Part shown: one piece after another, positions 1 through 51,496 of the stretch
Numbering within the stretch: position 1 is the first letter of the stretch
Layout of the letters: every line of letters begins with the position of its first letter
Origin: Chitinivibrionales bacterium
GTDB lineage: Bacteria; Fibrobacterota; Chitinivibrionia; Chitinivibrionales; WJKA01
Assembly (NCBI GenBank): GCA_014728215.1
Contig: WJLZ01000187.1
Coordinates: 1 to 51,496 of the forward strand
Length of the DNA stretch: 51,496 nt
Reading direction: 5' to 3'
The notes under the pieces: generated by a model
The model's database searches: none
The model's input: the letters and a program-made list of their open reading frames with translations, nothing else
Told to the model about the DNA's origin: nothing
Position numbers and translations under genes: made by a program

Positions 1-8
1 AATCATGA

Positions 9-545
9 AAGCCTTTCCCGGGGGATTTAAAAAACAGACCGGCTTTATGTAAAATAATTATCCGGAAATGCGGTTGCGGACGCAATATTGCCGATGGAGA
101 ACTGATAAGAACTGAAAAACGCCAGGTATTTGATATTCCTCCGAGCAAAGTCGAGATAACTGAACACCAGGCAGAAACGCTCCGCTGCGAGTGTGGCGAA
201 ATACATACGGCACCTTTTCCACAGGGAGTTGATGCGCCGGTTCAATATGGTCCCCGGCTTCGTGCTATCATTGCAAACGGTTATCGTGCCAATCCAATTA
301 CAGAAAAAAAGGCTCCGGGAAAACGAGGACGGCAGAAACAGTCTCCCGCTCGTAATTTGCTGGATAGAGTCGATTTGCTTTATATTACTACCGAACCGGG
401 AGAACAGGCGACAATCGGTCATACGAATTCCCTTCCTTATGGTCGAGGTACGGCATCAAGTCGGTTTTTTTTTGTCGGATTTTCTCACGATCCAATAGTA
501 TATTATATAACAAGAGCCGGGCAGCATGGATATTCTGCGCCTTAG
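9..545 (+). mobile_element. IS66-family transposase remnant, internally deleted
   Basis: One open frame, without a start codon, runs from a stop at 6 to the stop near 545. Its first part (66-300) has the IS66 TnpC zinc-binding layout: CGCGR, then CECGE, then the APVQYG stretch that follows in this family. From about 318 the same frame has RGRQKQSPARNLLDR, which belongs near the C-terminal end of IS66 transposases. The intervening catalytic core is therefore missing, while the frame is kept. The last 50 or so residues after LLDR no longer resemble the family. No terminal inverted repeats were identified. This is a dead insertion-sequence relic. The family assignment is from remembered motifs. 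Confidence 0.75.
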
Positions 546-1128
546 CGCCGACAGCCGGTTCCTGGAGTGCAGCTCCAATATGATTCTCGTTAACTGGTTC
601 GATGAAAAAGCGATCAATGTGACCAAAGGCTATCGCTCCTGTAAAGCCGATACCGATGTGCTCAAATGCGATATCGGGACCGGCGATATTCCCGGCGGCA
701 CCACCGACAAACATGCCGAATCGGGCGATTTCTGGGTGTCCTCGGTCGATGAAATCAATCCGGAATTTCGCTGCTTTGTCGATAACCGGGAGCTGTGGCG
801 TTCCTACTGGGCTGATGTTTTTGAGGGGCGGCCTGCCGTGAAGCCCGAATGTGTTGTTACCCGCGCTGTCACACCTGCTTGTCTCAACGGGCAAGTCCCT
901 GTTGCGATTGCGCGTGATGGTTCCGGCAGAATTGTTATCACAGCAGGCGCTGCAGGCGCCATCTCTCTTTTTGCGGTATCGGGCAAAGCAATTGTCACCG
1001 GAAAGAACATTGCAAAAGGAGCATCGGTTTGCATCACTGCTGCAGAATCGGCCGGAATACTGCTTGTTCAGTTCCGGAACAGCGATAGAGCTGCCGTAAC
1101 AAAATTATGTTTCGAAAAGATGAGGTAA
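526..1128 (+). CDS. C-terminal part of a secreted protein, probably truncated
   Basis: This is a 200-residue frame beginning at an ATG inside the tail of the IS66 remnant. It has no signal peptide, and a stop lies six codons upstream. The first 120 residues were not recognised. The last 80 residues form an Ala/Gly/Ile/Val-rich beta-strand pattern (GRIVITAG, ISLFAVSGK, GILLVQF) like the Por/T9SS-type C-terminal domain of secreted proteins in Bacteroidota and Fibrobacterota. The most likely reading is that the 5' half of a secreted enzyme was lost when the IS66 element inserted or was deleted. It ends 3 bp before the next gene, with which it may once have been co-transcribed. Confidence 0.45.
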   Translation: MDILRLSADSRFLECSSNMILVNWFDEKAINVTKGYRSCKADTDVLKCDIGTGDIPGGTTDKHAESGDFWVSSVDEINPEFRCFVDNRELWRSYWADVFEGRPAVKPECVVTRAVTPACLNGQVPVAIARDGSGRIVITAGAAGAISLFAVSGKAIVTGKNIAKGASVCITAAESAGILLVQFRNSDRAAVTKLCFEKMR

Positions 1129-1131
1129 CGA

Positions 1132-1983
1132 ATGAAAACGAGAGGGAGAATCGCTTCATATATTGCGGCATTCGCTGCCATTCATTGTGCTGTACCGGCT
1201 GAGCTTCTTGCAGCGGTCAATCCCGCCGACACGGTTTTCTGCACCGTGTATGATTCATCCCAAAGTCAATGGGTCTGCACCTACGATTCTTCCAATGACG
1301 GCAAGTATTGCTCGAGTCGCGGGATCGGGAGTTTTCATATCGATGACTGGGTGATGTACAGGGATGTCGATTTCGGGAGCGGCTATGCGTATATGTATGT
1401 ATTCTACTCCTGCGGTGATAAGTGCGGGTGCCTTTTTGAGTTCCGTGTCGATGATGTCGATGCCGGAACACTGATACTGACCAATGAACAGGAGCGGCTG
1501 AAAACTTTTCCTACCGGCGGATGGCGCGGCGGGGTGATTCACCGGCTTCCCATGGATGAAACAATCACCGGTATTCACGATCTGTATATCAAAGGCGCAT
1601 TGTGCGGCGAACCGGGCGGCACCGGCATTATCGATCTGAAATGGTTTCTGCTTTCCAATGATGGATACGCCTATACATTCTACGATGCCACACCGGAACC
1701 CTATATTTCGATCCCGCAGGTTACCCCGGTAAAGCCGCACGATTTTTCCGAAAAATCACCATCAATAATAGCGGACCGGCATTCAATCGTTGTCAACCTG
1801 AATAACAGGGGAGCGCACACCATCCGCCTGTTGAGGCCCGATGGAACAATGCTTGTATCCAAATCGACCGACAGCCGCAGCACGATTCTATTGCCAACCG
1901 AAAAGCTTGCGCCCGGACTTTATATCCTCAAGATAACCATGAGAGGCATGGAGCAGTTTCAGTATCGCTATTTAAAGCAGTAG
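1132..1983 (+). CDS. Secreted CBM6-like carbohydrate-binding protein
   Basis: This is a 283-aa protein. It has an N-terminal signal peptide (basic start, hydrophobic stretch, cut after the AEL/LAA region near residue 28). A single beta-sandwich module covers about residues 35-185. It has the CBM6 pattern: WVMYRDVDFG near the front, then a sequence of the type ETITGIHDLYIKG, then IDLKWFLL at the end. The final 70 residues (HTIRLLRPDG, KLAPGLYILKI) form a Por/T9SS-like sorting domain. A frame-compatible ATG lies 4 bp after the previous stop. No enzymatic domain is visible, so its role is probably adhesion or polysaccharide binding. A related two-module protein lies at 32326-33459. The domain family is from pattern recognition; the ligand is unknown. 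Confidence 0.65.
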   Translation: MKTRGRIASYIAAFAAIHCAVPAELLAAVNPADTVFCTVYDSSQSQWVCTYDSSNDGKYCSSRGIGSFHIDDWVMYRDVDFGSGYAYMYVFYSCGDKCGCLFEFRVDDVDAGTLILTNEQERLKTFPTGGWRGGVIHRLPMDETITGIHDLYIKGALCGEPGGTGIIDLKWFLLSNDGYAYTFYDATPEPYISIPQVTPVKPHDFSEKSPSIIADRHSIVVNLNNRGAHTIRLLRPDGTMLVSKSTDSRSTILLPTEKLAPGLYILKITMRGMEQFQYRYLKQ

Positions 1984-2080
1984 GAATATACAATGGTTAT
2001 TTATTCGTCGTTTTTCAGGTTCTCATAGAACTGGAAATAGTAATTATTTGATTTTTATTGAATTCCTGACTTCAAAATTA

Positions 2081-2162
2081 TTATAATAAACCATATAAGT
2101 TTATTATAATAACTTTAAACCAAAAAAGTTTAATTTTGTAATATTAAACCAAAATGGTTTAA
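2081..2162 (+). promoter_or_regulatory. Three evenly spaced palindromic operator-like sites upstream of satD
   Basis: Three 19-bp inverted repeats with the architecture TTAAAC-N7-GTTTAA lie just upstream of the start at 2174. They are at 2086-2104 (ATAAAC...GTTTAT, extended to an 11-bp perfect arm over 2081-2109), 2115-2133 and 2144-2162 (7-bp arms). Their centres are 2095, 2124 and 2153, exactly 29 bp apart. This is the classic look of a multi-site operator for a dimeric regulator. The neighbouring SatD-like protein has an HTH-like C-terminus, so autoregulation is plausible. Confidence 0.7.
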
Positions 2163-2173
2163 ATTGTGGCGTT

Positions 2174-2809
2174 ATGATAGCAATAATCGGCGACATTAAG
2201 ACTTCTCGCAAAATACAGGCGCGAAATCAATTTCAACAAAAATTGAAAAGCTTGATGATGCAGTTGAATCGCGGAAGAAGAAATATAGTATCCCCATACA
2301 CATTAACTATTGGAGATGAATTCCAGGCGCTTTATAAAAAAGCCGATGGGGTTTTGTCGGATTGTATAAGAATTATTTCCGGAATTTATCCTGAAAAAGT
2401 CAGAATAGCAATGGGGGTCGGAAAAATTACTACCGCAATAAATCGAAAGCAAGCGCTTGGCATGGATGGCCCGGCATTTCATTGCGCCAGAGAGGGAATT
2501 GAAAGGCAAAAAGGAAGGAAACGGTCACCTATAATAGTCATTCAGGGGTTGGATGAATCTTTATCATATAATAAATTGCTTATATCATCGCTTACTATGT
2601 TTGCCGGAAGTATAGAAAGCATGCACAAAAACAGCCTTGAAATCCTCATCGCATTGTATAGCAAAACTCCAGTTAAAAAAATTGCTGACCAGTTGGATTT
2701 AACGATTCAAGGAGTATACAAGCATATACGAGGAAATAATATCGCAAATACAGTAGCATTTATGGAAAATTTCGAACAAGCCTTGAACGAACGCCTGGTG
2801 AATAAATGA
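2174..2809 (+). CDS. SatD family protein (cyclase-like N-terminus, HTH-like C-terminus)
   Basis: This 211-aa protein matches the SatD family pattern: IIGDI near the start, TIGDEFQ at 45-51, RIAMGVG, and GMDGPAFHCARE. Family members are usually of similar length and have no settled function. Asp7 and Asp48 are 41 residues apart, followed by a GVGKI strand and a G...AFHCAR motif. That order resembles the two metal aspartates and the G...N..AR motif of class III nucleotidyl cyclases; this parallel is an inference. Residues about 155-205 (KKIADQLDLTIQGVYKHIRG) look like a helix-turn-helix. The gene is AT-rich compared with its neighbours, overlaps the next gene by 4 bp (ATGA) and follows the three palindromes. 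It could be a ligand-controlled regulator, a nucleotide-making enzyme, or both. Confidence 0.75.
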   Translation: MIAIIGDIKTSRKIQARNQFQQKLKSLMMQLNRGRRNIVSPYTLTIGDEFQALYKKADGVLSDCIRIISGIYPEKVRIAMGVGKITTAINRKQALGMDGPAFHCAREGIERQKGRKRSPIIVIQGLDESLSYNKLLISSLTMFAGSIESMHKNSLEILIALYSKTPVKKIADQLDLTIQGVYKHIRGNNIANTVAFMENFEQALNERLVNK

Positions 2810-3549
2810 GCAATCAATTTTATATAGTGTTAATCTGCATTTTAATTACGCGCTTGTATTACCTTAGAAAACAAACGCAAGCGAGAACAATAAGCAAAAA
2901 AGAATCTTTGATTATGGCTCTGATACAGTGCGTTTCGGTTTTGGCAACAATTAAAAGCATATATCATTGTCTCGCTGGATTCGGCATCATTATAGCTATT
3001 ATTGCATGTCAGTATTTTGCAGAAAAAAAATTGGCTCCAATTAACAAATCGAGCGATAATGTTGCATGCGAGGGCATAAGCCATTTGCGATTGAATGGTG
3101 TCAGGTTTGGAGCATTAATTTTGTATTTAGCCTTTCTGGGAACATGGGCAAAAAGCCATACAGGATCGTTACTTATCGGGAATGCATGCGCTGCCATTGC
3201 CGACTATACGATTATTCCCGGTCTTGTAAACAAAACAGGAGCTGAAAAACTGTTGCCTGGAATTATGGGGCTTTTATTAGTTGTTAATGAAGTGAATATT
3301 CTTTTCCGACTTGTGTTCGATTTATTCTCTATTGCACATCCAGGCAGGCAAAAAGATCAGATAGTTGATGAGAACGGTGAAGGCGAATACAATAACGGAC
3401 GCTTGATTGGCATTCTGGAGAGGATCATAATTTATTTCCTTGTTATTATCAATAAATATGAAGCTATCGGCTTTATTATGGCTGCCAAAGCATTCGCACG
3501 ATTTAAGGAATTGGACAATCGACTGTTCGCTGAATATGTACTTAATTGA
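2806..3549 (+). CDS. DUF3307-type multi-pass membrane protein, partner of SatD
   Basis: This 247-aa integral membrane protein has about six hydrophobic segments. The C-terminal signature RLIGILERIIIYFLVI...YEAIGFIMAAKAFARFKEL is typical of DUF3307-like proteins found next to satD. The start overlaps the satD stop by 4 bp, so the two are translationally coupled. The protein stops right after AEYVLN, where family members generally continue with another hydrophobic stretch, so its 3' end may be clipped. The stop codon lies inside a perfect inverted repeat (3541-3573), and a thioredoxin-like fragment on the other strand starts at the same junction. Function is unknown. As the membrane partner of a cyclase-like protein it could be an effector or sensor (inference). 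Confidence 0.7.
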   Translation: MSNQFYIVLICILITRLYYLRKQTQARTISKKESLIMALIQCVSVLATIKSIYHCLAGFGIIIAIIACQYFAEKKLAPINKSSDNVACEGISHLRLNGVRFGALILYLAFLGTWAKSHTGSLLIGNACAAIADYTIIPGLVNKTGAEKLLPGIMGLLLVVNEVNILFRLVFDLFSIAHPGRQKDQIVDENGEGEYNNGRLIGILERIIIYFLVIINKYEAIGFIMAAKAFARFKELDNRLFAEYVLN

Positions 3550-3573
3550 CCAAGTTTTTCTGTGTCAATTAAG
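3541..3573 (+). terminator. Perfect 10-bp hairpin at the end of the satD operon
   Basis: CTTAATTGAC (3541-3550) and GTCAATTAAG (3564-3573) are perfect reverse complements around a 13-nt loop. The hairpin contains the stop codon of the membrane protein gene. It lacks a following T-run and is AT-rich, so it is at best a weak terminator. It could instead mark a recombination junction or cap the transcript. Confidence 0.35.
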
Positions 3574-3767
3574 GCCAGTGCGATGAGATCTTCGTATTTT
3601 CGATGGATATCCTCAACCATCAGACGCGTTATATACGACGAGGCATTCCATTCCGTATAAAATGCTGCAATCACCAAACGATTGTACCTGAGTATCCTTT
3701 CAAAACTACCGACATACTGCATTGCGGTTCCTCCTACTGTACCGAATAGATGCAATAGATATGCCAA
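3551..3767 (-). pseudogene. Thioredoxin-like protein fragment
   Basis: Reading on the minus strand from 3767, the sequence SFERILRYNRLVIAAFYTEW, followed by SSYITRLMVEDIHRKYEDLIALALIDTE, matches the first half of a thioredoxin fold (beta strand with an active-site loop, helix, second strand with VD/ID). The usual WCxxC has become WNASS, so no redox cysteines are present. After about 3551 the frame runs antisense into the 3' end of the membrane protein gene and the fold pattern stops. The best interpretation is a degenerate thioredoxin-like gene whose 3' half was replaced when the satD unit arrived. Confidence 0.45.
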
Positions 3768-3890
3768 TTTAGAGGCACACTGAATAACAGACTGTAATTA
3801 TTGGTGTTAGGCGAAATCAAGGTACTTTTGCAGGAGCCCTGAAACGAGAGGGATTGACGAAATATTGGCATGACGCCTATATATGGGCAT

Positions 3891-5296
3891 TTATGCGAGG
3901 CGCTTGATCCCCAGTTTTTTCATCCGGGCTTCGAGGGTGGTCCGTTTGATATCCAGGAGGGCGGTGGCGCCGTTCGGGCCGCTTACCCGCCCGTTGCTGA
4001 TTTTCAGGGCCCATAGGATATGTTGTCGTTCATTTTCCCTGAGTGTCGTAATAGTCTTAGTCTGTTCCGTCCGGGGTTCGGGAATCCATCCGCCCACTTT
4101 GAGTGTCTCGCCATCGCCGAGAATAACGGCCCGTTCGATGACATTTTCCAGTTCCCGGATATTGCCGGGGTGGTAGGCGGTGAGCCGGTCGATGACTTTT
4201 GCCGATGTCTGGGTGACGCTAATACCGGTTTTGAGGGCATATTTTTTAACAAAATGGTGTATCAGCAGGGGGATGTCTTCCTTCCGTTCCCGCAGGGGCG
4301 GTAGATGGAGGGGGAAGACATTGAGCCGGTAATAGAGGTCTTCTCTGAACCGTCCTTCCTTCACGGCCTTGATCAGGTCGCGGTTTGTGGCGGCGAACAT
4401 CGACCCGCATGGGCATCGAATTTCCCAGCCGCTGGAATTCACCTTCCTGAAGTACTCGGAGCAGTTTGGTCTGGAGGGTGGGAGGGAATTCGCCGATCTC
4501 ATCCAGAAAAATGGTTCCGGAGTGGGCCAGCTCGAAGCGGCCGGGTTTTCGCCGGTGGGCACCCGTAAAGGCTCCTTCTTCGTGGCCGAAAAGCTCACTC
4601 TCGATCAATTCGGCGGGCAACGCCGCACAGTTGATCGTCACCAATGGACGGTTACTCCGGTTACTGTTGTTGTGAAGTGCCCGGGCGATAAGCTCCTTGC
4701 CGGTTCCGGTTTCGCCGGTAATCAGTACGGTGCTGTTGGTGGGTGCGACCTTCTCAACGGCCTTTAGTACCATCCAAAACGAGTCGCTGCGGGAGATGAT
4801 CTCCCCAAAATTGCTTCGTGCCTTGATCTCTTCCTGAAGATAGATCGTTTCTTCTTCCAGCTGTTCCTTGAGTTTGCGAAGGTTTTTTTCCTTTTCGATG
4901 AGTTTTTTTTCGGCATTTTTCATCGCCGTGATATCGGTAATAAAGCCCTCGATAACGTTCCCTGGTCCCCGTTGGGGGGCAGGGGACCGCGATGCCCCGT
5001 TCCCAGAGCCAGCGGATATGATCATCGCGGGTGGTGATACGGTATTTCACTTCAAAATGCCGCATCTCGCCGAGACTCGCCTCCACCTCCTCCTTGACCC
5101 GGTCGCGGTCGTCGGGAAGAATAAGGCTGTTGTAGGAAATTGTACGGTTGCCGATTAATTCATCGGGAGTATACCCGGTAAGCTTTGTACACCCCTCACT
5201 GACAAACTCCATGGTCCAGTGATTATCGTTGAGATACCGGTACGCCATGCCCGGGAGATTACTCAGAAGGGTTTTCAGTTGTCGAGTCGTTTCCAC
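3891..5296 (-). pseudogene. PAS/AAA+/Fis sigma-54-dependent activator, two frameshifts
   Basis: Three overlapping frames together spell one NtrC-type enhancer-binding protein. A PAS domain comes first (from a GTG at 5296, about 100 residues), then a short coiled coil, then the AAA+ core. The core shows Walker A GETGTGKE, the [15 protein letters not shown] sigma-54 contact loop, Walker [11 protein letters not shown] and the arginine-finger region. A Fis-type HTH ends the protein near 3891. The first break lies at the run of six G at 4974-4979; adding one base would restore the frame. The second is at about 4395-4402, where VDV should run into FAATNRDL; losing one copy of a 5-bp gttcg repeat would explain it. 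It starts 13 bp after the kinase gene, so kinase and regulator look like a pair. Sequencing error cannot be excluded for the homopolymer site. Confidence 0.8.
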
Positions 5297-5309
5297 AGAT
5301 TGCTGGTCC

Positions 5310-8198
5310 TTACTCCATCATTTTCAGATATTTTTCAAACACTTCGGCGAGTTCGGCTTTTCTGAACGGTTTGGGGATACTTGCCGTAAAATCGTACTTC
5401 GAAGGGTTTGCCATGATCGGATCTTCGGAATAGCCGCTTGCGACAAAGACCGGAAGAGTGGGATCGATAGTGCGGATTTCGCCGACCGCTTCTTTACCGC
5501 CCATGGCGCCGGGGATGGTGAGGTCAAGGATCATGGCACGCACCGATCGGTGGCCCCGGATTTCTTTTTGAAGTGCATCGATCGCCTCTCTGCCCGTTGT
5601 GGTACAGACTACGCTGTAGCCGAAGGATTCGAGGATATGACGGGTGATATCCCGCATCACCGCTTCATCGTCCATGACAATGATCGTTCCCTTCCCCCGA
5701 TGCCGCAGTACCGGTTTCACGAGACCGGTTGTATCCCGATGACCGGCTGCAGGAAGATATACATGAAACACGCTTCCTTCCCCCGGCGCCGAATCCACAT
5801 CGATACTGCCGCCGTGACGGTCGATAATCGAAAAACAGGTGGCCAGGCCCAGGCCGTGCCCCTTGGTCTTGGTGGAGAAAAAGGGATCGAAAATCTTATC
5901 CTGCAGGTCGTGGGGGATACCGATACCCTGGTCCTCGATCGATAATTTCACGTATCCGCCTGCAGGAAGAGTCTGGTGTTTTGCTGCTTTCACAGTCACG
6001 TTTGCCGCACTGATCCTGATCTCTCCGCCCAGGGGCATGGCCTGCTGGGCATTGATCACCAGGTTGTCGATCACCTGTCCCAGTTGGTTCTGGTCGAAAT
6101 CACACGACCAGAGGTCGGATTGAATGTCGAAAACCGGTGAAACAGTGGAACCGCTGAGGGCGAATTTTGCGGTTTCTTTCACAAAAGGGAAAAGATGAGC
6201 GACTTTCTTCACCGGCGTTCCGCCACGGGAAAAAGTCAAAAGCTGGGAAGTCAGGGACCGCGCACGGTCGATAGTTGCCATCGATCGCTGGATATACTCT
6301 CGTACCTCCGGTTCGGAGGATTCATCACCGGCCATATCCATAAACCCATAGATACCGCCCAGTAGATTGTTGAAATCATGGGCAATGCCTCCGGCGAGGA
6401 TGCCCAGCGATTCGAGCCTGGCTGCCCGCTGCATGGCGTCCTGCATCCGCTGCTTTTCTGTGGTATCCCTGAAGACCAGCACGACGCCGATAATGGAGCC
6501 CTCATTGTCTTTGATCGGGGCGCCGCTGTCGGCAATCACCCTTTCGGCGCCGTCACGGGCAATGAGCAGGGTGTGGTTCGCCAGTTCGATTACTTCTCCC
6601 GAAGACAGGACCTTGTCCACCGGGTTTTCGCAGGTTTCCCGGCTAATTTCATTAACAATAATAAACACCTCTCCCAGCAAGCGGCCTTGGGCTTCCTCCA
6701 GCGACCATCCGGTGAGCGTTTCGGCTTCACGGTTCATGAGCACAACCCTGCCATGGGTATCGGTTGTGATAACCCCGTCACCGATACTTCGGAGGGTGAC
6801 CGCAAGCCGCTCCCGTTCGGCGATCAGATCAAGCTGGGCCTGCTTCTGCTCGCTGATATCGATCCATTGACACACGACATTCCTGAGGCCCCCCTCCATG
6901 TCGAGTATGGGATACATGGATACGTCGATATACATGTTCCGTCCGCCGGAAAAATCGACGTCACCGGCCTGTTCCACCTTCCAGGGAATCGTAAAGCGTG
7001 CCGGAATATGCTTGTGAAAGACATCCTTTACCAGCGGCATAACCCCGCCGGCCTTCAGGTTTTCATCACCAAGAACATTGTACTTGCCGATAATCGCGTC
7101 ATCGCTGAGGTTTATGGTTTCCCGGAGAGTACGATTGGTCTTGATCACCGTCCCCTGTCTGTCGGCAACCCACATGGCAAAGGGACTCATGTCGATAATG
7201 GTTTTCAGAAAGTTCCTTTGCTCCTCTTTGTCGGCTTCCGCCCGTTTCCGTTCGGTGATATCCTCGATGACACAGATAGTCCGGGTGAACCGGCCGTCAG
7301 GAGCTTTGAGTCCTCTCGAATTTATCGTGACATCGATAAGAGCCCCGTCCTTTTTGACCATCCGGTATTCCTTGTCGTAGCTGGATCCTTTCGAACGTAT
7401 CTCGGCAAGGGATGCGCGGGCTTTTTGGTGAAAGTCGGGATGGATAATTTTTTCCATGGAGGCCCCGATAATCTCTTCGCGGTGGTATCCCAACACCTTT
7501 TCCACACAGGAGTTACATTCGACAATAATTCCCTGCTCATCCACCGATGTGATGAGATTGGGGGCGGTTTCGAAGATGCCTTTGTATTTCAGGGTGCTTT
7601 GGGTGAGTTGTTGTTCGACAGCATGGCGCCGGACAATCTCGCCGAGGAGCATGGCCGAGGTCTGGAGCTGCTTTCGTGCCGAATCGATGACTTCGGTGGG
7701 GCGGGGAGTATAGGCTTGGGCATATTCCGCAAGCTCGTTGGGGTCCACCTTGTAGACTGCCGCGATCCGCTGGATAGTTTCACTGTCCCGCGGAGGGGCG
7801 CCGTAACCGAAATTGATCGCCCCAACCACTTCATCACCACTCATGATCGGACAGGCATAGATATGAATACCGCCCGCGCATGCTCGGTCCTGTGGTTTAC
7901 CCCGTTCCATGGCCTCTTTCGATACCTTCCAGCAGGATTCATGACAGTGCCATTTTCCGCTTTGTAAGGCCTCCGCGTTGTCGAGGGTCCCGGCAAGATT
8001 CCGGGAGGCGTTGTCCAGAAAGGTACACCATTTCGACGAGAAAATTCCCATGGCGTAATCGCCGTTTCTTTCGTAGATGGCACTCGATGTCTGCAGCAGA
8101 TCGAGGTAGGGGGCGGTCACCTGTTGCAGCAGGGAAGGTCCCACTGCGGTGAGAAGCATGCCGTCCTTATTCAACTCGGTTAAATCTCCGTATCGCAT
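5310..8198 (-). CDS. PocR-PAS hybrid histidine kinase with receiver domain
   Basis: The protein is 962 aa from the ATG at 8198; an in-frame ATG at 8252 would add 18 residues without a better ribosome site. Domain order: PocR small-molecule sensor (about 1-165; conserved Cys/His in WHCHESCWK and DRACAGG), PAS (about 205-320), PAS (335-455), PAS (465-585), a histidine-kinase region with HDFNNLLGG (His607), HATPase (N box NLVINAQQA at about 712-720, G boxes EDQGIGIP and GHGLGLA) and a C-terminal receiver with phosphoacceptor Asp892 in ILDLTIPG. No transmembrane segment is evident, so sensing is cytoplasmic. The next gene downstream is a frameshifted sigma-54 activator, its likely former target. 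A second kinase at 8991-10944 shares its last PAS and HK core closely, indicating duplication. Confidence 0.9.
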   Translation of the reverse strand: MRYGDLTELNKDGMLLTAVGPSLLQQVTAPYLDLLQTSSAIYERNGDYAMGIFSSKWCTFLDNASRNLAGTLDNAEALQSGKWHCHESCWKVSKEAMERGKPQDRACAGGIHIYACPIMSGDEVVGAINFGYGAPPRDSETIQRIAAVYKVDPNELAEYAQAYTPRPTEVIDSARKQLQTSAMLLGEIVRRHAVEQQLTQSTLKYKGIFETAPNLITSVDEQGIIVECNSCVEKVLGYHREEIIGASMEKIIHPDFHQKARASLAEIRSKGSSYDKEYRMVKKDGALIDVTINSRGLKAPDGRFTRTICVIEDITERKRAEADKEEQRNFLKTIIDMSPFAMWVADRQGTVIKTNRTLRETINLSDDAIIGKYNVLGDENLKAGGVMPLVKDVFHKHIPARFTIPWKVEQAGDVDFSGGRNMYIDVSMYPILDMEGGLRNVVCQWIDISEQKQAQLDLIAERERLAVTLRSIGDGVITTDTHGRVVLMNREAETLTGWSLEEAQGRLLGEVFIIVNEISRETCENPVDKVLSSGEVIELANHTLLIARDGAERVIADSGAPIKDNEGSIIGVVLVFRDTTEKQRMQDAMQRAARLESLGILAGGIAHDFNNLLGGIYGFMDMAGDESSEPEVREYIQRSMATIDRARSLTSQLLTFSRGGTPVKKVAHLFPFVKETAKFALSGSTVSPVFDIQSDLWSCDFDQNQLGQVIDNLVINAQQAMPLGGEIRISAANVTVKAAKHQTLPAGGYVKLSIEDQGIGIPHDLQDKIFDPFFSTKTKGHGLGLATCFSIIDRHGGSIDVDSAPGEGSVFHVYLPAAGHRDTTGLVKPVLRHRGKGTIIVMDDEAVMRDITRHILESFGYSVVCTTTGREAIDALQKEIRGHRSVRAMILDLTIPGAMGGKEAVGEIRTIDPTLPVFVASGYSEDPIMANPSKYDFTASIPKPFRKAELAEVFEKYLKMME

Positions 8199-8390
8199 AA
8201 TAATAATTCTTACCCATAAAGACTTAATAATAAAAAATACCCATTCAAGCAATATATAAAGTGCATACCCGGCATATAAACCTTTTTCTCAATATTATTA
8301 TCTTAATTAAGATATTTTTCAGATCCCTATAAATTATTCGTCGTTGGATATTTGGGTATATAGAATAACATATATAACAACATATAGAGT

Positions 8391-8563
8391 ATTTGAAAAG
8401 GGGAGGGATGCATGATTTGGAAAGGGGAGGGATGCATTTGCAAAGGGAATTCCATTCCCTTTAAAACCCACTTGGAAAATGCTTATTATATTCATGCCGG
8501 TAATGCCGGCATGCGTGGGTTGAGTTGTAAGCATTGAGCGTTTTTTAATTGGCAGTTGAAATG
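8391..8563 (+). repeat. Structured dispersed repeat, copy 1
   Basis: This roughly 170-bp stretch recurs with high identity at 11889-12048. It begins with a tandem 22-23-bp unit (ggaaaggggagggatgcat), followed by a perfect hairpin AAAGGGAAT/ATTCCCTTT (8441-8461). A hairpin TGCCGG/CCGGCA (8494-8510) follows. Two longer helices cross each other: AACCCAC/GTGGGTT (8464-8470 with 8514-8520) and AATGCTTA/TAAGCATT (8477-8484 with 8527-8534). A T-rich tail follows (gagcgttttttaa). It lies in the 583-bp gap 8253-8835, in which no other feature was recognised except a short GTGGTC/GACCAC palindrome near 8694. Confidence 0.7.
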
Positions 8564-8990
8564 ATGGTTACAGTTTTAAAAACTATTATTTGCAAACAAG
8601 GGTGTTTTGCCGGTGTTTACAGGCTTGTAGAGCCGGTATGGTTGTGAACTAAATCTAAGATCAGCTTACCTACAGCAATTGTTTCTTATACCGTGGTCCG
8701 ACCACCGTAATTCCGTCTTTTGGGGAGCGCTGTCTTTATGATTTTTTGCTATTGAATGCTTTACGAATTTCTTCGACTGCTGAAAGCCTGCCCCGACACG
8801 GTCCGGGACTTGCTCGTTCCTGCAATGACAGGTCGTTAGTGTTCTATTCCAAACGCAATTGATAATATTTGATTAGTAAACGGAAAAGAATTAAATTTGT
8901 TGTATCCGCAAAGTGCCGTATATATATTACGATAAATAAAGGGCCGTGCACTGGTTGCCGGAAAGGTTTCGGCCACGGCGGAAAAAGTCA

Positions 8991-10944
8991 ACAGCGCCTG
9001 GCGGGCGTTTATCATCACATTGTTGAATACCTGGCAGAGCTGGTTTTCGTCCGCTTCGATTGTAGATGTCTCGGGAGCAATGTTGATCGAGCAATCGATA
9101 CTTGAACCGCTCAGGGAGAGGTGTTGTGACTGCTCCAGTACTCGGGAGATATCTACCGGTTTTTTGCGGGGTGCCCCTCCCTTTGAGAAGGTAAGCAACT
9201 GCTGCGTAAGGTCTTTTGCTCTTTCCAGAGCCCCGATGCCTCTGCCCAGATATCGCCGGACATGTTCTCCATCACCGATTCCCTCAAGAGCGAGGTCGAT
9301 ATTGCCGAATATGCCCCCGAGGAGGTTATTGAAATCATGGGCAATGCCGCCGGCAAGGGCGCCAAGAGATTCTAATCTTTGCGCCCGTTGCATTGATTCG
9401 TCGAGTTTCTGTTTATCAGTTATGTCCCGGAATACAAGTATAACGCCAATGATGTTGCTCTCTCTGTCGAGAATCGGGGCGCCACTGTCGCCTATGACAA
9501 CCTCGCGGCCGTTTTTGCCAATAAGGCATGTATGGTTAGCCAAATCAACTGTTTGCCCTGTTCTAAGAACTTTCTCAACCGGGTTTTCTCGCTTTTGCCG
9601 TGTGTCTTCATCGACAATATTGAAAACATCCATCAATGGTCGTCCGGTAGCAGCCTCCGAATTCCACCCCGTCATTTGCTCTGCCGCCTTGTTGAGCATA
9701 GTAACGTTGCCCTCTACATCGGTCGTTATGACTCCATCACCGATGCTGCGAAGGGTGACAGCCAAGCGTTCTTTTTCTTCAGCAAGAGTCTGTTCCGCTT
9801 CTTTGCGTTCGGTTATGTCCTGAAACGAACCCTGTAGTCTGACAACCTCATTGTTCTCCAAAATGGGTTTGCCGATTGTTCGGGCAACGAGATGACGTCC
9901 TTTCGCCGTAATGAACCTTAGCTCGAGGTCATAGGGTTTTCCTTCGGCAAGGGCCTTTTTAATAGCATTCGCCAGAATCGGCCTGTCATCGGGATGCCAG
10001 AATTCAAGAGCGTTTTCCAGTGGCGGTTTGTCATCAAAAGGGACTTCGTGTATACGGTACGTTTCTTTGGTCCACGTGACTTCGTTTGTGGCGGGATCGA
10101 GCTCCCAGCCACCAACTCGAGCCATTTGTCCGGTTCTATCCAGCAGGGCTTCACTCTCTAGGAGGGCATCCTGCAGCTTTCTGCGCTCTGTTATGTCCTG
10201 GGCAGCTCCCCAAAGACCGATTATTTTCTTCTCGCTATCAAGAACTGCTTCTCCACGCACCCACATCCAACCATTGCTGCCGTCTTTCCTTACCATTTCC
10301 AGTTCAAGTTCGTAGGGTACTCCCGTTTCTCTGGTGTTTGCCAGTGAAGATGATAGAATGTCCCAACTTTCAGCAGTGAACAGCTTCATGTGTTCGGTGT
10401 AAGGCGGCACAGGAAGTGAGGGATCAAATCCGTACATCCGGTAGAGTTCTTCACTCCAAACGACCTGATTGGTTGCGGTATCCAGATACCAACTACCTAC
10501 ATGAGTTATCTCTTGTGTCCTCTTGAGTTCTTTTTCATTTCTTTCCGCTTTTTCTTTTGCGGCAACCAGTTCTTCATTCCGGATTCTCAGTTGATTTTCA
10601 TTTTCCCGCAGCTCGACTTCCGCCTGTTTACGCTCGGTGATGTCGGTGGCGTATATGTTGACATAGCCGCGATCGGGGATGGGCATAGCGACAAAGGAAT
10701 AGACCCTTTCACCAAGCGTCACATCAACGCTGTTCTGTTTCTCTTCAGTCGACAAAGATTCTACCAGAGAATGCCATTGGGCCGGTATCTTGTCGCCGAT
10801 TCTATTGCCGGCCTCCACCACGAGTTTCAGCGCCGCTGGATTTGCATAGAGCAGGCGCATTTCACGGTCTATCCTGAGCTCGGGGTTGTCGTTTTCCTCA
10901 GGAAATAAAGCGGTATCTCTGAGCCTTTGCGCTCTTTTGCTGCA
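8991..10944 (-). pseudogene. PAS histidine kinase truncated within the HATPase domain
   Basis: The frame encodes an N-terminally incomplete PAS (open upstream of the ATG at 10860 as FPEENDNPELRIDRE, with a stop at 10945-10947), then a short coiled coil. Two PAS/PAC modules with TERR and TERK ends follow, then a fourth PAS. The kinase region has AHDFNNLLGG (phosphoacceptor His508 counting from the ATG). The N box NNVMINARQAL is present. Immediately after it, at about 8991, the sequence switches to an unrelated tail that ends at 8836, so the D/F/G boxes and ATP lid are missing. The protein could not phosphorylate its histidine. The closest relative in the window is the kinase at 5310-8198. The gene lies between the two copies of the structured repeat, and recombination there may have trimmed it. 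Confidence 0.8.
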
Positions 10945-11133
10945 TCACGACTATTTCTTATAATAGGGATTCACTCCTTGCGTTTCTTTGGGCATCGGCT
11001 ACTACGAATTCTACACTTTCTGCATTTGTATTTCCGCAAGAATTTTGGCCTACCAGGGTTCAAGGGGAAGGAATGCCCTTCCAAATGCTCCTAATCCAAC
11101 CGGCTGCAAGCTCATTAAATATCGTGTCGACTG

Positions 11134-11601
11134 TTATAATCGGCGCATCATGATCATTAAATCCCCGGAAATCGAATCGCCCAGAATATCTGCAAGTATC
11201 CGTATGTCATTACGCCACTCTGTTGTGTCAAGCTCGGTGTAGCCCATCGTGGGCATACCTTTCAGATACAAATAGAGCGATTTTTGATAGTATTGAATGG
11301 TAGAGGCAGAATCTTTCCCGGATAATTTGAGAATATCGGCTTTTTCTTTCAGCAGGCGTCCTGCGATAAGGCATTTCATGCTTCCTGTTGAAGGGGCGAT
11401 AGAAATCCCCAGGAGTTCGGCAATCGCGGGTGAAGAGAGCGTATCTAAAAGGCTGAAATCGATACCGAGAATTGCGCCGGAGGCTTTTTCGATATCCAGA
11501 GTGGCTTCTTCGTGCTTTTGTGCATTCTTTTTCAGCAGCACACGGGCAAGGACTTTGCCGAGTTGTTCGATCATTCTGAGGATGTAATCTTTTTGTATCA
11601 T
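11134..11601 (-). CDS. DUF6483-like small helical protein
   Basis: This is a 155-aa, mostly alpha-helical protein with the N-terminal pattern MIQKDYILRMIEQLGKVLARVL seen in DUF6483 family proteins. The middle (IDFSLLDTLSSPAIAELLG) and the C-terminal TPR-like helices (YYQKSLYLYLKG) fit the same family. There is no signal peptide or membrane segment. Function is unknown in the family. It stands alone on the minus strand between a kinase pseudogene and a repeat-containing gap. The 484-bp gap upstream (11602-12085) holds repeat copy 2 and no other gene that I can support. Confidence 0.6.
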   Translation of the reverse strand: MIQKDYILRMIEQLGKVLARVLLKKNAQKHEEATLDIEKASGAILGIDFSLLDTLSSPAIAELLGISIAPSTGSMKCLIAGRLLKEKADILKLSGKDSASTIQYYQKSLYLYLKGMPTMGYTELDTTEWRNDIRILADILGDSISGDLMIMMRRL

Positions 11602-11888
11602 AGGAGTTGAAAATATACTTTAGCAGGTCGAAAAACCATGCACAAAGAATTCGGGCCGGTTCATGGAATGATAAAGACAGGAATATTTCTTTATGACAAT
11701 TGCCCGAATGCCTGTGCTTTGGCACGATTAGCCGGCTATCCCATTCTTTACTCCGATAACGCTAATTGGGCTTATTATCGCTGATATTTTGCTGTTTTTA
11801 TCTTTCTTATCGGCAGATATCGGCGTATTCGCGTATTGTTTTTGACAAGGCTGTTATATTTTTCAATTCGAATATGGAGCAAAATATC

Positions 11889-12048
11889 AGAGCATTTGGA
11901 AAGGGGAGGGATGCATGATTTGGAAAGGGGATCTCCATTCCCTTTATAAACCCACGTCGAAAATGCTTATTATATTCATGCTGGTAATGCCGGCATGCGT
12001 GGGCTGCGTGGTAAGCATTGAGCGTTTTTTTATTGGCAGTTGAAATGA
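11889..12048 (+). repeat. Structured dispersed repeat, copy 2
   Basis: This is the second copy of the element at 8391-8563, with one fewer G-rich tandem unit. AATGCTTA (11962-11969) and TAAGCATT (12012-12019) are retained, followed by a T-run. The apical hairpin changes TGCCGG to TGCTGG opposite CCGGCA, which keeps pairing as G-U. The outer helix shifts to CCCACG/CGTGGG (11951-11956 with 11998-12003). Differences that preserve pairing suggest selection on an RNA or DNA structure rather than simple junk. Confidence 0.65.
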
Positions 12049-12085
12049 GGGACCTTCGTTCAATGACCCCAAAAGTTCTTTCTTT

Positions 12086-13165
12086 TTACATTTTCAACAA
12101 ATTGTTAATCACTTTTGATATCATAAAGCGAAGTGCTTTTGTTTTGTATGATGAGTTATTAAATGTGCCAATTATGTACGATTCTGTTTTTGGATGATAG
12201 AACATAAACGCACCTGTAACTCCCACGCAACCCCAGCAGTTGAACTTTGATGGCATAACAATTGGAACAGTCACAAACTTCCATATAGAATAGCCATAAT
12301 ATATTCCAAGGGCAGGAAACCCCATTGGCCTGGCATCAGCTATCATCCTTTTTAGGGTTTCTTCCTTCAGTATTTTTTTATCAACAAGTGCCTTCATAAA
12401 TATCAAATACTCGTCCAGTGGTGCAATTACACTGGAACCCGCATGATCTAACGGAGCAATGCCTTCAATTTTCGTAAAATCCACATTGTTTATCAACGCT
12501 TCTGCGGTTGGATATTTTGATGGTTTCTCGGGTTCAGTAAAATCATTCGTGTATGCATGTTTCATCCCCAGAGGCTCAAAAATAAGCTGATGAAGAACTT
12601 CCTGAAATGGTTTTCCATTAATGTTTTCAATTATCAAGCCTAAAAGGTAGTAGTTTGTATCAGTGTACAAATGCTTTTCGCCAGGTTTTGATTTCGGTTT
12701 TAAGTTTTGTTTGCCCCAAATAATTGCCTTTCTCGTGGTGATCCTCATGCCTGGATCATTAACCATCTTCTCATAGAGCGGAAAGAAAACATCAGGCAAA
12801 CCGGACGTTTGATTGAGCAATTGACAAATAGTTATGTCGTTTGAATAATCTTTACCCTCGAAAACATGGAGATTATTCATTAACTCATCATCGATATACT
12901 CCTTGATTTTGTCATCAAATGACAACTTGTTTTTGTCGTGGAGCATACCTATGATGGTTGCGGTAAACAATTTACCCACGCTAGCCAAATGGTTTGGCTG
13001 GTGCGGATTCGCATCCATGTGCCCGGTTTTACCTTCTGCAATATATATATCAATATTCAGCTTGTCTGAGTGCACAAGTAAAAATGCATTTTTAACTGTT
13101 GTATCCTTTTTTACTTGCTTCCGGAAAGATTTTTCAATTATGCTTACTATTTCGTTTCTATCCAT
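12086..13165 (-). CDS. Serine hydrolase, beta-lactamase class C / DD-peptidase-like
   Basis: This 359-aa protein of the beta-lactamase (PF00144-type) superfamily has its nucleophile motif at Ser62-Val-Gly-Lys65 (SxxK). The second motif is around YTDTNYYLLG (Tyr168), and EPLGMKHAY is typical of the esterase-like members. A strong AGGAGG site 8 bp upstream of the ATG at 13165 fixes the start. No signal peptide is seen, so it is probably cytoplasmic. Such proteins hydrolyse esters, D-amino-acid peptides or beta-lactams, and specificity cannot be read from the sequence. The gene is AT-richer than most of the window and sits among gene remnants, consistent with recent acquisition. Confidence 0.85.
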   Translation of the reverse strand: MDRNEIVSIIEKSFRKQVKKDTTVKNAFLLVHSDKLNIDIYIAEGKTGHMDANPHQPNHLASVGKLFTATIIGMLHDKNKLSFDDKIKEYIDDELMNNLHVFEGKDYSNDITICQLLNQTSGLPDVFFPLYEKMVNDPGMRITTRKAIIWGKQNLKPKSKPGEKHLYTDTNYYLLGLIIENINGKPFQEVLHQLIFEPLGMKHAYTNDFTEPEKPSKYPTAEALINNVDFTKIEGIAPLDHAGSSVIAPLDEYLIFMKALVDKKILKEETLKRMIADARPMGFPALGIYYGYSIWKFVTVPIVMPSKFNCWGCVGVTGAFMFYHPKTESYIIGTFNNSSYKTKALRFMISKVINNLLKM

Positions 13166-13304
13166 TTACATTTCCTCCTATCATTTCTTGTTATCTTACA
13201 CAAATATCAGGTTTCCGACAACGTTCTATCGGATATACGAAGTTGGCCAATGGCCAATTTTGGTGGAGCGTAGCGGAACCGCATATTCGCTCGTATGTGC
13301 TGTT

Positions 13305-13503
13305 TTATTTGTGCCACTGCATAACAAATTCTTTTTCTCCTGTCTCTTCATCTTTTGATTCAGATACTACAGAAAAGCCCTTCAATTTATAAAATTCAAT
13401 ACTTTTCTTGTTTTTGCAAAAAACCTTCAATTATTGAAGTTTCGTACCAAATATCTACAATTTCAGGTATATTTTCAGACTTTGCTTTAATTATGTTTTC
13501 CAA
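13305..13503 (-). pseudogene. GNAT acetyltransferase remnant with internal deletion
   Basis: On the minus strand the frame from about 13503 reads ENIIKAKSENIPEIVDIWYE, the N-terminus of a GNAT-fold acetyltransferase. A shifted frame then reads KVFCKNKKSIEFYKLKGFSVVSE and ends FVMQWHK-stop at 13305, the typical C-terminal motif of the same family. The middle of the fold, including the acetyl-CoA-binding loop, is missing, and no start codon is apparent. The surrounding 442-bp gap (13166-13607) otherwise shows no coding signal. Confidence 0.65.
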
Positions 13504-13607
13504 AAATTCCTCACAAATAAAATTGCCCACAAATAGAAAATTCCGAAGTTATCCTCCAAGTTCATATCTTTCAGAAGTCTTTTTGGGATTTTTGTGGTAC
13601 AGCAAAT

Positions 13608-14489
13608 TTACTCTGAGATCCAACTTGTATCTTCCCCGCAAACAGTCATTTTTACGAATCTCTTTTTTAAGTTAATTTGGTGCTTTGAAAATGATGATTT
13701 TCTATATACAATATGCTTTTCATTAATTTCATCGATATATCCTTTTGCTCTTTTACCTGTTTTTAAAATTATATCGCAGCCTTTGTTATCATATAAAATA
13801 TATGAATCTACAGAGACCTCGAAATTTCCCTCAATTCGTATTGAGTGGATGATATAATCCATAATATAAAGAAGCTTATCGCTCGCTGTATATGTTTGCA
13901 GGATAGCATTGATTATACCTTTCACATTCGTATTGTTTACCAATTGAAAATTCGAAACAACATACCCGTGCCATTTCGAATGAAATTTATCTTTGTTCGC
14001 CCCATAGAAATAGCTCGTGTTAGGAGCAACGATTGAACCTGTCAGAGGGGTAAGAATGATATTTATCGCTACCGAGGCAGCCAATGTCTCGACAAATTCA
14101 GTATTTCGCATTTCTTCGGGACTTGCCGAGTATTTCTTAAAACTGATTGTGTTCGAAGGCATCAGATTGTTGCTGTTCATTTTTTCGAGATCAGAAAAAA
14201 TATTGGCAATTTCGATTGGCTTTGCATTCGAAGTAACCATCTGCACGGTCGCCACATCATTCAGAATTCCTTCACGCAAGTGCAAATCCTTTGATTCCGG
14301 ATAAAACTTTATTTGTATTCCACCAATTTTATTGCCGCTTTCGAGTATATCCAGTTCCAGCCGCAAAACATCTGAATTTGAGATCGATACAATAGAAAGA
14401 CCAGGTTCGGGAGGAATAGCGATTGAAAATAATCCTAAATTGGTCATTGATCGGGAAGCGAAAGGAAACCGGTATCGAACGAGATGCAC
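13608..14489 (-). CDS. Unknown AT-rich protein
   Basis: This is a 293-aa frame that I do not recognise. The given start is a GTG at 14489; an internal ATG at 14447 (MTNLGLFSIAIPP) is a reasonable alternative. No ribosome site is decisive. No signal peptide or clear membrane span was found, apart from one mildly hydrophobic stretch (VAINIILTPLTGSIVAP) near residue 140. The C-terminal part is beta/helix mixed and lysine-rich. It follows the SDR gene by 21 bp on the same strand but differs in base composition, so it may be a recent arrival rather than an operon member. Confidence 0.4.
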   Translation of the reverse strand: MHLVRYRFPFASRSMTNLGLFSIAIPPEPGLSIVSISNSDVLRLELDILESGNKIGGIQIKFYPESKDLHLREGILNDVATVQMVTSNAKPIEIANIFSDLEKMNSNNLMPSNTISFKKYSASPEEMRNTEFVETLAASVAINIILTPLTGSIVAPNTSYFYGANKDKFHSKWHGYVVSNFQLVNNTNVKGIINAILQTYTASDKLLYIMDYIIHSIRIEGNFEVSVDSYILYDNKGCDIILKTGKRAKGYIDEINEKHIVYRKSSFSKHQINLKKRFVKMTVCGEDTSWISE

Positions 14490-14510
14490 TAAGTTTACAG
14501 GCTTGAAGAG

Positions 14511-15236
14511 CTATTTTGTCTCCAGGGTTGACCGGCCGCCGTCGATGCCGATAATCTGACCGGTAATCCATCCGGATTCGGGCATGAGGAGGAATGCTGC
14601 AAGCTGTGCGATGTCCTCTTTTGTTCCCAGCCGTTTGAGGGGGTGGAGGGCTGCGATGGAGTCTTTGCTCTTGTCGGTGCGAAGAATATGTCCGGCAAGT
14701 TTGGTCTGTACCAGGGATGGCGCCAGGGCGTTTACCCGTATGCGGGGAGCCAGCTCTGCGGCCAGGGCAACGGTCAACCCACCGACCGCTCCCTTGGCCA
14801 TGCTCATCGATGCATGAAATGGAAACCCCTTTTTTGCCGCAATACTGGAGAAAAGCACGACCGATGCACCATCCGCGGCATTTCCAAGATGGGGCAGTAA
14901 CGACTGAACAGCCAGTGCAGCCCCCAGCGCATTGATTGTGTAGTCCTCGATGAAATCTTTCTCTGAAAACCGGTGAAGACTCTTGAGGTTGATCGTTCCT
15001 GCACAGTAGAGCAACCCATCAACCGCCCCCTCGATCTCCTCGGCAACCCGGGGAAACGTGGAAAAATCGGTAAAATCACCCACAGAATAGGAGCCGTCAA
15101 ACCGCCCGGCAATCTCCCTGACACCCGGCTCATTCCGTCCAACCAGATGAAGACCATACCCCTTTTGGGAAACTATCTCGGCAACACCAACACCGACCTC
15201 ACTCGAACCACCGAACAGAACCACCTTCTTAGCCAT
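14511..15236 (-). CDS. SDR-family oxidoreductase lacking the catalytic tyrosine
   Basis: This 241-aa Rossmann-fold protein has the nucleotide-binding motif GGSSEVG (9-15), the YCAGT segment (77-81), catalytic-type Ser130/Ser131, and the family C-terminus GWITGQIIGIDGG. Where classical short-chain dehydrogenases have YxxxK, this protein has Met144-x3-Lys148 (HASMSMAKGA). The tyrosine proton donor is therefore absent while the lysine remains. A subgroup of SDRs with an H....AKGAV motif is known to be like this, so it may use another residue or have a non-enzymatic role. An aGAGGTgg site precedes the ATG. A hypothetical gene follows 21 bp downstream. Confidence 0.85.
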   Translation of the reverse strand: MAKKVVLFGGSSEVGVGVAEIVSQKGYGLHLVGRNEPGVREIAGRFDGSYSVGDFTDFSTFPRVAEEIEGAVDGLLYCAGTINLKSLHRFSEKDFIEDYTINALGAALAVQSLLPHLGNAADGASVVLFSSIAAKKGFPFHASMSMAKGAVGGLTVALAAELAPRIRVNALAPSLVQTKLAGHILRTDKSKDSIAALHPLKRLGTKEDIAQLAAFLLMPESGWITGQIIGIDGGRSTLETK

Positions 15237-15426
15237 AGAACCACCTCTTTGTTTAGAGAAAAGATTGAAAGGATTACTCGTTGTTGTTTTGCAATACTAC
15301 GTGTAAAGCAAATCCCGTGCCCGGGGGCGTACGAACCCGGGAGGGTACGAATGCAGAGCCATAGGGGCGGATTATTCCGGAAATTCATCTTTTCTCTAAA
15401 AGATGCATATGTCTCTTTACTCTGGT

Positions 15427-15455
15427 TTGACAGGAATATTATAATCTAGTATATA
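15427..15455 (+). promoter_or_regulatory. Sigma-70-type promoter for the giant surface protein
   Basis: TTGACA (15427-15432) is followed after exactly 17 bp by TATATA (15450-15455), about 85 bp upstream of the start at 15540. The rest of the 303-bp gap 15237-15539 shows no gene; a GC-rich stretch at about 15318-15345 contains cccggg/cccggg inverted segments. Confidence 0.55.
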
Positions 15456-15539
15456 TACAACATATATGGTGTTTTCCTTGGATCGTGACGACATTTAGGG
15501 TCGAACAATAGAGTTCAGTCTGGAAAGTGGGGGCCTGCC

Positions 15540-18500
15540 TTGAAAACTATTGCATCCGCAATAAAAATTTATCGAGTTATCGTTCTGGTTTTACTGGTTG
15601 TGGGAATTCAAACCTCGTATGCATTTATGACTGTTGATGCAACCAGTAATGCAGGGGTACTCTACGAAGATGTAAAATTCGGATGGAACCATACTATTGG
15701 GAATGGAGTCAATCGGCTGCTTGTTTTCAGCATATCGGGCGCACAGTGGGATAACAATAACACAAATGCCGCTCGAATTGACAGTATCAAATTTAACAAC
15801 AAAAAGGCAATCTATGCGGCATCATCCTATTATGGGACAAATTCTTTATGTTCACAGATATGGTATATGCTCGAGGATTCTCTTCCTGCCGCCGGAACCT
15901 ATCGATGTTCGGTGTTTTTTAAGGGAGAATTTGATCCCGGTTCCGCGGGGGCAATTTCCTTTTTTGGCGCCGCCCAGCAAGCCCCTGAAGCGGAAGATTC
16001 AACAACACTGACATCCGGGACAAACATTTTAACTGATGTTACGACGATAACCGACGGGGCATGGCTGGTTGATGCCCTCTTTGTCAACGGAGGGGATGAT
16101 CCCGCTCCAACTGAATCGGGACAACAGGAAATGTGGGATATTACTAATTGGGGAATATATCACAGTGCGGCAAGTAGACGGCAAATCGGTACCGCGGGAA
16201 ACGCGGGCATGGGATGGACTTCAGCCCCCGCTTCTCAGAACGGATGGGCGCATGTCGTCTGTGCATTCGCTCCCGATAATTCTCCGGGCGGCACAATCAC
16301 TATCCAGGACAACAACGGGTATACAAACGACAATACCCCCCTTATTACCGTAGTTCATGCTAACGCAAACCAGATGGCCATAACACTCGACACCAATTCA
16401 TACTCCTTCATACCTGTGGCATCGACTTATAACGGCATTACCTTTACTTCCGAAGGTAAAAACATTGTCTGGACGAAATTTACCGATGGTTCCAATCCAT
16501 CGGCATGGGTCAAAGACTCCACAATCTACGATATCACCCCACCGACATCAGCGATAATAACAAGCGGTTCATTTATCCCCGACACATGGCATCCTCATGA
16601 TTCTGTTAAAGGAACAATGTCCGACGGTTCGGGGGAAGTAGCCGGGGGGGACTCGGTAAAAATCACCATCAAGGCACCGGGGACAGGGAATCGTTACTGG
16701 GACGGCTCAGCCTGGTTGTCAACCGAAACATGGTTGAAAGCGACCCTCGCAAGCGGGGTCTGGTCCTATGAAATCGATACAGCGTCACTCAATGAGGGAG
16801 GCTCGGGAACATATACCATATCCTCCCTGGCCTATGATAAAGCGGGAAATGTGCAATCATCTTCCGGAACCGGTTCCTTTTCCTACGACGCCCCCGGACC
16901 GGAAAATCCTTCCATTAGTGTCGAGGATGGAAACGGGTATTCGAATACAACTACGATTAGCTGCCATCTTTCGGCAGACCAGGCTACCGGGGTGAAGGTC
17001 CTTGAAGGCTCCAACAGTCAAAATCCTCCTGCCGGCGGGTCGTATGTCGCTTTTTCCGATCCTCAACTCCAGAACGTGACTGTCGGCTCGACCGGTGGAT
17101 GGAAATATCTCTGGTCACGATTCAGGGATTCTCAGGGATATGAATCCTACTGGGTTGTGGACAGTACATTCTATGACGGTACCCCGCCCAATTCCGATAT
17201 CTCAACCACCGGCGGTTTCAATGCTTCATCCTGGGGTGATTCGATTAAGGGAAGTGCCACCGACGCCGCTCCGCAATCCGGGATAGCTTCGGTCAAAATC
17301 AGTATTTTCAACCAGTCCACCAGTCAGAACTGGAACGGCAGTGGATGGCAATTTGCAGAAGGGGATACGATCTGGCTGTCTGTCACAGGCACAACTTCGT
17401 GGGAATACGAACTCCTCGACGCCGGTCTTGTCGACGGTACCTGTCTTATTCAGTCCCGGGCCGAAGATAATGCGGGGAATCTGCAGATCGTGCTCGATAC
17501 CACCTATATCACCTATGACAACACGCCGCCCTCGGGATCAGTAACAATTTCCGACAACAACGGCTATACCAACGACGCCGACCCGCCCCTGACTATTACG
17601 TCATCGAATGCAGACAACATGCGGCTTGCTTTCGGCGCCGATACCACTACGTGGAAAGTGTATGCCACCCCCGACAGTATCCCTGTTGCGGCCGGGGGAG
17701 ACGGTCCGGTGAGTGTGTATGCGCAGTTCAAGGATGCCGTAGGAAATGTTTCCGGATGGGTGAGTGATAATACAATCTACGACGGCGCCGATCCGCAATC
17801 GGCTATTACCACGACGAGTACCTACAACAGCGGCGCCTGGCCCGGAGCGGTATCGGGCACTGCAGCCGATTCGACCTCGGGTGTGGAACAGGTGCTGGTC
17901 CAGGTCGAGCGGGTTTCACCGCCTGGGTACTGGACCGGTTCGGGGTGGGGGAGCGCCGGTTTTCTCTCGGCAACACTTACTTTCGGAGCCGCAAATTCAT
18001 GGAACTGGTCGCTGAATATTCCTGTGGGCAGTTTGAGTAACGGTCAGTACAATATCACGTGTAAAGCAGTCGACTCATCGGGCAACGAGCAGGCCACAGC
18101 CACCGCGGCATCCTTTGCCTATGACAGCAGTGGTCCGGCGGGCGCTCAGATTGCGATTATCGACAGCAGCGGCTTCACCGCCGATCCAACGCCGCCCCTG
18201 TCGCTCTATGCTACCGATGTTGTCGAAATGAGAATCGGCCTGGCGGCAAGCGATACTATCTCCTGGAAAAACTACAGCACCACCGACAGTATCGATATCT
18301 CGGGCGTGGGATCGGGCAATGGTGCGCGAATCTATGTGCAGTACCGCGATGCCAACGATAACCGCTCAATATGGATCAGTGATTCCACCACCTATGATAT
18401 CACTCCGCCTTCAGCAATAATAACCACGGCCGGAACATTCAACAGCACGAGCTGGAGCGGACGAATCCAGGGGTCTTCCTCGGATAATGCAGCGGGTGTT

Positions 18501-21500
18501 TCGCTCATTGAAGTAAGCATTCAGAGCCAGCTGAATTCCACCTGGTGGGACGGTTCCGCCTGGACCGCATCCGCCACTCCCATATGGCTTCCTGCAACCG
18601 GCGCCGGTTCCTGGTATTACCCCCTTGCCGCATCTAATCTCACCGACGGTGTTTTTTCGGTCTGGGCCCGGGGGATCGACCGGGTCGGTAACCTGCAGAG
18701 TTCTCTTGCCGCGGGAGACATTACCTATGACAATACCCCTCCCCTTAATCCGGAAATTCTGATTACCGATCAGAACGGCTATACCCGCGATACAGACCCT
18801 TATCTGCGGCTGACTGCAAGCGGCGCCGACAGCATGCGGATCGCTCTGTCACAGAATCCTCTTGCAGTGTGGAAACCCTGGAATTCGGCAGACAGCATTA
18901 CCATTTCTTCGGGCGGTGACGGGGCAAAAATTATCTACGCCCAGTTCAAGGACAGCGTGGGGAATGTGGGGGCCTGGGCGAGCGACACGACAACATTTGA
19001 TATTACCCCGCCTACAAGTCTGGTGATCACTCCTGCTCCCGCTTCAGTGATGAACCCTTCGGCATGGATCGATACGGTAAAAGGAACAGCTTCCGATCCG
19101 ACTGCAGGAATACAATCGGTGCGTATCAGCATACAAAGCAGGGTGAGTGGACGATTCTGGAATGGTAATGCGTGGGTTGACGGCGATTCGTTATGGCTTT
19201 CTGCAACCGGTACGGTGTCATGGCACTATCCAATAAATGATAATCAGTTCACCGATACCGCCTATACTGTGGCTTCACGGGCGGTCGACAGCGCAGGTAA
19301 TGTCCAGCAGATCCCTGCGAAAAATCATTTCCTCTTCTATCAGCCGCCGGTTGCAGGGTTCGATGCTCGGGGGAGCGCACTGAGGGCAACGGCGGTTCAA
19401 TTTACCGATACTTCAAAGGGCGCCATTACCGGATATCTGTGGGATTTCGGTGATGGTAATACGTCAACAGAGCAGAATCCGACTCATGTTTATCAGACGG
19501 CCGGGTCCTATCTTGTCGGGCTTATCGTTGATGGCCCCGGGGGAAAGGATACCGCTTTTCTGACCGATTCACTTCTTGTGTATGAAGAAGACCAGAATCC
19601 GATCAGGCTTGATGGACAGTATATCAATGATACGACCGTAGCATTATCATTTGAAGGCCATTCGGATATAAGTACATCTCTCTTCGAACCCCCCTCTGCC
19701 GATTCGATCCAGTTGTGGATCCGGCCAAATGCTCTTCCCACCGATCAGAATTTGGGAACTCAACTTACGAAATACAGTGTATCTAACCTGCAAAACAGGG
19801 GAGATCCTGCTTTCGATACGGTTACTGTCCCGCAACTCGCGTCCGGCGATACGGCATACGGATTTATGACATCAGTGGAATGGATACACGGTCATCCCTC
19901 AGGGTTCAGATCGATCAACGGTGATCTTGTTGTAATGGAAGACACAACCCGGCCGGTTAATGATCTGATTATGACCGGCACCTATCTGGGAGGGGACTCG
20001 ATCCGGCTGACTCTCGACAGCATATCGAGCATCGACACACAGTATGTTGCTCGAATCGGCATATGGTATGGTCTTTCCCAGACCGGAGATTTTTCAGATA
20101 CTTCATCCACCCGGTGGTATGATGTTTCGACCATTATAGCCGGAACCGTTGCCGATACCTGGTCGGTTACTCTTTCCGACCCGCTTTTTGCCGGTGAATC
20201 CAGAACCCTTTATGTACGGGCTGTTCTGGAAGGAAAGAATCTTCTGTACAGCGAGGATAGTGCAAAGGCCGACTTTACGGTTGGCAATCCCCGGCCCGAC
20301 AATCCGGTCGTGCTGCGGGCCACGGCGCTCAATTCGGAAACAATCCGGCTTTCGTGGAGTGAAATCTCCGGTGTCGACAGTATTAAAATATGGTACGGCA
20401 CGCAGGAGATCCCCGAAGACCCGCCCGGAGCCCTCACGCTGATGACTCTGGTTCCCGGTGCTACCGATACCGTTGATACCGCCGAAGGGCTCAATGCCAA
20501 TACCCGCTACCGGTTCGGCCTCCAGATACGTAAAAACGGCCTCTGGTCTCTTGTCACGCAGAATTCATCGGCAACCGATTCGACTCCTGCCGCTGATACG
20601 GGAAGTATTGTCAATTCCATCGATATCGTCGATGCCCGGTTCGATACTTCGGTCAACCAGATCATTATCACCTGGCGAGTCGATCATTACGACAATATCG
20701 ACCGGCGTTATGGGATACATCTGGATACCAGCTTCTGCAGCCTCGATACCCCGGCGGTCTGGCTCCCGGTCACTGATACATTCAATGTCGATTCGATTGA
20801 ATTTAACCATGATGAGCTTGTGTTCGATGCTCTTTACTGTATCTCGATGTGGCTCAAGCGGAGTGGCGGGGCGCCCTCCCTTCCCACCGATTCATCCAGA
20901 AAAACCCTGGAGACGCCGTCATATACATGGCAAAGCGTGACCTATTTCACCCGGGACACGGTCAAACTGTTCAACCGGAATGTCCGCCTGTGGAAAGACA
21001 GTACCTATACGATTCCGCCCACGACTGATATTATTTATAATTATTCACCCGACACTGCGCTTCTGAAGGGTCTCGATCCGGTGGGAGTGGGGATGTATTT
21101 CAAAAACCCGCAGCCGTCCCAGCCTTTCTATCTGGGATTTGCCTATGATTCGATACCATCGGGGTATACAGCCGGCGATATCCGCTTATACCGCTTTATC
21201 GGTACAGAATATGTGGTGGAACGGAATACGGTACTGGATACATCCCTCGATCTGATTTACATAAAAACCAACGCACTCTATTCCAACGACCTGAAAATCC
21301 CCCTTATTCCCATGATCGATACGGCCTCGCCCGAGATTACTTTTGAGAGTGAAACCACAACGGTTGTCGATATGGCGGTACAGAGCACGATATCGGATAC
21401 TTTTATTCTCGGCGACAACGTGGGGAATGCCCGGTGGCGGCTCTACTATGCAAAGGGCGGGGAATCGATCGACAAACCCGCTCCGGATAGTTCGGGAATC

Positions 21501-23069
21501 CTGAGTTCGACTTCCGATACGATCGTGAGTTTCATTGACAGCCGGGGGACCGAAGACAACGGCATGCGGATTCTGCTTGTTGTCGATGACGGTGTTCATG
21601 TGGATACGGTTAATCTTTCGCGGCAGACAGTCCGTCCCCTGTCCGATCCGCTCGCCACCGAGGCCATGGAATGGTATCCCGTGCATACCACCGCCACGCC
21701 GGAAAGTGCATCGGTAGCTTTCATGATGAGAAACACCGTGCAATCGGGAGCATCATGGTCCTACAACAGGAAGCGGGCCCGGATATTCAGGTGGTTCCCC
21801 TGCGAGGATAATCGATACGATAACGAGAAATGGATTGAATATTCGGATAAATACGATTCACTGGGTTATTTTGACTGCCTTCCGGGACGTCTGATCTGGA
21901 TAAAAACAAAGGAAAATGAATCGGTAGATTTCGGAAAAGCCGTAACGCTTTCGCTCAAAGACACCTTCAACCTCGAGCTTCCTCCCAACGAATGGACCGA
22001 TTGTGCGATACCATTCAAGTTTGACATGCGGATCAGTGATATCCTTGCGGCCACCGGTTCCCGGGCCGACAGCTGTGAATTCTACCGTTGGGAACAAGGC
22101 GGCGGCCCCGAGGGGGATATTTTCCTTTCCGAAGCTCTCTATGTTCCCGGGTTGATCGGATCGGATACCATGACCATTGTATCCGGTGATGCCGCGGGGC
22201 ATACGGTGTACAACCGTGCCGATACCATGGTAACCCTGAAATTCCCACCGGTTCCTCTGAGCATGTCGACCGTTCCGCAGAGCGAAACGACCTTCCTTGC
22301 CCGCCGAAAGAAGACCAGTGAATGGCGCATACGGCTTGTGCCTCGGGTGAAAGGAATGGGGAAAATTACCTCGGTGTATTGCGGTTATTCGCCGGGGGAG
22401 GGAATGGTCACCTATTACCGGAAACCGCCGTCACACGGCAACATATCGGTGAGTATCTATGATAAAGCCGGCGGTCGGCAATACGGACACAGTCTGGTCC
22501 ACCGACTGGAAGGGAACGGCGCTGTTTTCCCGCTCCTTTTCTCCAACGACTCCGAACACAAAAAGCAGATAACCGCTCACTACGAGATCCTGTCATCGAC
22601 GCCGGAGAATTATCGCATTAAACTATTCGATCCTGCAACAAAAACCTGGGTAGACGACAGTGCCGACTGCAAAACCATCGTTTCGGGCGGGGCGAAGGAG
22701 TACCGCTATCTGGTTGTTGGTGACAACACGTTTCTGCAGCAGTTCAAAACCGGTTTCAAAACATGGAACCTTGCCCTGGTCAATACCTTTCCCAATCCTT
22801 TCAGAAATACCATTACGATCCTCTATTCCTTGCCCTATTCGGGCATCCGGGAACTTCATTTCAGCATATTCGATATGCTCGGACGGACTGTCTGGGACCT
22901 GAAAATCCCCTCCCGGAGCATGCGCCCCGGTCTCAACCGTATCACCTGGAACGGCCTCAACCGCACCGGCGACAAAATCGCCTCAGGCACATACATGCTC
23001 CGCATGACCGCTGTCGACAACAAACAGGAAACGCGGTTGTTCAAGCGAAGGTTGACCTATGTGAAATAG
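15540..23069 (+). CDS. Giant modular surface/secreted protein with Ig-like repeats, PKD and sorting domain
   Basis: This is a 2509-aa protein starting at TTG (15540) with a nearby gaaagtggggg site and a signal peptide cut after SYA (about residue 28). Residues 30-245 form a beta-rich, lectin-like N-terminal module. Residues about 250-1268 are five tandem units of roughly 200 aa. Each unit opens with an I-x-D-x-N/S-G-Y/F-T-x-D motif; its second half begins TPPxSAI and contains WDGSAW-like strands, as in bacterial Ig-like adhesin repeats. A PKD domain follows (about 1270-1350; YLWDFGDGNTSTEQNPTHVY), then fibronectin-III-like modules (about 1350-1800) and further beta domains. The last 100 residues (NPFRNTITILYSL, SGTYMLRM) are a FlgD/T9SS-type C-terminal domain. 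No catalytic domain was recognised. It is probably an outer-surface or exported adhesin. Confidence 0.85.
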   Translation: MKTIASAIKIYRVIVLVLLVVGIQTSYAFMTVDATSNAGVLYEDVKFGWNHTIGNGVNRLLVFSISGAQWDNNNTNAARIDSIKFNNKKAIYAASSYYGTNSLCSQIWYMLEDSLPAAGTYRCSVFFKGEFDPGSAGAISFFGAAQQAPEAEDSTTLTSGTNILTDVTTITDGAWLVDALFVNGGDDPAPTESGQQEMWDITNWGIYHSAASRRQIGTAGNAGMGWTSAPASQNGWAHVVCAFAPDNSPGGTITIQDNNGYTNDNTPLITVVHANANQMAITLDTNSYSFIPVASTYNGITFTSEGKNIVWTKFTDGSNPSAWVKDSTIYDITPPTSAIITSGSFIPDTWHPHDSVKGTMSDGSGEVAGGDSVKITIKAPGTGNRYWDGSAWLSTETWLKATLASGVWSYEIDTASLNEGGSGTYTISSLAYDKAGNVQSSSGTGSFSYDAPGPENPSISVEDGNGYSNTTTISCHLSADQATGVKVLEGSNSQNPPAGGSYVAFSDPQLQNVTVGSTGGWKYLWSRFRDSQGYESYWVVDSTFYDGTPPNSDISTTGGFNASSWGDSIKGSATDAAPQSGIASVKISIFNQSTSQNWNGSGWQFAEGDTIWLSVTGTTSWEYELLDAGLVDGTCLIQSRAEDNAGNLQIVLDTTYITYDNTPPSGSVTISDNNGYTNDADPPLTITSSNADNMRLAFGADTTTWKVYATPDSIPVAAGGDGPVSVYAQFKDAVGNVSGWVSDNTIYDGADPQSAITTTSTYNSGAWPGAVSGTAADSTSGVEQVLVQVERVSPPGYWTGSGWGSAGFLSATLTFGAANSWNWSLNIPVGSLSNGQYNITCKAVDSSGNEQATATAASFAYDSSGPAGAQIAIIDSSGFTADPTPPLSLYATDVVEMRIGLAASDTISWKNYSTTDSIDISGVGSGNGARIYVQYRDANDNRSIWISDSTTYDITPPSAIITTAGTFNSTSWSGRIQGSSSDNAAGVSLIEVSIQSQLNSTWWDGSAWTASATPIWLPATGAGSWYYPLAASNLTDGVFSVWARGIDRVGNLQSSLAAGDITYDNTPPLNPEILITDQNGYTRDTDPYLRLTASGADSMRIALSQNPLAVWKPWNSADSITISSGGDGAKIIYAQFKDSVGNVGAWASDTTTFDITPPTSLVITPAPASVMNPSAWIDTVKGTASDPTAGIQSVRISIQSRVSGRFWNGNAWVDGDSLWLSATGTVSWHYPINDNQFTDTAYTVASRAVDSAGNVQQIPAKNHFLFYQPPVAGFDARGSALRATAVQFTDTSKGAITGYLWDFGDGNTSTEQNPTHVYQTAGSYLVGLIVDGPGGKDTAFLTDSLLVYEEDQNPIRLDGQYINDTTVALSFEGHSDISTSLFEPPSADSIQLWIRPNALPTDQNLGTQLTKYSVSNLQNRGDPAFDTVTVPQLASGDTAYGFMTSVEWIHGHPSGFRSINGDLVVMEDTTRPVNDLIMTGTYLGGDSIRLTLDSISSIDTQYVARIGIWYGLSQTGDFSDTSSTRWYDVSTIIAGTVADTWSVTLSDPLFAGESRTLYVRAVLEGKNLLYSEDSAKADFTVGNPRPDNPVVLRATALNSETIRLSWSEISGVDSIKIWYGTQEIPEDPPGALTLMTLVPGATDTVDTAEGLNANTRYRFGLQIRKNGLWSLVTQNSSATDSTPAADTGSIVNSIDIVDARFDTSVNQIIITWRVDHYDNIDRRYGIHLDTSFCSLDTPAVWLPVTDTFNVDSIEFNHDELVFDALYCISMWLKRSGGAPSLPTDSSRKTLETPSYTWQSVTYFTRDTVKLFNRNVRLWKDSTYTIPPTTDIIYNYSPDTALLKGLDPVGVGMYFKNPQPSQPFYLGFAYDSIPSGYTAGDIRLYRFIGTEYVVERNTVLDTSLDLIYIKTNALYSNDLKIPLIPMIDTASPEITFESETTTVVDMAVQSTISDTFILGDNVGNARWRLYYAKGGESIDKPAPDSSGILSSTSDTIVSFIDSRGTEDNGMRILLVVDDGVHVDTVNLSRQTVRPLSDPLATEAMEWYPVHTTATPESASVAFMMRNTVQSGASWSYNRKRARIFRWFPCEDNRYDNEKWIEYSDKYDSLGYFDCLPGRLIWIKTKENESVDFGKAVTLSLKDTFNLELPPNEWTDCAIPFKFDMRISDILAATGSRADSCEFYRWEQGGGPEGDIFLSEALYVPGLIGSDTMTIVSGDAAGHTVYNRADTMVTLKFPPVPLSMSTVPQSETTFLARRKKTSEWRIRLVPRVKGMGKITSVYCGYSPGEGMVTYYRKPPSHGNISVSIYDKAGGRQYGHSLVHRLEGNGAVFPLLFSNDSEHKKQITAHYEILSSTPENYRIKLFDPATKTWVDDSADCKTIVSGGAKEYRYLVVGDNTFLQQFKTGFKTWNLALVNTFPNPFRNTITILYSLPYSGIRELHFSIFDMLGRTVWDLKIPSRSMRPGLNRITWNGLNRTGDKIASGTYMLRMTAVDNKQETRLFKRRLTYVK

Positions 23070-23085
23070 GGCGAGGGGCAGGGAC

Positions 23086-23172
23086 GAGGTCACGAGCGCA
23101 CGAGTGGAGTAAAAAACCGTCCTCTTACGCTCGTGACTTCTTACGCTCGTGACTTCGTGCGCTCGTGACCTC
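23086..23172 (+). repeat. Intergenic 16-bp repeat array with 17-bp inverted arms
   Basis: TTACGCTCGTGACTTC occurs perfectly twice in tandem (23125-23140, 23141-23156), followed by a variant GTGCGCTCGTGACCTC (23157-23172). The left side (23086-23102) is a perfect 17-bp reverse complement of 23156-23172. A similar array lies before the Y-polymerase gene (25945-26055), and a short piece lies before the radical SAM gene (23869-23880). These are family repeats of unknown function and could fold as long stem-loops in mRNA. Confidence 0.7.
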
Positions 23173-23181
23173 AAATTCCAC

Positions 23182-23210
23182 TTGCATACTGTTCAAATGT
23201 ACAGTATATT
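23182..23210 (+). promoter_or_regulatory. LexA (SOS) box overlapping the lexA promoter
   Basis: TACTGT at 23187-23192 and ACAGTA at 23201-23206 flank 8 bp, giving the palindrome CTGT-N8-ACAG used by gammaproteobacterial LexA. It overlaps a promoter TTGCAT (23182-23187) - 17 bp - TATATT (23205-23210) and lies 42 bp before the lexA ATG, so LexA would block its own transcription. No second copy was seen before the following four genes, implying one SOS transcript. Confidence 0.8.
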
Positions 23211-23248
23211 ATAGGAGTGAGCATTCTTTCATTTCACAAGGGAGTTTT

Positions 23249-23866
23249 ATGCGAGATCTTACCCCCGAACAGCATCGTGTTCTTTCGTTTGTGATCCACA
23301 GCCAGAAGAATCGTGGTGCGCCGCCCACCGTTCGTGAGATTGCCGAGAAACTTGGGTATAAGAGTATCAACAGTGCCCGCCAGCACCTTCGGTTGATCGA
23401 GAAAAAGGGGTATATCCGGAGCATTCCCGGCAAAGCCCGGGGGATCGAGATTGTGGTGGGATTCGAGATGGAGAAAGACGATTCCGGGCTCCGGGTACCC
23501 ATGGTCGGGCGGGTTGCGGCCGGCAAACCGATTACCGCGGTGGAGAATCTCGACGGTTATGTTACGCTCGACCGGACAATTTTCCGTGGTGAAGGGCTTT
23601 TTACCCTCCGTATCAGCGGGGACAGCATGAAAGATATCGGTATTATGGATGGTGATATCGTGATAGTCCGTCAGCAGTCTATGGTGGAAAACAACGAAGT
23701 CGCGGTGGTGATTATCGATGGCGATGCCACGCTCAAGCGCTTTATCCGCCACAACGACCACATAATTCTCCGCGCCGAAAACCCGGCCTATGGGGATATG
23801 ATCGTTTTTGATGATAAGGATGTGTGGGTCGTGGGGAAATTGGTGGGGGTTATGAGGAGATGTTGA
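23249..23866 (+). CDS. lexA: LexA repressor
   Basis: This 205-aa SOS repressor starts at the ATG preceded by aagggag; an upstream in-frame start would lie within the operator. The N-terminal winged HTH is at 1-70, with recognition helix SINSARQHLRLIEKKG. The C-terminal S24 autoprotease has the cleavage site Ala91-Gly92 (RVAAGKP), nucleophile Ser126 (SGDSM) and general base Lys163 (TLKRF). All residues needed for RecA-stimulated self-cleavage are present. It heads a putative five-gene cassette (lexA, radical SAM, DUF72, Y-polymerase-like, DnaE2-like) on the same strand. A CTGT-N8-ACAG operator upstream indicates autoregulation. Confidence 0.95.
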   Translation: MRDLTPEQHRVLSFVIHSQKNRGAPPTVREIAEKLGYKSINSARQHLRLIEKKGYIRSIPGKARGIEIVVGFEMEKDDSGLRVPMVGRVAAGKPITAVENLDGYVTLDRTIFRGEGLFTLRISGDSMKDIGIMDGDIVIVRQQSMVENNEVAVVIIDGDATLKRFIRHNDHIILRAENPAYGDMIVFDDKDVWVVGKLVGVMRRC

Positions 23867-23881
23867 GCGTACGCTCGTAAA

Positions 23882-25021
23882 ATGAACATACACAAACAAC
23901 CAACCACTCTCCAAAAACTCCACCTCCTCTCGCAGGATTCTCAATATGATTTATCCTGTGCTTGTGGAAGCAACGACAAGGAGCGCCGTCACCGGTCGGG
24001 GGATGATCGGTGGGTGTATCCGGCGGCATTGCCGGGGAGCGGGGAGAAGCGATTTCTTTTCAAGACCCTGATCTCCAATGTGTGCAGTAACGACTGCAAG
24101 TACTGCCCGATCAGGAGTGAGCGTGATGTTCCCCGGTGCAGTTTACGTCCCGAGGAGGTGGCGTCAGTGTTTATGGACTACTATACCCGGAAAAAAGTGA
24201 TGGGTATTTTTCTCAGCAGCGGCGTGATCGGCACGCCGGACAGCACCATGGACCGGATCACGGCGATAGCGAGGATTTTACGGAAAAAGCACAAATTCAA
24301 AGGGTATATGCACCTGAAAATCATTCCCGGCGCATCGGATGGCGCCATCGAAGAGGCGGTTTCGCTGGCCGGTATGGTTTCGATCAATATCGAAACGCCC
24401 GGTGAAAATCATTTCAGGCTTTTGAGCGGCCGAAAAGACTATTTCAATGATGTAATTCGCCCGTTGAAATATATCAGTAAACTAACGGGTAAAGGAATGA
24501 AATACAGCCGGGTGAAACAGACTACCCAGTTTGTTGTGGGTGCGGCCGATGAAACCGACAGGGATATTGTCCGGTATGCTGGCGGGTTGTACAACAAACT
24601 GAAACTCAACCGTATCTACTTCAGCGCCTATCAGCGGGGTGCCGGCACCGCCGACCTTCCGGGAGAGCATTCACTGCAGAGCAATGCAGACCTCCTGACC
24701 CGGGAGCACCGCCTGTACCAGACCGATTTCCTCATGCGGAAATACCGTTTTGCTCCCGAGGATATCCCGCTGGACAGACAAGGGTATCTGGCCCTCGACA
24801 TAGATCCCAAAGAACATTGGGCCCGGTGCCATCCGGAATTTTTCCCGATCAATCTCAACCGGGCAAACAAGTACGATCTGCTCCGGGTACCGGGGATAGG
24901 CCATATAACAGTAAACACCATTCTTTCTATGAGAAAGGAGGGGAGAAGAATCAGGAGATTGGAAGATATCGGAAGAGTCGGAAAACGGCTTGAAAAAGCG
25001 AGAGGGTATCTGTGTGTGTGA
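23882..25021 (+). CDS. Radical SAM protein of the DNA modification/repair type
   Basis: This is a 379-aa protein. The radical SAM cluster motif is CSNDCKYC (Cys-x3-Cys-x2-Cys, near residues 68-75). A TIM-barrel-like middle follows (FLSSGVIG, MHLKIIPGASD, VSINIETPGENHF). At the C-terminus there is a helix-hairpin-helix (INLNRANKYDLLRVPGIGHITVNTIL), the usual non-specific DNA-binding element. This architecture matches the family annotated as putative DNA modification/repair radical SAM protein (TIGR03916), normally linked to a uracil-DNA-glycosylase-like partner that is not seen here. It starts 15 bp after lexA, so it is SOS co-regulated. The reaction is unknown. Confidence 0.85.
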   Translation: MNIHKQPTTLQKLHLLSQDSQYDLSCACGSNDKERRHRSGDDRWVYPAALPGSGEKRFLFKTLISNVCSNDCKYCPIRSERDVPRCSLRPEEVASVFMDYYTRKKVMGIFLSSGVIGTPDSTMDRITAIARILRKKHKFKGYMHLKIIPGASDGAIEEAVSLAGMVSINIETPGENHFRLLSGRKDYFNDVIRPLKYISKLTGKGMKYSRVKQTTQFVVGAADETDRDIVRYAGGLYNKLKLNRIYFSAYQRGAGTADLPGEHSLQSNADLLTREHRLYQTDFLMRKYRFAPEDIPLDRQGYLALDIDPKEHWARCHPEFFPINLNRANKYDLLRVPGIGHITVNTILSMRKEGRRIRRLEDIGRVGKRLEKARGYLCV

Positions 25022-25124
25022 AGGGCGGAGCCCGGGGGGCTGGGCTATCAGGAAAAGCATTTTCCAAGCTGGGTTTTAGCATGGTCCCGACCGGGGGAGG
25101 GAATAGACCCCCAGGCCCTAAGCA

Positions 25125-25146
25125 TCACAAATAATTCGATTTGTGA
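25125..25146 (+). promoter_or_regulatory. 8-bp inverted repeat between radical SAM and DUF72 genes
   Basis: TCACAAAT (25125-25132) and ATTTGTGA (25139-25146) are perfect arms around AATTCG, 24 bp upstream of the DUF72 start. It may be an operator or an mRNA hairpin. It does not match the LexA box of this locus. A C/G-rich inverted pair (CCGGGGG / CCCCC) lies just upstream. Confidence 0.35.
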
Positions 25147-25170
25147 CAACGATACTCATTCTTACTAAGC

Positions 25171-25947
25171 ATGAAACAACAAATACTCATAGGAACAAGC
25201 GGTTACTCCTACAAGGAGTGGGTTGGCCCGGTGTATCCGCCGGGGACCGCGCCGAAGGATTTTCTGGAGCTGTACAGCGGAATGTTTCCGCTGGCCGAGC
25301 TCAATTTTTCCTATTACCGTCAACCGGACCAGCGGACCATGGGGCGAATGGCCCATATGACGGGTGATGATTTCACTTTTGTGGTGAAAGGGCATAAGAG
25401 TCTGACCCATGAGATCAAGAATTTCAGGGAAGACGCCGCCGTGTTCAAGCATGGGATTGGGCCCCTGACCGAAGCGGGGAAACTTGGTGCGGTATTACTT
25501 CAGTTCCCCTACAGTTTCCATTATGTTCCCCGGTCGCGGAAATATCTCGATGCACTCTGTGCCGAATTCGAGCATATTCCCCTTGCCGTGGAGTTTCGCA
25601 ACAGTGAATGGCAGAACGATTCGGTCTATAACGGGCTCAAAAAACGGAATGTCGCGCTGGTGAGTGTTGATGAACCCGATTTACCCAAACTGCTCAAGCC
25701 GACCGAGATCACCACCGCAGATTTTGCCTATGTCCGTTTTCATGGAAGAAACCAACAGAACTGGTGGACCGGCGACAATGTCTCCCGGTACGACTACCTG
25801 TACAGCGATGATGAACTCATGGAGTGGGTCCCCAGGATCCAGACCATGGCTGCAACGGCCCACAGGGTAATGGTGGCATTTAACAACCACTCCAAAGGCC
25901 AGGCAGCTCAGAACGCGAAGCGGTTGAAGGAGATGCTTGAGGGGTGA
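25171..25947 (+). CDS. DUF72 (YecE-like) TIM-barrel protein
   Basis: This 258-aa protein shows the DUF72 hallmarks: IGTSGYSYKEWVG near the N-terminus, ELNFSYYR, FVVKGHKSLTH, LGAVLLQFPYSF, VEFRNSEW, YVRFHGRN and a C-terminal FNNHSKGQAAQNAKRL. The family folds as a TIM barrel with conserved acidic/His residues suggestive of an enzyme, but its reaction is not established. It sits inside the SOS cassette, 149 bp after the radical SAM gene and about 100 bp before the Y-polymerase gene. The position suggests a DNA-damage role (inference). No clear ribosome site was found. Confidence 0.9.
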   Translation: MKQQILIGTSGYSYKEWVGPVYPPGTAPKDFLELYSGMFPLAELNFSYYRQPDQRTMGRMAHMTGDDFTFVVKGHKSLTHEIKNFREDAAVFKHGIGPLTEAGKLGAVLLQFPYSFHYVPRSRKYLDALCAEFEHIPLAVEFRNSEWQNDSVYNGLKKRNVALVSVDEPDLPKLLKPTEITTADFAYVRFHGRNQQNWWTGDNVSRYDYLYSDDELMEWVPRIQTMAATAHRVMVAFNNHSKGQAAQNAKRLKEMLEG

Positions 25948-26055
25948 GTGTACGAGCGTACGGGTTCACGAGCGCACGAACGCACGTGGGAAGCAAAAAT
26001 CGTCCTCTTACGCTCGTCACTTCGTGAACTCGTAACTTCGTATACTCATGCGCAA
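25945..26055 (+). repeat. Second intercistronic 16-bp repeat array
   Basis: Direct units TTACGCTCGTCACTTC (26008-26023) and GTGAACTCGTAACTTC (26024-26039) are followed by a degenerate unit reaching the start codon of the polymerase gene. Inverted-orientation units (ACGAGCGTACGGGTTC, ACGAGCGCACGAACGC) lie at 25954-25985. The core between the arms, with cgtcctc, is the same as in the array at 23086-23172. The array leaves no room for a normal ribosome site before 26048. Confidence 0.65.
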
Positions 26056-27211
26056 CATTCTGCACATCAACATAGTGAATTTCTACACCGCGGTAGCCCG
26101 GGCGCTTAATCCGCGGCTGGAATCCTGGCCGGTGGCGGTGGTCTCGGCGGGGGCAACCCGGCGGGTGGTGCTGGATTTTTCCTCGGAGGCCCGGGAGGCG
26201 GGGCTCTATCGGGGGATGCTTCTGGATGAAGCCCGGCGCCGGTGCCCGGACCTTCGCATACTCAACCCCACGCCGTCGATATACGACCGGGCCTATGCCG
26301 CCCTGACCGGCGAGGCTTCCCGTCTTTCACCCCAGGTGGAAACCGCCGGGCCGGGACATCTCTTTGTGGATCTCACCGGAACCCGGCGGCTCTTTGGCGG
26401 AGCGGTCGATGTCGGCTATCGGCTGAAACAGACGATCGAAAACAAATACCGCCTTCCATGCACAGCCGGCCTGGCAGGGAGCAAACTGGTCAGCAAGGTC
26501 GCCACCCGGGTGATCAAACCGGTCGGGCTCTGCTCGGTTGTTCATGGGTGTGAAGATGAATTTATGGCCCCCCTGCCTATTACCTTTCTGCCGGGAATCG
26601 ATCATAAGGTAATCCGGCAACTTATTCAGTTTAATTTAAACATAATCAGCGACTTGCATGTGTTGCAGCCCCGGGAACTGTCAAAGGCCCTGGGTGATAT
26701 CGCCTCCACGGTCCAGCGCCTTTCCCACGGGATCGATTCCACCCCGGTCCGGAAACTGAAAGACCCGGCACCATCACTACAAGAACAGGCAAGCCTGAAA
26801 CAACAGTCCAACGATCTGGAGTATATCAAATCCGAGCTTTTCAATCTCGTTGTACGGGCCGGAGTCAGACTTCGACAGCAGGGGATAGCTACCCGGAAAA
26901 TTGTGCTTGTAATCACCTACAAAGACAACTCCCGGAGCCGGCGCACAACATCCCTTCACACCCCGATCAACGGTGATTTGAGCATTTTCGACTGCTGTCG
27001 CACCATGCTGAATTTGTCGTACAAGCGGCGGATATGTCTCACCGAGATGAGTATCCAACTGCAACAGCTCTCTTCTCCCTATGGCCAGCTCGACCTCTTT
27101 GTCGACAACGAACAGGAAAATCAACTCATGAACGCCCTCGATAAAATCAGGGGTAAATTCGGCATCAATTCGGTGAAGTTTTATGGGAAACAGATTGGAA
27201 TGATGGAATGA
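26048..27211 (+). CDS. imuB: Catalytically dead Y-family DNA polymerase, ImuB-like
   Basis: This 387-aa protein aligns without gaps to the E. coli Pol IV N-terminus (MRNILHIN vs MRKIIHVD), with palm, fingers, thumb and little-finger regions recognisable. The metal-binding acids are replaced: Asp8 is Asn8, and Asp103-Glu104 are Gly103-His104 (GPGHLFVDLT). It should therefore not polymerise. Loss of these residues is the hallmark of ImuB, the clamp-binding hub of the ImuA-ImuB-DnaE2 mutasome. A textbook beta-clamp motif QLDLF lies about 40 residues from the C-terminus. It is shorter than typical ImuB (about 500 aa). A DnaE2-like polymerase gene follows 138 bp downstream. The symbol is by analogy, not by tested orthology. 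Confidence 0.75.
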   Translation: MRNILHINIVNFYTAVARALNPRLESWPVAVVSAGATRRVVLDFSSEAREAGLYRGMLLDEARRRCPDLRILNPTPSIYDRAYAALTGEASRLSPQVETAGPGHLFVDLTGTRRLFGGAVDVGYRLKQTIENKYRLPCTAGLAGSKLVSKVATRVIKPVGLCSVVHGCEDEFMAPLPITFLPGIDHKVIRQLIQFNLNIISDLHVLQPRELSKALGDIASTVQRLSHGIDSTPVRKLKDPAPSLQEQASLKQQSNDLEYIKSELFNLVVRAGVRLRQQGIATRKIVLVITYKDNSRSRRTTSLHTPINGDLSIFDCCRTMLNLSYKRRICLTEMSIQLQQLSSPYGQLDLFVDNEQENQLMNALDKIRGKFGINSVKFYGKQIGMME

Positions 27212-27349
27212 GGGGAGAAGATTTGAGAACAGGTCGAAACCAACGACCGCTGGTCGCTGACTGCTGAGAACAAGTCCGGAAATTAAAACTGAACCACTGC
27301 TGGAGCGTCGCGAAAGTCCCGCCCAGCGGGAAACCCTTGTATAACGATC

Positions 27350-30283
27350 ATGGCACCGCTCCTCGCAACAACCACTCACTACTCCATCCTCAGGGGGGTG
27401 CATACTCCCGAGGCGCTCTGCGTATATGCAAAAAAGAACGGTTACTCATCGATTGCCCTCACCGACCGGAACAATCTCTATGCGCTTCCATTGTTTCTGG
27501 ATCTCTGCGAAAAACATGGTCTTAAGCCGATTATCGGGGCCGAGCTTTATCACGATGGAGTAAGTGCTCTGGTGTATGCTCACGGTAACCGGGGGTATTC
27601 CAATCTCTGCAGGATAATAACACATAAGCATTGCAGTAAGTCGTTCGATCTTGCGGGAGAGCTTAAAGCTCATTTTTCAGGGCTCACTATGGCGACCCGG
27701 GATACCTCTCTGCTTATGGAGCTCCACCGGAAACTCCCGGTATATTACCGGATTACCTCGCTCAAGCGGCTTCCTGAAGCTGTTCGTGGGTGCGGCATTC
27801 CGGCGCTGATCGTTCCGTGGGCTGCATTTATTACCCCGGAAGATTATGCGCTCCACCGGCTTCTTCGTGCAATCGACAACAATACGTCCCTTTCCCGGCT
27901 TCCTGAAGAGGATTGTATTCCCGAAAATGCCGTGATTGTTCCCTGGGAAGAGCTGAGGGCCCGTTTTGCGGTTTTCGAAGACGCTGTTGCGGCTACAGAA
28001 CATTTTGCCGGGTCGCTGATTTCAAAGACCGATTTCGGCGCACCGATCATGCCGGAATTCAACAGCGATGAACCGCCGCCGGAGCTTCTTCGGAGAAAAG
28101 CCTATGAAGGAGCCCATTACCGATATCCCGAGCTGACCCGTAAAATTACCGACCGCCTCGAATACGAACTCGGTGTTATCGAAAAAAAGAGATATGTATC
28201 ATACTTTCTTGTGGTTGATGATATCGTTAAGCAGTCGCCCCGTACCTGCGGCAGGGGGTCGGGGGCAGCGAGCCTGGTCGCCTACTGTCTCGGCATAACT
28301 AATGTCGATCCAATACGTTACAATCTTATGTTCGAGCGGTTTATCAGCCCGGAGCGCAAAGATCCACCCGATATCGACGTCGATTTTGCATGGGATGAGC
28401 GGGATGATGTTTTAGATTATGTTTTTGAAAAATATACCGGCAAACACGCAGCCATGGTTGCGACCCATCAGACCTTCGGTCCCCGAATGGCACTCCGTGA
28501 GACTGCCCGGGTCTACGGCATGACCGAATCCGAGATCAGTACGGTTACCGGAAAAATTCCTTTCTTGGCAATGGCGGCGCCCATGGGGTATGAAATTGAA
28601 GAGGTTTTTCGGCTGCATCCGAAACTGAGAGACATTCCCCTCGACCCTCCCTGGCCGGAGATAATAAGGATTGCACAGCGGCTTTTGAAAATGCCCCGGG
28701 GGATCGGGACCCACTGCGGCGGGGTTATTATCACTCCCATGGAAATCGCCTCGGTAGCGCCGGTACAGATATCCGCCAAAGGATATCCGATTATTCAGTG
28801 GGAAAAGGACGGCGCCGAGCGCATGGGACTGGTTAAAATCGATCTTCTGGGCAACCGCTCTCTTGCGGTGATCAGGGATACCCTGGCCAACCTGAAACAG
28901 GAAAAAATTTCGATTAATGAACAGGCCTGGGAACCGGCCCATGATCCCTCAACACAACGCCTTCTGGCCCGGGGAAAATCGATCGGGGTCTTTTATGTGG
29001 AATCGCCCTCCATGCGCCTTCTCCAGGAGAAAACCGGGCGGGGTGATTTCGAACATCTGGTAATCCATTCATCGATAATACGCCCCGCGGCAAACAAGTG
29101 GATCAATGAGTATATCGACCGTCTGAAAGGCAAACCCTGGAAACAGATTATCCCTCCACTGAGCGAGCTTCTCAAAGATTCCTACGGCATACTCGTGTAT
29201 GAAGAGGACGTTACCCGGGTGGCGATGGCGGTAGCGGGGTTTTCCTATGAGCATGCCGATAAACTCAGGAAACTGGTGACCCGCCAGAAAAGTGAAGAGG
29301 CGGTTGCCCGGTATCAGCGGGCCTTTTTTGAAGGGGTAAAACAAAAAAGAATACTCCTGGACCATGGGAAACAGATCTGGGAGATGATCCTCCATTTCGG
29401 CGGGTATTCGTTCTGTAAGCCCCATTCGGCGAGCTATTGTCGGATATCGTACCAGTCTGCCTGGCTCAAAGCCCATTATCCTGCGCCGTTCATGGCTGCA
29501 GTGATGAGCAATTATGGAGGATTTTATACAACCCAGGCTTATATCAGCGAATCACAGCGGCTGGGGATACACGTGTATCCTCCGGATGTGAACGCCAGTG
29601 AAGACCGTTTTATTGCCCGGGGCAATTCGATCAGCGTAGGGCTCTGCCAGATCAAAGGACTGTCATCCACAGCAAAGGAACGTATTCTTAACCGGCGGCA
29701 CGAGGGCCGATTGTTTAGGAATGTTAATGATTTCCTTGAACGATGTTCCATTGATGAAAGCGATGCCGAGCACCTGGTTAAAGCCGGTGCTCTCGACAGT
29801 TTGTCACCAAAACACAACCGCCCGCAGATATTCTGGCAGATGCGCTGTTTTTATCGCAGTTTCAATGAAGAAAAGAGTGTGCCGCGGTTCAGATCATTTT
29901 CACGACTTCAACTTTTACGCTTTGAGTATGGCGCATCGGGCTTTCTCACCGCCTGTCATCCGATTCAACTGGTAAGTCACAGGAGAATTCCTAATACTAT
30001 TAAAATCAGTATGATAAATAAATCGAAGGTTAACCGATTCGTTGTTTTTTCCGGATGGTGCGTGACATCAAAGACTGTGGCCACGAAATCCGGTGAATCC
30101 ATGCAGTTTGTGACCTTTGAAGATGAGACCGGGATCTGTGAAACGGTGTTGTTTCCCGATGCCTACACTATTTTTGTGCGTTATCTTACGTGGCAGGAGG
30201 CGTTTTGGGTGAGGGGGAAAGTGGTTGATGACCATGGGGCGATAATCGTTGAGGTTCGTTCAATTGCACCGCTGAAGGAATAA
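27350..30283 (+). CDS. dnaE2: DnaE2-like error-prone DNA polymerase III alpha subunit
   Basis: This 977-aa C-family polymerase has an N-terminal PHP domain (about 1-200), degenerate in metal ligands (THYS instead of HxHxS, TDRNNL instead of TDHxN). The catalytic palm has PPDIDVDF (two Asp) and the third Asp in GLVKIDLLGN. The GRGSGAASLVAY and HQTFG segments are standard for the family. A helix-hairpin-helix is followed by AGALDSLSPKHNRPQIFWQM, resembling the DnaE2/ImuC signature. A final OB fold is present (FVTFEDETGICETVLFP). It is shorter than replicative DnaE (about 1160 aa) and lacks the tau-binding C-terminal domain. The terminator right after it ends the SOS cassette. Role: translesion synthesis with the inactive Y-polymerase. 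Confidence 0.85.
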   Translation: MAPLLATTTHYSILRGVHTPEALCVYAKKNGYSSIALTDRNNLYALPLFLDLCEKHGLKPIIGAELYHDGVSALVYAHGNRGYSNLCRIITHKHCSKSFDLAGELKAHFSGLTMATRDTSLLMELHRKLPVYYRITSLKRLPEAVRGCGIPALIVPWAAFITPEDYALHRLLRAIDNNTSLSRLPEEDCIPENAVIVPWEELRARFAVFEDAVAATEHFAGSLISKTDFGAPIMPEFNSDEPPPELLRRKAYEGAHYRYPELTRKITDRLEYELGVIEKKRYVSYFLVVDDIVKQSPRTCGRGSGAASLVAYCLGITNVDPIRYNLMFERFISPERKDPPDIDVDFAWDERDDVLDYVFEKYTGKHAAMVATHQTFGPRMALRETARVYGMTESEISTVTGKIPFLAMAAPMGYEIEEVFRLHPKLRDIPLDPPWPEIIRIAQRLLKMPRGIGTHCGGVIITPMEIASVAPVQISAKGYPIIQWEKDGAERMGLVKIDLLGNRSLAVIRDTLANLKQEKISINEQAWEPAHDPSTQRLLARGKSIGVFYVESPSMRLLQEKTGRGDFEHLVIHSSIIRPAANKWINEYIDRLKGKPWKQIIPPLSELLKDSYGILVYEEDVTRVAMAVAGFSYEHADKLRKLVTRQKSEEAVARYQRAFFEGVKQKRILLDHGKQIWEMILHFGGYSFCKPHSASYCRISYQSAWLKAHYPAPFMAAVMSNYGGFYTTQAYISESQRLGIHVYPPDVNASEDRFIARGNSISVGLCQIKGLSSTAKERILNRRHEGRLFRNVNDFLERCSIDESDAEHLVKAGALDSLSPKHNRPQIFWQMRCFYRSFNEEKSVPRFRSFSRLQLLRFEYGASGFLTACHPIQLVSHRRIPNTIKISMINKSKVNRFVVFSGWCVTSKTVATKSGESMQFVTFEDETGICETVLFPDAYTIFVRYLTWQEAFWVRGKVVDDHGAIIVEVRSIAPLKE

Positions 30284-30318
30284 AAAAAACGGATGCCATA
30301 AAAAGCATCCGTTTTTTC
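30284..30318 (+). terminator. Strong intrinsic terminator after dnaE2
   Basis: A 13-bp stem AAAAAACGGATGC (30284-30296) / GCATCCGTTTTTT (30305-30317) with an 8-nt loop ends in a T-run. It directly follows the stop codon. The remaining gap to 30586 contains no other recognised element. Confidence 0.9.
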
Positions 30319-30586
30319 TATAGAAATTGGAGCCTTTCAACTCTTCCGGCACTCAGAGGTCTTGGGGAAGCTATGAGTGAACAGAAAGCACACAAGGGAG
30401 GTGCATCAGAGTTTTAAGGCACTTTACATTAAAATGTATCGGAGATTTTATTTGGGCACTTTAATCTTTTTTTGAAATTAAATACTAAATATTTGAACCG
30501 GAGTACGAAGCTGGACGACTATCAGGTTGTTTGAGCGGTTAAAAAGCTGAAATATCTTTAGTTACTTAAAAAGCATGGTTTTGTTT

Positions 30587-31420
30587 ATGAAAACAAAAGA
30601 CAGCTCTCTGATGCATTATCTGGCTGAAATCGGCAAAGAAAAAAATCTCAGTTCCAGTGAAGAAGCTCTTCTTTCATCGGAAATACGAAAGGGCAATCAC
30701 GAGGCCCTGACCGAGATGATTGTGGCCAATCTCCGTTTTGTGGTGAGTGTTGCAAAAACATACAAGCATCAGGGGCTTCCGCTCAGTGATCTTGTGAGTG
30801 AAGGCAATATCGGGTTGATTCGTGCGGCAGGGCTTTTTGATGAATCCCGTAACGTACGGTTCATTTCCTTTGCTGTCTGGAGAATCCGCCAGGCAATCCT
30901 TCGTGCCCTTGCCGATCAGTCACGCATTGTCAGGGTACCGGCTCAGCGGGTATATGTAGTATACAAAATAGGCCGGGCAGTCAAAAAGCTCGAGCAGAAG
31001 CTTGCGCGATATCCCGATATTGATGAAATTGCCGATGAAACCGGCATGACTGGTGATGAGATAAAAGAAGTGCTCCATCTTATCGAAAAGCATCTTTCCC
31101 TTGAAGCGCCGGTTGATATGCAGGAAGATACCACGCTTTTTGATATTTTATACGATGAAAATCAGGAACTTCCAGATGAAAATCTTGAAGAATCAGATTT
31201 AAAGGAAAACATCCGGAAGGCTCTTGGAGCATTGAGCAAACGGGAGCAGGAAGTGCTCAGGCTCTACTTCGGCCTCGAAGAACATCAGCGCTACACCCTG
31301 GGTGAAATTGGCAAAAGATTCAATCTTACCTGTGAACGGGCACGTCAGATAAAAGAACGGGCACTTCTGCGGGTACGGCGCTCCAGTTACGGCAAAACCC
31401 TTAAAGCCTATATCGCCTGA
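30587..31420 (+). CDS. RNA polymerase sigma-70 family factor (RpoD-like, short)
   Basis: The protein is 277 aa from the ATG at 30587; an ATG at 30575 would add four residues. It has region 1.2 (SLMHYLAEIGKEKNLS), region 2 (IVANLRFVVSVAKTYKHQGLPLSDLVSEGNIGLIRA, with the -10 recognition helix FISFAVWRIRQAI), region 3 (RIVRVPAQR) and region 4 with a C-terminal HTH (LGEIGKRFNLTCERARQIKERALLRVR). It resembles the short primary or group 2 sigma factors of Bacteroidota-like bacteria, which lack region 1.1. The usual Trp-Trp pair that helps melt the -10 element is Trp-Arg here (AVWRIRQ). That suggests an alternative rather than the housekeeping factor. Confidence 0.9.
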   Translation: MKTKDSSLMHYLAEIGKEKNLSSSEEALLSSEIRKGNHEALTEMIVANLRFVVSVAKTYKHQGLPLSDLVSEGNIGLIRAAGLFDESRNVRFISFAVWRIRQAILRALADQSRIVRVPAQRVYVVYKIGRAVKKLEQKLARYPDIDEIADETGMTGDEIKEVLHLIEKHLSLEAPVDMQEDTTLFDILYDENQELPDENLEESDLKENIRKALGALSKREQEVLRLYFGLEEHQRYTLGEIGKRFNLTCERARQIKERALLRVRRSSYGKTLKAYIA

Positions 31421-31449
31421 ACGGCAAAACCAACCTATCGATTGAATGC

Positions 31450-32025
31450 TCAGGCCGAGCTTACTTCGGAAAGATAATTCCGGAGCGTTTCGACATTGCC
31501 GATAAGGTTCTGCTCGGGGTTGGTGAAAAGTTTATAGAGATCCACATTGAAGACTTCCCAGGCGCCCTGAAGAATTTCGCCTTCAAGTTGCCCAGCGCCC
31601 CATCCGGAATATCCTAAAAAGAGGCGGGTAGCGTTTTCATCGGTATCCAGGATCTCTTCAAGCGTACTCCATTCGCCTCCCAGAAAAACACGAGGAGCAA
31701 TTTCCAGGGAATGTTGCCGGGGATTATCGGTGATTTGCAGCAGTTGGAGTTCTTCCTGACGGACCGGGCCGCCGATATAAATTTTTCTTTTACAATCCCT
31801 CAGGGGGACATCAACCGAAAAGACCTCACAGAGCGGCATGTGGGATGGTCTGTTGACCACAAAGCCAAAAGCCCCATCATCATTATGGGCACAGATGAGA
31901 ACAATCGATGATTCAAAATTGGGGTCGCGCAGCCGTTCTTCAGAAAGAAGAATGCAGCCGCTTTTCAGGCGTTTTAGCCGCTGTTTTGCAATGTCGTCAA
32001 AATATTCGCCTAATGAAGGTTCCAT
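31450..32025 (-). CDS. YqgE/AlgH family protein
   Basis: The protein is 191 aa from the ATG at 32025; the open frame extends upstream, but the family begins near GCILLSEERLRDPNFESSIVLIC. Diagnostic segments: GAFGFVVNRPS, the IYIGGPVRQEELQLL region, and LFLGYSGWGAGQLEGEI near the C-terminus. YqgE proteins are compact alpha/beta proteins of uncertain function, reported as AlgH in pseudomonads. The gene is convergent with the sigma factor (30 bp between the stops). Confidence 0.9.
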   Translation of the reverse strand: MEPSLGEYFDDIAKQRLKRLKSGCILLSEERLRDPNFESSIVLICAHNDDGAFGFVVNRPSHMPLCEVFSVDVPLRDCKRKIYIGGPVRQEELQLLQITDNPRQHSLEIAPRVFLGGEWSTLEEILDTDENATRLFLGYSGWGAGQLEGEILQGAWEVFNVDLYKLFTNPEQNLIGNVETLRNYLSEVSSA

Positions 32026-32325
32026 AAACACTCTTATTGGTAGAGATTTTATGCGCTTTCCTTTAAAAATAATACGTGCAGCCCGGCGATGTAGCAAATG
32101 AGAGTATAAACTAATGCTGCAAAAAGCCGGGGCTCTCCTGCCGTCGGCAACAGCCAATTGGAAAAGTATCTACCCTACATTGCCTGACCTTTGCCCACAA
32201 TCAAAATAGTTGCGAAAATAATTGAATAATTCTTTGCATTTGTTTATATTCTCAAATCATTATACATGATACGATTATTAAACAAATTTTTTTTATATTC
32301 TTTTATAAGGTTGAGAGGAGGAGTT

Positions 32326-33459
32326 ATGAACCCCGTCAAATCCCTGGTGATTGTGGTTGCGAGCCTGTCCTTTATTGTATCCGCACAGCATAACGGACTC
32401 GATACGATCCAGGCAGAAGCTGCCGATACCCTTGTGGGTGTCATAGGACCTCCTGCTTATCCCACCAAAGTCACCAGTTTTATCGACTCTAATTACGCAA
32501 AATACACCGGTGTCGATTTTGGTACCGAAAGTGTCAACTCCATAACGGCAAACGCCGTGTGTGTCGATAATTATTGCGGAAAAGATCTTGTTTTTATTAT
32601 CGACACGTTCGACAGCACCGGGATTATCGGAAAGTTGCGGGTAACGGATAATATGAGCGAATTTAAACTCTTTTCCGGTATGCTTGATACGGCAATCACC
32701 GGTGTGCACGATCTCTACATAACAAACTATAACACCGGCGGCGGAGGAATCGCCATCGACTGGTTCATGTTCGGCGCCAACAACATTGATGCTCAAACGA
32801 CAATTCAGGCAGAATCCTTTACAGAAAAATCCGAAGGCGCCACTGTTTATCCCGAAACAATCCTGAATAATATGAAAGAGGGCAATTGGGCCAAATATTC
32901 CTTTGTCGACCTGGGAACGACTGCTCCCGAATCGGTTTCAGTGTTTGCTGCCGGATACTACGGGGGTAGTTTTGCCGCCACATCCCAGGACCTCTTTGTT
33001 TATGCAGGAAGTCACGATTCGACCGTTGGAACTCAAATCGCAAAAGTAACCATCGGCAGTGGTGAATATCAAGTCTACAGCGCAGCCCTTGATACACCAC
33101 TTACCGGTGTGCACGACCTTTATCTGGTTGCCTATGTTTCAAATGGAGTCAATATTCTTGTCGACTGGTTCACCTTCGCTTCTCCCTCCTCAATAGTCGA
33201 TACTCGCCATGATATCGTCTCACAAAAAACCATGATTCCTTATGCAATTATTCAGAATACGTCTTCACTGATTATCGACCCCAATCTTGCAGGGGAGTAC
33301 ACGGTTTCCCTTGTCCGTCCAAACGGCAGTGTTGTTATGAAAGAGCATTTTACCGGTAAATCACAAATTCCTCTGGGCAATCTTGCCGATGGTGCTTATA
33401 CGCTTATACTGCAAACGGAAAACCGCACCCACCGCAGGAATATTGTTATCGGAAGATAA
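32326..33459 (+). CDS. Secreted protein with two CBM6-like modules and sorting domain
   Basis: The protein is 377 aa from the ATG at 32326, chosen because GAGAGGAGGAG lies just upstream and a signal peptide (VIVVASLSFIVSA) follows. Two tandem beta-sandwich modules (about 25-160 and 165-300) both begin with a TIQAE motif. Both have the CBM6 features AKY..VDFG/VDLG, TGVHDLY and a final IDWFMFG / VDWFTFA. The C-terminal 75 residues (GEYTVSLVRPNGSVV, LADGAYTLIL) are a Por/T9SS-like sorting domain. It is homologous in plan to the single-module protein at 1132-1983. No catalytic domain is visible; it is a likely polysaccharide-binding surface or scaffold protein. Confidence 0.8.
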   Translation: MNPVKSLVIVVASLSFIVSAQHNGLDTIQAEAADTLVGVIGPPAYPTKVTSFIDSNYAKYTGVDFGTESVNSITANAVCVDNYCGKDLVFIIDTFDSTGIIGKLRVTDNMSEFKLFSGMLDTAITGVHDLYITNYNTGGGGIAIDWFMFGANNIDAQTTIQAESFTEKSEGATVYPETILNNMKEGNWAKYSFVDLGTTAPESVSVFAAGYYGGSFAATSQDLFVYAGSHDSTVGTQIAKVTIGSGEYQVYSAALDTPLTGVHDLYLVAYVSNGVNILVDWFTFASPSSIVDTRHDIVSQKTMIPYAIIQNTSSLIIDPNLAGEYTVSLVRPNGSVVMKEHFTGKSQIPLGNLADGAYTLILQTENRTHRRNIVIGR

Positions 33460-33481
33460 CGCCGGTTTTTATCGAAAACTC

Positions 33482-33514
33482 AAGGCATGCGTCTCTTATT
33501 CGCATGCCTTTTTT
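33482..33514 (+). terminator. Intrinsic terminator after the CBM6 gene
   Basis: AAGGCATGCG (33482-33491) pairs with CGCATGCCTT (33501-33510) around a 9-nt loop and continues into a T-run. It separates the secreted-protein gene from the flagellar operon. Confidence 0.9.
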
Positions 33515-33764
33515 ATATCTTGTCATTAAATAAGTATTCCCGAAATCCCAGAGTACCCGCAATAGGAAAATTATGCCTCCCGCCGGAAAAAATGGGCACA
33601 TTCTTCAGGTAATACGCTCCTTACACTAAACTTTGTAATCCTTTTAAAAACAATCGCTTGAGATTATTTATCAAACAGGCATGATATATGCATACAATTT
33701 TAAGTGCAGCGATGGAGGATTTTTCAGGAATCGATTATTTGCAGTTCAATCCGAAGGAAACAAT

Positions 33765-34502
33765 ATGCTACAAGGCCTTTATCTCGCATCTCAAAGTATG
33801 ACAACACTCATGCAGAAGCAGGATCAGATTGCCAATAACCTTGCCAATATCAATACCACCGGGTACAAGCAGAGCGGCCTGTTTACCAGGGCATACCAGA
33901 AATATCTTGCCGACGATCAGTTGCGTCCTTTTGCAAATCGTGAAATCAAATCCGATGAGGTCTATATCGATTATTCGGAAGGGCGGCAGATCAAAACCGG
34001 TAATCCGCTCGATTTTTCGATCAAGGGCTCGGGGTGTTTCACTGTCATGACCGACCAGGGGATAGCCTATACCCGCAATGGAAATTTTTCGGTCGATAAG
34101 AATGGTCTGCTTATCACCAGTGACGGCTCCAAAGTTATGGGAAAGGGTGGGTATATTCGAATCGACAGCGAACTTCCGGCGGTAACAGTCACCGAAACGG
34201 GAGAAATTCTTCAGGGCAATGAGAGCAAAGGCGAGCTCCGGATCGCAGATTTTAACAAGCCCTACAAAATGCTCCGCTATGGAAACGGCTGTTTTGTACC
34301 AAAAAAGCCCGATGAAAAGGTTGTCGAATCACCCGGCTATGCAATTCAACAGGGGGTTCTGGAAGGTTCGAATGTTAATATAATTAAAAATATGGCTCAG
34401 ATGATTGCTGCTCACAGAAATTTTGAAGCAGATCAGCGTGCAGTGTTTGCGCAGAATGAATCACTGGGCAAGGCGGTTAATGAAGTCGGAAGAGTGCAGT
34501 AA
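33765..34502 (+). CDS. flgF: Flagellar proximal-rod protein FlgF
   Basis: The protein is 245 aa from the ATG at 33765, which has gaaggaaa upstream; the longer frame from 33681 lacks family residues. The N-terminal rod motif MLQGLYLASQSM, with NLANINTTGYKQS, is diagnostic of the flagellar hook-basal body family. The central GNPLDFSIKGSGCFTV and the C-terminal helix (MIAAHRNFEADQRAV) complete it. As a non-hook member before flgG it is assigned as FlgF, a rod component in the periplasm. It is first of the co-directional genes flgF-flgG-flgA-flgH-flgI. Confidence 0.85.
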   Translation: MLQGLYLASQSMTTLMQKQDQIANNLANINTTGYKQSGLFTRAYQKYLADDQLRPFANREIKSDEVYIDYSEGRQIKTGNPLDFSIKGSGCFTVMTDQGIAYTRNGNFSVDKNGLLITSDGSKVMGKGGYIRIDSELPAVTVTETGEILQGNESKGELRIADFNKPYKMLRYGNGCFVPKKPDEKVVESPGYAIQQGVLEGSNVNIIKNMAQMIAAHRNFEADQRAVFAQNESLGKAVNEVGRVQ

Positions 34503-34552
34503 CAGACAGGGCATTCTTTAGTTTAACAATTTTTTGAAGCGAGGGATTCGTT

Positions 34553-35341
34553 ATGCTTCGTTCGATGTACACAGCAGCTACAGGGATGGAATGCCAGCAA
34601 CTCTATATGGATACAATTTCTCACAATCTGGCCAACGTAAATACATCGGGATTCAAACGTCAGAAGATCGAGTTTCACGATCTCATGTATCAGACGCTAC
34701 GTGAACCGGGTGTCCGCAACTTTGAAGGAAGCATGTCTCCCGCAGGAATTGAAGTCGGCCTTGGGGTAAAAACAGCAGCGACAAACCGTATCTTTGAGCA
34801 AGGCTCGATAAACGCCACCTCAAATCAGATGGATCTGGCGGTTGAAGGTGAGGGGTTTTATCAGGTCATGCTCCCGGATGGCGGCGTTGGATATACCCGT
34901 GACGGTTCTTTCAAGCTTTCATCCGACGGCAGTCTGGTGACATCAAGCGGGTTCTATCTCGAACCCCAGATCGTTATTCCCGAAGGCGCTCAGGAATTCT
35001 CTGTCAGCCCAGAAGGACGAGTAAGCGTAATTCTTCCGGGTGAAGATACTTCGACGGAGATTGGTCAGATCGAACTGGCCCGGTTTATAAATCCCTCGGG
35101 ACTTAAAGCAATTGGCGGCAACCTTTTTGCCGAAACAGAAGCGTCGGGTGTGCCCATTGTCGGCTTGCCCGGAGAGTTGAATATGGGACATGTCAAGCAG
35201 GGAGCTATTGAAGCTTCAAATGTGCAGATTGTCGAAGAAATGGTAAATATGATAAACGCTCAAAGGGCCTTCGAGATTGTCTCAAAGTCGATTCAGGTCT
35301 CAGAAGAAATGCTTCAGGTCACCAACAATCTCAAGAGATAA
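34553..35341 (+). CDS. flgG: Flagellar distal-rod protein FlgG
   Basis: This 262-aa protein matches the usual FlgG length. The N-terminus MLRSMYTAATGMECQQL with NLANVNTSGFKRQKIEF, the ATNRIFEQGSINATSNQMDLAVEGEGFY segment, and the C-terminus SNVQIVEEMVNMINAQRAFEIVSK are all FlgG signatures. A GAGGGA ribosome site precedes the ATG. FlgG builds the distal rod that crosses the peptidoglycan. The gap to flgA is 3 bp. Confidence 0.95.
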   Translation: MLRSMYTAATGMECQQLYMDTISHNLANVNTSGFKRQKIEFHDLMYQTLREPGVRNFEGSMSPAGIEVGLGVKTAATNRIFEQGSINATSNQMDLAVEGEGFYQVMLPDGGVGYTRDGSFKLSSDGSLVTSSGFYLEPQIVIPEGAQEFSVSPEGRVSVILPGEDTSTEIGQIELARFINPSGLKAIGGNLFAETEASGVPIVGLPGELNMGHVKQGAIEASNVQIVEEMVNMINAQRAFEIVSKSIQVSEEMLQVTNNLKR

Positions 35342-35344
35342 TTC

Positions 35345-36325
35345 ATGACTGTTCGGGGAGCATTGTTACTTTCCTTGGTTTGCTTTTGCCTGAGTACCGA
35401 ATCCTGGTCCGGGCAACGAGTTACTCTCCGTTTTTATGATTCGGTGATGGTTTCGGGAACAAAAATCACCTGTGGAGATGCTGCGGTTATTGTCGCCGAT
35501 AATCGGGAAACAGCAAACAAGCTGAAACAGACCGTTATCGGTGAATCTGCTCCTCCGGGCTACAGCAGATATCTGAACCCGGCAGATATTGTCAAATACA
35601 AGATTTCACCAGTCTGGCCTTCACTCGATTTTATCCTGCCCGCGTCACGAAGGATCCGTGTGTTTACCGATTGTGTGGAAAAGAGAATTACCGACTTTGA
35701 AAAAGAAATTGCCGGTTTCATTAAAAAGTCTACACGATGGAATGAAAAGGATTATACGCTCGAGATCCATAATCCCGACCATAAATTCAGGCTCTATCCC
35801 GGCCCCTGGTCGGTCTCATTTGATAAACTCGAAACGTTCTATCCCAAAGGACCGCTACGGCTAACAATGCTTATCGAGCAAGCTCATACAACACGCGTTT
35901 CTGTTGGCTGCAAAATCAATGTGGAAACTGCTGTTGTGACGGCAAAGGAAAATGTCCGGAGAGGTGAAGAGCTTGGGAGCCACAACTGCGAAATTATAAA
36001 GCAGGACATCACCGGCTACCGGTATTTCTGTTATTCTGATCTGAATGCAATTTCCGGCAAAACAGCATCCCGGTCTCTCTCACAGGGAACGATTATCAAC
36101 GACAAAAACTGTGAATCTGTCCCTGCGATAAAAAAAGGTGATCTGGTATCGATTGTGCTGTCCGAGGGAGCGGTTTCGGTTTCTGTTGATGGCCGGGCTC
36201 GTGAAGACGGCTACGTGGGTGATAGGATATGGGTCCAAAATATCGGATCCAATCGGTTGTTACGCGTTGAAATCCTCACCGAAAACAAGGTGGGACTTAT
36301 TCGAAAAGGGGAGAAGAATATATGA
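35345..36325 (+). CDS. flgA: Flagellar P-ring assembly chaperone FlgA
   Basis: This 326-aa protein has a signal peptide (LLLSLVCFCLS) and a C-terminal SAF domain (AVVTAKENVRRGEELGSHN ... ASRSLSQGTIINDKNCE ... KGDLVSIVLSEGAVSVS), the layout of periplasmic FlgA. It is long for FlgA (often 220-250 aa), with an extended beta-rich N-terminal half. Its stop overlaps the flgH start by 4 bp (ATGA), so the two are coupled. Confidence 0.85.
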   Translation: MTVRGALLLSLVCFCLSTESWSGQRVTLRFYDSVMVSGTKITCGDAAVIVADNRETANKLKQTVIGESAPPGYSRYLNPADIVKYKISPVWPSLDFILPASRRIRVFTDCVEKRITDFEKEIAGFIKKSTRWNEKDYTLEIHNPDHKFRLYPGPWSVSFDKLETFYPKGPLRLTMLIEQAHTTRVSVGCKINVETAVVTAKENVRRGEELGSHNCEIIKQDITGYRYFCYSDLNAISGKTASRSLSQGTIINDKNCESVPAIKKGDLVSIVLSEGAVSVSVDGRAREDGYVGDRIWVQNIGSNRLLRVEILTENKVGLIRKGEKNI

Positions 36326-36894
36326 TGTCACGCTTTAGAAAAACTGCTACATTTCTTTTAATTGCAGCATGTTATCTTTGCAGGGCAAATTCTATTTACA
36401 GTCTCTACACCGATCATCGGGCAATGAAAGTCGATGATATTCTGACGGTTATCATTGTGGAGGAAGCGAAAGCCGGGAGTCAGAGCGGGACAAAAACAAG
36501 CAAGTCAAATTCTGTTGGCGCCCAGAGCAATGGTGGTTCGGGGCTTTTAGATTTTTTACCCTCTTTCGGAACATCCGCGGGAACCAATGTCGACTATGAC
36601 GGCAAGGGCGGGACCACGCGTCAGGGAAGTCTGGTTGCAAAGATATCGGCCCGGGTTACCAAGGTGCTTGATAATGGCAATCTTGTCATTGACGGCAGCA
36701 AGGTTGTGGAAATTAACAACGAAAAAGAAATCATCAAGCTGTCGGGAATTATTCGTCCTCAGGATATCGAAACCGATAATATCATTTATTCTTATAATGT
36801 TGCCGATGCGAAGATAAATTATTCCGGCAAAGGGGTAAACACGACCGCCAGGCGTCCCGGATTGATCGCCCGATTTTTCAACTGGATATTCTAA
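36322..36894 (+). CDS. flgH: Flagellar L-ring protein FlgH
   Basis: This 190-aa protein has the FlgH pattern: YTDHRAMKVDDILTVIIVEEAKA, then GSLVAKISARVTKVLDNGNLVIDGSKVVEINNEKEIIKLSGIIRP and a C-terminal region ending in NWIF. A hydrophobic start ends in IAAC (Cys17), a possible lipobox. FlgH is normally an outer-membrane lipoprotein forming the L ring, which implies a Gram-negative envelope. It is followed by flgI after 21 bp. Confidence 0.9.
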   Translation: MMSRFRKTATFLLIAACYLCRANSIYSLYTDHRAMKVDDILTVIIVEEAKAGSQSGTKTSKSNSVGAQSNGGSGLLDFLPSFGTSAGTNVDYDGKGGTTRQGSLVAKISARVTKVLDNGNLVIDGSKVVEINNEKEIIKLSGIIRPQDIETDNIIYSYNVADAKINYSGKGVNTTARRPGLIARFFNWIF

Positions 36895-36915
36895 TCTATA
36901 GAAAGAGAAAGAGAT

Positions 36916-38061
36916 ATGAAAAGCTCTTTTTTCACTGTACCGGCGTTGTTATGCATTCTGATGGTAGTTCCCGGGCTCATCAACGGCCAGCAACGAGTAA
37001 GGGTAAAAGATGTTTCTGTTGTTGATGGTCTCGAGGATTTGCAGCTCTACGGGTATGGCCTGGTTGTCGGTCTCAACGGCACCGGAGATCGTCAGCAGAC
37101 AATATTTACCAACCAGACAGTCATTAATATGCTGAAAAACATGGGGATAGAGCTTCCGGACAAATACATGCGGCTTCGGAATGTGGCAGCAGTGATCGTC
37201 ACCGGGACATTGAAACCCTTTCTGAAACGGGGCACCCGGTTTGATATCACGGTATCATCGCTCGGTGATGCTACCAGTTTGGAGGGGGGAACCCTTATCA
37301 TGACGCCGCTTCTTGGCCCTGATGGTGTCATTTATGCTTCAGCCCAGGGGCCACTGGCCACCGGTGGATACGATGTCCGCAACAGGGGACTGGTGCATGT
37401 CAAGAAAAATCATACACTTGTTGGGCGGATCCCCGACGGCGCCCTTGTTCAACGCCAATATGAACTGGAACCGCTCCGGGCCGCTGAAATATCGATTTCA
37501 CTGAATACACCAGATTTTTCCTCAGCTTCAGCCATGGCAAAGGCGATCAATGCCCGGTTTGAAGAGACCACAAATTCGAATATCGCCAAAGCTGTTGACG
37601 CCGCAACCGTGGCGCTCGATTACAGCCTGATCACTCGAGATACCATTCGAAACAAGATGAATCTCGTTGAATTTATTTCAGCTGTGGAAAATGTCGAATT
37701 CGGTGTTTCCTCTCACGCCCGGGTAGTAGTCAATGAACGGACCGGTACAATTGTGGCCGGTTCAGCAGTAAAAATCTCAGAAATCGCTGTCACCCATGGG
37801 TCGATTAAAGTGGAAATCGTGAATAAGCCCGAAGTTGTTCAGCCGCAACCCTTTTCGATGGGACAGACAGCCATTATTCCCGAACCGGAAGTCGTTGTTG
37901 ATGAAAAGGATGCCGAACTGGTGGTTTTAGACGGCACGACGACAGTCTCCGACTTGGCCCATGCCCTTAATTCACTGGGCGTTGCACCCCGTGATGTCAT
38001 CTCGATTTTTCAGGCAATCAAACAGGCCGGCGCGCTGCATGGAGAGCTGATAATTTTGTAA
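36916..38061 (+). CDS. flgI: Flagellar P-ring protein FlgI
   Basis: This 381-aa protein, typical FlgI length, has a signal peptide (ending NGQQ) followed by VRVKDVSVVDGLEDLQLYGYGLVVGLNGTGD, the hallmark FlgI N-terminus. RGTRFDITVSSLGDATSLEGGTLIMTPL, VVVNERTGTIVAGSAVKI and the C-terminal DLAHALNSLGVAPRDVISIFQAIKQAGALHGELIIL are all canonical. It forms the P ring around the rod. The usual next gene flgJ is not downstream; a gene on the opposite strand follows. Confidence 0.97.
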   Translation: MKSSFFTVPALLCILMVVPGLINGQQRVRVKDVSVVDGLEDLQLYGYGLVVGLNGTGDRQQTIFTNQTVINMLKNMGIELPDKYMRLRNVAAVIVTGTLKPFLKRGTRFDITVSSLGDATSLEGGTLIMTPLLGPDGVIYASAQGPLATGGYDVRNRGLVHVKKNHTLVGRIPDGALVQRQYELEPLRAAEISISLNTPDFSSASAMAKAINARFEETTNSNIAKAVDAATVALDYSLITRDTIRNKMNLVEFISAVENVEFGVSSHARVVVNERTGTIVAGSAVKISEIAVTHGSIKVEIVNKPEVVQPQPFSMGQTAIIPEPEVVVDEKDAELVVLDGTTTVSDLAHALNSLGVAPRDVISIFQAIKQAGALHGELIIL

Positions 38062-38093
38062 AAGATGAGAAAAAGGACAAAGGTCGAAAGCTT

Positions 38094-39755
38094 CTACCTA
38101 TAAAAATAACAAGCGCTTGTGAATGCGTATGTTTTGGAGTCGTCCTCCTTTTTGCACTCGGCTTCGGCACGAAGGTATCCCCTTGAGGAGGGTAAACCGG
38201 TTATTGCAATTTTCTCGGTGAATTCCCAGGGAAAGTTAGCGCATTTTCGATGAAATACTGTTTTTTCGCTCCCATCGGGGGCATATTCGCCGCAAAAGAG
38301 TCGAATCTCTTCGGGCTTGCCAAACTCATAAGTGCTTTTCATTACAAGGTATAATGAGCTGTAATCGAGCTTCGTTTCGTTGTTGGAAATGAGGGTGTCC
38401 TTTTCATCGGGTGAACTTCCGAGCCCAAGATAGGGGCCGTTGGTAACAAAGGTTCGCCCTTCTTTGATAGCGTTAACCAGCTCCAGGGTGGAGACAACTT
38501 TTCCGTATGTGCCTGTTTTAGCATAGCCTAAGTACCGTTCGAACATCTCTTTTACCAGAAGAAAGGGGATTCCAAGATACCGGTACCGGTTAAAATCGCC
38601 GTGGGCATCATTGCCGGCGATCAACGGAATTCTTAATCCCTGCTGTAATTTTTTTATCCATAAGGCTTTAGACCGTTCCCATGACACGGTAAACCCGGTA
38701 TTGACTCCCTGTATACCGTCGAGATTCGCCTCTAAATCTTCAGAATTCCATATGCCCCGATGGAGAAAGATCTTTTGGAGTCGCCCCGGCTTCGCCCCGA
38801 TATGCGCAGCAACTGCCGCACCGTTCTGATCATGAATAGCGTTCACGGCTTCATGTATCGATAATTCTTTTGTATGCAAAACGTTACGGCGGGCCCCGTC
38901 GCTGGAGCCGGGAATAAAATCGGAAAGGCCCAGGCCGCAAAGATGGACTACGTTCTTTCTTGAATTCAGGCATGAAATCTCTTCACCTAAAACAATGAGT
39001 GTTTTAAACTTACGCGTTTTGATTTCCCTGGAGAGTTCGCTCCATCGCTGCAAGGCTGGATCCTGCTCCAGATAATTATCCATCCTGCAGGCAATATCAT
39101 AGGAATGATCGGTAATTCCAATAAAATCAATGCCCGAAGCATGGCCGAGCCTGTCGATTGCGGCAACCGGCGGTCCGAATTCAACATGACTCTGAGAAAA
39201 CTGAGAATGGACATGGAGATCTCCATAGGAACAGTTGTCAGAACCGGGCAGGGGAGTGTCGGATACCCGGCAAATGAGCGGTGTTTTTGATGAAGTTATA
39301 AGATTATCATTAATAACCGGATAGGTTCTTTTTCTTTTCCCTTTCCGGACTTCGGCTTTGCCGTTGACATAAATGGTGGTGTTTTTCAGGCGACTCCGTG
39401 GAATTTCAAAGAGATAGACCTTGCTTCTCCAGGACATCGGGTGGTCGATCAGGTGGTTGCCGGGACTTTCAAATTTAACCGTAAACGGCCTTTCCGATTT
39501 GCTTGAGACACTGAGTGTAACTTCGGTAATATCAACAGGAAAGCGATCAATATCATTGATCAGCAACATGACCGGAAGGTCGTGGCCCGGATCGAGCCGT
39601 GCTGGCATATCGAACAGTATTTCCGGCGATCTTCTATAAAGAAAGTTAGGAAAAAACCTGAAAAACCGGAAATGGGTCTCGGCATAGAGAAAGAGAAAGG
39701 GCACAAAGGGTAGTGTACTTTCCGGCCCGGGCAATTGAAGGAGTTCTGGGATCAT
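38094..39755 (-). CDS. CehA/McbA-type PHP metallohydrolase
   Basis: This 553-aa protein has an N-terminal beta-rich region (about 1-190) of unknown role, followed by a PHP domain. The PHP domain has DLHVHSQFS, IGITDHS, a glutamate in LGEEIS, AAHIGAKPG and AGNDAHGDFNRYR, all expected metal ligands of the CehA/McbA family. Family members hydrolyse esters or phosphoesters; the substrate here cannot be read. No clear signal peptide was found. It is convergent with flgI, with 32 bp between the two stop codons. The C-terminal 110 residues are beta-rich. The start is the ATG preceded by a weak AGG. Confidence 0.75.
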   Translation of the reverse strand: MIPELLQLPGPESTLPFVPFLFLYAETHFRFFRFFPNFLYRRSPEILFDMPARLDPGHDLPVMLLINDIDRFPVDITEVTLSVSSKSERPFTVKFESPGNHLIDHPMSWRSKVYLFEIPRSRLKNTTIYVNGKAEVRKGKRKRTYPVINDNLITSSKTPLICRVSDTPLPGSDNCSYGDLHVHSQFSQSHVEFGPPVAAIDRLGHASGIDFIGITDHSYDIACRMDNYLEQDPALQRWSELSREIKTRKFKTLIVLGEEISCLNSRKNVVHLCGLGLSDFIPGSSDGARRNVLHTKELSIHEAVNAIHDQNGAAVAAHIGAKPGRLQKIFLHRGIWNSEDLEANLDGIQGVNTGFTVSWERSKALWIKKLQQGLRIPLIAGNDAHGDFNRYRYLGIPFLLVKEMFERYLGYAKTGTYGKVVSTLELVNAIKEGRTFVTNGPYLGLGSSPDEKDTLISNNETKLDYSSLYLVMKSTYEFGKPEEIRLFCGEYAPDGSEKTVFHRKCANFPWEFTEKIAITGLPSSRGYLRAEAECKKEDDSKTYAFTSACYFYR

Positions 39756-39869
39756 TGGCCTCGAGATTCAACCATTGTTTTTCTTTCTACGGATGTTCCT
39801 CAACGATTATAGAATATATTTTATGGTGGCATAGAACAATAATGATAAACGTAAGCGAAGGGTACTCAA

Positions 39870-41195
39870 ATGAGTTATAATGTACGGGATTTTGGTGCTG
39901 TCGGTGACGGCATGGTGTGCGATCAAAAGGCGCTTCAAACCGCCATGGACAGGGCGTCGGAGGATGGCGGCGGGACAGTTGTTGTTCCCGGCGGCATGTA
40001 TAAATCGGGTATGCTGCGCCTTCGCTCAAATATCACCCTTCACTTAGAATCCGGTGCGCGAATAGAGGCGGATGACAACCAGTCGCTGTATCCGGTTTTA
40101 GGGCCGACCCCCTTTGGAAACCTTCCCGGGCACATACAGGCACTCCTGTATGCCGCGGAGGTTGAGAATGTTTCCATTACCGGTCAGGGAACGATCGACG
40201 GTAACGGCAACAGTGAGTTGTGGGGGGAGATGTCCAAAGATGCAACATTTCGCCCGGCATTGGTCTTTTTCGATTCATGCCGAAACGTAACGTTCACCAA
40301 TGTCAGCCTGTTCTATTCTCAATACTGGACTCTTCATCTCAAGCATTGTACCGATGTTGTTCTTTCGGGCCTCAGAATCACCTCTCATCCACGGAGGATT
40401 AACGCCGACGGAATCGATCCTGACGGCTGCAGAAATGTCTGTATCAGCGATTGCATTGTGGATACCGGTGATGACAGCCTGGTGTTTAAGAGCACCGAGG
40501 GTGAGCCGTGTGAAAACATCACCGTTTCCAACTGCATACTCCGCTCGAGTTGCCAGGCCATCAAATTCGGCACCGAAAGCAAGGGGCCGATCCGAAATAT
40601 CACAATTTCGAACTGCATAATCAGAGACTCGGAACGGGCGCTTACCATGTTTTTAAAAGATAATGGTCCTTACGAAAACATCATACTTTCAAATATTATT
40701 GCCGAAGCACGAAACGAGCTGCCCTTTATGATCGATATTGCCCCCCGCGATCCGGAAACATCGAACCCTCAAAGCATTCGTTCGGTATTTTTTGATACCA
40801 TTCAGTTCACGGGCCCCGGAAGAATGCTTATCGAGGGGACGCCGGAAAACAGGATCGAAAATCTTTCCATTAAAAATCTTCGTTGGAATATCACTGGTGA
40901 AAAACTGGATTTATCATCCCATATAAAAACTGCCGGGACCGCCCGAGCAGCGTCGGATCCGGAGGCCGAGAATTACCTTGCCAACCCCTTTCATTTGATT
41001 GCCGTGCATGTAACGGGGTTCTCCCTCCAAAATGTTCAAATCATTGACACCAGGGCATCAGACGAAGCAGACAGGGGAATGTTTTATCTGAAAAGAGTTG
41101 ATACCGGAACAATCGAAAATGTTTCTTTGAGCGCAATGCCTTCAAATATGCCCGAAAAAGAAATTCATGAATGCAGGAAACTGCAAATGAAATAA
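39870..41195 (+). CDS. GH28-family polygalacturonase-like protein, cytoplasmic
   Basis: This 441-aa right-handed beta-helix protein has an N-terminal DFGAVGDG segment typical of the pectate-lyase-3/GH28 entry strand. NADGIDPDG, with its catalytic-type Asp, and DTGDDS, with the Asp-Asp pair, are the GH28 catalytic motifs. The later RIK-type basic motif is replaced by QAIKFGTES. There is no signal peptide, so it probably trims imported oligogalacturonides inside the cell (inference). It precedes the UxaE-like gene by one oppositely oriented gene, which fits a galacturonate theme. RBS: gcgaaggg upstream of the ATG. Confidence 0.8.
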   Translation: MSYNVRDFGAVGDGMVCDQKALQTAMDRASEDGGGTVVVPGGMYKSGMLRLRSNITLHLESGARIEADDNQSLYPVLGPTPFGNLPGHIQALLYAAEVENVSITGQGTIDGNGNSELWGEMSKDATFRPALVFFDSCRNVTFTNVSLFYSQYWTLHLKHCTDVVLSGLRITSHPRRINADGIDPDGCRNVCISDCIVDTGDDSLVFKSTEGEPCENITVSNCILRSSCQAIKFGTESKGPIRNITISNCIIRDSERALTMFLKDNGPYENIILSNIIAEARNELPFMIDIAPRDPETSNPQSIRSVFFDTIQFTGPGRMLIEGTPENRIENLSIKNLRWNITGEKLDLSSHIKTAGTARAASDPEAENYLANPFHLIAVHVTGFSLQNVQIIDTRASDEADRGMFYLKRVDTGTIENVSLSAMPSNMPEKEIHECRKLQMK

Positions 41196-41281
41196 GAATG
41201 GGGGAATGGAGTATTGGGAGTTTCGGGGAGCAAGAAACATTACCTTGTTGTCACGCTGTCATCCCACCACCCCAACGCTTC

Positions 41282-42169
41282 TCAATTCCTGTCTCGCTCG
41301 CTGAACAGGAAATCGTAGGATGGAAGATTTTCGGGACGGTCGACATCGGCTTTAATCTTGATTAGTTTGTCGACATTATCGTGAAAGCAGTCGACCAGGT
41401 CGGGATCGAATTGCCTTCCACTGTTTTCGCGGATAATATCAACCGCCACTTCAATAGGGTAGGCGTCTTTATGAGGACGGGGTGAGGTAAGCGCATCGAA
41501 GGCGTCCATTAGCCCGACAATCCTTCCAACCAGGGGGATTTTTTTCTTTTTTAATCCAACAGGATACCCATTGCCATTCCATTGTTCATGGTGGGTAAGT
41601 GCTATCCGACGGGCATAATTCAGGATTTCCGAGTCTGAATCGGCCAGCATATTGCCGCCGGTGACCGTATGAAACCTGATTATTGCAAATTCTTCAACGG
41701 TAAGTCGCCCTTTTTTCATAAGAATTTCATTTGGGATGGCGACCTTGCCGATATCATGCATCGGTGCGGCGAGTTCGATTGCAGAAATCTCATCATTGGA
41801 AAAGCCGGCTGCACGAGCAAGTGCTCCGCTGTATTTGCTGATACGTTTGATATGGTCATAAACACTCTTATCTCTGTATTCACTTGCAACTGCAAGCTTG
41901 AATATTGTTAAGGCATAGGAAGCAGCCAGCTCGGCATTCTCTGATTTCAGCATTTCCAGTTCGCTTGTGGCACTTTTTAAAGATTTGTCGAGAATTTGGT
42001 TCTGATGAGTGAGTTCATTAATCCGGCGCCGTAATTCGAAGAGTTCATCATTTTTGTTTTTTTGAGGTGGGGGTGAAGATGATTTCGAAACGGGTGAGGT
42101 TGATGGCTTATTTTTAGGAGCCGCCTTGCGGATCGGTGTTTTCTTTGACGGGTTTTTGCGTGAAGGCAT
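41282..42169 (-). CDS. HD-GYP-type phosphodiesterase with basic tail and coiled coil
   Basis: This is a 295-aa protein. A Lys/Ser/Pro-rich N-terminal tail (1-40) precedes a coiled coil (45-80). The HD-GYP domain follows: HDIGKVAIPNEIL, HTVTGGNMLA, ALTHHEQWNGNGYPVGL, ARIVGLMDAFDALTS-like segment and GRQFDPDLVD. All the metal-binding histidine and aspartate residues expected for cyclic-di-GMP hydrolysis are present (HD...HHE...GYP). No receiver or membrane segment is present, so it is probably soluble. It could regulate motility together with the nearby flagellar operon (inference). Confidence 0.85.
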   Translation of the reverse strand: MPSRKNPSKKTPIRKAAPKNKPSTSPVSKSSSPPPQKNKNDELFELRRRINELTHQNQILDKSLKSATSELEMLKSENAELAASYALTIFKLAVASEYRDKSVYDHIKRISKYSGALARAAGFSNDEISAIELAAPMHDIGKVAIPNEILMKKGRLTVEEFAIIRFHTVTGGNMLADSDSEILNYARRIALTHHEQWNGNGYPVGLKKKKIPLVGRIVGLMDAFDALTSPRPHKDAYPIEVAVDIIRENSGRQFDPDLVDCFHDNVDKLIKIKADVDRPENLPSYDFLFSERDRN

Positions 42170-42326
42170 AAATCCCTACTTCATATATGGCTATTCTTTT
42201 TTTGAATCTTATCATTATGGAAGTCTGAAAGCAAGCAGATTTTGTGATAAAACAACCATTACCTATTTTAAAACTTCTCTTGATAAAAATTAAATTGTTA
42301 ATTCTGCCACAAAGGGGAGATTGCTC

Positions 42327-44249
42327 ATGGCACAACCTTCAATAATCAACGCCTACCTTCTCGAAAACAACATTCGGATACAAAACAATCCCGCCGTATC
42401 ACCCGACCTCGTGTTGGATTTTAAAGGTCTGGTTGAAGAAATCGCCGAAGAAAAAGCTGCTCTTCTTAAATTAAAAGACAATTCCAAAGCTGACGCTGTT
42501 TCACAGGGGCTGAAAAAACTGATTCTCTGGCCGAAATCGAAATTCGAGGTGGGAAACACAACTTTTTATCTGATCGAATCAAAAGCTACCGGTGATTCAT
42601 CACTGATAACGTTAGGAGCTGAGTCGTTACCCTTTGAAAATATTGAAGTTATAGATGGTAGCCTGACAGTGATTCCGCTCTACTGGAGCAATCTGATTCG
42701 CCTGAAAAACGTTGTACAGGAAAATGATCGGTCATCGACAATTTTCCCCAAAGCAGAAGGCATTCTCGAGCATACGAGTCTTGGCGTGGGCGCCCGATTT
42801 ACCACCCTTCACTGGCCCGCGGTTGCCTGGTCAATGAAACAGTGTAATCTCTCAATGACCGCAAATCAGAATTCCATTCCCCGTGAGCTTGTGTATGATG
42901 TTAAAGCCATGCACGAAGATCGTCTGGCACAAGTCCCTTTTCCCTTTATCGGCAGAAATGTTCCGGAAGGCCATCAGGGGCAGTCGGTGCAGGGAATGTC
43001 CCACGCGTCGATAATGACCTATCTGAAATACGGCTTTCATAACAATCGAATAGCATGGGGATTCAATGCCGACCATCAACCGATAGGAGGACGGTTCGAT
43101 TCAATCGAAAATGAACTGGTTGAAGGCAGTCTTTTTGCCACCTATATCACCTATGATCTCAGCCCCGAACTCACACAATACAATACTATTGATGATGATC
43201 AGGAGCTTGAAAAGGAATTCGAGCAGACCGTTGATAAGGATATTTATGCAAAAGTCCTTGAAATACTTAAAGAAAAGAGTATTTCCGTTAATGAAACGCT
43301 TGTAAAAAAGCTCATAACCTATCTCACGCCGGCCATGAATAAAATGCAAAAGCGTGATAAGCTCTATACAAAAATCAGGGAAGATAATTTCACGACTGCT
43401 GCAGGCAGAAAGTTTTTCAAGGAGTTATCGATCGATGAACTTCCGGGCCAGACAACAACCGAAACACTGGCGGTGTGTCTGGCAATGGCCGAATCAATGG
43501 ACGTAAAATTTAACTATGTGGCTCCAAATATAGGATTTACGAAGAATTTTCCTTATCCGGACAACGATGAACTGCAGAAAAAAATCGTTGCACTCTATGA
43601 AATAGCCGAAAAATTTAATATATCTTTTGGTTTTCACTCCGGAAGCGGCAAATCCGCCGAAAATTATGCCGTTATCGGGAAGGCGACCAGGGGTAATTTT
43701 GAGGTTAAAACCTCCGGACGGTATACCTATGAGATGGGGAAAGCGCTGAGTGAAACAATTTATCCCGATGATAAAAAGCTGTGGGAAGACTGGTACAATT
43801 TCACCAAAGATCTTGCTGTTGAAGGTGCTTTTTCGGACAATGAGACACAGCGAAAGTTTGCCCGGGAATTCATCGAACACGCCGCAAATGCCGAAAATAT
43901 CGATAGTAACGGCATTTTTTCATCAATTGAAAGCCTTAGAAATGCTCTTGATTCGCTAAAACCGTCACCGGACCACATGTTCTGGTTTGAGTATAATTTT
44001 CTCTTTGTTCTGGCAGGGGAGGGGGCCACTACCCTTTTGGGCGACCACTCTTCCAAAGGTTATGTACAACGAAAACGATTCTATTCGATCAGCGATGAAG
44101 CCCGGCTTCGGTATGCAAAAAATGTTGCCTCCTACCTCCTGTTTCTGACTCATACTACCGGGCTTATTTCCGATACCATTTTTAACAATGCATCAAAGAA
44201 GCTGAATTCATACCAACAGTATGATCATCTTTTAACTGATATTTCATAA
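42327..44249 (+). CDS. UxaE-like tagaturonate epimerase family protein
   Basis: The protein is 640 aa from the ATG at 42327, which has aaaggggag upstream; an earlier TTG at 42321 is less likely. The C-terminal half has APNIGFTKNFPYPD, ISFGFHSGSGKSAENYAVIGKATRGNFEVKTSGRYTYEMG and a final HTTGLI, similar to the Thermotoga UxaE pattern (LHSGS, VKTAG). GMSHASIMTYLKYGF and NADHQPIGGRFDSIENEL mark a metal/sugar-binding region. It is longer than UxaE (about 480 aa). If it is an epimerase it would convert tagaturonate to fructuronate in galacturonate breakdown, in line with the GH28 protein upstream. Assignment is by pattern only. Confidence 0.6.
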   Translation: MAQPSIINAYLLENNIRIQNNPAVSPDLVLDFKGLVEEIAEEKAALLKLKDNSKADAVSQGLKKLILWPKSKFEVGNTTFYLIESKATGDSSLITLGAESLPFENIEVIDGSLTVIPLYWSNLIRLKNVVQENDRSSTIFPKAEGILEHTSLGVGARFTTLHWPAVAWSMKQCNLSMTANQNSIPRELVYDVKAMHEDRLAQVPFPFIGRNVPEGHQGQSVQGMSHASIMTYLKYGFHNNRIAWGFNADHQPIGGRFDSIENELVEGSLFATYITYDLSPELTQYNTIDDDQELEKEFEQTVDKDIYAKVLEILKEKSISVNETLVKKLITYLTPAMNKMQKRDKLYTKIREDNFTTAAGRKFFKELSIDELPGQTTTETLAVCLAMAESMDVKFNYVAPNIGFTKNFPYPDNDELQKKIVALYEIAEKFNISFGFHSGSGKSAENYAVIGKATRGNFEVKTSGRYTYEMGKALSETIYPDDKKLWEDWYNFTKDLAVEGAFSDNETQRKFAREFIEHAANAENIDSNGIFSSIESLRNALDSLKPSPDHMFWFEYNFLFVLAGEGATTLLGDHSSKGYVQRKRFYSISDEARLRYAKNVASYLLFLTHTTGLISDTIFNNASKKLNSYQQYDHLLTDIS

Positions 44250-44275
44250 ATAAATTATCCATCGATATATTTCCG

Positions 44276-44320
44276 GCCGTGAGTGTGAAATAAAAATCCA
44301 TATTTACGGCCATTATTTTT
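44276..44320 (+). terminator. Possible terminator after the UxaE-like gene
   Basis: GGCCGT (44276-44281) pairs with ACGGCC (44307-44312) around a 25-nt loop and is followed by attattttt. The short stem and long loop make this a weak call. The remaining gap to 44484 shows no other feature. Confidence 0.35.
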
Positions 44321-44484
44321 GCCGATAGTTTCAGGCAGAATACAGGCGTTCATGACCTGGGATACGAAAGGGGAGAATTTGCTCTGTACCTAAGTTTACA
44401 TAATATATATTATGCGACATTTGTTATGCCGTTTATTATGCATATCAACGACTAATTCTGCACACTAAACCGGCCTCTGTTCCT

Positions 44485-45534
44485 CTATCGAATCACGTCA
44501 ATGCCGTCGCCTTCAACGACATCACCGATTTCCCAGAAAGGATGATCCTGTTCGGAAAAAGCCTTTTTGATATCATCGAGCGCCGTCGGATCAATTGTTG
44601 CAAGCAGGCCGCCGGAGGTTTCAGGGGTGAAAAGCAATTGTTTTATTTCGAGCGGGATATCGGAAGCAAAGGAAACATGGTTCTGGTAGTGTGTTTCATT
44701 GCGGATTGTTCCTGCCGGGAATAGCCATTGACCGGCATAGTCGACGGCGCCGGGAAGAAATGGGATTTTTTCGAGCTGAAACCGAAGTTTCACCGAGCTT
44801 TTTTCGGCTATTTCCCAGCCATGGCCCAAAAGCGAAAAGCCGGTAATATCGGTACATCCATGAATATCAAAGCGTCTGAATATGGCTGAAGGAATCTTGC
44901 TGAGTTTTTTCATGCTTACAATCGCCTGTTCTACATGCGATTTTTCGGCCTGATCACCCTTTGACGCGGTGGTAATAATGCCGGTTCCGAGCATTTTGGT
45001 GAGAATTATCCGGTCGCCCTTGCGGGCATTGGCTTTGGTAAGAATTTTTTCCGGATGGACCAGTCCCAACACCGATAATCCGTATTTCGGCTCAGGATCA
45101 TCGATACTGTGACCACCCGCAAGAGCCGCTCCGGCTTCTTTGACCTTTTCCGCACCGCCGCGAAGAATTTCGGAGAGAATTTCCGAAGGAAGTTTGCAGG
45201 GGAAACCGCAAATGTTGAGCGCAAGAATAACTTCACCTCCCATGGCATAAACATCACTCATTGAATTGGCTGCGGCAATGGCGCCAAAATCATAGGGATC
45301 ATCGACAATAGGAGTAAAAAAATCCAGTGTCTGAATAACAGCAAGATCATCGCTCACCTTATACACGGCCGCGTCATCAGCGACGCCAAGCCCCACCAGG
45401 AGTTTCGGGAACTCGGAAGGGGTGAACATATTTTTCAGTGGCTGCAGAACCTGCGCCAGGGTTTCAGGCCCGATTTTGGCCGCTCACCCGGCAGCAGAGG
45501 TCATCGCCGTCAATCTGATTTCTTTATCGGACAA
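44485..45534 (-). CDS. selD: Selenide, water dikinase SelD, itself a selenoprotein (in-frame TGA)
   Basis: The conventional frame starts at 45429 with MFTPSEF, but the reading continues upstream through a TGA at 45484-45486. Read as selenocysteine it gives LTAMTSAAG-U-AAKIGPETL, the conserved N-terminus of SelD. Starting at the TTG at 45534 (GGAG 8 bp upstream), the protein is 349 aa, with Sec at 17 and Lys at 20, exactly the positions of catalytic Cys17 and Lys20 in E. coli SelD. Further motifs: GVADDAAVY, DFFTPIVDDPYDFGAIAAANSMSDVYAMGG, GGHSIDDPEPKYGL, TDITGFSLLGH, TPETSGGLL. SelD makes selenophosphate from selenide and ATP. Downstream gene in a desulfurase-DUF3343-selD operon. Confidence 0.93.
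45448..45470 (-). ncRNA. Putative bacterial SECIS element within selD
   Basis: Counting bases after the TGA on the coding strand, CCTG at 16-19 pairs with CAGG at 31-34, extended by two G-U pairs (14-15 with 35-36), leaving an 11-base loop with UGG. Location and size fit the bacterial SECIS hairpin, which sits just downstream of UGA and binds SelB. Weak by eye but correctly placed. Confidence 0.5.
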
Positions 45535-45579
45535 AGGATGCCGCTCCGTGTTTAAAAGTGATATAGTAATCGAAAGGAT

Positions 45580-45807
45580 TCAGAGATCCTCTACCCCATC
45601 AATTTCGATACAGCCCTGCTCAAGTATCTCGCGTGCCTGTTCTTTTTCAACACGCAAGACTCTCAGGCATACACCGCAATCGGAAGCAATATGCCTGGGC
45701 ACGGGAATCAGTGCACAGGAGAGTCCGGCCAGTTTAACCATTTTTTCTGCTTTCAATGCATAGTTGGTCGAATGTACGATTATTACCGATTGTTGCTCTT
45801 TTTTCAT
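45580..45807 (-). CDS. DUF3343 putative Se/S carrier protein
   Basis: The protein is 75 aa from the ATG that overlaps the upstream stop (TAATG, 45807); an in-frame ATG at 45816 adds three residues. It contains VIIVHSTNYALKAEKMVK, ALIPVPRHIASDCGVCLRV and a C-terminal EILEQG segment, matching DUF3343. The CxxC pair (CGVC) is the expected selenium or sulfur-handling site. These small proteins are commonly found next to selD and a NifS-like desulfurase. It probably passes selenium from the desulfurase to SelD (inference). It is separated from selD by 45 bp. Confidence 0.85.
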   Translation of the reverse strand: MKKEQQSVIIVHSTNYALKAEKMVKLAGLSCALIPVPRHIASDCGVCLRVLRVEKEQAREILEQGCIEIDGVEDL

Positions 45808-46958
45808 TATCTGCATTGCGTTAGTGCTTTAACAGCATCGATCGCTATTTCAATCTCCTCCATGGTAGTAAAATAGCTTGCTCCAAACCTGATTGTGCCC
45901 TGGGGAAACGTGCCGATTGTTTTATGTGCCGAGGGTGCGCAGTGAAGACCTACCCGGCAGCAGATCCCGAACACTTCATCTAATCGAAAGCCGGCATCGG
46001 AACAAGAAATGTCGTCAATAGAAAAAGAGACGGTTGCCGTTTGTCGCTCCGGGTCCAGTCCTCCATAGACAGTCACGTTGTGCAAAGCGCTTAATCCACC
46101 GATGAGTTGTTCACATAACTCCATTTCCCTTTTCCTGATCGACTCCACTCCCCTGCTCAAAATATAATCTACTCCCGCTCCCAAGCCGGCAATACCGACA
46201 GTATTGGGCGTTCCGCTTTCAAATTTATCAGGCAAAAAGCAGGGCTGTTGTTCGTATTCCGACTTGCTTCCGGTTCCTCCGGTGATAAAGGGTCGCACAC
46301 TGTCGACATCAACCCGTTTGCCGAACACCAGCCCGCCGGTTCCCATAGGGCCGTAGAGTGCTTTATGACCCGTAAAGACCAGAAAATCGATTGCATCACG
46401 CTCCATATGAATCGGTATTGCACCAGCGCTTTGAGCTGCATCTACGCAAAAATAGAGATCATGTTTTCGCACAATCGTGCCGATTTCAGCCAGGGGCTGG
46501 AGAGAACCGGTTACATTTGAAGCATGGTTGAGGATAATGAGTTTCGTTGATGGCCTGATCTCATTTTCGAGGGCAATTGGTGAAAGAAAACCCTGTCTGT
46601 CACAGGAGACCGTACTTATTACAATTCCTTCTTTTTCCCGTGCTCGCAGGGGGCGCATCACCGAATTATGCTCTATGCTCGAGGTGATAACATGATCGCC
46701 GGGCTCAAGAAAACCGGCAATAATATAATTGAGCGATTCGGTGGCATTACCGGTAAAAACTACCCGCAAAGAATCATCACAGGAGAACAGCGCCGCAACC
46801 GATTCCCGTGCAGAAAAGATACATCGACCGGATTCATTTGCACGGTGATGTCCTGCCCGGCCCGGATTTGCACCAATGTCATTCATAAAATGAACCATTG
46901 CCTCGGTGACACATGATGGCTTGGGAAATGAGGTTGCAGGATTATCGAGATATATCAT
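45807..46958 (-). CDS. NifS-like cysteine desulfurase (selenium-associated)
   Basis: This 383-aa fold-type I PLP enzyme has ASNVTGS and the pyridoxal Lys199 (FTGHKALYGPMGTGG). The catalytic Cys340 lies in RVGLHCAPSAHKTIGT. The N-terminus MIYLDNPATSFPKP and the overall length fit the TIGR01977-type cysteine desulfurase/selenocysteine lyase group linked to SelD. It is the first gene of the operon with DUF3343 and selD and likely supplies selenide or persulfide. It shares a divergent gap with the DUF2914 gene (46959-47123), where no clear promoter could be assigned. Confidence 0.9.
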   Translation of the reverse strand: MIYLDNPATSFPKPSCVTEAMVHFMNDIGANPGRAGHHRANESGRCIFSARESVAALFSCDDSLRVVFTGNATESLNYIIAGFLEPGDHVITSSIEHNSVMRPLRAREKEGIVISTVSCDRQGFLSPIALENEIRPSTKLIILNHASNVTGSLQPLAEIGTIVRKHDLYFCVDAAQSAGAIPIHMERDAIDFLVFTGHKALYGPMGTGGLVFGKRVDVDSVRPFITGGTGSKSEYEQQPCFLPDKFESGTPNTVGIAGLGAGVDYILSRGVESIRKREMELCEQLIGGLSALHNVTVYGGLDPERQTATVSFSIDDISCSDAGFRLDEVFGICCRVGLHCAPSAHKTIGTFPQGTIRFGASYFTTMEEIEIAIDAVKALTQCR

Positions 46959-47123
46959 TCCGGTGCTTTTTGCGGTTTAATGTATTGGAATATTCCTTAA
47001 AATATGTTTTTACAAAATTAATTATTTGAAATTTTGACTTGATGAGCGAAATTTTAATATCTTATCTATACTATCTGTTCCACTACTACCCAATAATTTT
47101 TTATGAAAAAGGAGGAGGTTTTC

Positions 47124-48131
47124 ATGAAGCATGTCCTGTTACTTGCCGGAGTGCTGGTCCTTTCTGTTGTTTTCTCTGTCCTCTCAAAGGATAAAAAAGA
47201 GACACAAAAGGCCGAAGCTGCTGCTGTAGAAAAAGAGGAGAAGGCGGCAGAAAAGAAGGTTGAAAAAAAAGAAGAAACACAGAAAGTAGAAAAGAAGGCC
47301 AAGGCCGACAAAAAGGCGGCCCTCAAGGAGAAAAAAGCAGCTTCCACCAAAGCAAAAGCAAGCAAAGCTGAAACTAAAAAGACTTCAAAGAAGAAAAAGG
47401 AAGAAACCGAAGAAGTCAAGAAAACACCGGCCCCTAAAAAGGAAAAAGCCACACCGGCAAAGAAAGCGGCTGTCGTCGAGAAAAAAGCATCGATGAAAAA
47501 AGAAGAGGCTGAAACCGAAAAGCCGAAGGCAGAAAAGAAAAAAGCTTCGGCGGCAACCAAAAAAGCTGCTCCCAAGGAGAAAAAAGCCTCTTCACCGGCA
47601 AAAGCCGCTAAAAGGGCAAAAAAAGAAGCCGTAGAAGAAGTTTCGAAGGAAAAGAAAGCCGAAAAAGCTGAAGCTCCAAAGGCTAAGGACGTCAAAAAAG
47701 CCAAAAAGGCTTCGCAGCCGGAGAAAAAAGCGGTCAAAGCCGCTCCTGTCAAAAAGAAGGCCAAAAAGGCAACGGCAAAGGAAAAGAAAGCCGACAAAAA
47801 AAGCAGTACCATTAAAGTGGCACGGTCGGCAATCTGCAAAGAAATTGTCAATCACGAGCCAAAAGAAAAGGGCACGTCATTTTCAACCGATGTAAAAGAA
47901 CTCTACTGCTTTTCTCAGATCAAAGGCGCAAAGGATACGGTTAAAATCCAACACAAATGGTATCGAGATGATAAACTTTTCAGCCTCGTCCCGCTTCAGA
48001 TACGTTCGGCAAGTTTCAGAACGTACAGCCAGATCGATGTTCCCGCAAAGGGTACCGGCAACTGGAAAGTTGATATCGTTGATGTTGAGAGTGGTGAAGT
48101 TCTTGAAACGGTCGGTTTTAAGATACAGTAG
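47124..48131 (+). CDS. Secreted or membrane-anchored Lys/Ala-rich protein with DUF2914
   Basis: The protein is 335 aa from the ATG at 47124, preceded by an ideal GGAGGAGG. A hydrophobic N-terminal segment (HVLLLAGVLVLSVVFSVL) acts as a signal or anchor. Then come about 210 residues of Lys/Ala/Glu low complexity (KKAEK-type), histone-H1-like. The C-terminal 90 residues are a DUF2914 domain: VARSAICKEIVNHEPKEKG, VKELYCFSQIKG, IQHKWYRDDKLFSLVPL, RTYSQIDVPAKGTGNWKVDIVD. DUF2914 is of unknown function, often envelope-associated. The basic spacer could bind anionic polymers such as peptidoglycan or nucleic acid (inference). Confidence 0.8.
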   Translation: MKHVLLLAGVLVLSVVFSVLSKDKKETQKAEAAAVEKEEKAAEKKVEKKEETQKVEKKAKADKKAALKEKKAASTKAKASKAETKKTSKKKKEETEEVKKTPAPKKEKATPAKKAAVVEKKASMKKEEAETEKPKAEKKKASAATKKAAPKEKKASSPAKAAKRAKKEAVEEVSKEKKAEKAEAPKAKDVKKAKKASQPEKKAVKAAPVKKKAKKATAKEKKADKKSSTIKVARSAICKEIVNHEPKEKGTSFSTDVKELYCFSQIKGAKDTVKIQHKWYRDDKLFSLVPLQIRSASFRTYSQIDVPAKGTGNWKVDIVDVESGEVLETVGFKIQ

Positions 48132-48178
48132 AAGTGGTTCCGGTAATAGATTAGCATAAACGCTATAATTCAAAATAC

Positions 48179-48219
48179 CCCGCGGGTCCGGTTTTCCGGG
48201 CTTACAGCGGGTTTTTTTT
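48179..48219 (+). terminator. Intrinsic terminator after the DUF2914 gene
   Basis: CCCGC (48179-48183) pairs with GCGGG (48207-48211), with an inner CCGG/CCGG hairpin (around TTTT), followed by eight Ts. The remaining gap to 48421 holds no gene. Confidence 0.8.
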
Positions 48220-48421
48220 GTGCCCTCAAGCGGTCGGATATTGTTGCGAAAAACAATATGTTCTGCTTGCCGGGAAAGGAAACGTATAATTTGATTTTAA
48301 TATAAGCGCCACTGCAATCGTGAAATTATATTATAGAATAGATTGAAAACCATTAAAGAATTTCCTGTGCACCGGCAGCATAATTTACCAATTACTCAAC
48401 ACTATTCCCCTCAGAGGATTT

Positions 48422-49918
48422 ATGAGAATATATTTCTCACAAGATATTCCCCTGTTCTCCGTAAATAATCGGTCTTTCCTTCTTATACTGCTGTTATTTC
48501 TCCTCTCTCCTCTCCTTCCGAATTACCCGTCAGATTGTCATGCCGCCAAAGCCGTTGAGTACCTCTCCCAGACCTATATCGATACGGTTATTGCCCGGGC
48601 CTACTACAAGCTCAATGCAGCCGATGATCCCGGTTCTGGAATCGCTCGCAAAGAAGCCATCGCTTATGCAAAAAAGATTGTCACAAAAATGAAAGAGCTT
48701 TCCGAGAATGATCCCAACCGGAAATATATCCTCTGGAAAATCGGAGAACTGGAAAGCCTTCTTTATCTCGAGGAGCGTGGACTTTTTGAGGAACAGGAGA
48801 AAAAACGGATTACGGGCATGAATGAGCTTGTTGCACAATTCAACGCGGAACTTGCCCGGTCCCGTCCCGATTTCAGCAAACTCTCCATGATCCACCAGCG
48901 TATGACTTCAATCGACGAGAAAAAGGCCCGGGAGATTTTCAATTCCATGGTGGATCGTCAAACCAATATCAGCAAGGAAGTCCTTTATACTATTGAAAAA
49001 TCCCTTGAAGAAGATGATTACAATAAGGCCCGTAAAGAATTGGCATATTGTGAATTAAATCGCAAATACCTTTCCATCTCCTTAACTCAATTTGCCCGGT
49101 TGTCCGCCCGTGTCGAATCGAATATCTCGGTAGATAAAGAGCTGGAATTTATCGACAATACTTTTCCTGATATGCATAAACATATCGCCGATGGCAACCT
49201 GGGCCGGGCATCCGAATTGTCCAAAGTCGTATCTATCAGACTCGATAATATCAAAAACAAAACAATTCCAAGGGAATGGGACCGTCGGTTTTTCAAAAAT
49301 AAGCGCCTGAAACGTCAGATCGAAAAAAGTGAAGATGAGCTGGTGGAAGCCAATCTTGCGGTTTTAGATACAGCCGGCATCTACGCTGCCGCCGAGTTTC
49401 TGGATACAACCCTGAAAAAAAGAGGTGTAGGTCGGGCAAAAATTGCGCAGGTCGATCAGCAAATAACCGAAGCCGCCCTTCAACTGGCTTCTAAAGAAGA
49501 TAGTGATATCAGCAAAGAAATTCAAGAACTTACAGCTGCTCCACAGAGCGAACTGATCGTAGGTGATATGCTGGCCCAAGCAAAACTCCTGGCAAAGGCC
49601 AGGTCTGAGGGTAATGAGCTTACCCGAAAAGAAAAGGGTGAACTGACCCAGATTGAAGAAGTTCGACGGAGCAGGATGAAAGTCAAAGAGGAAATGGAAA
49701 AGAAACGGCAGATCATAAAGGAACTGAAGAAAAAGGAGCAAGCTCAGGAGAGCCTGATCGAGATTTATGCTCTTTTAGAAAAACGAAAGCAAAAAGAGGC
49801 TCAACGTACCTTTGAGGAGTTACAAAACTTTTTAAAGGCCTATCTCTCTTCTGCCGATTTTGCCGCCCTCGAGTCAGCTGTTCATAAGAATGCCGGCAAG
49901 AAGAAAAGAAGAATGTGA
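48422..49918 (+). CDS. Secreted long alpha-helical protein of unknown function
   Basis: This 498-aa protein has an N-terminal signal peptide (LLILLLFLLSPLLP, cut near CHA at about 41) followed by almost pure helix with heptad-like Glu/Lys/Leu patterns. The last 150 residues are highly charged and coiled-coil-like, ending in a basic tail KKKRRM. No enzymatic motif or known domain was recognised. The helix repeats around 120-260 (LARSRPDF, YNKARKELAYCE) could be TPR-like. The gene is preceded by a terminator and followed by a convergent gene, so it is probably monocistronic. Confidence 0.7.
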   Translation: MRIYFSQDIPLFSVNNRSFLLILLLFLLSPLLPNYPSDCHAAKAVEYLSQTYIDTVIARAYYKLNAADDPGSGIARKEAIAYAKKIVTKMKELSENDPNRKYILWKIGELESLLYLEERGLFEEQEKKRITGMNELVAQFNAELARSRPDFSKLSMIHQRMTSIDEKKAREIFNSMVDRQTNISKEVLYTIEKSLEEDDYNKARKELAYCELNRKYLSISLTQFARLSARVESNISVDKELEFIDNTFPDMHKHIADGNLGRASELSKVVSIRLDNIKNKTIPREWDRRFFKNKRLKRQIEKSEDELVEANLAVLDTAGIYAAAEFLDTTLKKRGVGRAKIAQVDQQITEAALQLASKEDSDISKEIQELTAAPQSELIVGDMLAQAKLLAKARSEGNELTRKEKGELTQIEEVRRSRMKVKEEMEKKRQIIKELKKKEQAQESLIEIYALLEKRKQKEAQRTFEELQNFLKAYLSSADFAALESAVHKNAGKKKRRM

Positions 49919-49928
49919 CGCAGAGCCG

Positions 49929-50339
49929 CTATTCTCCTCTCCCCGGATTTTTCCTCAATTTCATGCGATAATAGACCCATACGCCGCCAAAAACAACAAA
50001 AATTGCCAGGATTCCCCATGCCGAAACCGGAGCGCCGTGAAAAAAAGCAAGGCTGATACCGATAACCGCACTCACCGCCCAGATAACCTTGAGATTGAGC
50101 ATGCCCCTGAATGCTTCTACCCCGGCATTGCGTCCAAGTAGCGATTCGATCCCAATGCCCATCAGGGCAGCCCCGACAAGCCTGCTCGAGACGGGATCGA
50201 CAACATCCCAGCCAAGAAGCGGTAGAAATAGTCCGGGAACAAAAAGCAGCGGAATCCCAACCATAACATCGGCGAAAAAATGGATCACAAACCACACCCG
50301 AAGGCCCGATGGAATTTCACTCGAGTTTCTTTCATTCAT
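49929..50339 (-). CDS. Small four-helix integral membrane protein
   Basis: This 136-aa protein has four hydrophobic segments (about 15-45, 50-70, 80-105, 108-128) and a basic C-terminal tail (RMKLRKNPGRGE). aaggGAAGG upstream of the ATG supports the start. It follows the lipoprotein hydrolase by 20 bp and is probably co-transcribed. No family recognised. Confidence 0.65.
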   Translation of the reverse strand: MNERNSSEIPSGLRVWFVIHFFADVMVGIPLLFVPGLFLPLLGWDVVDPVSSRLVGAALMGIGIESLLGRNAGVEAFRGMLNLKVIWAVSAVIGISLAFFHGAPVSAWGILAIFVVFGGVWVYYRMKLRKNPGRGE

Positions 50340-50359
50340 TAATACCTTCCCTTCCGGAG

Positions 50360-51325
50360 CTACTCTTTTATCCCCCAGACAATGCCTGGAGCATCACTGA
50401 ACAGGGGCTCAAAATTGAGCATACCATTCGATTCGATAAATTGCTCTACAGCTCTTACATAGCGCAGATAACCGACTGTCCGGGGAACTGTTCGATGGGT
50501 TGCTTCTATCGCCTTGATAGATATACCCAAAGGGCCCGAATAGGCTTCCCACAACGGAACGCCATGGGTTTTTCGTGCCAGGGTTTCATCCTCGGCGCCA
50601 TGAAGCCAGAAGAAGGGCACGGTAACCCTTTTGATCTTTTCCAGGTTGTCTCCCGTAAAAGTGGTGACATAGTGCCCCGGAAGGTTCAAATAGGCGGCGT
50701 CATCAACAATCGTCTCAATCGAAGCGATAGGAGCTTCAAAAATCAGTCGAATGACCGCTGTGTTGGTCGTCCGGGACGCCATTTCGCCCGCGATCATGGT
50801 TCCCAGGCTGTAGCCGTAAATAACCACCGATGGGTTCCCGAGATTTTCACGGGCAAAATCCAGCACCGCCTGACCGTCCTCATACAACCCCTGCTCATCG
50901 GGTGAACCCGTGCTCATGCCGAACCCCCGGTAGTCGACTGCAATGACCGGATACCCGGTTGCGTACAGAAGTCGTATTCGCTGCCAGTAGTAATCGATAT
51001 GTTGGCTTTTTCCATGGAAATAGACAATAAGCGTATCATTAACCAGCGTGGTATCCGGCGCAACCAGCACCGCGGCAATCGTTTCATTGCCGCTCGAAAG
51101 CGAGTAGTGATGAATATGGTCGGCAGTGTAGGAGGCAACAAGCCCCTGTTGTTGATATTTCTCCAGCGAATCGATAGCATCACTGCACTCCTGCTCTCCC
51201 CCATAGGAGTCAAACAAGCAGGTATCGAGTTTTTCGCCGCCAAAAAGGAAGGGGTCGAGACTCATGCAGCCGATAAGCATAATTCCGGCAATACCGGGTC
51301 CCCAGAGCAAAACATGCCTTTTCAT
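50360..51325 (-). CDS. Lipoprotein alpha/beta hydrolase
   Basis: The protein is 321 aa from the ATG at 51325 (ggaggtg upstream; the longer frame to 51466 is antisense to the neighbouring gene's end). The signal peptide ends in LIGC (lipobox). Fold elements: LIVYFHGKSQHIDYYW, VIAVDYRGFGMS, nucleophile in YGYSLGTMIAGE (GYSLG), acid in LHGAEDE and His in EATHRT. The family includes esterases and peptidases; the substrate is unknown. Its start overlaps the upstream gene's stop by 4 bp (ATGA), so the two are coupled. The small membrane protein follows. Confidence 0.85.
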   Translation of the reverse strand: MKRHVLLWGPGIAGIMLIGCMSLDPFLFGGEKLDTCLFDSYGGEQECSDAIDSLEKYQQQGLVASYTADHIHHYSLSSGNETIAAVLVAPDTTLVNDTLIVYFHGKSQHIDYYWQRIRLLYATGYPVIAVDYRGFGMSTGSPDEQGLYEDGQAVLDFARENLGNPSVVIYGYSLGTMIAGEMASRTTNTAVIRLIFEAPIASIETIVDDAAYLNLPGHYVTTFTGDNLEKIKRVTVPFFWLHGAEDETLARKTHGVPLWEAYSGPLGISIKAIEATHRTVPRTVGYLRYVRAVEQFIESNGMLNFEPLFSDAPGIVWGIKE

Positions 51326-51496
51326 TGTACACCTCCACCGAACCGGTAGCCGACACCGAGAAAGACACCCAGGACCCCCTGGTCGCCCAAACCGATATTC
51401 TTCGTGCCCCGCCCGGTATTCAAGAGATTGGGAGTATATACAACGCCTTCGATAAGGATATCCCACTTTTTAACCCCCAGCGAGGCGCCGATATGG
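51322..51496 (-). CDS. 3' end of a probable outer-membrane beta-barrel protein (partial)
   Basis: The last 57 codons of a minus-strand gene that continues beyond the window are visible. They read with alternating hydrophobic/polar residues (GASLGVKKWDILIEGVVYTP, GVLGVFLGVGYRFGGGVQ-stop), the style of outer-membrane barrel strands. The stop overlaps the hydrolase start (ATGA). Too little is present to name a family. Confidence 0.6.
   Translation of the reverse strand, partial: HIGASLGVKKWDILIEGVVYTPNLLNTGRGTKNIGLGDQGVLGVFLGVGYRFGGGVQ

Follow-up and report, generated by a model that had tools for sequence, protein, structure and literature searches.

A probable LexA-regulated, ImuA-less translesion synthesis cassette with a DUF72 protein in the imuA position

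Introduction

Which proteins accompany an error-prone polymerase pair in an SOS cassette that has no imuA? The question is raised by a 51,496-nt stretch of DNA (hereafter the window) from a Fibrobacterota genome of 5.0 Mb, in which five co-directional genes, all on the plus strand, lie between a LexA box and a terminator and encode, in order, LexA, a radical SAM protein, a DUF72 protein, a dead Y-family polymerase (PolY) and a C-family polymerase. The DUF72 family is widespread and includes proteins of solved structure; as far as we are aware, no function has been assigned to it. A first-pass annotation of the locus had proposed that the radical SAM and DUF72 proteins jointly occupy the place of imuA and couple a repair or modification reaction to translesion synthesis. 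Our data suggest that the locus is probably a LexA-autoregulated, ImuA-less translesion synthesis cassette in which DUF72 is a genuine partner in the SOS response.

Organization and LexA control of the cassette

A motif scan placed the LexA box (CTGTTCAAATGTACAG, extended form ATACTGTTCAAATGTACAGTAT) at 23189..23204 on the plus strand, 45 bp ahead of lexA (23249..23866; TIGR00498, 204 bits, with Peptidase_S24 and LexA_DNA_bind domains). The pattern CTGT-N8-ACAG occurs once in the window (chance expectation 0.26 per window), and the site is the only one in the 5.0-Mb genome matching the extended motif with two or fewer mismatches. The extended motif also precedes lexA in relatives, and this conserved upstream box points to LexA control of the cassette, a property of the ImuA-ImuB-DnaE2 mutasome. 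DNA damage would lead to RecA-driven cleavage of LexA and so free the upstream promoter. At the other end of the cassette lies an intrinsic terminator hairpin (30284..30317, plus strand; fold -17.6 kcal/mol, z -6.4).

Successive intergenic gaps are 15, 149, 100 and 138 nt, spacing that makes a single transcript plausible and, at 100–149 nt, leaves room for separate promoters. Scans of the window found no internal LexA box within the cassette, and promoter-like sites on the plus strand only within genes, at the frequency expected by chance. A repeat search of the window identified two copies of an intergenic palindromic repeat (23084..23167 and, between DUF72 and polY, 25945..26047); the genome holds one further, partial copy.

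SOS boxes are also found at individual genes of the cassette in relatives. The extended LexA motif lies upstream of DUF72 in L087 and L121 and of polY in L088 and L120, and an SOS box precedes DUF72 in G006 and PolY in G019, whose cassette is split. In genus g37, the dispersed DUF72, PolY and dnaE genes each have a near-identical LexA-type box, while none was found at housekeeping DUF72 paralogues compared with these cassette-type genes.

Two polymerases and the absence of imuA

The cassette shares with the ImuA-ImuB-DnaE2 mutasome its lexA-controlled arrangement, a dead Y-family polymerase with a clamp motif and a second C-family polymerase with an intact active site. PolY (26048..27211, plus strand; IMS/IMS_C) is indeed catalytically dead, as the first-pass annotation had stated: HINIV and GPGH replace HVDMD and SVDE, and the catalytic acids are lost in all orthologues. 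Sequence alignment revealed a putative beta-clamp-binding motif, QLDLF (27086..27100, plus strand), whose Q, L and F are invariant across 20 aligned PolY sequences. Downstream of it, the motif NQLMNALDKIRGKFGINSVKFYG (27119..27187, plus strand) resembles, when compared by eye, the stretch AAVEQAVSQIEKQHGKGAIMRLGE of the genome's own RecA, and this RecA-N-terminus-like pattern is also present in type-1 PolYs of other phyla. The protein terminates after the motif, with no ImuB-C-like region there. In a tree that included two ImuBs, PolY fell outside their clade, and we regard it as an ImuB analogue.

The C-family polymerase (27350..30283, plus strand; DNA_pol3_alpha, finger, HhH, PHP and OB domains) retains its catalytic Asp triad (PDIDVDF, KIDLLG), along with a PHP remnant, HhH and OB fold, past which there is no C-terminal domain. 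Its earlier description as DnaE2-like holds for this domain layout but not for its placement, since in a small tree it grouped away from two ImuB-linked DnaE2s, outside the ImuA-linked DnaE2 clade. In L102, DnaE2 and PolY looked fused (ORF 6099-10349), but this proved to be a frame artefact: the two coding regions share 4 nt and lie in different frames.

The ImuA model (NF033429) found only RecA itself in the window's genome and, across 23 cassette genomes, no match that rose above the RecA background, in agreement with the earlier proposal of an SOS cassette without imuA. Judged by sequence, the cassette does not appear to be an ImuA-ImuB-DnaE2 mutasome: it lacks an ImuA gene (DUF72 being in the imuA slot), its PolY has neither ImuB-clade affinity nor an ImuB-C-like tail, and its polymerase lies outside the ImuA-linked DnaE2 clade. 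With clamp and RecA-N-terminus-like motifs in PolY, a DnaE2-type neighbour and no imuA, it appears to belong among the ImuA-less PolY-DnaE2 operons, described as Kyrpidia, Streptomyces DinB2 and Cellulophaga types (Timinskas and Venclovas 2019, PMC6511836). Those operons likewise combine a dead or active PolY bearing a RecA-N-terminus-like motif with DnaE2, often with lexA, and some have a standalone ImuB-C; unlike the window, their descriptions do not include DUF72. RecA itself has been proposed as the ImuA stand-in for other ImuA-less systems (PMC6511836) and, since the window's PolY bears a RecA-like motif, could play that part here. Going by these motifs and the ImuB paradigm, the dead PolY would act as an adaptor, with QLDLF contacting the clamp and the RecA-N-terminus-like tail contacting RecA, and would recruit the cassette's C-family polymerase for synthesis.

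A neighbourhood of DUF72 and lexA is also known from the PolB2-iRadA-PPB2 mutasome, where DUF72 is enriched near polB2 operons and lexA is nearby in bacteria (PMC11791011). That system differs from the window in its B-family polymerase, its other partners and the standing of DUF72, there a mere neighbourhood enrichment. It was the only literature we found on DUF72 with lexA or translesion synthesis; an Rv0004 paper that seemed to link DUF72 to imuB was set aside as probably a match to DUF721 by word start.

DUF72 as a partner of the polymerase module

A scan with PolY as the sole query gathered 41 loci (many of the relatives compared are metagenome bins), 30 of which have DUF72 upstream of PolY. 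The median gap between the two genes is 49 nt, and in several Treponema they overlap. The arrangement (lexA)-DUF72-dead PolY-dnaE is found in Fibrobacterota, Planctomycetota (L122), Desulfobacterales, Spirochaetota and one Myxococcota-labelled record, and a second, divergent cassette has the order lexA-dnaE-PolY-DUF72 (L094, L095, L096 and L109) or dnaE-PolY-DUF72 with no lexA in view (L093 and L099). Within Fibrobacterota, a DUF72 orthologue is present in 14 of the 15 genomes with dead PolY and in none of those without it. Mantel tests show correlated distances among DUF72, PolY and DnaE (r 0.88-0.98), in part a reflection of shared species history. Seven Desulfobacterales cassettes, interspersed among DUF72-bearing relatives, keep lexA-PolY-dnaE without DUF72, indicating that DUF72 can be lost and is not universally required; a Nitrospinota PolY locus has neither DUF72 nor dnaE. 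The idea that this locus gives DUF72 a functional context is borne out by its recurrence in several phyla, its position in imuA's operon slot and its own SOS boxes where the genes are dispersed.

The DUF72 protein (25171..25947, plus strand; PF01904, 218 bits) is a TIM barrel of a TM1631-like subfamily with an N194/W198/RYDY/NNH signature. Both the Pfam model and the predicted fold place it in DUF72: its AF2 model (pLDDT 96) has a TM score of 0.92 to TM1631 (PDB 1vpq; E=6.5e-55, ~40% identity). Residues of the published DNA-contact model of TM1631 are conserved in the window's protein, but a residue table showed that the modelled phosphate-contact residues are also kept in housekeeping DUF72s and are therefore no marker of the cassette form. 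Structural modelling led to the prediction that TM1631 is an endonuclease IV-like DNA-repair protein, and the 1vpq structure contains no metal (PMC3828134). For the window's DUF72, Foldseek returned a weak AP endonuclease similarity (4hno, rank 50, TM 0.51) and nothing that specifically favoured a TIM barrel of the nuclease type. DUF72 proteins in phage records are distant members only.

We propose that DUF72 acts as a co-induced accessory of the polymerase module, occupying the imuA gene slot. Because of this conserved context and the published structural prediction for TM1631, the role we would tentatively put first is that DUF72 binds damaged or distorted DNA and does its work at the lesion, either ahead of bypass or while it proceeds. 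That the N194/W198/RYDY/NNH subfamily might be a dedicated damage-recognition or lesion-processing component, needed for bypass by ImuA-less mutasomes in several phyla, is speculative. Equally doubtful is the view that DUF72 and the radical SAM protein are lesion-repair enzymes independent of the polymerases, sharing SOS induction only. It would accommodate the repair role predicted for TM1631 (PMC3828134), the loss of DUF72 from some cassettes, the separability of the radical SAM gene from polymerases (L039, L044 and L061) and the SOS regulation of its relatives elsewhere (PMC8565304), but DUF72 follows PolY, not lexA or the radical SAM gene, in 30 of 41 PolY loci, several phyla and two gene orders. 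DUF72 seems unlikely to take over physically from ImuA and/or the missing ImuB-C as a subunit bridging PolY, RecA and the polymerase: the shared gene slot, the absence of imuA from 23 genomes and the end of PolY after its RecA-like motif, with no ImuB-C-like region, would suit such a subunit, yet DUF72 has a TIM-barrel fold with a conserved pocket and is not RecA-like, DUF72-less cassettes occur and PolY has a RecA-like motif of its own.

The radical SAM gene

The radical SAM protein (23882..25021, plus strand; Radical_SAM and HHH_3) has a CX3CX2C motif (CSNDCKYC) and a C-terminal HhH. Its match to TIGR03916 (E=1.7e-87, 294 bits) is under the curated cut-off of 343.5, and it is a short TIGR03916/COG4277-like form missing the canonical C-terminal extension; an AF2 model built from 7 sequences (pLDDT 67) was too poor for a fold search. 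COG4277 with a uracil-DNA glycosylase is SOS-regulated elsewhere (PMC8565304), and the lexA-radical SAM pair, as a radical SAM-HhH protein with an SOS link, appears to extend that published association. Canonical COG4277/TIGR03916 proteins accompany uracil-DNA glycosylase or DUF4130, and in Fibrobacteraceae-type loci the radical SAM gene adjoins DUF4130, whereas the window has no DUF4130/UDG gene next to it. TIGR03914 gave a single, sub-threshold match in the genome, on another contig.

The pair lexA-radical SAM and the set (lexA)-DUF72-dead PolY-dnaE are two modules of the cluster. Among the genomes compared, the pair was seen in Fibrobacterota only, including without polymerases in L039, L044 and L061; the radical SAM gene is missing from every cassette found outside Fibrobacterota and, inside the phylum, from those of G037, G039 and G006. 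These absences and polymerase-free pairs favour reading it as a separate SOS gene beside lexA. They do not support the suggestion that it stands with DUF72 in place of imuA and weaken its assignment to the polymerase machine; the expected conservation of gene order applies to DUF72-PolY-dnaE across phyla but for the radical SAM gene is confined to some Fibrobacterota cassettes. A single five-gene machine coupling radical SAM chemistry to bypass is for these reasons improbable, even though the order lexA-radical SAM-DUF72-PolY is kept in several genera of the order and the window's gene lacks the DUF4130 neighbour of Fibrobacteraceae-type loci. The radical SAM-HhH protein would rather be an additional enzyme of the Fibrobacterota SOS response, working in repair or modification and encoded behind lexA, outside the polymerase core.

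That unrelated genes have come together near lexA by chance, the counter-case raised in the first-pass annotation, might be read from the 100–149-nt gaps and the small repeat separating DUF72 and PolY, but is contradicted by the gene order shared across phyla, the overlapping genes in Treponema and the conserved SOS boxes, and is highly implausible.

The role of DUF72 becomes a question that genetics can address directly, given that the gene holds a conserved position in SOS polymerase cassettes from several phyla and carries a LexA-type box of its own where the cassette genes are scattered. In mutasome operons, the imuA slot can hold an unrelated protein: a Manganitrophus plasmid bears lexA-imuA-imuB-dnaE2 and the mobilizable plasmid Do28_1 of Desulfosarcina ovata bears lexA-DUF72-PolY-dnaE, so that DUF72 of Do28_1 matches the imuA slot. 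As D. ovata is a named sulfate reducer, a cultured carrier of the cassette exists.

Organization and SOS control of the cassette

The five cassette genes lie on the forward strand and encode LexA (23249-23866), a radical SAM-HhH protein (rSAM, 23882-25021), a DUF72 protein (25171-25947), a Y-family polymerase homologue (PolY, 26048-27211) and a C-family DNA polymerase (DnaE, 27350-30283). The first-pass annotation placed an SOS cassette at 23182-30318, and this stretch does take in both a LexA box (CTGTTCAAATGTACAG, 23189-23204), the sole such palindrome in the window, and a hairpin terminator (30284-30317). The box is the genome's best match to the extended LexA motif, which has only four further genome sites at three or fewer mismatches (the reversed control gave two matches).

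Immediately upstream, 15540-23069 encodes a very large protein (2509 aa) in which Ig-like or PKD-like stretches recur and whose C-terminus holds a sorting-like segment. A palindromic intergenic repeat occurs at 23084-23167 and 25945-26047 (CACGAGCGCACGA / TCTTACGCTCGTGACTTCGTG), and elsewhere in the genome as one partial copy only (C115).

Polymerase proteins

The earlier calls of a dead Y-polymerase and a missing imuA both hold: PolY has HINIV and GPGH at its catalytic acidic sites, the same change occurs in every aligned orthologue, and an ImuA model search of the genome matched RecA alone. PolY is thus predicted to be catalytically dead; the DnaE site is intact (PDIDVDF and KIDLLG), and a separate, apparently active DinB is encoded elsewhere in the genome. 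At its C-terminal end PolY bears GQLDLF, a clamp-type motif, together with a stretch similar to the N-terminus of RecA (the genome's RecA reads AAVEQAVSQIEKQHGKGAIMRLGE), a trait reported for other ImuA-less systems by Timinskas and Venclovas (PMC6511836). In trees, the PolY and DnaE proteins of these cassettes separate from two ImuBs and two DnaE2s, respectively, of plasmid cassettes, the DnaE tree being small.

Distribution of the cassette

Conservation of gene order, proposed earlier as a check, was borne out within Fibrobacterota: eight loci keep lexA-rSAM-DUF72-PolY, four of them followed by dnaE, and inserts in Fibrobacterota loci (an ABC transporter pair, an antiporter, a GIY-YIG gene) are unrelated. 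The cassette separates into two modules, with lexA-rSAM occurring without polymerase genes (three loci) and DUF72-PolY without rSAM, dnaE adjoining or not (three genomes). DUF72 orthologues (50-66% identity) occur in 14 of 168 genomes, all 14 with a dead PolY; in a fifteenth PolY genome (G017) PolY is cut off by the contig start. The nearest genome, of the same genus (G036, 77% complete), had no match to cassette-type PolY, DUF72 or rSAM, which incompleteness could explain.

A PolY-alignment scan of 84,980 species genomes, which did not select for DUF72, returned 41 loci. In 30 of them DUF72 precedes PolY, with a median of 49 nt from the DUF72 stop to PolY and overlapping genes in several Treponema; these 30 come from Fibrobacterota, Planctomycetota, Desulfobacterales, Spirochaetota and a single Myxococcota-labelled record. 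Where the contig is long enough, dnaE nearly always follows, sometimes past an insert. Seven Desulfobacterales loci keep lexA-PolY-dnaE and lack DUF72, and any DUF72 encoded elsewhere in their genomes is no more than 37-38% identical. In the PolY tree these loci are scattered among relatives that do carry DUF72, which points to repeated DUF72 loss. Desulfosarcina ovata plasmid Do28_1 carries lexA-DUF72-PolY-dnaE, and a Manganitrophus plasmid carries lexA-imuA-imuB-dnaE2, where we assigned imuA by its position and its Pfam match to the RecA family.

A divergent second cassette, lexA-dnaE-PolY-DUF72, occurs in other Fibrobacterota families (four loci; in two more, lexA is not within the DNA seen). 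Its PolY likewise lacks the catalytic acids, and its DUF72, only 26-32% identical to that of the window, shares the signature N194, W198, R206-Y207-Y209 and N239-H240, which is missing from the six housekeeping DUF72 paralogues compared.

SOS boxes also link the genes independently of adjacency. In genus g37, where cassette genes are dispersed, near-identical boxes (ACTGTACATTTGNGCAGT and variants) lie near the starts of DUF72 and PolY (G155, G156, G159) and of dnaE (G154, G156, G157); two mismatches or fewer arose in 0.1% of shuffled windows, and no such box was found at six housekeeping DUF72 genes checked. The second-type DUF72 genes of L164, L097 and L108, which lie apart from their polymerase genes, retain the same SOS box. 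The window-type box lies 71 nt ahead of DUF72 in G006, whose cassette, as seen, starts with that gene, and ahead of PolY in the split cassette of G019.

Possible roles of DUF72 and rSAM

ImuA-less PolY-DnaE2 operons (PMC6511836), SOS-linked COG4277 enzymes (PMC8565304) and DUF72 enrichment near polB2 operons (PMC11791011) have been published. In full-text searches we found no paper linking DUF72 to imuB-type cassettes, a weak negative since most subscription papers and preprints were outside their scope.

Taking the gene content and order, dead PolY, intact DnaE and conserved boxes as a starting point, DNA damage would release LexA, PolY may dock on the clamp and RecA, and DnaE would perform bypass synthesis. 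The role of DUF72 is the weakest step; we tentatively propose that it is an accessory that binds DNA and works at the lesion. Its structure model (pLDDT 96) resembles AP endonucleases weakly and matches TM1631 (TM 0.92), for which Konc et al. modelled DNA-phosphate contacts at N44, K72, Q114, R145 and R191 (PMC3828134); the equivalents N45, K73, Q111, R143 and R189 are invariant in our DUF72 alignment (A2). Because these residues are also conserved in housekeeping paralogues, the modelled contacts fit family-wide DNA binding and are not specific to cassette DUF72. Independent repair by DUF72 is a rival reading that we rate only slightly less likely than the accessory role; a structural bridge replacing the missing ImuA seems improbable.

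The rSAM protein (CX3CX2C and HhH), placed earlier in a reaction coupled to bypass, most likely works in parallel as an SOS repair enzyme. Fibrobacteraceae-type loci differ in having a longer rSAM relative that can end in clamp-like QLDLF or QLSLF and is followed by DUF4130, whereas the window rSAM has neither ending and no DUF4130 neighbour. At two loci (L067, L070) where DUF4130 adjoins, the rSAM C-terminal segments are QQLDLF and TQLSLF, resembling clamp motifs.

Follow-up and report, generated by a model that had tools for sequence, protein, structure and literature searches.

Does the selD gene of this Chitinivibrionales bacterium (Fibrobacterota), whose frame contains a single TGA, encode a selenophosphate synthetase that is itself a selenoprotein? 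Our analysis of the 51,496-nucleotide stretch that carries the gene (hereafter the window) indicates that it almost certainly does, codon 17 being read as selenocysteine (Sec) under the guidance of a downstream hairpin. Sec-containing SelD has long been known, and this gene is a further example that leaves the understanding of selenium biology unchanged. Sec is found in 19% of the prokaryotic SelD genes of a reference set, always at this position (Mariotti et al., 2015, PMC4561486), and SelD is among the most widespread selenoproteins, its ability to support itself having already been discussed (Zhang et al., PMC1794560). The Chitinivibrionales protein belongs to the same enzyme family as these Sec-SelD/SPS2 proteins and has the same single Sec position, a putative bSECIS within the coding sequence shortly downstream of the UGA and co-occurring SelA, SelB and tRNA-Sec, with no essential difference. 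Two aspects are modestly new: the lineage, which is little studied and for which we found no description of Sec use in the literature searched, and the pattern of Sec- and Cys-containing SelDs inside the order.

The selD frame and conservation of its TGA

The gene spans 44485–45534 on the minus strand, from a TTG start (45532–45534) to a TAG stop, and would encode 349 residues with Sec17. A Shine-Dalgarno-like GGAG (45544–45547, minus strand) lies 9 nt 5′ of the TTG, in agreement with the start and ribosome-binding site of the original prediction, and an N-terminal match to E. coli SelD that is ungapped from residue 2 also supports the TTG. Between start and stop, the frame contains one TGA, at 45484–45486 (codon 17). 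The read-through protein contains both AIRS domains and matches the selD family TIGR00476 with 373.6 bits (cut-off 125); the match begins at residue 7 and therefore runs across codon 17. Cys17 and Lys20 are the catalytic residues of E. coli SelD. Alignment with that enzyme (PDB 3u0o) has no gap from residue 2 to about residue 37, so that U17 and K20 are matched with C17 and K20, respectively, the positions that had been predicted. The two proteins are alike over their whole length in sequence, in Lys20 and in their AIRS domains, but differ at residues 17–19, which are Cys17-Gly-Cys19 in E. coli and Sec17-Ala-Ala19 in the protein studied here.

If the TGA were a true stop, the locus would be a pseudogene or would yield a shorter protein from an ATG at 45429. 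A plain ORF finder does return that 314-residue frame after the TGA, confirming that an annotated-style ORF misses the first 35 residues. However, orthologues show conservation of these residues on both sides of the TGA, a SelD lacking positions 17 and 20 would be deprived of the catalytic residues established for the E. coli enzyme, and no second selD turned up in the genome, yet selA, selB and selC are present. Termination at codon 17 is thus extremely improbable, and automatic annotation, by truncating Chitinivibrionales SelD, would drop the catalytic residues.

Conservation also bears on the suggestion that the gene encodes an ordinary Cys-SelD in which a Cys codon (TGC or TGT) was turned into TGA by faulty sequencing or assembly, a suggestion that gains some weight from TGC being one base away and from the draft state of the source assembly. 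TGA occupies the same codon in four full selD orthologues of the order Chitinivibrionales (57–65% identity) and is kept in a fifth, fragmentary orthologue divided between two contigs (69% identity over its N-terminal piece). In a wider SelD collection, the site is TGA in 47 distinct sequences, from many phyla, and a Cys codon in 42. The codon is, in other words, an in-frame UGA where homologues have Cys, conserved in orthologues. Since independent genomes share this TGA at the identical codon, a sequencing error can for practical purposes be dismissed, and neither an isolated error nor a dying gene can explain its conservation in the order and in the wider collection. The hairpin described below likewise has the features of Sec-SelDs and not those of Cys-SelDs.

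In a quick tree, the protein groups with other Chitinivibrionales Sec-SelDs, and the adjacent branch holds Sec-SelDs of Photobacterium and Aliivibrio (L049–L054; 54–56% identity), which have the same TGA and a GUU-loop hairpin 33 nt downstream. Since Photobacterium and Aliivibrio belong to a different phylum, the gene has probably been transferred horizontally at some point in this group.

A bSECIS-like hairpin after the TGA

A bSECIS-like hairpin, UGGCGCAG-GUU-CUGC(A)GCCA, lies at 45439–45458 (minus strand), downstream of the TGA as predicted. With the T of the TGA numbered 1, its lower stem consists of pairs U29-A48, G30-C47, G31-C46 and C32-G45, A44 is bulged, and its upper stem of pairs G33-C43, C34-G42, A35-U41 and G36-C40 closes the loop G37-U38-U39. 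By the published distance rule, a bSECIS lies 16–37 nt after the UGA; here the apical GUU (45448–45450) follows it by 33 nt, and its first two bases include a G. Folding of the single sequence (GGCGCAG-GUU-CUGC(A)GCC, –9.8 kcal/mol) is modestly better than that of shuffles and not significant (z –0.45 to –1.4).

The strong evidence is comparative. In a position-specific test, the hairpin core was intact in 26 of 47 Sec-SelDs versus 2 of 42 Cys-SelDs, and the four core pairs, combined with a G at loop base 1 or 2, were found in 26/47 versus 1/42; a generic comparison of best-hairpin energies separated the two groups only moderately, the position-specific test being clearer. Pair 33-43, formed between the third position of an Ala codon and the first of a variable codon, is seen as G-C, A-U, U-A and C-G, that is, with compensatory changes. 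It is paired in 34 of the 47 Sec-SelDs where 24.2 would be expected, and none of 2000 shuffles reached the observed pairing. We take this unselected 47-row count as the fair covariation test, as the 25 rows of a dedicated count, which agrees with it, were picked mostly for an intact core. The exact core is missing in 21 of the 47 Sec-SelDs, which shows that the element does not always occupy this position, and sequences without the core may carry a hairpin elsewhere (L056, for example). In its spacing, loop and covariation, the predicted selD hairpin fits a bacterial SECIS. Such elements have previously been found in Sec-SelDs by RNAz (Mariotti et al., PMC4561486).

Selenocysteine machinery, gene neighbourhood and a second selenoprotein

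The source assembly comprises 5.0 Mb in 229 contigs (96% complete, 3.4% contamination), the window being contig C187. It had been anticipated that selA, selB and tRNA-Sec would be encoded elsewhere in the genome, and all three are on contig C202, where selC (37930–38022; 61 bits, gathering score 47), called by ARAGORN as tRNA-SeC with anticodon TCA (UCA), is followed directly and on the same strand by selA (38201–39568; 509 bits, cut-off 268) and selB (39616–41511; 349 bits, cut-off 242). The genome holds SelA, SelB and tRNA-Sec together. The window and selCAB are on separate contigs of a fragmented assembly; the combination of Sec-SelD with SelA recurs in other genomes, and no near match was found on known plasmids.

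This machinery has to be weighed against the possibility that a changed genetic code or non-Sec read-through places another amino acid (e.g. Trp) at the TGA; for insect SPS1, whose UGA lies at the same position, non-Sec read-through has been proposed (Mariotti et al., 2015, PMC4561486). A complete Sec system with a tRNA-Sec(UCA) argues against this possibility, as do the presence of Cys, not Trp, at this site in other SelDs and the TGA-free frames of selA, selB and the desulfurase. We consider a non-Sec reading very improbable. With Sec as the preferred reading of codon 17, SelB and Sec-tRNA(Sec) would decode the TGA with the help of the downstream hairpin, and Sec17 and Lys20 would form the reactive part of the active site. 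By analogy with the known families, SelD would make selenophosphate from selenide and ATP and SelA would use it to make Sec-tRNA(Sec), needed in turn to synthesize further SelD as well as one or more other selenoproteins, among them a peroxiredoxin.

selD is the last gene of an operon-like row on the minus strand, in which a TIGR01977 (EF2568-type) cysteine desulfurase family protein (45807–46958) overlaps by 10 nt a gene for a 78-residue PF11823 protein (Se_S_carrier, former DUF3343; 45580–45816), which is in turn separated from selD by 45 nt. From this spacing we infer a shared transcript. The desulfurase is the probable selenium donor enzyme and, together with the carrier, would probably feed selenium to SelD. 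On the basis of similar gene clusters, DUF3343 and YedE have been proposed to handle selenium (Lin et al., PMC5322559). The window shares with these selenium-linked DUF3343/Sec lyase-like clusters the desulfurase and DUF3343 (PF11823) next to selD, but neither a YedE-like transporter gene nor YedF was seen in it. The desulfurase also adjoins selD in relatives (L132–L135), two of which (L132 and L135) have a YedE-like PF04143 transporter gene beside selD as well. On its other side, at 39870–44249, selD has pectin/uronate genes as neighbours, encoding a GH28 polygalacturonase-like protein and a tagaturonate epimerase (UxaE) family protein. The window also contains one open reading frame of 2509 residues (15540–23069, plus strand).

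A search for other selenoproteins identified a Sec-peroxiredoxin in the genome and in relatives. The gene (C115:13189–13812; L137:1474–2097) has a TGA at the peroxidatic Cys (FTFV-U-STE), and eight further genomes of the order retain this TGA. A short distance downstream lies an inverted repeat, UUUCUGC-GGUC-GCAGAAA, whose loop comes 17 nt after the TGA; paired changes in it can be read from the sequences of relatives (UCUCUGC-GGUC-GCAGAGA; UCUCGGC-AGUU-GCCGAGA). Thr takes the place of the resolving Cys (CPAGW in homologues), also in those relatives that were read. The presence of this gene means that SelD serves more than itself, and SelD as the sole selenoprotein of the genome is ruled out. 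As selenoproteins were sampled family by family, their number is at least two, and Sec use with complete machinery is established, on sequence evidence, in a Fibrobacterota lineage. Formate dehydrogenase and other PF00384 molybdoenzymes, a usual selenoprotein family, had no match in the source genome (G000), nor had glycine reductase GrdA, a weak negative because control genomes gave no signal either. SelU (YbbB, TIGR03167; selenouridine trait) and YqeB (TIGR03309; Se-cofactor trait, Mo hydroxylases) also had no match in this genome, with positive E. coli controls, so there is no sign of SelD serving selenouridine or a Se-cofactor. At five other places in the window, a long frame is split by one TGA; in no case does this TGA sit in a redox-like context, and the arrangement resembles neighbouring genes or antisense frames.

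Sec- and Cys-containing SelDs within the order

Among 20 checked relatives, SelA was found together with Sec-SelD in five (G003, G007, G009, G027 and G031) and with only Cys-SelD in nine (G002, G004, G010, G012, G014, G019, G021, G039 and G041); it was not found in G005, G011, G022 and G026, four genomes without any SelD match. The presence of SelA in genomes with only Cys-SelD implies that Sec in SelD is not required for Sec decoding in the order. Four of these (G002, G012, G021 and G039) combine SelA and a Sec-peroxiredoxin TGA with only a Cys-SelD, which has the motif GGCSAK and falls on a separate branch, a pattern indicating that, within the order, Sec-SelD and Cys-SelD take each other's place. 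Such a mixture among close SelA-bearing relatives offers a natural setting in which to ask what lies behind the frequent use of Sec in SelD.

The original prediction described selenium use as self-dependent. This is reasonable for the source genome, because only one selD-like locus was found in an assembly that is 96% complete, but it does not hold across the lineage, in which relatives with SelA and Sec-peroxiredoxin have Cys-SelD. It is conceivable, though unlikely, that dependence of the sole SelD on its own product makes the locus a bootstrap switch. If so, selenium starvation would shut off SelD and hence all Sec decoding, restart would require the linked desulfurase and carrier, and the four Cys-SelD relatives with Sec-peroxiredoxin, free of the loop, would be the natural comparison.

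A second, distant Sec-SelD, about 40% identical and with the TGA at the same site, was observed in G009 (L129:3603–4823) and G003 (L130, about 3990–5200), which thus carry two Sec-containing SelDs. This protein has a Cys-rich N-terminal extension of ~57 residues (CPCPADCIRHGECKKC...) with no Pfam family match. G003 has, besides its two Sec-SelDs, two full-length selA genes (C244:33656–35026 and C6:8763–10151), and may have two Sec systems.
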